A stretch of 26,864 bases of DNA. Origin: a virus. Positions 1 to 26,864 of this stretch are shown here, in pieces. The DNA lies in IMG/VR virus record IMGVR_UViG_3300021079_000028, positions 1 to 26,864 of that record, one strand, 5' to 3'. Below the pieces are notes generated by a model. That model was not told where the DNA came from. It did no database searches and was given only the letters and a program-made list of their open reading frames with translations. The first letter of the stretch is position 1, and the number at the start of each line of letters is the position of its first letter. A program made the translations under genes and the position numbers.

Positions 1-6
1 GGAGCT

Positions 7-43
7 CGACCGCCGGCGCCCCCTTTGGGGGTGGGGGTCGTTT
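7..43 (+). terminator. possible terminator hairpin at the left edge
   Basis: CCCCC at 19-23 pairs with GGGGG at 27-31 around a TTT loop. An outer CGACC (7-11) can pair with GGTCG (36-40), and TTT follows. It lies just before the first gene and would end transcription coming from outside the window. The inner and outer stems are separated by unpaired bases, so the fold is imperfect and the call is weak. Confidence 0.3.
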
Positions 44-74
44 ACTATACCTCCCTCAAAAATTTTCCATCATT

Positions 75-626
75 TTGAACGCATTAAATAAAGTAAAGAT
101 TGGTCAAACTGTATCTTTAAATCTTGCAGAGCGTAAACTTGCTAATTTCTTGGCAGAGCATAGGGGTAAAAATAATCGTAATTTCAATGTTCCGAGAATG
201 AAATTTGGAGTTGTTGACGACGCGATAATTGATTTGGAGGGGATGGCTGGGGAGATTGCGTTTTGTAAATTGTTCAATGTGTATCCGGACATGGATATTG
301 ATTGTGCGCCTCCGCATCCATCGCATGACTGTGTTCTGCCTGATGGTATGCGTGTCGATGTGAAGACGACAAAGCATCGGGCTGGAAAGCTGCTGGTGGA
401 TGCGCGGAGGTGCGGTAGAAAGGCTGATGGAGTGGATTTGTATGCGTTGATGGTCGGCACGTTCCCTGGCCCTTACGATTTTCGTGGGTTCATTGAAAAG
501 CGCGATATCGTTCGTCCGGACAGGATTGGTTTATTTTACGGCAACAGCAACTATATCGCAGAGCAGAGCGAGCTTCGCGATAGCTACGCGATAGCTACGC
601 GGGATACATTCTCATTGACAAAGTAA
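75..626 (+). CDS. PD-(D/E)XK nuclease-like protein
   Basis: A 183-residue protein that I read as a restriction-endonuclease-like fold. Seen: a helix with acidic residues (E55, E60), then D85, then a strand with D95-V-K97 (VDVKTT). This is the D...(D/E)xK spacing of the PD-(D/E)XK superfamily. A later segment (GTFPGPYDFRGFIEK, about 128-142) resembles the strands that follow the core in such nucleases. The start is TTG at 75. There is no Shine-Dalgarno box, and the next in-frame ATG (residue 42) would remove the N-terminal helices. Substrate and role are unknown; host DNA degradation or genome processing are possibilities. It stands alone, upstream of the capsid leader. Its 3' end contains an 11-bp tandem repeat (576-597) that is out of phase with codons, so the last residues may differ from relatives. 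Confidence 0.5.
   Translation: MNALNKVKIGQTVSLNLAERKLANFLAEHRGKNNRNFNVPRMKFGVVDDAIIDLEGMAGEIAFCKLFNVYPDMDIDCAPPHPSHDCVLPDGMRVDVKTTKHRAGKLLVDARRCGRKADGVDLYALMVGTFPGPYDFRGFIEKRDIVRPDRIGLFYGNSNYIAEQSELRDSYAIATRDTFSLTK
576..597 (+). repeat. 11-bp perfect tandem duplication
   Basis: CGCGATAGCTA occurs twice back to back (576-586 and 587-597), and a third partial copy (CGCG) follows. It lies inside the last 20 codons of the nuclease-like gene. Eleven is not a multiple of three, so gain or loss of one copy changes the C-terminal reading frame. Confidence 0.8.
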
Positions 627-640
627 TAGATTCTAATCAT

Positions 641-765
641 CCATCCATCCATCGACCTTAATGATTGCATACGATTGGTCATCGGATGCGAATGTCTAAG
701 CGGAAATGACAGCCCGCGTTTGGTGGTGGTGGGGAATATCGGTCCATTGGATGATGGATGGATGG
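641..765 (+). repeat. 13-bp inverted repeat in the capsid leader
   Basis: CCATCCATCCATC at 641-653 is the exact reverse complement of GATGGATGGATGG at 753-765, and the arms enclose about 100 nt. Inside the arms GACC (654-657) can also pair with GGTC (741-744) across a bulge. The 178-nt gap between the nuclease-like gene and the capsid gene otherwise holds no ORF I would support. The repeat could be a long-range stem in the capsid mRNA leader, an untidy terminator for the upstream gene, or a protein-binding site. The sequence does not decide between these. Confidence 0.6.
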
Positions 766-804
766 CCCACTAAAAAGCGGTAAACGCAGGAAACAGTTTT
801 CATT

Positions 805-2043
805 ATGGCTTGTCCCAATGTGTTCAATGCCTTTGCGGTGGCTACGGAGTCGCTTGCACAGGATGTCTATAAGCGCGCGTCGTATCGTTCGATGTGGCTC
901 AACCTTATCGAGCGAGGCGAGTATCCGCAGGGTACTGGTCTGACGCAGACTTCGTTCACTACGACCAGCATCGAGCCGACTGCGGCTGAGACCTGGGCTG
1001 CTATCACGCTTGCTGACGGCAGTACTGCCAATGCTTGCGATGTGACGTACAACGATGTCCCCGTTGGTTACAACGCGGTCACTTGGGGTCCTGAGCGTTT
1101 CGCGCTCAAGGGTCCGTTGCTGTGTAAGGACGACCTTACTTTCGATCATCGTGTCGAAGCGTTCTTGCGTGTGTATCTTGAGAAGCTGTCCATCCGGGCG
1201 CAGCGTTCTTGGGAAACCCGGTATCAGAATATCTTCGCGAAGTATGCCATCAAGGCGGTCGCGGATTCGAGTTTCACGCAGACCGAAACGATTCCTGCCG
1301 GCGTGAATGAGTTCCCGTGGGCCGATGGTGTGAGCACTGGTCAGGCGTTGAATCAGTCCACGTCGGAGTTGACCCAGGAGATGTTGGATGTGGCGGCGGC
1401 GACGCTCATCCGCAATGGCGCGACGAATCCTGATAGTTCTGGGTTCATCTCGTACAGCAGCGATGGTCCTGTGTTCCCGTTGTACATCGGGTTGGAGGCG
1501 TCGCAGCGCATCGCGCAGAACAATCCTGCGTTCCGTTCCGACCTCAACATCGCGGATACCGGCTCTGGCGAAGGATCGACGTTGCTGAAGCGCATCGGTG
1601 CGAACCGGGTCATCAAGAACTTCCGGCATGTGCCGAATCTGTTCCCGCCCCGGTTCAGCTATTCCGGCGGCAAGTACACGCTCGTCCAGCCGTTCACCAG
1701 TGCGAGCGGCACGAAGGGTACTGTGTTCAGTGTCAATCCGACCTGGACGACTGCTTCGTACGAGGGTGCGTTCGTCGTCACTCCGTATGTGTTCAAGAGT
1801 CACATCGTGCGGCCTATCAACCGGGTTGGTGATCTGTCTTGGATGCCGACCAACTACATGGGCGAGTGGCAGTGGGTCACTGGCGCGTACAAGCTCAGTG
1901 TTGATTGCGTGGATCCGCTCGATAAGAAGGGCCAGCATTACGCCGAGTTCATGCACGCTCCGGAGCCGATCTTCACGAACCAGGGCATGACGATCATCTT
2001 CCGTCGTTGCACTGGTGCTCTGACCCAGATCATCTGCTCCTGA
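805..2043 (+). CDS. probable major capsid protein
   Basis: A 412-residue soluble protein with no signal peptide or membrane segment, beginning MACPNVFNAFAVATESLAQD. I recognise this N-terminal pattern, together with the later PQGTGLTQTSF stretch, from capsid-position proteins of uncultured tailed phages. I do not recall a characterised homologue. Supporting features are the length typical of a head subunit, very regular codon use (the reading frame is so strongly biased that the opposite strand stays open for 480 codons), and its own leader and terminator, as expected of a highly expressed structural gene. Start is ATG at 805 with a T-rich leader (TTTTCATTATG) and only a weak GGAAA further upstream. 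The scaffold-like gene is on the other strand at 5695-6864, an unusual separation. Alternative: another abundant virion protein. No other gene in the window is a better capsid candidate. Confidence 0.62.
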   Translation: MACPNVFNAFAVATESLAQDVYKRASYRSMWLNLIERGEYPQGTGLTQTSFTTTSIEPTAAETWAAITLADGSTANACDVTYNDVPVGYNAVTWGPERFALKGPLLCKDDLTFDHRVEAFLRVYLEKLSIRAQRSWETRYQNIFAKYAIKAVADSSFTQTETIPAGVNEFPWADGVSTGQALNQSTSELTQEMLDVAAATLIRNGATNPDSSGFISYSSDGPVFPLYIGLEASQRIAQNNPAFRSDLNIADTGSGEGSTLLKRIGANRVIKNFRHVPNLFPPRFSYSGGKYTLVQPFTSASGTKGTVFSVNPTWTTASYEGAFVVTPYVFKSHIVRPINRVGDLSWMPTNYMGEWQWVTGAYKLSVDCVDPLDKKGQHYAEFMHAPEPIFTNQGMTIIFRRCTGALTQIICS

Positions 2044-2065
2044 TCGATAGGTTGGATTGACACAG

Positions 2066-2100
2066 CCCATCATTGGCCGAAAGGCTGGTGGTGGGTTTTT
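2066..2100 (+). terminator. intrinsic terminator after the capsid gene
   Basis: A 13-pair stem: CCCATCATTGGCC (2066-2078) folds on GGCTGGTGGTGGG (2083-2095) around a GAAA tetraloop (2079-2082), allowing G-T wobbles, and is followed by TTTTT (2096-2100). It sits 22 bases after the capsid stop codon. It would end or thin the capsid transcript before the downstream accessory genes, giving capsid its own high expression level. Confidence 0.88.
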
Positions 2101-2117
2101 CGTATTGACAAGATATT

Positions 2118-2142
2118 GCATGAAGCAATGCTTCGTTCATGC
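2118..2142 (+). promoter_or_regulatory. hairpin covering the start codon of the next gene
   Basis: GCATGAA at 2118-2124 pairs perfectly with TTCATGC at 2136-2142, leaving an 11-nt loop. The ATG of the 93-residue gene (2139-2141) lies within the 3' arm. No Shine-Dalgarno box is seen upstream. In RNA the start codon would be base-paired, so translation could be limited or controlled. The overlapping pairing GAAGCA/TGCTTC cannot form because its loop would be too short. Confidence 0.45.
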
Positions 2143-2420
2143 CGAATTTTATTCTTCCGGAGGGTGTCGAGGTTCCTGAGAACTTGAAGGAAGGCGAGAA
2201 GTTTCAGACGATGGCGACCATCGTGTTGAAGAAGAACGGCAAGGCGATGTTGGTGGAGGTGGATGGCCAACCTCTTGCCGGTTACGAATCCAATGAGAGC
2301 GAAGCTGAAGGTGAAGGCAAGATGAAGGCGCATGGAGCGGAGGAAGGTGGTGAAGCGGCTCATGGAAAACAGGGATTCATTGCCGAAGTGATGCAGCGTG
2401 GTCGTGGTCCGATGGCCTGA
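2139..2420 (+). CDS. small acidic protein downstream of capsid
   Basis: A 93-residue hypothetical protein. The N-terminal half (about 1-55) contains LPEGVEVPENLKEGEKF followed by a strand-rich stretch (TIVLKKNGKAMLVEVDG), suggesting a small beta fold. The second half is low-complexity and Glu/Gly-rich (ESEAEGEGK), ending in a basic GRGPMA. Proteins of this shape often follow capsid genes in uncultured phages. A capsid-associated or decoration role is inferred from position only. The ATG at 2139 has no Shine-Dalgarno box and lies in a hairpin arm. It ends 9 nt before the next gene. Confidence 0.6.
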   Translation: MPNFILPEGVEVPENLKEGEKFQTMATIVLKKNGKAMLVEVDGQPLAGYESNESEAEGEGKMKAHGAEEGGEAAHGKQGFIAEVMQRGRGPMA

Positions 2421-2429
2421 TAAATCGAT

Positions 2430-2864
2430 ATGGCAAACATCACATGCGACGAGGCGGAGACGCTGATCAACGAGATGGCGGCACTTGGATGCCGTTCTCC
2501 GCGTGAGCTTGAGTTGGCCAGGCTTGCTCTTGAGAATCGCATCGCTGTTTATTTGCAGGGTGGTGGCGCGACGCGAGGAGCGTTCAGGAGCGTCACCGCC
2601 ACTGGCACGGTGGTCAGCGGCGATTATCTGCTCATCTGCGATGCCACTGGCGGGGCGATCACGATGACGCTTCCTCCCGCTGCGCTTGTTCCGGGTCGTA
2701 TCTATGCTTTCAAGCGCATCAATGCCGGCGCAAACACGGTGACGGTCGATGGATACGGGGCAGAAACCATCGATGGAGCGGCAACTCATGTTTTGACTCC
2801 GCAATGGAATGGAGCGGTGGTGATGTCGAACGGAGTCGCTTGGTTCAAGATCATTGCGAACTGA
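2430..2864 (+). CDS. two-module small virion protein (N-terminal module plus beta domain)
   Basis: A 144-residue protein with two parts. Residues 1-40 form a short helical module (MANITCDEAETLINEMAALG, then C-R-SPREL) that recurs at the start of the next gene's product. Residues about 50-144 are strand-rich and look like the small beta domains that recur in phage fibres and appendages (TATGTVVSGDYLLICD, GRIYAFKRINAGANTVTVDG, and a terminal WNGAVVMSNGVAWFKI). The role is probably structural, on the tail or capsid surface; the short N-terminal module may be a docking element. Start is ATG at 2430, with no Shine-Dalgarno box. It ends one base before the next ATG, so the two genes are surely co-transcribed. 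Confidence 0.6.
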   Translation: MANITCDEAETLINEMAALGCRSPRELELARLALENRIAVYLQGGGATRGAFRSVTATGTVVSGDYLLICDATGGAITMTLPPAALVPGRIYAFKRINAGANTVTVDGYGAETIDGAATHVLTPQWNGAVVMSNGVAWFKIIAN

Positions 2865-2865
2865 T

Positions 2866-3075
2866 ATGGCTAACATCTCATGCGCGGATGCTTTGACTTT
2901 GATCAACGAGGCTTATGGAGCTTCGTGCAAGAGTCCGCGTGAAAGGGTTCTGTTGGAACTTGGCCTACTTTGGGAGGCATCGACTCTTGGTGGAACGGCG
3001 GACATCACTGCTGACAACACGGTTATCGATTCATCTTCGACAATGATCACTGCGGACATGACGGAATTCATCTAA
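2866..3075 (+). CDS. 69-residue protein with the shared N-terminal module and ITAD repeats
   Basis: The start is ATG at 2866, one base after the previous stop. An in-frame TTG at 2854 would overlap the upstream gene and break the similarity described here. Residues 1-35 repeat the module of the preceding gene (MANISCADALTLINEAYGA, then CKSPRE), with matching Cys, TLINE and SPRE positions. The tail (about 44-69) carries ITADNT and ITADMT. The same short motif recurs near the N-terminus of the nozzle-like protein at 16779-18668. Function is not known; a small virion component or anchor is the simplest guess. The gene is too short for a separate folded beta domain and may be a truncated paralogue of its neighbour. 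Confidence 0.6.
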   Translation: MANISCADALTLINEAYGASCKSPRERVLLELGLLWEASTLGGTADITADNTVIDSSSTMITADMTEFI

Positions 3076-3079
3076 TTTT

Positions 3080-4243
3080 ATGGCAAAACAGACCATCAAC
3101 ATCGGCGCGGCTCCGAACGACGGGACGGGTACACCGTTGCGGACGTCGTTTGATTACACCAACCAGAACTTCACCGAGTTGTACACGGCTCTTGGAGGGG
3201 GTGTCGGTCTTCCTGGTTCCACGACGCAGGTCATCTTCAATGATGGCGGAACGAATCTGGCTGGTGACCCTGGGTTGACATACGACAAGACGACCGATGC
3301 GTTGACTGTTGTTGGTGCGTTGTCGGGGTCGAAGTTGACTGTCACTGGCGGAACGATTCCGGCCAATGGCGTGTATCTGCCTGCTGCGAACACGTTGGAA
3401 TTCGCCGCCAATTCGCTCGCTCAGTATCGTATTGCTCCGCTTGGCGTGTTCAGTTGGTTTGACGGCGCAGGCGGTACGCGGATGACGCTCAATTCAACTG
3501 GCTTGGGTATTGAAGTGAGTCCTGACTTCAAGTTGGTCGTAAATGGGACACAAGCTATTCCCGCAACAAGCGGGACAGCAACTAACAATGGTTCATTTCG
3601 CATTGGAGCGCCCGGGACTGGACTAGTCATGGATTCTGGAGTCTATGCGACAGGGCCGTATTACGCATGGATACAGGCTCGTCACAGGTCAACTTACGCA
3701 ACTAATTATGACATTGCATTGCAACCAAACGGAGGAAATTTACTGGTTGGTACTCTTACAAACAACGCAAACGGTGGTGTTCTCCAGCTTAAATCGGGCA
3801 TCACGTTCCCGGCGACGCAGGTTGCTGCGACCGACGTGAACACTCTCGATGATTACGAGGAAGGTACGTTCACGCCGACTATCGTTGGCGGAACGATTGC
3901 TGGTGTTGGAGTGTATTCGGTTCAAAAGGGAAATTACACAAAAGTTGGAAACTTGGTTTTCTTTAACATTTACGTTGGAACCTCAGCGCATACAGGCACC
4001 GGAGACATGTTGATTGGAGGATTGCCGTTTACATCAAACGCAACAATCAATCAAACAAGCTCTGTAACTTTTGGTAATGTAAACAATCTTTCACTGTCTG
4101 CATCAAGCATTGTTCTTGGCTACATTACTAATTCCAGCACTTCTATTATCTTGAACCAATATCCAGCCGGTGGCGGTGCGGCTACGGCTGTTCCTATTGA
4201 TGTGGCTTGTTTATTGATGGTTTCTGGAACTTACATGGTTTAA
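3080..4243 (+). CDS. tail fibre / receptor-binding protein
   Basis: A 387-residue fibre. The first 40 residues (INIGAAPNDGTGTPLRTSF, then NQNFTELY) are the recurrent N-terminal motif of phage fibre and structural proteins that attach to the virion. The middle (about 60-235) is strand-rich, with many Thr, Gly and Asn residues. The C-terminal part begins with DVNTLDDYEEGTFTPTI, a stretch common before the distal domain of fibres, and continues with GNYTKVGNLVFFNIYVGTS. The N-terminal third and the TLDDYEEG segment use the same G/C-ending codons as the capsid gene. The stretches 3540-3785 and 3901-4240 are visibly A/T-richer, consistent with exchanged receptor-binding modules. ATG at 3080 follows a TAATTTT leader without a Shine-Dalgarno box. 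Confidence 0.78.
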   Translation: MAKQTINIGAAPNDGTGTPLRTSFDYTNQNFTELYTALGGGVGLPGSTTQVIFNDGGTNLAGDPGLTYDKTTDALTVVGALSGSKLTVTGGTIPANGVYLPAANTLEFAANSLAQYRIAPLGVFSWFDGAGGTRMTLNSTGLGIEVSPDFKLVVNGTQAIPATSGTATNNGSFRIGAPGTGLVMDSGVYATGPYYAWIQARHRSTYATNYDIALQPNGGNLLVGTLTNNANGGVLQLKSGITFPATQVAATDVNTLDDYEEGTFTPTIVGGTIAGVGVYSVQKGNYTKVGNLVFFNIYVGTSAHTGTGDMLIGGLPFTSNATINQTSSVTFGNVNNLSLSASSIVLGYITNSSTSIILNQYPAGGGAATAVPIDVACLLMVSGTYMV

Positions 4244-4249
4244 TCTTTT

Positions 4250-4627
4250 ATGACCACCACTATCTCAATCAACTGGATCATCAAACAGATTTTGGTCAAA
4301 AAGACCGAAGCATCGTTGTCTGATGTTGTCATCACGGCGAACTGGAGTTGCCGTGGATCTGATGGGGCATTTAGTTCTGCTTTGACCGGATGCGTGTCGT
4401 TCGCTCCTCCGAGCGGCGATTTCACTCCGTACGACCAATTGACCGAGGCTCAGGTTCTTGGTTGGTGTTGGGACAACGGTGTTGATAAGGCGTCTGTCGA
4501 GGCGAGCGTGGAGAAAGAGATTGTTGACCAGGCCAATGCTTCGGTCGTGTCGCTTCCACTTCCTTGGACGCCGGTTCCGGTTGTCATTGACGAGCCAATC
4601 ATTGTTTCCGAAGCTCCTGTCGCATGA
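4250..4627 (+). CDS. conserved phage protein, DUF7936-like
   Basis: A 125-residue protein. The pattern of an alternating hydrophobic N-terminus, VVITANWSCRG, a DFTPYDQLTEAQVLGW stretch around 65-80 and a following VEASVEKEI helix matches a small family often encoded near fibre genes in phages, which I recall as DUF7936. The assignment is from memory and not checked. The C-terminus is Val/Pro-rich and probably disordered. Function is unknown; a tail-associated or assembly role is inferred from its place just after the fibre gene. Its stop overlaps the next start (ATGA at 4624-4627). Confidence 0.6.
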   Translation: MTTTISINWIIKQILVKKTEASLSDVVITANWSCRGSDGAFSSALTGCVSFAPPSGDFTPYDQLTEAQVLGWCWDNGVDKASVEASVEKEIVDQANASVVSLPLPWTPVPVVIDEPIIVSEAPVA

Positions 4628-4779
4628 TCAAAATTGAACTGACGACTGAACAAGCGAATGCACTGATGCAACTCGTCGATATCGCCATCAAAGCCGGTGG
4701 TTATCAGAATGCAAAGGTCGCTGTTCCGATTGCCGACATCATCCTTGAAGCTGCAAAGCAGTCCGAGGGAACCAATTAA
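4624..4779 (+). CDS. 51-residue helical hypothetical protein
   Basis: ATG at 4624 overlaps the previous stop by four bases (ATGA), typical of translational coupling. The product is MIKIELTTEQANALMQLVDI followed by AIKAGGYQNAKVAVPIADII and a short tail. It reads as one strand followed by two helices. Small proteins with an LTxEQAN...L.D.A.KAGG pattern are common in phages and bacteria, but no function is known to me. There is no membrane segment. It ends 9 nt before the holin-like gene. Confidence 0.6.
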   Translation: MIKIELTTEQANALMQLVDIAIKAGGYQNAKVAVPIADIILEAAKQSEGTN

Positions 4780-4788
4780 AAGGCCACC

Positions 4789-4983
4789 ATGACTGGCCAC
4801 CACGCTTTTGTTCGCGATATGTCGATAGGCGTTGGTGGGCCAGTTCTTGGCCTACTCGGGAACGCGATATTTTCAGAACCAAATCTAAAAGGAGCATCGC
4901 TTGCGCTTGGTGCGCTTGCCGCCCTTTTGACCTGTGTTGTAAAATCAATCGAACTGTACAGAAAAATTAAAAACAACAAATGA
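4789..4983 (+). CDS. small membrane protein, holin candidate
   Basis: A 64-residue protein with two hydrophobic stretches, GVGGPVLGLLGNAIF (about 14-28) and LALGALAALLTCVV (about 38-51), separated by a short polar turn, and a basic tail ending YRKIKNNK. This hairpin topology with a positively charged C-terminus is typical of class II-like holins, which permeabilise the inner membrane at lysis. Its stop overlaps the ATG of the next holin-like gene (ATGA at 4980-4983). The call rests on topology and neighbourhood and not on a recognised family motif. Confidence 0.55.
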   Translation: MTGHHAFVRDMSIGVGGPVLGLLGNAIFSEPNLKGASLALGALAALLTCVVKSIELYRKIKNNK

Positions 4984-5165
4984 ACGCTTATTTTGCATCT
5001 CTGCTTCGCCATGTTTTGACCGCTGCTGGAGGTTACTTGGTTGGCAAGGGTCTTGTTTCGTCTGATCAAGCCGGTGAGCTTGTCGGTGCCGCTGTCACCG
5101 CTTCTGGTGTTGCTTGGTCCATCTATAACAACAAGAAAAACGCTGATGCAGCAGGTCAGAAATGA
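4980..5165 (+). CDS. putative holin, Pam3-gp28-like
   Basis: A 61-residue protein: a short amphipathic start, a hydrophobic segment LLRHVLTAAGGYLVGKGLV (about 8-26), a polar turn SSDQAGE, a second segment LVGAAVTASGVAWSIY (about 34-49), and a basic tail. The order 'LLRH-LTA-GGYLV-KG...A..VGA..T..GVAWS' fits a small phage holin family that I recall as Pam3-gp28. It is coupled to both neighbours by ATGA overlaps (4980-4983 and 5162-5165). Two adjacent small membrane proteins could be holin and antiholin or a two-component pore. Confidence 0.65.
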   Translation: MNAYFASLLRHVLTAAGGYLVGKGLVSSDQAGELVGAAVTASGVAWSIYNNKKNADAAGQK

Positions 5166-5341
5166 GTTTTTTGGCTGACCTGATTGTAAAACTGGTCGAC
5201 TGGCTGTTTTCTTTGTCAAAACAAGACGTATCTAGTGAAGACGCCAAGAAACAACCGGAGCTTAAGCGTGATCTGCTTGCTCGCATCGATGAGCATGAGC
5301 GCGGGGTGCGCGAGCCGAGTGATCTACGTCCCCCACGGTGA
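5162..5341 (+). CDS. 59-residue inner-spanin candidate overlapping the lipoprotein gene
   Basis: ATG at 5162 overlaps the previous stop by four bases. The product starts MSFLADLIVKLVDWLFSLSK, an amphipathic or weakly hydrophobic N-terminal segment, then continues as a charged helix (ELKRDLLARIDEHERGVRE) to a Pro/Arg-rich end. The last 107 nt are shared, in the other frame, with the outer-spanin-like lipoprotein gene that starts at 5235. That is the classical nested i-spanin/o-spanin layout. The N-terminal segment is a poor transmembrane helix and the protein is short for an i-spanin, so it could instead be a different lysis-associated peptide. Confidence 0.45.
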   Translation: MSFLADLIVKLVDWLFSLSKQDVSSEDAKKQPELKRDLLARIDEHERGVREPSDLRPPR

Positions 5342-5468
5342 GCCTGTGCGCCTCGCTGAGAGCGTCAAAGCTAAGGTTTGGGTACTTGACGCAAGCGGCA
5401 AAACGATTCGCAGCAGCAACCGCATCATCATCAGTGAAGGATGGTATGCACTACCAAAGGATAAATGA
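5235..5468 (+). CDS. outer-spanin-like lipoprotein (Rz1-type)
   Basis: A 77-residue lipoprotein starting at GTG 5235. It has a basic n-region (KTPRNNR), a hydrophobic core (LSVICLLASM) and a lipobox-like SAG-C25, so it should be exported and lipidated. After C25 comes VIYVPHGEPVRLAESVKAKV and a C-terminal EGWYALP. I recognise the 'YVP-G-PVRL-E-VKA-VWV...EGWY-LP' pattern from small lipoproteins in phage lysis cassettes. Outer spanins sit in the outer membrane and join inner spanins across the periplasm to fuse the membranes at lysis. Later ATGs (residues 19 and 21) would lose the signal peptide, so GTG is preferred despite a weak ribosome site. The residue at -3 of the lipobox is Ser, which is not ideal. 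Confidence 0.65.
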   Translation: MKTPRNNRSLSVICLLASMSMSAGCASRVIYVPHGEPVRLAESVKAKVWVLDASGKTIRSSNRIIISEGWYALPKDK

Positions 5469-5620
5469 GCAATAACGCACCGTATAAGGGTTCCGTTTCA
5501 GGAAGCGGACCTTACAAGCAGACAACCACATCAGCCTCCGCAAAAAACCCAACCAAGCCAACCACTAAGCCTATTCCGAGTGGAAGTGGGCCTTACGGAA
5601 GCGGTCCATACAAGAAGTAA
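5465..5620 (+). CDS. 51-residue GSGPY repeat protein
   Basis: ATG at 5465 overlaps the spanin stop by four bases (ATGA). The product is low in complexity. APYKG near the start is followed by SGSGPYK, then a Thr/Ser/Lys/Pro-rich linker (TTTSASAKNPTKPTTK), then SGSGPYGSGPYKK at the end. There is no membrane segment. It is probably disordered. No family is recognised. It is the last gene before the bidirectional terminator. The regular repeats and the tight coupling suggest it is translated. Confidence 0.5.
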   Translation: MSNNAPYKGSVSGSGPYKQTTTSASAKNPTKPTTKPIPSGSGPYGSGPYKK

Positions 5621-5631
5621 TCGATTCCAAG

Positions 5632-5677
5632 AAAAACCCCCCGATTGTAATAAAAACAACCGGGGGGTAATCGTTTT
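5632..5677. terminator. bidirectional terminator between convergent operons
   Basis: CCCCCCGATTGT (5637-5648) pairs with ACAACCGGGGGG (5656-5667), with one A-C mismatch, around a 7-nt A/T loop. On the plus strand it is followed by TAATCGTTTT, and on the minus strand by TTTTTC. It lies between the plus-strand lysis block and the 3' end of the minus-strand head operon, so it can stop RNA polymerase from both sides. Confidence 0.9.
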
Positions 5678-5694
5678 AGAATTTGACAAACGCT

Positions 5695-6864
5695 TCAGCG
5701 TCCAAGCGACTTCATCACGCTCGAAACGAAGTCTTCGCTCTTGGATGAATCAGCATTGCTGACTTTTCCTCCGGATGTCGTCGCCTTGGAACTGACTCCA
5801 GGCTGACTGCCGCGATACTTAGCCAGTTCGGCTTGTAGGCGCTTGTTGACCTCCACCTGAGAATACAGCAGTTCACGGTACTTGGGAGCGGCTGCGGCCC
5901 ATAGGGCGGCTTTGGCGAGGTCTTCTTCACTGTTCTCGCCGTTGAAGATCTGTCGGGCGAGATTGAGTCGGCCATTCAGTTCAGTGTTCCACTCCTCATC
6001 GTTGTCGCGAGGCTCGAAGATCTCAAGAGCGCGAGCATTCTCGCTCACCTTGGTCCAGGTCTTGGTGGCCGACTCCAAAGCGGACGCGGTATTTGCATCG
6101 CTATCCTGCCTGTACTTCGAGATAATCGCATCGTAATCGGCTTTTGCCTCGGACATCTCAGCAGACTTTTCTCCGTTGATCTCGTCGTACTTGACAATCA
6201 ATGCTCCGAGCTTCGCCTTCTTAGAAGGAGAAAGACCCTCAACAATGTCGTCGATTTGAGAGTTCCGATAATCGTTTTCGGGAGATTTGAGCAATCCGAT
6301 CAGGCGATCCCCTTCGGTCCCGACAAGCCCCTTCAACGAATCAAAAACGCCGGTGATCTTCGACTCGTACTTCTTGACGAAATCGGGATGCCGCTCGATG
6401 TCGAGCAATCGGACACGTTCGGAAAGCGCATCACGCTCCGATTGAAGAGTCTTGAACTTGGATTCAACCTCCGTGTCGGAAACCTTTCCAGCCTTGAGGT
6501 CATCAATCTGTTTGGATAGCTGCGCCTTCTCCTCCTTGATCTTGCGGAATGCGTCTGCCGCTTTCGTGGACTTGATGGATTCCGGGATGTCAGAATCAAT
6601 TTCGACGGCCTTCTCCTTGGGCTTGAACATCTGATCGATGTCCATCTCTGCGCGACTCAGTTTTTCCTGAGAGTTTGACTTTTTGCTATCGGCGGATGGG
6701 GGGGATTGCTTTTTTGCCTTGGGTTCTTCTTTGATTTCAGAAGCAACGCCATCAGCAACCGCGATGTCTTCAAGACCGCTGGCCTTGAATGCGTCGATGA
6801 ATGAGCTTCCAAAATCAGGAGGCTGTGCAGAATGGACAACGGGCGAGTTCAGTGGTTCTTCCAT
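5695..6864 (-). CDS. scaffold-like coiled-coil protein
   Basis: A 389-residue, highly charged protein with no membrane segment. The N-terminal 90 residues are low-complexity and Lys/Ser/Glu-rich. A heptad-like region (about 105-165: AADAFRKIKEEKAQLSKQID, then LKTLQ-like repeats) predicts coiled coil, a second helical region covers about 215-275, and the C-terminus (KSEDFVSSVMKSLGR) is amphipathic, as expected where scaffolds bind the capsid. A long helical acidic protein as last gene of the terminase-portal operon is a good match to a head scaffolding protein, which guides capsid assembly and then leaves. The ATG at 6864 has no Shine-Dalgarno box (AACTTTATG) and follows the previous gene by 9 nt. 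The capsid gene itself is on the other strand. Confidence 0.6.
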   Translation of the reverse strand: MEEPLNSPVVHSAQPPDFGSSFIDAFKASGLEDIAVADGVASEIKEEPKAKKQSPPSADSKKSNSQEKLSRAEMDIDQMFKPKEKAVEIDSDIPESIKSTKAADAFRKIKEEKAQLSKQIDDLKAGKVSDTEVESKFKTLQSERDALSERVRLLDIERHPDFVKKYESKITGVFDSLKGLVGTEGDRLIGLLKSPENDYRNSQIDDIVEGLSPSKKAKLGALIVKYDEINGEKSAEMSEAKADYDAIISKYRQDSDANTASALESATKTWTKVSENARALEIFEPRDNDEEWNTELNGRLNLARQIFNGENSEEDLAKAALWAAAAPKYRELLYSQVEVNKRLQAELAKYRGSQPGVSSKATTSGGKVSNADSSKSEDFVSSVMKSLGR

Positions 6865-6873
6865 AAAGTTTTG

Positions 6874-7197
6874 TTAGTTTTTATCGTCAAAGGTCGCTTC
6901 AAGTTCTTTCGTGGCATCAACTACTGACAATTTTCGCAAATTTTCAAGACAATGTGCATAACCAGCGGTGATGCCGGCGGCAAAAACAATGTCTGACTCC
7001 TTGCTACCGTGAGATGGCATTGCGATGGGCATGGACTCTGCAACGATGCGTAGAGCCATCCTGAGCACAGGATTCCGCATGATGAGCGCGAGTTCTGCCT
7101 GTTGTCCGTTGATTATCCAGTCCGCGATATTTACGTCAGGCAGTTCCAGCAAGTTCTTCGGGTTCTCTTTCGTTAAGCCGCGCATCCAGTTTATCAT
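6874..7197 (-). CDS. 107-residue hypothetical protein of the head operon
   Basis: A mostly helical soluble protein. It contains LALIMRNPVLRMALRIVAE (about 36-54) and FAAGITAGYAHCLENLRKL (about 72-90), and ends in an acidic tail. I recognise the 'NPVL..AL......S...G...GY..CL..L..L' pattern from small proteins encoded between portal and scaffold in uncultured phages but know of no function. The ATG at 7197 gives a 62-nt overlap with the preceding gene. A second ATG at 7185 would shorten the overlap only slightly. Assembly factor or minor head protein are reasonable guesses. Confidence 0.6.
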   Translation of the reverse strand: MINWMRGLTKENPKNLLELPDVNIADWIINGQQAELALIMRNPVLRMALRIVAESMPIAMPSHGSKESDIVFAAGITAGYAHCLENLRKLSVVDATKELEATFDDKN

Positions 7198-8479
7198 ATT
7201 TTGTGATCGTGTTACGTTTCAGTTTGTGTCTCTGAGGAATCGGGTCGAGAACGTCATCTAGTTTGATTGGTTTCTCGGGGGTGACGGTATCTCGTTTGGG
7301 CCGGATGACCTTGGTAATCTCCAGCATGTCGGCCAGTGGTAGCTTGATGTATCCGCAGTCAACATCGTTGATTCCATACGAAACAACGAACTGATTCTTT
7401 GAACTATCGTAGAACGCGCCGCAAGGAAAGACAACCGCAGGAAGTCCAGGCCACCAATCCTGTTGATTTGTTCCGGTAAGGATCGGAAGCGTGGTCATGC
7501 GAACGATGCGGAACGGAGCTTTGGCTTCAAAAGCGTATGCACCCATGTAATACCTACGCTTCTTGTTGATCCACGGAAGCGAGCTATGGAAGAAGGTCCA
7601 GTACAGGCCGTCCGCAAGGATAGGGTTGGAGCCGCCGCGCACTTCGCCGAACTTCCAAAGAGGATTGAACTCATCGGTCGAGTATTCCGCTTCCTTCTCT
7701 AACCGCCCATTTAGGCGCACAACGACATGAGGGTTGGAGGAATAGACCATGTGCGGAGCGTTGTCATGGACAAAGTACAGCCAGTTCTTTTCGTGACCAT
7801 CGTTCACCATCGCCTGCGACAAGTTGTTCCCGTAGACAGTATCGAATCGGCCCACGTTCAGGAACTGTTTATCAAGCAGGAACATCGCCTGATGCGCGTA
7901 CGACTTGAACGGGACAAATGTGGCGCAACTGACTCCGTACTTGTCACCAAACTTGATGACCCGAGGATCTTCAAACTGTTCGTTTGGATGCTGTGACGTG
8001 AGTTGAATCAACGCTTTCTTCGTGGCACGCAGGTCTTTGCTGAGTTCAAAGACAACGATGTCGTTCTTTTCGACGTAGACATCCTCATCCTTCTCGCGTT
8101 TATTGCGGCATCGACGAGCGAAAAGAAGGATCTTGCCATCCGGCTCTTGAATGATGGCAGGATTGAAGTAATACGTTCCAACTTCTTCGGGGAGAACAAT
8201 CTTGCCTACCTCCCAATCCACTTGTTCAGCCAGCTTTGGAACGTCATTTTTTGCGTAGCTCATAAGGAATTCAGCAGCAAATTTGATTTCATCATAAAGA
8301 GACAGCCAATGGTCGCGCTCTTCTCGAACCTCTGTCAGATGCTCTTCATTTTCAACCGCTCTCAATTCAAGTGTCTTGCGTAGATCTTCAATCTCCATCA
8401 ACAAGTCAGCTTGACCGTCTCCACCATTTGCAAATCGTTTTAGAGCCTTGATGGAAAGGCTTCGGATGATGTCTTTCAT
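7136..8479 (-). CDS. GH130-like five-bladed beta-propeller protein with N-terminal coiled coil
   Basis: A 447-residue protein. The start is taken as ATG at 8479, preceded by GGAG at good spacing; a TTG at 8497 would add six residues. Residues about 20-65 are charged and helical (coiled coil). From about 95 to 385 the motifs follow glycoside hydrolase family 130: a FNPAI strand, KILLFARR, EDPRV (about 170-174), NWLYFVHD, RGGSNPI (about 281), FFHSS, YYMGAYAFEA, VVFPCGAF (about 349) and VSYGINDVD (about 368). GH130 enzymes are mannoside phosphorylases or hydrolases. The EDPR block is kept here, but whether the enzyme is active cannot be judged. Its position beside two glycosyltransferases and two methyltransferases suggests action on, or recognition of, a sugar. 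It could equally serve as a non-catalytic sugar-binding virion protein. Confidence 0.65.
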   Translation of the reverse strand: MKDIIRSLSIKALKRFANGGDGQADLLMEIEDLRKTLELRAVENEEHLTEVREERDHWLSLYDEIKFAAEFLMSYAKNDVPKLAEQVDWEVGKIVLPEEVGTYYFNPAIIQEPDGKILLFARRCRNKREKDEDVYVEKNDIVVFELSKDLRATKKALIQLTSQHPNEQFEDPRVIKFGDKYGVSCATFVPFKSYAHQAMFLLDKQFLNVGRFDTVYGNNLSQAMVNDGHEKNWLYFVHDNAPHMVYSSNPHVVVRLNGRLEKEAEYSTDEFNPLWKFGEVRGGSNPILADGLYWTFFHSSLPWINKKRRYYMGAYAFEAKAPFRIVRMTTLPILTGTNQQDWWPGLPAVVFPCGAFYDSSKNQFVVSYGINDVDCGYIKLPLADMLEITKVIRPKRDTVTPEKPIKLDDVLDPIPQRHKLKRNTITKYDKLDARLNEREPEELAGTA

Positions 8480-8493
8480 TATGTTCGCTCCGG

Positions 8494-9093
8494 TCAATCT
8501 GGGATCTCTGTGTCCAACTGGTCTGCGACCCTTGGGATAATCGAATATGAATTCAGAAGATGACTCGATCTGAAGAAGATCAGCAAATCAATTGGCGCGG
8601 AAATTTCAACCACCGTTTCGAGCAACGTCTTCAACGCTTTTCGTCGCACAATGTACGCATGCGTGCAGAGCGGGTGGCATCGATACAGAGCATTGCCAAC
8701 CTTTTCACCGACACGGCCCTGGGTGCAGCATGACCCGACAAAAATCATGTCCCAATCTTTTGGAACTTCTTCCAGAGCGAGGTTGATGGATTCTTTCCAT
8801 CCATCCCGAAGCATCACGTCATCTTCAAATATAAGCCAATGATCATTCTCATCTGACAGTTCAAGCGCGCTCCACAGCATGATGTGCGACATCGTGCAGC
8901 CGATATGCTTTGGTCCGATATGTTCTGATCCGCTTGGGTCGTCACCTGTATACGGGATGGTTGCTTTAAGACCGGACTTTGCTCCGTTGAACCCATAGAA
9001 AAACTTGAACTCTTGGACACCATATCCCTTGAGCCTTTCACTGACGGGTCCAATCCTCTCCGACCCGCGTTGCGTTATTACAATCGGTATCAT
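8494..9093 (-). CDS. glycosyltransferase family 25-like protein
   Basis: A 199-residue protein. The start is ATG at 9093, overlapping the previous stop (ATGA at 9090-9093). A longer in-frame version reaching 9201 would run far into the upstream gene. GT25 features: N-terminal IPIVITQRGSERIGPVSERL; a middle HIGCTMSHIMLWSALE helix (about 63-78); LIFEDDVMLRDGW (about 87-99) with the metal-binding EDD; DWDMIFVGSCC; and a THAYIVRRKAL segment. GT25 enzymes transfer galactose or glucose in LPS-type glycans. Acceptor and donor are unknown. It is slightly shorter than usual for the family. It is in the middle of the head operon, between a methyltransferase and the GH130-like gene. Confidence 0.78.
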   Translation of the reverse strand: MIPIVITQRGSERIGPVSERLKGYGVQEFKFFYGFNGAKSGLKATIPYTGDDPSGSEHIGPKHIGCTMSHIMLWSALELSDENDHWLIFEDDVMLRDGWKESINLALEEVPKDWDMIFVGSCCTQGRVGEKVGNALYRCHPLCTHAYIVRRKALKTLLETVVEISAPIDLLIFFRSSHLLNSYSIIPRVADQLDTEIPD

Positions 9094-9710
9094 TTCTTGG
9101 TTTTTTGATAGATCGAGAACACGCTTTCTTTCATGTCGAAGCGGGCAGTCAGCGAGCAGTATTTCTCGGCAAACCGGATAGCGGTCTGCGTGGAATCCCA
9201 ATTCACATCATCCATGATCAGATAACCGCCGACCTTGAGCTTTGGAAGCCAGTTGACGACATCGCTGGTGGACGGCCATTCAGCATGGTTGGCGTCGATG
9301 TGGACCATATCCATATCCGGGAGCGACCTCGAAGCATCCCAAGACGACATGCGGCAGAACTGCATCTGACGAACAACCTGAGCACGGACACAGTGGCCCA
9401 CAAAAGCCTCGTAGTGGCCGTCCAGGTCCAGCTTCGACCACCATTCTTGGTTGGGGTTTGTCTCGTCATCGATGCAGTCCTCTTTTTTCCATGAGTCGAT
9501 TGCATAGACGGTTCCGCTACCGTTGAGCTTGCAGGCATAAGCCAGAGCGAGCGTTGACTTGCCCTCGAACACACCGACCTCCGCGATATGTTGAGGCTTG
9601 TGGTCGAGAACAAGGCTTCCAATCTGGAACCCCTTTTCAGGGTCGCACCATCCACCCATCTTTGGATAATGGATTGATACAAAGTCTTTTAGCAATTCAT
9701 GCGGAGTCAT
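9090..9710 (-). CDS. class I SAM-dependent methyltransferase (TylF/Methyltransf_24-like)
   Basis: A 206-residue protein. The SAM-binding motif I is AEVGVFEGKSTLALAYA (about 43-59), preceded by GFQIGSLVL. The acidic end of strand 2 is YAIDSW (about 69-74). The motif MVHIDANHAEWPSTSDVVNW (about 135-154) and then VGGYLIMDDVNW (about 160-171) fit the metal-assisted sugar or macrolide O-methyltransferase type (TylF-like, Methyltransf_24). It is therefore likely to O-methylate a sugar or related small substrate, in keeping with its glycosyltransferase neighbours. The ATG at 9710 and the stop at 9090 both form ATGA overlaps with adjacent genes. Confidence 0.78.
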   Translation of the reverse strand: MTPHELLKDFVSIHYPKMGGWCDPEKGFQIGSLVLDHKPQHIAEVGVFEGKSTLALAYACKLNGSGTVYAIDSWKKEDCIDDETNPNQEWWSKLDLDGHYEAFVGHCVRAQVVRQMQFCRMSSWDASRSLPDMDMVHIDANHAEWPSTSDVVNWLPKLKVGGYLIMDDVNWDSTQTAIRFAEKYCSLTARFDMKESVFSIYQKTKK

Positions 9711-10273
9711 AATGGATAGATATATGTTACTGATTTTCTAAACGCAGGCTCATTGAACACGCTGATCATTGTTGATCTCGGCCAACAAATAGGGTCAGAG
9801 GCGATACTCAACGGCCTGTAACCACCATCTTGGATGTCGTTTGTGTTTCCTGGATACTCGTTGACGACAAGCGCGGATTTATGCCTGGAAGAAATCGTGT
9901 CCAGAATCTTTCTACACCTCGAAAACTCAAGATGTTGCAACACGTCTTTGATATGGACCAGATCAAATGATTCGCGGATGTCTACTATTTCTCCAACGCT
10001 GATGTCTGTTCCAGCCGGCGCGCGATTCTTGGCGATTTCAACCGCAACCGCGCTGACATCGATTCCTTTGTACCTGATACCGGACAAATCAACCATCGAC
10101 ATCAACTGCCAATCTCCGCAGCCAACATCTAATATCGACTTGATTGAGTTCTCGCGGATGAACGAGTTCAGGAACTCGACGTACTTGATCGTGTTTTGTG
10201 CATGAGATCCGGGTCCAGATCCTCCGTTCCACTCATCGTTCCGATAGATTCGGTCAAAGGTATTTTGAAGCAT
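9707..10273 (-). CDS. class I SAM-dependent methyltransferase (Methyltransf_11/23-like)
   Basis: A 188-residue protein with the N-terminal signature FDRIYRNDEWNGGSGPGSHA (about 6-25), which I know from methyltransferases in glycan-modification clusters. SAM motif I is SILDVGCGDW (about 46-55), the ribose-contacting residue follows in YKGIDVS (about 68-74), and motif IV-like SFDLVHIKDVLQHLEF is at about 101-116. The target is not evident; a sugar is likely from context. It overlaps the upstream glycosyltransferase by 20 nt and the downstream methyltransferase by an ATGA. Confidence 0.78.
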   Translation of the reverse strand: MLQNTFDRIYRNDEWNGGSGPGSHAQNTIKYVEFLNSFIRENSIKSILDVGCGDWQLMSMVDLSGIRYKGIDVSAVAVEIAKNRAPAGTDISVGEIVDIRESFDLVHIKDVLQHLEFSRCRKILDTISSRHKSALVVNEYPGNTNDIQDGGYRPLSIASDPICWPRSTMISVFNEPAFRKSVTYIYPL

Positions 10274-10985
10274 ACTCGCAATAAGTGTTTTCTCGTTTCA
10301 AAATGATCTCCTCTGTCAATGAGCGCATCGTCTGGTCGTGATAGGTCCGCCACAAGTGGGCGATTGAACATCCAGTAAGAGAATGGATTCCATACCAATA
10401 CTTATTTGATTCACAATGGATGAACCCTAACATCTCAAAGTCAACAACCTTGGCTAGTCCGGGATTTTCTTGATGCAACTTCATTGGGTACTGGACCGAG
10501 ATCTCGTTCCATCCGCTGCCGTCAAACTCCTGCCACTTCTGGAGCCACTTCCATTGGAACCGGCTGTGCATCTTGGAGAACATCACCGCGTTGCACAGGC
10601 CGATGGTCGGGTCCGAACCGCAGAACTCGCGACCGATGACCGTGTCGTGATCAAGCCAATCTTTTGGAAACGGAGCGACCGTGATGGTGTCGGTGTCGGC
10701 ATAGACTCCGCCCATCGTGTACAGGACGGTGTGGCGGATCAGGTCGGCTCGATGCTGATGCTTTGGGATGTTGTTGCCGTTCCACTGTATCGGGTTGTCG
10801 ATCAGCATCACGCGGACCGGAACCTTGGCCTTGAGCTTTTCCCATTGTTCGCCGGTTGGTTCCTTAGGCGTCCAAAGAAAAACGCTCCAGTCCGGGTTGT
10901 TTACCCAAGCTGAAGCGATTGCAATCCGTTCGCAGATGTGGAATCCGTCGTCGTGAAGGCCGTGTACGAAATGTATGTTTTTCAT
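10254..10985 (-). CDS. glycosyltransferase with DXD motif (GT32-like)
   Basis: A 243-residue protein. ATG at 10985 lies two bases after the portal stop. A GTG at 10991 would add two residues and overlap it. N-terminal KNIHFVHG and VNNPDWSVFLWTP, then the block HQHRADLIRHTVLYTMGGVY (76-95) followed by ADTDT (96-100), form the family hallmark: RAD for donor binding and D97-T-D99 as the DXD metal site. This is the 'Gly_transf_sug' domain of GT32-type transferases, which use nucleotide sugars (mannose, galactose or glucose). It is the first gene of the glycan-related island, directly behind the portal gene. No membrane segment is seen, so it is probably cytoplasmic. Confidence 0.82.
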   Translation of the reverse strand: MKNIHFVHGLHDDGFHICERIAIASAWVNNPDWSVFLWTPKEPTGEQWEKLKAKVPVRVMLIDNPIQWNGNNIPKHQHRADLIRHTVLYTMGGVYADTDTITVAPFPKDWLDHDTVIGREFCGSDPTIGLCNAVMFSKMHSRFQWKWLQKWQEFDGSGWNEISVQYPMKLHQENPGLAKVVDFEMLGFIHCESNKYWYGIHSLTGCSIAHLWRTYHDQTMRSLTEEIILKRENTYCEYASKYL

Positions 10986-10987
10986 TA

Positions 10988-13231
10988 TCACCGCGCCAAG
11001 TCAGACTCGGCAGTTGCGTTCGCTCGCTGGATGTCCGCAGTCGTCTTCGCATTCCTACGGGACAAATCTGCGCTCGTCTTTGCGTTCTGTCGTTGGATGT
11101 TGGCCATCGTCTCCGCATTCTGGCGAGCAATTTTTGCTTGGATATCCGCGTTCATCACAGCGGTACGAGGGTCAGTACCCTGCTGGATGGCCTGCGCCTG
11201 CTGCATCTGCGCCTGACCCTGCTGCTGTTGCTGGATCATCTGCCCAAGCTGTTCGATGGTCTTGCCAAGCTCCTGGAGGTGCTGCGCGTATCCATCAACC
11301 TGTTGCCGGCGAGCGGGGTCAGTGGAAAGACGCTGCAAATGGTCTTGGACGTGTTGCCCGATACCCTGCATGAACAACATGATTTCCTGTGGATTGCCAC
11401 CGCTCTGGAGCGATGAAGCAGCTTGGTTTGCCGCAGCCATGTGCGTGTCGATATGGATCACGTGGTCCTGCGTGTCGGTGACAATCGGCATATTGCTCTG
11501 GTGGATGGACGCATGTTCGAGAACGGCAAGAGCGGCTTGGTCCTGGATGCGCGACGATTGAATTTGAGTTGGCAGATACCTATCCACCATCTGCTGACCA
11601 ACCTGAGCCGCGATGTAGTCCTTGAGCAGATTGATTTTGCCACCTTCAGGAAGTGCGCCAGAAAGACTGAGCAAAGAACCAAGCAACTGCTGTTTTGCAA
11701 ACTGAGAACCTTGGCCAACCGTCCGAGTAGCTTCAACGAAATCAATATCCATCATGGCTTGCACGGGAACACCGCGCTCTTTGCATCGACGCTGGAACTC
11801 GATGGCGTCCTTGTCAGACTTCGTGATTGGGTTCAGGTTGGGATTTGAAGCGCGGTTGTATCGTTCCTCAAAAAACGAATCGAGTTGGTTGTAGTACCGG
11901 CTCAACTGAGTTTTACCAATCGCAGACTGCTGCGACACCATCACGTTCACCTCGAACGCCGTCTTGGGGTTTCCCTGGGGCTTGGAGAGCGATTGCCTAT
12001 ACTGCGACAGGTTTCCTTGGAGCACGTTCTCAAGTTCCGCGTTGACCGCCATAGGCGCATCTAGGACGCCGGCGATGTTCTGCTGGATGACTTCGTAATC
12101 AGGAGGAAGAATTGCGTACGGACCCTGCTGTACCACGCTCGTCTTGCTAAGGGCATTCGCGTTGAGCGGTCGGAACAGGATCTGAGTGCGAGCGAATGCG
12201 GCATCAACCATCGCGCAACGGAGTCGGTTCTTCAACTCCATCGCCTGCAACATCTTGATTCCAAGTCCCTTGACGCCGTGATGCTCGCCGTCGCCACGGT
12301 CGTAGTACATCGGATGGATGACCTGCTCCCATCGACTGAATCGACGCAGCTTCCGGTACATGAACCCCTGGCTGTCGCGCTCATCGATGATGGCGTGACT
12401 GATCTTGCCATCGAATTCTTTGTAGAAGACATGGCACATCAACACCACCTCGGACCGCGCAGAAAACGTGATATCGTTTGAACGAAGCTGACGTTGGAAA
12501 AACTCCCAATCGTACTGCACACCAGAGCGATACGGTTCAGGCATTGCCGCACGGATACGCTGACGTACATAATCTACGTTCCATCCGGTGGCTTTTGCGG
12601 ATTCCTCGTCTTGAATCTTTTCAAACAAGTCATCTACACCCATCCGGGTACGGACAAGAGCAACCTTCCAATCGCTGACATTGGACTTGGTTCCATCAGG
12701 AACAAGCAAATCATTCGCCATGATGGCTTTGCATCGCCAATCGGTAGCGTCCTCAAAAATCAATGGACCATCTCCAACGAGAACCATCTCTCGTTGCGAC
12801 AACTGCATGATGTAATCAAAATCTTTGTCGAGCTTCTGAAGGCGGTCGAACTCTTCGGTGATGATCTTCGACCAATCCTCCCGCTTATCCATGTCGTTTC
12901 CGTAACCAGTGCGGATATTGGCATAGGTCGGAACCTCGGCGAACACGTCATAGAATGAAGCCATCGCGAGCGATAGAAACGCTTCAGACTCGCGGAAGTT
13001 CACGTTGGTTCGGAACGCTTGGTTGTTTCGACGTAGCTCCGCCGGATTGTACGGAGGATTGCCATCGACAAGTCCGCGCAGCTTGGAGCGCGTGGCATTA
13101 CGCAACTGATCGGCCATGATCAGCTTCTGGAAGATTTCGCGGGCGGAAGCCGCATCAGCAAGGCGCGTCTCAGGAGCCTTACCGTCTTCATCGATGGTTT
13201 CGAGCGGGAGTTGGACTAGGTTGCCGTACAT
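10988..13231 (-). CDS. portal protein (podovirus-type)
   Basis: A 747-residue protein that should form the 12-fold ring at the DNA entry vertex. Supporting features: its place after the terminase, the size and composition of podovirus-type portals, a central region rich in aromatic and charged residues (RSGVQYDWEFFQRQLRSNDI), GDGEHHGVKGLGIKMLQAME followed by KNR, and a later Gln-rich helical half. The last 55 residues form an 11-residue repeat (MANIQRQNAKT, SADLSRRNAKT, TADIQRANATA, plus degenerate copies before and after), predicting a long right-handed helical barrel or tube, as in portals with an extended C-terminal barrel. ATG at 13231 overlaps the upstream gene by 16 nt. Confidence 0.82.
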   Translation of the reverse strand: MYGNLVQLPLETIDEDGKAPETRLADAASAREIFQKLIMADQLRNATRSKLRGLVDGNPPYNPAELRRNNQAFRTNVNFRESEAFLSLAMASFYDVFAEVPTYANIRTGYGNDMDKREDWSKIITEEFDRLQKLDKDFDYIMQLSQREMVLVGDGPLIFEDATDWRCKAIMANDLLVPDGTKSNVSDWKVALVRTRMGVDDLFEKIQDEESAKATGWNVDYVRQRIRAAMPEPYRSGVQYDWEFFQRQLRSNDITFSARSEVVLMCHVFYKEFDGKISHAIIDERDSQGFMYRKLRRFSRWEQVIHPMYYDRGDGEHHGVKGLGIKMLQAMELKNRLRCAMVDAAFARTQILFRPLNANALSKTSVVQQGPYAILPPDYEVIQQNIAGVLDAPMAVNAELENVLQGNLSQYRQSLSKPQGNPKTAFEVNVMVSQQSAIGKTQLSRYYNQLDSFFEERYNRASNPNLNPITKSDKDAIEFQRRCKERGVPVQAMMDIDFVEATRTVGQGSQFAKQQLLGSLLSLSGALPEGGKINLLKDYIAAQVGQQMVDRYLPTQIQSSRIQDQAALAVLEHASIHQSNMPIVTDTQDHVIHIDTHMAAANQAASSLQSGGNPQEIMLFMQGIGQHVQDHLQRLSTDPARRQQVDGYAQHLQELGKTIEQLGQMIQQQQQGQAQMQQAQAIQQGTDPRTAVMNADIQAKIARQNAETMANIQRQNAKTSADLSRRNAKTTADIQRANATAESDLAR

Positions 13232-13845
13232 GGTCGTTTTTTCCAGCAGTGATCCGGAAGGTTTTCGTTCTCTGTACTGTCTGCAAATTTATAGAGCGTT
13301 TCAATAGGAAACCATACCAGGCTCCTGATAAAGCAACCGCAAAACTCACAACTTTGTAGCTGTTCGTCAACAGGGGTGCTTCCATGTTGAGAAAATGTTT
13401 TGACAGCATCTTTCAATACTCGCGCATTACATCCTGTGCATCCAAGCGGCTTTCTATTGAATCGACATCCAGCGCAGATGTTGGCGCGACGATTCGCCTC
13501 TTCTTGGCCCACTTTCCCTCCACCGATGGTCAATCCGTGGAGAAGACTCATGCTGAAACGGATAACGTCACCAATCTCCAATGATTTGCGTCCAGCCGGC
13601 TTGGATAGCTCGACCTCGTCGTACGTGCAATCAGCCCCATTTCGGCACGCATATTCAACAATCAGGTCATCAAGGTTTCCCGGTATCTGGATAGCGTTCG
13701 CATTGTAATGGTTCTTGATGAACTCATGGAGTTGTGGCCATGAACCGCCAGCAATCTCAATGCCTGTCTCTGGAACCCGATAATGCCATCCACCGGGGAT
13801 GACCATGTGTTCGTTCAAGATTTTGTATCCAGTTCTTTTGTTCAT
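13216..13845 (-). CDS. Cys-rich, probable zinc-binding protein between terminase and portal
   Basis: A 209-residue protein of unknown function. The N-terminal half contains GGWHYRVPETGIEI and a helix followed by a YACRNGADC stretch. The C-terminal half has closely spaced cysteines: RRANICAGCRFN, PLGCTGC, SCEFCGCF and a final DHCW. The CxxC...CxxC...CxxCxC spacing suggests one or two zinc sites. The start ATG at 13845 overlaps the terminase stop (ATGA) and the end overlaps the portal start, so all three are translated from one message. It could bridge terminase and portal or bind DNA. It does not look like a typical small terminase subunit. Confidence 0.65.
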   Translation of the reverse strand: MNKRTGYKILNEHMVIPGGWHYRVPETGIEIAGGSWPQLHEFIKNHYNANAIQIPGNLDDLIVEYACRNGADCTYDEVELSKPAGRKSLEIGDVIRFSMSLLHGLTIGGGKVGQEEANRRANICAGCRFNRKPLGCTGCNARVLKDAVKTFSQHGSTPVDEQLQSCEFCGCFIRSLVWFPIETLYKFADSTENENLPDHCWKKRPCTAT

Positions 13846-15527
13846 CCTTCGATTTGTTCGTCGTGATAGATTGAATCTGCTTCACGGACCAGCTTTTCCC
13901 AAACTTTGTCAACTTTAGTTGCTCTAGGTTCAAGGACAGCAGTTTTGCGAACCAAATCAAGCAAGACTACAGCTGCGTCGGCCAAGTCAGGCGATTTGCC
14001 TGTGCGTTGCTTCATCACGGTCTTGGTTTCAACGGATATCTTGCGCTTGGAATCGTCGAACATTCGCGCGCAGAACTCCTGAAGCGTCTCGATGTCCATT
14101 CCTCCGACACGTTCTTCGACAACCCATTTACGCATCGAGAACCACAACTCTGTCACTTTTCGGTCGTATGCTTCGTTGCATGGCCTTGAATCCTCATCGC
14201 TGACCGGGATGGTCGAAGCGGATCCGCCGAACTCGACTCGATGAACAACGCCCCATTCTCGGGTCAATATGTCGGCCAATCCACCTCCTTCGCCGCTTGA
14301 ATCCAGAGCAAACTTGTCCGGTGGGACTCCTCGCTGAGAACATTCTTCTTTTACCCGGTTGGCAATCTGGTAATGGACCGGCTCGGTTAGCTGTGCATTT
14401 GGAGAAATATGGATCACGTCTCCAAAAAGAATGCTTACTTTATCGTTAGCGGTTCCAACTTTTGCAAAACGAAGAACGCATCGATCACCACCAAAACCGG
14501 GGTCCAAGCCGGCGACAACTTGGACGTTGGTAGTAAACACCAATTTTCTTGTAGGTGTGTACGTCTCGATGATCGATTCCGACAGAACTGTCTTCACCAT
14601 TCCGTCCGGCGACCAGAACCCGCGTGTGTACTTCCAGAACGTAGGAGACTGCTCGCCCTCATGGCGCATGGCCGACAGAACTTGGTCGTGCGTGATCAGA
14701 TAGGGATACTTCGTGCGTCCCTCGCTGATGTTTGGAGACTTCATGCCGTCAAACCGTCGGCACATGCCGCGTTCTGTAAGCCAATGCTGATCCTCGATGG
14801 TGACGCTGCGCCATCCCTTTGCCGGCGTGCAGAACCGTCCATGAGGGTCGTACTTTGACGCAGGGTTCCCGATGACGAGCATCTTGAACTCGCGACAGCC
14901 TTTGCTCAGGTTTGTGCAAGCCTCGAAAGCAGCTTCGGGGGTGTCCGTAGCTTCGTCGATGATGACCATCACCCGCTCTGCATGGATACCCTGGATGTTG
15001 GCCACCGCCTTGGACGTGTTTCCTTCAGCGACAGCAATCGCGGATATCGAGTGTCGATCATCGCCCTTGATTGCCTGCAAAGACATCTTGGAATCGACCA
15101 TATTGCCGGGGAATCCGCGCGATTTGCGGACCAATTCTTGAAGATTGGCCCACATACGCTTCCGGATCATCTTCGCCGTGGTGGAAGTAAGCACGACGGT
15201 TGTCTTTGATGGATTGGCTAGCCACCAGACAGTTGCAAAAAGCGTTGCACCAAAGGTCTTTCCGCTTGCTCCGCATCCTGCCCATCCAACGTAATCATGT
15301 TCGCAAAGGCTTTCTACCTGAGCTTCTAGCCAAGGATTCCAACTCATCTTCGGCCATACCATTTTGCTGACGTTGACAAAATGGTTGAAGGTTCCAAGTC
15401 CGCCTTCATTTGGCTGAAGACGATTGCGAAATGCGTACAGTTCTAGTTCAAGATCTGGAATCTTGACCGGGGAACGAATCCCGTACTTGTGATTGATCAA
15501 TGGATGCTCAGACACTGGTTCAGACAT
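13842..15527 (-). CDS. terL: terminase large subunit
   Basis: The DNA-packaging motor, 561 residues from ATG 15527. This start has AAGG seven bases upstream. A longer version from 15593 would overlap the divergent fibre gene. Walker A GCGASGKT (84-91), Walker B VMVIIDEA (186-193, with the catalytic E), and a coupling segment MLVIGNPAS downstream define the ATPase. The RNase H-like nuclease has D342 in AGLDPGFGG, D409 in FALDSSGEGGG and a C-terminal acidic PDLADAA (about 513-519). It cuts and threads concatemeric DNA through the portal. First gene of the minus-strand head operon. No small terminase subunit is seen next to it. Confidence 0.93.
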   Translation of the reverse strand: MSEPVSEHPLINHKYGIRSPVKIPDLELELYAFRNRLQPNEGGLGTFNHFVNVSKMVWPKMSWNPWLEAQVESLCEHDYVGWAGCGASGKTFGATLFATVWWLANPSKTTVVLTSTTAKMIRKRMWANLQELVRKSRGFPGNMVDSKMSLQAIKGDDRHSISAIAVAEGNTSKAVANIQGIHAERVMVIIDEATDTPEAAFEACTNLSKGCREFKMLVIGNPASKYDPHGRFCTPAKGWRSVTIEDQHWLTERGMCRRFDGMKSPNISEGRTKYPYLITHDQVLSAMRHEGEQSPTFWKYTRGFWSPDGMVKTVLSESIIETYTPTRKLVFTTNVQVVAGLDPGFGGDRCVLRFAKVGTANDKVSILFGDVIHISPNAQLTEPVHYQIANRVKEECSQRGVPPDKFALDSSGEGGGLADILTREWGVVHRVEFGGSASTIPVSDEDSRPCNEAYDRKVTELWFSMRKWVVEERVGGMDIETLQEFCARMFDDSKRKISVETKTVMKQRTGKSPDLADAAVVLLDLVRKTAVLEPRATKVDKVWEKLVREADSIYHDEQIEG

Positions 15528-15581
15528 AGTTTGGCCTTGCAATAGTTCTCGCTGCGATTGAGGTTCTGCGAAAGGAAAATT
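15528..15581. promoter_or_regulatory. divergent intergenic region of the two late operons
   Basis: This 54-bp gap separates the terminase start (minus) from the fibre start (plus). It contains the ribosome sites of both genes (AAGG for terL, AAAGGAAAA for the fibre gene). I cannot see a convincing -35/-10 pair on either strand. The promoters may use non-consensus boxes or lie inside the neighbouring genes. Confidence 0.35.
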
Positions 15582-16775
15582 ATGTCGTCGCAACTTGTTT
15601 CTTCATCCGGTTGTTGCACCCCTTGCGACACGACTCCGATTGTCGTCAACATCCCTGGACCTCAAGGCGCGACTGGTGCTGCTGGCGCGAACGGAACGAA
15701 CGGAATCAATTCGTTTTGTACGACCACGGCATCGTTTATCACCCCCGCTCTTGCGTCTAGCGTTTTGGTTTATGTAAACGCAACGGACTTTCTTCCTGAA
15801 TCGGTTGCTGGTCAGTTCTTTGTATCCGTGCAGGGTCTAGGATACATGCAGGTCACGTCGGTTGATGGGCTTCAATTGACCCTTCAGAATCCAGCCTCCG
15901 GATTGTTGAGCATCCCGAACGCGATTCCGACCACGGTTATCCCTATTGGTTCGCTCATCAGCCTCGCTGGAGCAATTGGACCTCAAGGAACTCCTGGACT
16001 GGCCGGTGGAGCTTCTTCGGCTGGAACGTACATCGTTCGTGTTCCTGATGCTTCGATTCCTAGCGCGACCGCTCTTAACTCGCTTTCTGCTGGATATGTA
16101 AAAACCCTTGGAAGCGCAGGATCTGGAGCGATTAACACTTCTCCCACTGTTCCGATTGCAGATATCAGCGGTGTCTTGACTGTCGCAAAAGGCGGAACCG
16201 GGGTCGCAACTGTTCCGACCAATGGACAGATCCCGATTGGAAATGGTTCTGGATACACGGTCGCAAGCCTTACCGCTGGCGCGAACATCACAATCACACC
16301 CGGCGCTGGCACAATCACCATCGCTTCTGGAACTGCTACGTTCAACTACGTCACGTTCACCCGTAGAGTGACCGGAAGCGCGTTGTCGTTCCTTACGTAT
16401 CTTACGCTAAGGAATCCATTTAGCCTTACAGACTTTCCATCAGGAACTTGGTCAACGCTTGATTCAGCTTCTGGATTTGTAGCGGCAACTGGTCGATACG
16501 TTGTTCCTTATACTGGATATTATAAGATTGATGTTGTGTTAAACATAAGCACAACGCCATCTCCTTCTACCACGCTTGAGATAAAGAAAAACGGAGCTTC
16601 TATTTTCACAAGTCTAGCTTTTACGCCTGGTGCAACAGAGGCTCCGATTGCATTTTCATACATTGATCAAGCGTCAAATGTTGGTGACTATTATGAAGTT
16701 TCAATCACAGCGGCAAACACGCTGCTTGCTGTGAACGCTGGTTCTTCATTCTCTGTGCAACGAATCCAAGCCTAA
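15582..16775 (+). CDS. fibre with collagen-like triplets and C1q-like C-terminal domain
   Basis: 397 residues from ATG 15582 (AAGGA six bases upstream; an in-frame TTG at 15558 would overlap the terminase leader). The order is a Cys-containing N-terminus (SGCCTPCD); five Gly-X-Y triplets (GPQGATGAAGANGTNG, about 25-40); a globular section; more triplets (GPQGTPGLAG); a fibre repeat (ISGVLTVAKGGTGVATVPTN, then ITITPGAGTITI); and a C-terminal beta domain with ATGRYVVPYTGYYKIDVV, LEIKKNGASIF and NVGDYYEVS, resembling the C1q/TNF jelly roll. Collagen plus C1q-like heads make trimeric stalks with a binding knob. Probably a receptor-binding or accessory fibre on the virion. Confidence 0.75.
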   Translation: MSSQLVSSSGCCTPCDTTPIVVNIPGPQGATGAAGANGTNGINSFCTTTASFITPALASSVLVYVNATDFLPESVAGQFFVSVQGLGYMQVTSVDGLQLTLQNPASGLLSIPNAIPTTVIPIGSLISLAGAIGPQGTPGLAGGASSAGTYIVRVPDASIPSATALNSLSAGYVKTLGSAGSGAINTSPTVPIADISGVLTVAKGGTGVATVPTNGQIPIGNGSGYTVASLTAGANITITPGAGTITIASGTATFNYVTFTRRVTGSALSFLTYLTLRNPFSLTDFPSGTWSTLDSASGFVAATGRYVVPYTGYYKIDVVLNISTTPSPSTTLEIKKNGASIFTSLAFTPGATEAPIAFSYIDQASNVGDYYEVSITAANTLLAVNAGSSFSVQRIQA

Positions 16776-16778
16776 CCG

Positions 16779-18668
16779 ATGAGTGAACGCGCACCGAAAA
16801 GGTACACCGATGGATCCGTCACATTTGAGGGTGGCGTCGATTCCGGCGTGATGCCGTCAGAGGTGGACAGGAACCAGGTCGCGTTCGCGGTCAATGCCAG
16901 CTTCCGGCAGGGATTCGTGTCTCCTCGTCCCGGATTCATCCAGAAAGACATGGTGATATGCGACTCAATCACCGCAGACAATGCGACGATTACTGCGGAC
17001 ATTACCAACATCACGGCTGATGGATATTCGGAAGAGTGCTACAATCCAAGCGGATTGATGGGTATCCTTCAATGCGCTCTCCCGTACATCGCGGACAACG
17101 GCAGGACATTCATCCTGATGTTGATCAGTGGAAAAGTTTGGCTGTACGACATCGACCAGAACAGCGTCCAAAACATATCCACATCCTCAAGCCTTTATAA
17201 CCCTTCCAACATCTTGGATGGATGGATGGTGCAGGCAGAAAACTTTGTCATCATCCAAGATGGTGTCAGCGACCCGTTGATTTTTAATGGTGTTGGGATC
17301 CGAAGGGCCAATGTCGATGAGATCAAGTGCGGGAGGATGATGGCCTACGTAAACGGTCGCATCTGGTACGCTCTTGCGAATGGGTTTTCGTTCCGTGCAA
17401 CCGATATCGTTTATGGAGACGGAACGCGCGCAAGCGTTCTAAAGGAAACTGAGAACACGTTCTTGAACAGTGGTGGAGACTTTGCTGTTCCTTCCGATTC
17501 TGGCGGTATCACGGCGATGGGTATTCCGGGAAACCCTGATACATCGCTCGGCCAAGGTCCGCTCCTGATTTTCACTCCTCGATACGTTTTCAGCATCAAT
17601 GCTCCGGTTGATCGCGATGTCTGGAAGAACCTGAACTATCCAATCCAAACAATCAGCTTGTTGACCAATGGTGCTCTTGGTTCCAGGTCTGTGATAACGG
17701 TCAACGGTGACGTTTTCTATCGGGCGGTTGATGGCGTGCGCTCGTTCATCATCGCAAGGAGGTCGTTCAACGATTGGGGCAATACCCCTATCAGCAACGA
17801 GGTGTTGAACATCACCGACAACGATCAGACCAATCTTCTTTGGGCAAGCTCTGCGGTTGTGTTCGATAACCGGTTGTTGATGACGGCACAGCCCAGATAC
17901 AACTCTGAAGGTGTCATCCACAAAGCATTGCTTGTTCTTGATTTTGATTTGATTACTTCTCTGCGGAAAAAGTTTCCGCCGGCTTGGGCTGGAATCTGGA
18001 CCGGACTCGACGTGTTGCAGGTCTTGAAGTCAGAGAATGCTTACGGTGACCGATGCTTCGTTCTTGCTCGCGGAGCTGACCAATCAATCCAGTTCTGGGA
18101 GATCAGCAAGGCGGAGAGGTCCGACAAGAGCGTTGCAAGCGATAAAAAGAAAATAGAGTGGTTGATCCAGACCCGTGGATACAACTTTGAGATTCCGTTC
18201 GGATTAAAGCGGCTTGATTCAGGCGACATCTTCATAGACGAGCTTGATGGAGAAGATTCACTTGATGGACAGACAAATTATGTTGATAGAAAAGTTTCTT
18301 TCAATGTGAAGTATCGTCCTGATCAATATCCGGGGTGGATTGATTGGGCGAACTGGTCTGAGTGTGCAACCACTGATCAGTGCGGAAACCTTTGTCCGAC
18401 GCTCAAAAACTTCCAGCCTCAGTACAGGCCGAAGATGCGTCTGCCGACCCCAGAAGATACATCGTGCAATTCAACCATCAGCACGCCGACCCGTAACTTG
18501 TACGAAGTGCAGATGGCTTTGACCATCACTGGTTTTTGTCGCATCAAGAGCGTCCGCGTCCACGCTTACGATGTCCAAGAGTCTGCTGTCGGAGAGTGCA
18601 GGACTTTCCAAGGATGCAAGACGCTTGAAGGATGCGACGTGAACCCGTTTACTTATACCTCGGAATAA
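16779..18668 (+). CDS. tail nozzle-like (tail tubular B-like) protein
   Basis: A 629-residue strand-rich protein with no membrane segment. The N-terminal pattern FEGGVDSGVMPSEVDRNQVA then VNASFRQGFVSPRPGF is characteristic of large tail proteins of short-tailed phages in the position of the T7 gp12-type nozzle. Later repeats of the type 'AENFVIIQDGVSDPLIFNG' and 'NGDVFYRAVDGVRSF' look like beta-propeller blades. A short insert SITADNATITADITNITAD (about 63-81) repeats ITAD three times. The C-terminal 110 residues are Cys-rich (CATTDQCGNLC, CRTFQGCKTLEGCD). The gene is three bases downstream of the fibre stop and two before the next start region. Assignment is by pattern and neighbourhood. Confidence 0.58.
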   Translation: MSERAPKRYTDGSVTFEGGVDSGVMPSEVDRNQVAFAVNASFRQGFVSPRPGFIQKDMVICDSITADNATITADITNITADGYSEECYNPSGLMGILQCALPYIADNGRTFILMLISGKVWLYDIDQNSVQNISTSSSLYNPSNILDGWMVQAENFVIIQDGVSDPLIFNGVGIRRANVDEIKCGRMMAYVNGRIWYALANGFSFRATDIVYGDGTRASVLKETENTFLNSGGDFAVPSDSGGITAMGIPGNPDTSLGQGPLLIFTPRYVFSINAPVDRDVWKNLNYPIQTISLLTNGALGSRSVITVNGDVFYRAVDGVRSFIIARRSFNDWGNTPISNEVLNITDNDQTNLLWASSAVVFDNRLLMTAQPRYNSEGVIHKALLVLDFDLITSLRKKFPPAWAGIWTGLDVLQVLKSENAYGDRCFVLARGADQSIQFWEISKAERSDKSVASDKKKIEWLIQTRGYNFEIPFGLKRLDSGDIFIDELDGEDSLDGQTNYVDRKVSFNVKYRPDQYPGWIDWANWSECATTDQCGNLCPTLKNFQPQYRPKMRLPTPEDTSCNSTISTPTRNLYEVQMALTITGFCRIKSVRVHAYDVQESAVGECRTFQGCKTLEGCDVNPFTYTSE

Positions 18669-18669
18669 T

Positions 18670-19407
18670 ATGGCAAATCTAACACTGATCAACCTTGTTC
18701 CTCCAAGCCTTCCTGTAAATTATTGCCCGACCAACTACCAGACGTTGGCCAACGACATCATCAGCGGGACGCAGGCGATTTTTAACAGTACGATTGGAAA
18801 CTCGTTCTTCAACTTTGGAGCATCGTTTCCTGCAATCAACAACCGTGTTTATCCTTGGCTCGATGACCAAGGGCTTTGGTGGATCTTCACTCAAGGATTC
18901 TGGATCAGAAAAAATCCTGTTGATGCGTCAGGACAAGAGCGGCGGATGTTTGTCGGATCAACGACGGACCTTGGTTTGTACGATGGTGGCGATGGCTCTG
19001 TCACGGTAACCAATGTCACAGGCCCGATGTGGGAGATTGATGCAGCGTTCGCGGCACGATTCCCGGTCGGTGTCGGAGCTTTTGCGGCGAGTGGCGCTGT
19101 TGCTGTCAATGGAACGTCAACGGCGACATCTGTTGTCGGTGAAGACAAGCACACGCTTGACGCTTCGGAAATACCGACCCACACGCACGCTTTAGACTCT
19201 AACGGAAAACCGGCTGTTTTTTGGGATAGTTTTGTTCAAGAAGCGGGTGGTGATGGAAATCCAAGCTATTCTTTTAATGGTTCTGTTCCACAAACTTCAA
19301 CTTTAACCGGAGGGACAACTGGTGGCGGATTGCCCCACAACAACCTTCCTCCGTTCTATGGTGTTTACTTCATCAAGCGGACCGCGCGAGTCTATTACAC
19401 CAAATGA
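18670..19407 (+). CDS. tail-collar-type fibre protein
   Basis: 245 residues. The N-terminal part is unassigned (PTNYQTLANDIISGTQAIFN). The middle contains PWLDDQGLWWIFTQGFWIRK and a GSTTDLGLYDGGDGSV stretch. The C-terminus has the collar-domain signature: GEDKHTLDASEIPTHTHAL with a His-x-His cluster, a Gly-rich stretch, and a final LPHNNLPPFYGVYFIKRTAR ending in YYTK. In many phages this domain ends fibres or collars and the His residues bind metal. Likely a structural appendage of the tail. The stop overlaps the next ATG (ATGA at 19404-19407). Confidence 0.72.
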   Translation: MANLTLINLVPPSLPVNYCPTNYQTLANDIISGTQAIFNSTIGNSFFNFGASFPAINNRVYPWLDDQGLWWIFTQGFWIRKNPVDASGQERRMFVGSTTDLGLYDGGDGSVTVTNVTGPMWEIDAAFAARFPVGVGAFAASGAVAVNGTSTATSVVGEDKHTLDASEIPTHTHALDSNGKPAVFWDSFVQEAGGDGNPSYSFNGSVPQTSTLTGGTTGGGLPHNNLPPFYGVYFIKRTARVYYTK

Positions 19408-20375
19408 AACTGATTGTTCAGGACATCCAATCTACGATTGCCCGCGTTATCGGCGTGTGTGTCGATGATCCGCGCGTCTATGACTACATCAACCAGGCGT
19501 GTCGCCGGTTGCTGCACAAGGGTCTTTGGGCGGGAGCGTACGGTCGGTTCACGATAAACACCGTTGGTGGGTGTATAACTTGGCCTAGACAGATCGAGAC
19601 GATTGAAGCGGTGGCAGATTGCTGCGGCGTCGGTACTGTTCGCAACCAATGGTTCGAGTTCCAAGAGAGCGGATATGGATTGCTCGGAGAAAATTCGGCG
19701 TGCGCCGGCAAGCAGCTTGTCGATCGAGGAACGGTTGTTTCTTACCGAGACATGTCCGGTGGATTGAACAGCTATCTTCGCGTCTATCCAGGCGATGCAT
19801 CAGATGTCGGAAAGACAATCACTCTCCAGGGGGTGGACCAGAATGGTCAATGGATCAGGACGCTATCTGGAAGCGTTTGGATTGATGGCGAGAAGCTGAT
19901 TCTGGCTCTTCCGTACGTTCAATCGACCAAGAAGTTCACCAGCCTTACAGGGGTCATCCGCGATGCGACGAACACGGCGAGCCGATTGTACGAGTACAAT
20001 GCTACAACTCTTTTGGAGCTTGATGTAGCCGTGTACGACCCCGATGAGACGCTTCCTCAGTATCGTCGCAGCTATCTCGCGGACCGTTGCAGCAGCGACG
20101 ACAGCAAGCCGATGACGGTCATGGCGAAGATGCGTCACGTCAATGCGGCGACAGCCAACGACTATCTGATCCCTCCTTCTCCTGACGCCATCAAGTTGAT
20201 GGTGATGGCTATCCGCAAAGAGGAGAACGACTTGATACAGGAAGCAGTGGCCTACGAAGCAAAAGCGGTACAGGCTGTACAGGAACAGACGATGCAATAT
20301 CTTGGAGACGCAGTACACACCATCAGGATGGTCGGGGTCGGCTTGAACGGTGGAGGTTTTTCCCAATGGTTCTGA
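19404..20375 (+). CDS. head-tail adaptor-like protein
   Basis: 323 residues. The N-terminal helix-rich start with VDDPRVYDYINQACRRLLHK then GLWAGAYGRFTINTVGGCIT and WPRQIETIEAV is a pattern I associate with adaptor/tail-tubular-A-like proteins in uncultured short-tailed phages. The middle is strand-rich (SYLRVYPGDASDVGKTITLQ). The C-terminal third is helical (AIKLMVMAIRKEENDLIQEA). Such proteins bind beneath the portal and hold the nozzle. It is translationally coupled to the collar gene and overlaps the next gene by 10 nt. Assigned by pattern and context, not by a unique motif. Confidence 0.55.
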   Translation: MKLIVQDIQSTIARVIGVCVDDPRVYDYINQACRRLLHKGLWAGAYGRFTINTVGGCITWPRQIETIEAVADCCGVGTVRNQWFEFQESGYGLLGENSACAGKQLVDRGTVVSYRDMSGGLNSYLRVYPGDASDVGKTITLQGVDQNGQWIRTLSGSVWIDGEKLILALPYVQSTKKFTSLTGVIRDATNTASRLYEYNATTLLELDVAVYDPDETLPQYRRSYLADRCSSDDSKPMTVMAKMRHVNAATANDYLIPPSPDAIKLMVMAIRKEENDLIQEAVAYEAKAVQAVQEQTMQYLGDAVHTIRMVGVGLNGGGFSQWF

Positions 20376-20932
20376 ACCTGAACATCGATTTTGCTCTTGC
20401 TGAAGTCACTCCAAAGAAACTGGAGCTTCTTCAGGCTGTCTTCGATGCACACGATACGGCGGCAAGGAACAACCAGAACTCAAGCTCTGGAGCCGCCGTC
20501 AACTCGTTCTTTGGAAGCGGTAATCTTACCAATGGAATCGCATCTGCAATCCTGACTCTTGGTGATGCACATGGACCAATTGGCCCTGCTCGATTTGTTT
20601 ACGAGCGATTTGACGAGCGAGCGTTGAAGTCGGCCATCGAGTCCGGTATGAAAATCCCTGGGTTTGGAAACTCGTTCTTCAAAGACAAGATTGATCCCGC
20701 ATGGAGCAATGTGTCTGGACTTATCGCATCTGATTTTACTCATGCAAATGATAGGATCAACCAGCTTCATGTTTGGATGAAAGAGTCCGGGAAAAATGTG
20801 CATCCAAACGCTGCTCTCTATTCTGCCGTTGTTTGCAACGAGCTTGGGGTGATTGTTGGCGCTGAGTCGGCCATCTTCATCTTGGCAAGGACTGCCGCTT
20901 GGACATCTTTGTGCGTTAAAAATGAAAGGTAA
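20366..20932 (+). CDS. citrate-synthase-like protein, small and probably catalytically inactive
   Basis: 188 residues, with an order of motifs that matches the C-terminal half of the citrate synthase / ATP-citrate lyase family as I remember it: AILTLGDAHGPIGPARF (61-77), cf. the active-site HGPLHG-type loop; PGFGNSFFKDKIDP (98-111), cf. GFGHxxYKxxDPR; HPNAALYSAVVCNELG (146-161), cf. NVDFYSGIV...LG; and AIFILARTAAWTSL (169-182), cf. the FA.xRTxGWxxH block. From N148 to R175 the spacing equals that of bacterial citrate synthase. The usual catalytic His of GFGH is Asn102, and the catalytic Asp of NVD is Ala150. The N-terminal domain is short. Activity is therefore doubtful; a structural or regulatory use is more likely. 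ATG at 20366 has GGAGG upstream. Confidence 0.6.
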   Translation: MVLNLNIDFALAEVTPKKLELLQAVFDAHDTAARNNQNSSSGAAVNSFFGSGNLTNGIASAILTLGDAHGPIGPARFVYERFDERALKSAIESGMKIPGFGNSFFKDKIDPAWSNVSGLIASDFTHANDRINQLHVWMKESGKNVHPNAALYSAVVCNELGVIVGAESAIFILARTAAWTSLCVKNER

Positions 20933-21467
20933 ACTTTTTCAGATTTGCGGACTTCCAAGGTTTGGATCGGCATTCATGTCGGTTCTTTTCTCGTTGGAGA
21001 ACGACTGTCTTGGAATCCATGAGCAGGGAGCTACCGACCCCAACTGGAAACAGTCAATCGAGGGTTATCGTCTCATCCACAAGTACGTGGCCGACTGTTC
21101 TACCTATGGATATCTGCCCAAAGCCGTGGTTGATGATTCAATCAAGGTGTATGTAAAAAAAGACGCCAAATCCTCATCCAAAGAATGCACCGAGCGATTT
21201 GGTTATGAGGTTCATCTTCAATCCTTCGAGTTTATCAGGGAGTATGCAGATCAGTGGGCATGCTCCAATGATGTCATGGTGATTGAAGAGGGTGAACTTT
21301 TTAAGTTGGATACTTTGCGTCGGATATGGGTTCATTGCTTCAAGGACGAGCGACCGTTTCCAGAAGAAAAGGCAACTCGATTGTTAACTATGAATATCCA
21401 GCGCCACGAACCTGAAAAAGTGTTCTCAGTAGAGAACGGCAATCGTTTTGTGAAGGAGGTATTTTAA
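20922..21467 (+). CDS. P-loop sulfotransferase-like protein
   Basis: 181 residues from ATG 20922 (overlapping the previous stop by 11 nt; an in-frame TTG at 20853 is too far inside the neighbour). The N-terminus KLFQICGLPRFGSAFMSVLF (4-23) resembles the phosphosulfate-binding loop of sulfotransferases (G-x-P-R-S-G-T), with Phe and Ser replacing Ser and Thr, followed by a helix and a GIHEQG. The rest alternates strands and helices (VIEEGELFKLDTLRRIWVHC), consistent with a P-loop fold of small size. Sulfotransferase-like genes are known in phages; substrates are not. Remote similarity only; it could be a different P-loop or adenylate-kinase-like protein. Confidence 0.45.
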   Translation: MKGKLFQICGLPRFGSAFMSVLFSLENDCLGIHEQGATDPNWKQSIEGYRLIHKYVADCSTYGYLPKAVVDDSIKVYVKKDAKSSSKECTERFGYEVHLQSFEFIREYADQWACSNDVMVIEEGELFKLDTLRRIWVHCFKDERPFPEEKATRLLTMNIQRHEPEKVFSVENGNRFVKEVF

Positions 21468-21470
21468 CTT

Positions 21471-22322
21471 ATGGGACTCCTAGGAGCAGCGGCAATCGTT
21501 GGTGGATCCAGCCTTATTGGTGGACTCTTGAGCAAAGGGAGCAAGCCAAAGGTTCCAGAATTTAAGCCAATCAATTTTGCCGACGAGCAGAAAGCTGCTA
21601 TCAAGCAGAATCTTGAATCGTTGCCAGCGGCTTCTGATCTTGCAAGAAAGACCACGACTGCTGATCAGAGCGTTCTAGAGGAACAACTTCGGCGGGCCAT
21701 CCCTGGTTACGACCAGTTGATTGCACAGGCAGGATCAAACATCGGAGCGTCTTTGCGAGGCGAGGTTTCACAAGATGTCTCTTCTCAGCTTCAACGCTCT
21801 GCGGCAGGACGTGCGCTTGGTGGTGGATTTGGAGGTGGTACTGGCATGGGCAGGAATCTGTCCGCTCGTGACTTTGGCCTGACATCAATGCAGATCCAGA
21901 ACCAAGGATTGCAGCAGGCCCAGAGCTTTATCCAGCAGCAGCGTGCGTATGGAATGGTTCAGCCGTTCTCGACCAGCAGCATGTTCATCACGCCGGCACA
22001 GCGCGTCGGTGTGATGCAGCAACAGCAACAGGCTCAATACAGTCGAGATTTGCAAGCTGCACAGGTAGCTGCAATGCCCGATCCCACGATGTCTGCGTTT
22101 GGAAGTGCTATTTCAAGTGCTGGTGGTTTTTATGGTGGAGCGATGGCACAGCAGTCTATGAGTGCAGGAAGAACAGGTTCATCCGGTGGCCAATCTGCTC
22201 CGTACAACTACGGAAATGTTGACACCATGATGAACGGCCCTTCTCAGTCTCAAAATATATCAAGCCAGCCAATGAACTTTGGTTCTTCTGGTTACGGAAA
22301 TTACGGTGTTGGCTACAACTAA
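21471..22322 (+). CDS. putative internal virion / ejection protein, Gly/Gln-rich
   Basis: 283 residues. A hydrophobic N-terminus (GLLGAAAIVGGSSLIGGLLS, residues 2-21) precedes helices rich in Gln, Ala and Ser (QQQQQAQYSRDLQAAQVAAM), with a Gly-rich centre (GRALGGGFGGGTGMGRNL) and a Gln/Ser/Tyr-rich, probably disordered end. This composition is typical of the smaller ejection proteins of short-tailed phages, which leave the capsid with the DNA and form a conduit in the cell envelope. GGAGG lies 11 bases before ATG 21471. It is followed within 9 nt by another such gene. Confidence 0.55.
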   Translation: MGLLGAAAIVGGSSLIGGLLSKGSKPKVPEFKPINFADEQKAAIKQNLESLPAASDLARKTTTADQSVLEEQLRRAIPGYDQLIAQAGSNIGASLRGEVSQDVSSQLQRSAAGRALGGGFGGGTGMGRNLSARDFGLTSMQIQNQGLQQAQSFIQQQRAYGMVQPFSTSSMFITPAQRVGVMQQQQQAQYSRDLQAAQVAAMPDPTMSAFGSAISSAGGFYGGAMAQQSMSAGRTGSSGGQSAPYNYGNVDTMMNGPSQSQNISSQPMNFGSSGYGNYGVGYN

Positions 22323-22330
22323 AAATTTTT

Positions 22331-23740
22331 ATGGCTGACAATACTCTTGAAGCATTTCAGATTGGCGCATCGTTGTACGACCGCGCGCAGACACAGAAGC
22401 GGATGACTGAACAGCTTCAGTTGCAGACTGCTCAACAGGTCATGCAAAGGGAGAATTATGACATCCAGAACAAGACCGCTTCCTACAATCTTGGCAGAAG
22501 CATGGATGATCAGGCAAAGTTTGCTGTCGATCTTCCAAAAATTCAAGCTTGGCAGTCTGAGTATGTTCAATGGAATGCCAAGGGCGATCCGACCGCCGCG
22601 TTTCCTGCTCCTCCGTCCGATCTTCAAAGTGCAACTGGACTAAAGATGCTTGGAGACATGAGCAAGCCTGTTATTGATTCTCTGCCAATGGTGCAGAATA
22701 GACATATTCTAAAAGAAGCCCGTGACAACAAGATGAGGCAATTGAATGAGACAAGCAACATTCTTATCAAAGCTGGAGATAGCAAAACTGTATTTGATAA
22801 TAACAATGGCCTTGGAAGTGATGGACAATATGATCAGACTAAAGCAGATGCCATTTTCCATGCAGCAGATGCACTTGTTAAAAAAGAAAAAGCGCAAAAA
22901 GATGTCAACCTGATTGCAAATCTGGCTAAATTGCCGGATGCGGCAATTGATCTTCAGGTTGCAAGTGGAATTTACACCCAAGAACAAGGGGATGCGGCTA
23001 AAGGACTTAGCCAAAGGGGGCTTACTGGAGGCGAGCGATTGAGAGGAAAGGTTTCATCTGATCAGGTTCTTCAAGCATCAAACTCCTGGGGAAGCCTTTC
23101 GCAAGACGATCAAAATCAAATCAAAGCTCTTGCTGAAACTGGACAATGGAAAGCTCCATCCGGCGAAGACAACAAAATGTTTCTTGCAAATAAATCTATC
23201 GCAAGAACGTCAGATGAATTGGTAAATAAAATTGACGCATACGAGAAGCAATATCCTGGAAAATTGAATGGGTATATTGGTTTGATTGGTGGAAACATAG
23301 CAAAATTAGATCAGAAATTTTCCGAGGCAAAAACGGATCAAGATAAAAAGGCGTACGAGATTCTTCAATACTCAAGCAAGAATTTCAACTCCACCGCTCT
23401 TGCAAGGTCTGGAAAAGCCGTTACATCTGGAGAACAGGCGCGATTGGTTTCTGAGCTTGGAGACCTTAAAAGCGGAAACTTTATCAATGCTGCTAAGAAC
23501 TTTGCTGCGTTTTCAGCTTTGGATTACGCTCACAATATCAATGATTTCAAAACAAAATATAGGCTTACTCCGAATGAAGTTAAACAGGCGGATGTTTATA
23601 GAACAAAATACAACCTTTCAGTATTTGATCCTTTTGTAAATAATCCTCAGACTGGCACGACTGATCCCGCCGATCCATCGGTGGGCCAGCCTGCTGGTGG
23701 TGGAATCAAAATCATATCAACTGAAATCCTTGGACAATAA
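22331..23740 (+). CDS. putative internal virion protein, helical
   Basis: 469 residues, almost entirely helical by appearance and polar, with no membrane segment. The N-terminal 65 residues are Gln-rich coiled-coil-like (RAQTQKRMTEQLQLQTAQQV); the rest has many Lys, Asp and Asn. A short Pro/Thr-rich stretch (NPQTGTTDPADPSVGQPAGG) precedes the end. The setting between a Gln-rich protein and a 956-residue protein suggests it is the middle of three internal or ejection proteins. ATG 22331 lacks a Shine-Dalgarno box (AAATTTTTATG). I do not recognise a family. Confidence 0.5.
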   Translation: MADNTLEAFQIGASLYDRAQTQKRMTEQLQLQTAQQVMQRENYDIQNKTASYNLGRSMDDQAKFAVDLPKIQAWQSEYVQWNAKGDPTAAFPAPPSDLQSATGLKMLGDMSKPVIDSLPMVQNRHILKEARDNKMRQLNETSNILIKAGDSKTVFDNNNGLGSDGQYDQTKADAIFHAADALVKKEKAQKDVNLIANLAKLPDAAIDLQVASGIYTQEQGDAAKGLSQRGLTGGERLRGKVSSDQVLQASNSWGSLSQDDQNQIKALAETGQWKAPSGEDNKMFLANKSIARTSDELVNKIDAYEKQYPGKLNGYIGLIGGNIAKLDQKFSEAKTDQDKKAYEILQYSSKNFNSTALARSGKAVTSGEQARLVSELGDLKSGNFINAAKNFAAFSALDYAHNINDFKTKYRLTPNEVKQADVYRTKYNLSVFDPFVNNPQTGTTDPADPSVGQPAGGGIKIISTEILGQ

Positions 23741-23743
23741 CTT

Positions 23744-26614
23744 ATGCCACGCTTTGCTGTAACAGTTGACGACAACGGAGTTCAGAAACGGATTGTTCTG
23801 GAATCTGATACTCAGCCGACAGAAGCGGACGTCCTTTCCGCGTTGCGTGGACAATCGCAATCATCAACTCCAGCCACCCCCGCTCAACCATCCACTCCTG
23901 TCGCTGGCCCCGGCTCTGCTGAACAAATGCAGAAGGCGGTGGATCAGTCGGCCAGTGTTGGTTGGTATAGCAAAATGATGCAAGCGGCTGGAGATGTTGA
24001 AGGTGTAACCACGACCGGAAATAATGAGTTTGATTTGGCATTACAGCAATCAAAGCTAAAAGATTACGGAACTCTTGGGGTTAAAACAGCAGCAACAACT
24101 GCTCGCGTTGCTCCTCCTCTTGTTGCTGGTTATTTTACGGGTGGAAATCCTGCTGCAATGGGACTCGCTGGTTATGCCGGCGAACGAACCGCGCAAAGCA
24201 TAGAAGGACTTTCTGGCCAACGACAACAGCCGGATTATGGAAAAGAATTACAGTCTGGAATTGTTGCTGCAACCCCCGCGCTTGAAATGGTTCAAGGTGT
24301 TGCTGGTCCTTTTGCAGCAGGACTTTATCAAGCTGGAAGACAGGCTGTTGTAAATGCTTCCACTGCTGCTTTTGGTGATGTTATCCAAAAATACATTGAC
24401 GAAGGAAGGCTTCCAACTTGGGAAGAAATTGGAAAAGAAATCAGTCTCCCTGCACTTTTTGGAGCGGGTGTTGGCGGCGCTAGTGGAGCAGCAGCGCGAC
24501 GAGCGAGCTTGCTTACAACCGAACAGCAGATTGCTCAAGCGGGAAGAGAAGCCTCTGGTCGATTGGAAGGTGCGCTTGGTCCCGAAGCCGCTCCACTTAC
24601 AGCTACACAGCAAACGGGCAGAAATGTTCCAGGTACATTTGGTCCAGGCTCTGCCGCACTTGCCGCACAGCAAAGACTTCCAGAAGCGATTCGCGTGAAC
24701 CTTGGCCTTCCGGTTCAACAGGTAAGAGCAACATCTGAAACCGCACAGCAAGATATTCTTGGTGCTGAAGCTGCATCAAGGGGAGCACTTAGGACTGGAG
24801 CAGCGGGATCCGCTGGACAAGCCGCTGCTGAAGTAGAAGGAACCATTGGAACCATTTTGCCTCGCTCCCCAAGGGCGGCATCATTGCAAGACGCAGCAAA
24901 CAACTCTGTTGGATTCATTCGTGGAGAAGATCAGCGGCTTGGCGGAATCGTTGACAATGCTTATAACAACGTCAGGACAACTCTTGCAAGGAGGCTTGGT
25001 GGCCAACCTGAAGTTCCAATAGCTCCAAGCCAAAATCTAACCAATACAGTAGATGATATTCTTGGCGCGCTTGCAACCGAGGAGCGCATAACAACCACTC
25101 CATCTGTTATCATCGGTGGCGCTCCAACAACCACCATTGATCGCATTCCTTCTCAGTTTTTCAATGAGGCATCTTCGCGCGCAAGAGCATTGCTTGATGT
25201 TGCAAGAAGCCCTCAGACCTTTGAACAGATTGTTGGACTCAGGCAGTCAATCGATGGACTCATCCATCACTTTTCAGAAGTCGCACCGGGCGTCGCTCAG
25301 AACCAGCTTAGGAGGCTCCGCTCTGTGCTTAAAGATGAAGAGCTTGCGTCTGCTCGTCGGCTTGGAATCGAGAACGAGGTTGTGACTGCTCAGGGGCTTG
25401 CTGAAAACAGGTTCAACTTGCTTCAGGATAATCCGATAATCAGGAGGGCATCTATCCCGGCAAGCGATGGTGGATATCAAAACACAGAGCAGTTCTTTTC
25501 TGACCTCGCTAGATCTCCAGAAGGATTCACTTCAATCAGGAATCTTTTAACTCCAACCGCTCAGGGCCGTATCCAATTTGACCAGGTTCGGCGTGGTTTC
25601 CTTGATTCACTGAGAAGCAGCGCACCTATTGAAATTGGTGGAGTTGCAACAGAAAACCTTTCTTCTATCGCAAACAACTTCAGGGAGCTTCCTCAAGGTG
25701 TTCGTAACATTGTTGCTGGTAGTGAGGCAAACGCAAATAGGCTCCAGTCTATTTTCAACGATGCCGTTCGCGTTCAAAATGTAGGGATGACGATTCCTAT
25801 CGCCACCGGAATCACTCCTCAACAGCTAAGTGAAATCACAGATAATGTTGGAAACATCGCATCTCCTACATTGAGAAATAATATAATCAATCTAGCGCAG
25901 CAAGCGAGGCAAAGGTCGGAAGAGTTTTTTAATACAACCACTCGCCGAGTTCAGCGCAATCAACTGAATCCAGACGTTGATCCTTCTCAATTTGTAAGAG
26001 ACTTTTTGTTCAGGTCTGAAAATCCGCAGGTTGTGCAGAATGCTCTCAATCAGTTGAATCCTGTGACGCTGAATGCAGTAAGGGCAGATGCAGCAACGGC
26101 ATTGTTGAACCACGTCTCTGAAACCGGTCCCGCAAATCTTCGCAGGGGTGTTCAGGCTCTTGGAGATATGATAGATGATCCAAATCGGATGCAAATCATT
26201 CTTACTGTTTTGAATCCGGCAGACTTCAACATGATCAATGATTACATGTTGTGGAATCGCGCAAGGAACATGACGGAGCAAGGGGGGCGTCTTCAACCTG
26301 ACCAGCTTGCAAACTCTGTGATGCAAGCTACTAGGGCAAGGTGGATTGTTGATTCAATGGTTGGAAACGTACCTGTTCAAAACTTCCTTGGAGCAGTCGT
26401 TCGTTTTCCGCAAGCAGGTGCAGGTCTAAAACCAAACATCACTATTCCTCAAGCAAATGCGTTGGCCAGAAACTCCAACATGTCATTGGTTCAGTTCAAT
26501 AAAACATGGGATGATTTGTATCAAAAATCTGAAGATGCAAAAGCAAGCCTTCCAGAAGACAAGCGAAACGTGTTTGAGGATTCTCTTGGTGTTCCCAAAA
26601 GGCCAACCAAATGA
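23744..26614 (+). CDS. large internal virion / ejection protein
   Basis: 956 residues, the longest gene in the window. The N-terminal 30 residues (FAVTVDDNGVQKRIVLESDT) form a small strand-rich unit; a Pro/Thr linker follows. Gly/Ala-rich hydrophobic stretches lie at about 118-150, 171-198 and 233-251 (ISLPALFGAGVGGASGAAA), compatible with membrane insertion during ejection. The rest is helical and Gln/Asn/Arg-rich. No lytic transglycosylase or peptidase signature is visible. It resembles in size and composition the large ejected proteins of podoviruses. It ends with an ATGA overlap into the next gene. Confidence 0.55.
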   Translation: MPRFAVTVDDNGVQKRIVLESDTQPTEADVLSALRGQSQSSTPATPAQPSTPVAGPGSAEQMQKAVDQSASVGWYSKMMQAAGDVEGVTTTGNNEFDLALQQSKLKDYGTLGVKTAATTARVAPPLVAGYFTGGNPAAMGLAGYAGERTAQSIEGLSGQRQQPDYGKELQSGIVAATPALEMVQGVAGPFAAGLYQAGRQAVVNASTAAFGDVIQKYIDEGRLPTWEEIGKEISLPALFGAGVGGASGAAARRASLLTTEQQIAQAGREASGRLEGALGPEAAPLTATQQTGRNVPGTFGPGSAALAAQQRLPEAIRVNLGLPVQQVRATSETAQQDILGAEAASRGALRTGAAGSAGQAAAEVEGTIGTILPRSPRAASLQDAANNSVGFIRGEDQRLGGIVDNAYNNVRTTLARRLGGQPEVPIAPSQNLTNTVDDILGALATEERITTTPSVIIGGAPTTTIDRIPSQFFNEASSRARALLDVARSPQTFEQIVGLRQSIDGLIHHFSEVAPGVAQNQLRRLRSVLKDEELASARRLGIENEVVTAQGLAENRFNLLQDNPIIRRASIPASDGGYQNTEQFFSDLARSPEGFTSIRNLLTPTAQGRIQFDQVRRGFLDSLRSSAPIEIGGVATENLSSIANNFRELPQGVRNIVAGSEANANRLQSIFNDAVRVQNVGMTIPIATGITPQQLSEITDNVGNIASPTLRNNIINLAQQARQRSEEFFNTTTRRVQRNQLNPDVDPSQFVRDFLFRSENPQVVQNALNQLNPVTLNAVRADAATALLNHVSETGPANLRRGVQALGDMIDDPNRMQIILTVLNPADFNMINDYMLWNRARNMTEQGGRLQPDQLANSVMQATRARWIVDSMVGNVPVQNFLGAVVRFPQAGAGLKPNITIPQANALARNSNMSLVQFNKTWDDLYQKSEDAKASLPEDKRNVFEDSLGVPKRPTK

Positions 26615-26763
26615 GCGACTTCGTTGCGGACCCGTTCGTTGCTCCTGTGCAATCGTTTGATGCAAATCGTAGGGTCAAGCAGTCGCTCATTTCTCGTCGC
26701 AACAGAGTGAAGAAGAAAATCTCGGTCTATTCAGCTAAAGGATTTCCGAAGATCAAGCCATGA
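26611..26763 (+). CDS. 50-residue basic hypothetical protein
   Basis: ATG at 26611 overlaps the previous stop (ATGA), and its own TGA overlaps the next ATG (26760-26763). The N-terminal part is neutral (DFVADPFVAPVQSFD); the C-terminal half is very basic (RRVKQSLISRRNRVKKK), ending in GFPKIKP. The high density of Arg and Lys suggests nucleic-acid or membrane contact. No family recognised. Coupling on both sides argues that it is a real gene. Confidence 0.55.
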   Translation: MSDFVADPFVAPVQSFDANRRVKQSLISRRNRVKKKISVYSAKGFPKIKP

Positions 26764-26864
26764 CCTCTCTCTCAAAAAAAGGTAACACCTATCAAGGCAA
26801 GAAGGTGTCGCTCAACAAACCGTTCTACACCCCTGGCGAGCGCAAGAAGAGCGCGGTGTACGTG
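26760..26864 (+). CDS. DUF6321-like conserved phage protein, cut by window end
   Basis: ATG at 26760, coupled to the previous gene; the frame is open to the last base (35 codons seen). The product carries KGNTYQGKKVSLNKPFYTPG, which matches a small conserved phage protein family I recall as DUF6321 (K-Y-GKKV-LNKP-RTP). Function is unknown. Only the N-terminus is in the window. Confidence 0.6.
   Translation, partial: MTSLSKKGNTYQGKKVSLNKPFYTPGERKKSAVYV

Follow-up and report, generated by a model that had tools for sequence, protein, structure and literature searches.

Background

Among tailed phages, virion glycosylation has been reported for a small number of mycobacteriophages, in which it was linked to antibody recognition. 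Bacterial O-antigen and capsule serotype loci carry a variable set of transferase and methyltransferase genes between conserved flanks, and this set is exchanged as a block.

The cluster O mycobacteriophages have the gene order portal, O-methyltransferase, three glycosyltransferases, protease and capsid (PMC4351075). The record of the phage Firecracker exhibits the same layout of portal, O-methyltransferase and three transferases (gp33-gp36; Corndog gp35-gp38). Its methyltransferase matches the TylF and Methyltransf_24 families (1.8e-12 and 1.7e-9, respectively), and its last transferase matches GT25 (2.9e-5). According to PMC12363180, which cites Freeman 2023, glycans are present on the virions of Corndog, Che8 and Myrna, and capsid glycosylation requires Corndog gp38. 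Corndog gp38 and Firecracker gp36 are equal in position and length (621 bases). Phage-encoded virion glycosylation beside the portal gene is of a known kind.

Here we describe a locus in a 26,864-nucleotide stretch of viral DNA (IMG/VR record IMGVR_UViG_3300021079_000028, hereafter the window). Four glycan-related genes of this locus are exchanged en bloc among close relatives, whereas a fifth, which encodes a GH130-like propeller, is constant. As far as our searches go, the combination of serotype-like cassette exchange and a constant propeller is new.

Organization of the operon

The operon begins with terL (at 15593), and its last gene, in the scaffold position, ends at 5695 and is followed by a strong intrinsic terminator (Table 1). 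The identity of terL is certain from its sequence. The other positional names follow the order in Sinorhizobium phage phiM5 (terL, ~200 aa, 747 aa, a small gene, scaffold), whose record marks the portal and scaffold as detected in particles (proteome). Searches for portal and scaffold homology using PDB, PHROG, NCBIfam and hhalign were all negative, and the portal name therefore stays positional. The 209-aa gene has no family match in Pfam or in further family searches. A 412-aa protein is probably the major capsid protein, although a family match confirming this identity was not found. The preliminary description had placed the glycan-related genes inside a head-morphogenesis operon. This setting holds by sequence for terL and by position for portal and scaffold, but the likely capsid gene lies on the opposite strand to the scaffold-position gene and apart from it.

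Table 1 Positions of the operon genes and associated features in the window
Feature	Position	Strand	Remarks
Terminase large subunit (terL)	13842..15593	-	First operon gene; PHROG terminase 2.7e-22
209-aa gene, terL/portal interval	13216..13845	-	Position only; counterpart in place is the phiM5 putative peptidase
Portal-position gene, 747 aa	10988..13231	-	Synteny with phiM5 portal; upstream border of exchange slot
Exchange slot	8484..10977	-	Just after portal stop to just before propeller start
GT32-like glycosyltransferase, 243 aa	10254..10985	-	Pfam Gly_transf_sug 1.3e-12; first gene of window cassette
Class I SAM methyltransferase (Methyltransf_11/25), 188 aa	9707..10273	-	Pfam 1.1e-7; PHROG methyltransferase 6.6e-21
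Methyltransf_24 protein (CmcI/TylF-like O-methyltransferase type), 206 aa	9090..9710	-	Pfam 6e-19
GT25-family glycosyltransferase, 199 aa	8494..9093	-	Pfam Glyco_transf_25 6.1e-14
GH130-like five-bladed-propeller protein, 447 aa	7136..8479	-	Pfam Glyco_hydro_130 5.7e-9
p107, 107 aa	6874..7197	-	Overlaps end of propeller gene
Scaffold-position gene, 389 aa	5695..6864	-	Synteny with phiM5 scaffold; no family match
Strong intrinsic terminator	5636..5668	-	13-bp stem, 8 G-C pairs, T-rich tail
Likely capsid gene, 412 aa	805-2043	+	~89% conserved

Five open reading frames are indeed present on the minus strand (7136-10991) between the portal-position gene and the p107/scaffold pair. Their tight coupling, as had been proposed, is evident from the 2 bases that separate the portal stop from the GT32 start and from two ATGA overlaps among the middle genes. 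Three gene starts were revised: GT32 likely starts at 10985, GT25 at 9093 (with an ATGA overlap) and the propeller at 8479, where the gene has a GGAG ribosome site of its own shortly before the ATG and from whose methionine the relatives align.

The geometry of the operon fits co-transcription. Terminator-like matches within it are weak (5-7 bp stems), and their total for the region is below that of shuffled sequences. The junctions terL-209-aa gene, 209-aa gene-portal, propeller-p107 and p107-scaffold are each invariant across 293-334 of the loci listed, counts that take in more than one locus from some contigs. In 334 loci among these matches, p107 overlaps or abuts the propeller gene, and the median overlap is ~60 bases. 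Every operon gene is under purifying selection (dN/dS ~0.01-0.17), and the gene set is therefore not a chance one.

Elsewhere in the window, about 1 kb between the convergent operons (4628-5635) contains no convincing gene, and a plus-strand gene at 75-626 encodes a DUF5843 member (Pfam 4.5e-10).

Enzymes encoded in the cassette

The family labels given in the preliminary description (GT32-like, two methyltransferases, GT25-like and GH130-like) are all backed by Pfam. Catalytic motifs of the transferases are intact. The GT32 protein scores 48.7 bits (cut-off 23), and its DxD motif (D97-T-D99) is invariant in an alignment of relatives. The GT25 protein scores 52.8 bits (cut-off 24), and its EDD metal motif (E90-D91-D92) is invariant over four diverged subtypes. 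For the Methyltransf_24 protein, the nearest solved relatives are O-methyltransferases (3cbg, 5.2e-6; 2hnk, 3e-5). The more specific TylF-like label is weak for the window protein (TylF E-value 0.036, below the cut-off), but does fit MT24b, its counterpart in an alternative cassette (2.6e-6, above the cut-off). A match to the PADLOC entry mad2 was a weak one to a generic methyltransferase and was dismissed.

An AlphaFold2 model of the GT25 protein has a pLDDT of 90.6. In Foldseek, its best PDB matches are mimivirus R655 (8.5e-15) and then human collagen galactosyltransferase COLGALT1 (8.9e-12), followed by bacterial beta-1,4-galactosyltransferases; a PBCV-1 capsid glycosyltransferase was also matched. 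The sequence search agrees with this ranking. The predicted fold, of the GT-A type, is thus closest to that of protein galactosyltransferases. No cassette protein has a membrane span (maximum 19-residue hydropathy ≤1.59). Among 50,697 phage records, we found no usable cultured relatives of the portal-position, GT32, Methyltransf_24 or propeller proteins.

Exchange of the cassette among relatives

We scanned IMG/VR with the propeller, the portal-position protein, two alternative-cassette genes and a bacterial propeller, keeping the best 80 matches per scan, which means that the sampling favours close relatives. Among the matches listed, ~380 loci belong to one clade. The scans with alternative-cassette genes and the bacterial propeller returned this same clade and no distant phages beyond it. 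A search of a genome collection gave a single match, a 4.8-kb contig (L159) that is binned with Nitrosomonadales but derives from a phage of this clade. The bin is a weak hint of the host, because the contig is itself phage.

Removal of identical slots left 85 distinct portal-to-propeller intervals, which have 10 architectures among the matches listed. The most frequent is MT24-GT25b-MTx-GTy (31 of 85), followed by the window type, GT32-MT11-MT24-GT25a (21), GT32-MT11-GT25c-MT24b (10), GTz-MTx-GTy (8), GT32-GT25c-MT24b (5) and MT24-GT25b (4); the remaining slots are rarer mixes. At least one GT25-family gene and at least one methyltransferase gene occur in all 85 listed slots, and GT32 occurs in 37. 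The alternative-cassette genes match Pfam Glyco_transf_25, Glyco_transf_7C and Methyltransf_24/TylF. For MTx, the sole match is to Methyltransf_25 and lies below the cut-off, and GTy falls just short of the GT25 cut-off. Two five-gene slots (L361 and L380) contain the MT24-GT25b-MTx-GTy set and a second Methyltransf_24 gene, and are possibly a recombinant intermediate between cassette types.

Pairs of relatives exhibit the exchange directly. In a blastn comparison of the window with a close relative (L002), the flanks are 96.4% identical over 10978-18540 and 95.9% identical over 4230-8483. Of the ~2.5 kb in between (8484-10977), only 9168-9665 aligns, i.e., ~500 bases of the MT24 gene, at 82%. 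In five of seven further close pairs, similarity likewise ends immediately after the portal stop and resumes at, or within ~20 bases of, the propeller start. The other two (L254/L377 and L196/L194) share more of the cassette and realign somewhat before the propeller. A 73-row tree of portal DNA requires at least 30 changes of the cassette label, where the minimum is 9 for 10 labels and shuffled labels give 42.9; a portal-gene tree can be blurred by recombination, and the 30 changes are therefore an estimate. When only the starred branches of this tree are counted, one type requires 13 changes and another requires 8.

The preliminary description had treated the five adjoining genes as one island and had suggested comparing gene order in relatives to see whether the island is replaced as a block. 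Block replacement is what we see, but of four genes, and the propeller belongs to the conserved core. We found no support for the four cassette genes encoding structural proteins unrelated to glycans; the propeller might be such a protein, although its GH130 active-site positions are conserved.

A second diversity hot spot in the window is a plus-strand tail-fibre-like gene (3080-4243). It is hypervariable, such that the fibres of 39 relatives form 37 clusters.

The GH130-like propeller

The similarity of the propeller to the GH130 profile is real but distant (35.8 bits against a Pfam cut-off of 26; PDB match 5b0p, 1.8e-4). The protein has, in addition, a helical or coiled-coil N-terminal extension (approximately residues 1-95) and a basic C-terminal tail. 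Copies in relatives are 78-98% identical to that of the window, with dN/dS of 0.04-0.07. Among the matches listed, the propeller is found in all 303 loci with portal and p107, and every portal locus with 3.5 kb of sequence downstream contains it. An AlphaFold2 model built with 15 close homologues reached a pLDDT of 39.9 and was not used.

Residues of the GH130 -1 subsite have been named previously (PMC4264767). The propeller's catalytic and -1 subsite positions N106, D171 and D372, as well as H298, are invariant in the clade, and two of them, D171 (within ED(P/A)R) and D372, are matched in alignments with solved GH130 enzymes. However, the Arg of the phosphorylase HRP stretch is Asp or Asn in the propeller, with the His kept, in alignments to both 5b0p and 7fip. 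Phosphorolysis by this protein is therefore doubtful.

Comparison of the propeller with cultured phages at E-values up to 10 gave only partial matches, in unannotated records. The closest cellular copy among the matches listed (L302, 31% identity) is bacterial. Its gene (940-3495) encodes a fusion to a polysaccharide pyruvyl transferase and adjoins a WcbI capsule gene, which is a biosynthetic setting. The other bacterial propellers resembled typical GH130 proteins and were not considered further. The PHROG profile phrog_28262 (765 positions) matches GT32 (window 10254-10991) in its N-terminal part and the propeller (7136-8497) further on. This profile suggests that other phages have a natural GT32-propeller fusion, and such a fusion would imply a functional link between the two.

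Proposed function

We propose, with a probability of roughly 0.6, that the island is a module for virion glycosylation whose specificity can be exchanged. In this view, the operon would be transcribed late, with terminase, portal and scaffold. The two glycosyltransferases and two methyltransferases would be cytosolic and would use nucleotide sugars to decorate at least one virion protein with a short methylated glycan. Other relatives would do so with a different set of GT25, GT7-like and methyltransferase genes. The propeller could perform a step common to all types, such as core sugar transfer, trimming or acceptor holding; its constancy would make sense if it either catalyses a core step shared by all types or holds the acceptor. 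The cassette has clean borders and a conserved gene on either side, and recombination within the flanking sequence would therefore swap it, giving different coat sugars to close relatives. A bolder and more tentative version is that the locus is a phage “serotype locus”, in which glycan cassettes are swapped via a fixed slot and the propeller is a new, non-phosphorolytic biosynthetic enzyme or scaffold serving every cassette.

The preliminary description had offered both virion decoration and late remodelling of host surface glycans. We consider the latter unlikely, yet it is the alternative that survives best. Under it, modification of the host LPS or capsule would let progeny avoid debris and exclude other phages, and cassette swaps would track host glycan types. 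The GT25 and GT32 families are indeed common in LPS and capsule loci, GT25 enzymes also build LPS, and the cassette families more generally serve LPS synthesis. The capsule-related surroundings of the closest cellular propeller point the same way. Moreover, in the gut “Gratiaviridae”, a transferase lies between portal and capsid genes, and capsule modification against superinfection has been proposed (PMC8008677). However, none of the cassettes was found by hydropathy and family scans to encode a membrane-anchored transferase, a flippase or an acetyltransferase, and the genes are in the head operon rather than in an early or lysogenic unit. Cassette type also showed no one-to-one correspondence with tail fibre type among the 39 relatives compared, whose fibres are nearly all different. 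Virion decoration is favoured by the cluster O layout, the predicted GT25 fold, which is nearer to protein galactosyltransferases, and the absent membrane spans.

It is improbable that the propeller is a virion part, i.e., a lectin-like decoration or connector, and that the swapped enzymes build a glycan that it binds or displays. Its conservation resembles that of a structural protein, it is coupled to p107 and the scaffold, it has a coiled-coil N-terminus and it is never swapped, but a pure binding protein need not keep N106, D171, D372 and H298 invariant. Most improbable is modification of phage DNA or another small molecule by enzymes whose position is incidental: the Methyltransf_24 protein has one PHROG match that carries the label DNA methyltransferase (8.5e-14), but only ~130 of the 599 positions of that profile are matched, Pfam and the nearest solved structures indicate O-methyltransferases, both methyltransferases lack a DPPY/NPPY-type DNA methylase motif, and the known phage DNA glucosyltransferase families do not include GT32 or GT25.

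If the module glycosylates virions as we propose, the repeated clean exchange between near-identical phages suggests strong natural selection for changing the sugars of the particle surface (or, in the host-directed alternative, of the host surface). The window type and the L002 type form a natural pair that differs mainly in cassette and tail fibre over the sequence compared, and the effect of the glycan could thus be tested directly. The propeller, constant while the neighbouring transferases vary, also offers a lead towards an enzyme step not yet described.

Comparison with known systems

The cluster O module resembles that of the window in lying after the portal and before head genes, with its genes coupled on the same strand, where portal and scaffold in the window are named by position. 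Both contain an O-methyltransferase of the TylF/Methyltransf_24 kind and several transferases, one of them GT25. The Firecracker and window GT25 proteins are 29% identical over 69 aa (pairwise E-value 2e-9). The methyltransferases share a Pfam family, with no direct BLASTP similarity in the pair compared. By contrast, cluster O has no counterpart of the propeller, and no sequence match was found between its portal or capsid and those of the window, which indicates an unrelated phage lineage. The cluster O GT25 is also nearly static (98.9-100% identical among the 30 records listed), whereas at least 30 changes of cassette type are estimated for the present clade.

GH130 mannoside phosphorylases and GT108 mannosyltransferase-phosphorylases share with the propeller a similar domain, the catalytic Asp, the subsite Asp and the His. 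They differ in that the phosphorylases have the HRP Arg, and the propeller scores 42.5 bits against a curated phosphorylase cut-off of 550. The window protein also has the extra N- and C-terminal parts and biosynthetic operon partners.

PBCV-1 and mimivirus, which modify virion proteins, likewise encode their own enzymes of GT fold, and these give fold matches to the window GT25; both are large DNA viruses of eukaryotes with genomes unrelated to the window. The gtr seroconversion clusters include a membrane flippase and a membrane-spanning transferase, unlike the cassette with its lack of membrane spans. A lone GT25 gene in Burkholderia phage AP3 lies outside the head genes.

The bacterial O-antigen and capsule loci resemble the slot in their variable gene set, conserved flanks and exchange as a block. 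In contrast to those loci, the slot lies in a phage head operon and contains two to five genes, among which we saw none for a polymerase, a flippase or sugar-nucleotide synthesis. The cassette swap thus resembles a viral counterpart of the switching of coat type that bacteria perform with their surface sugars.
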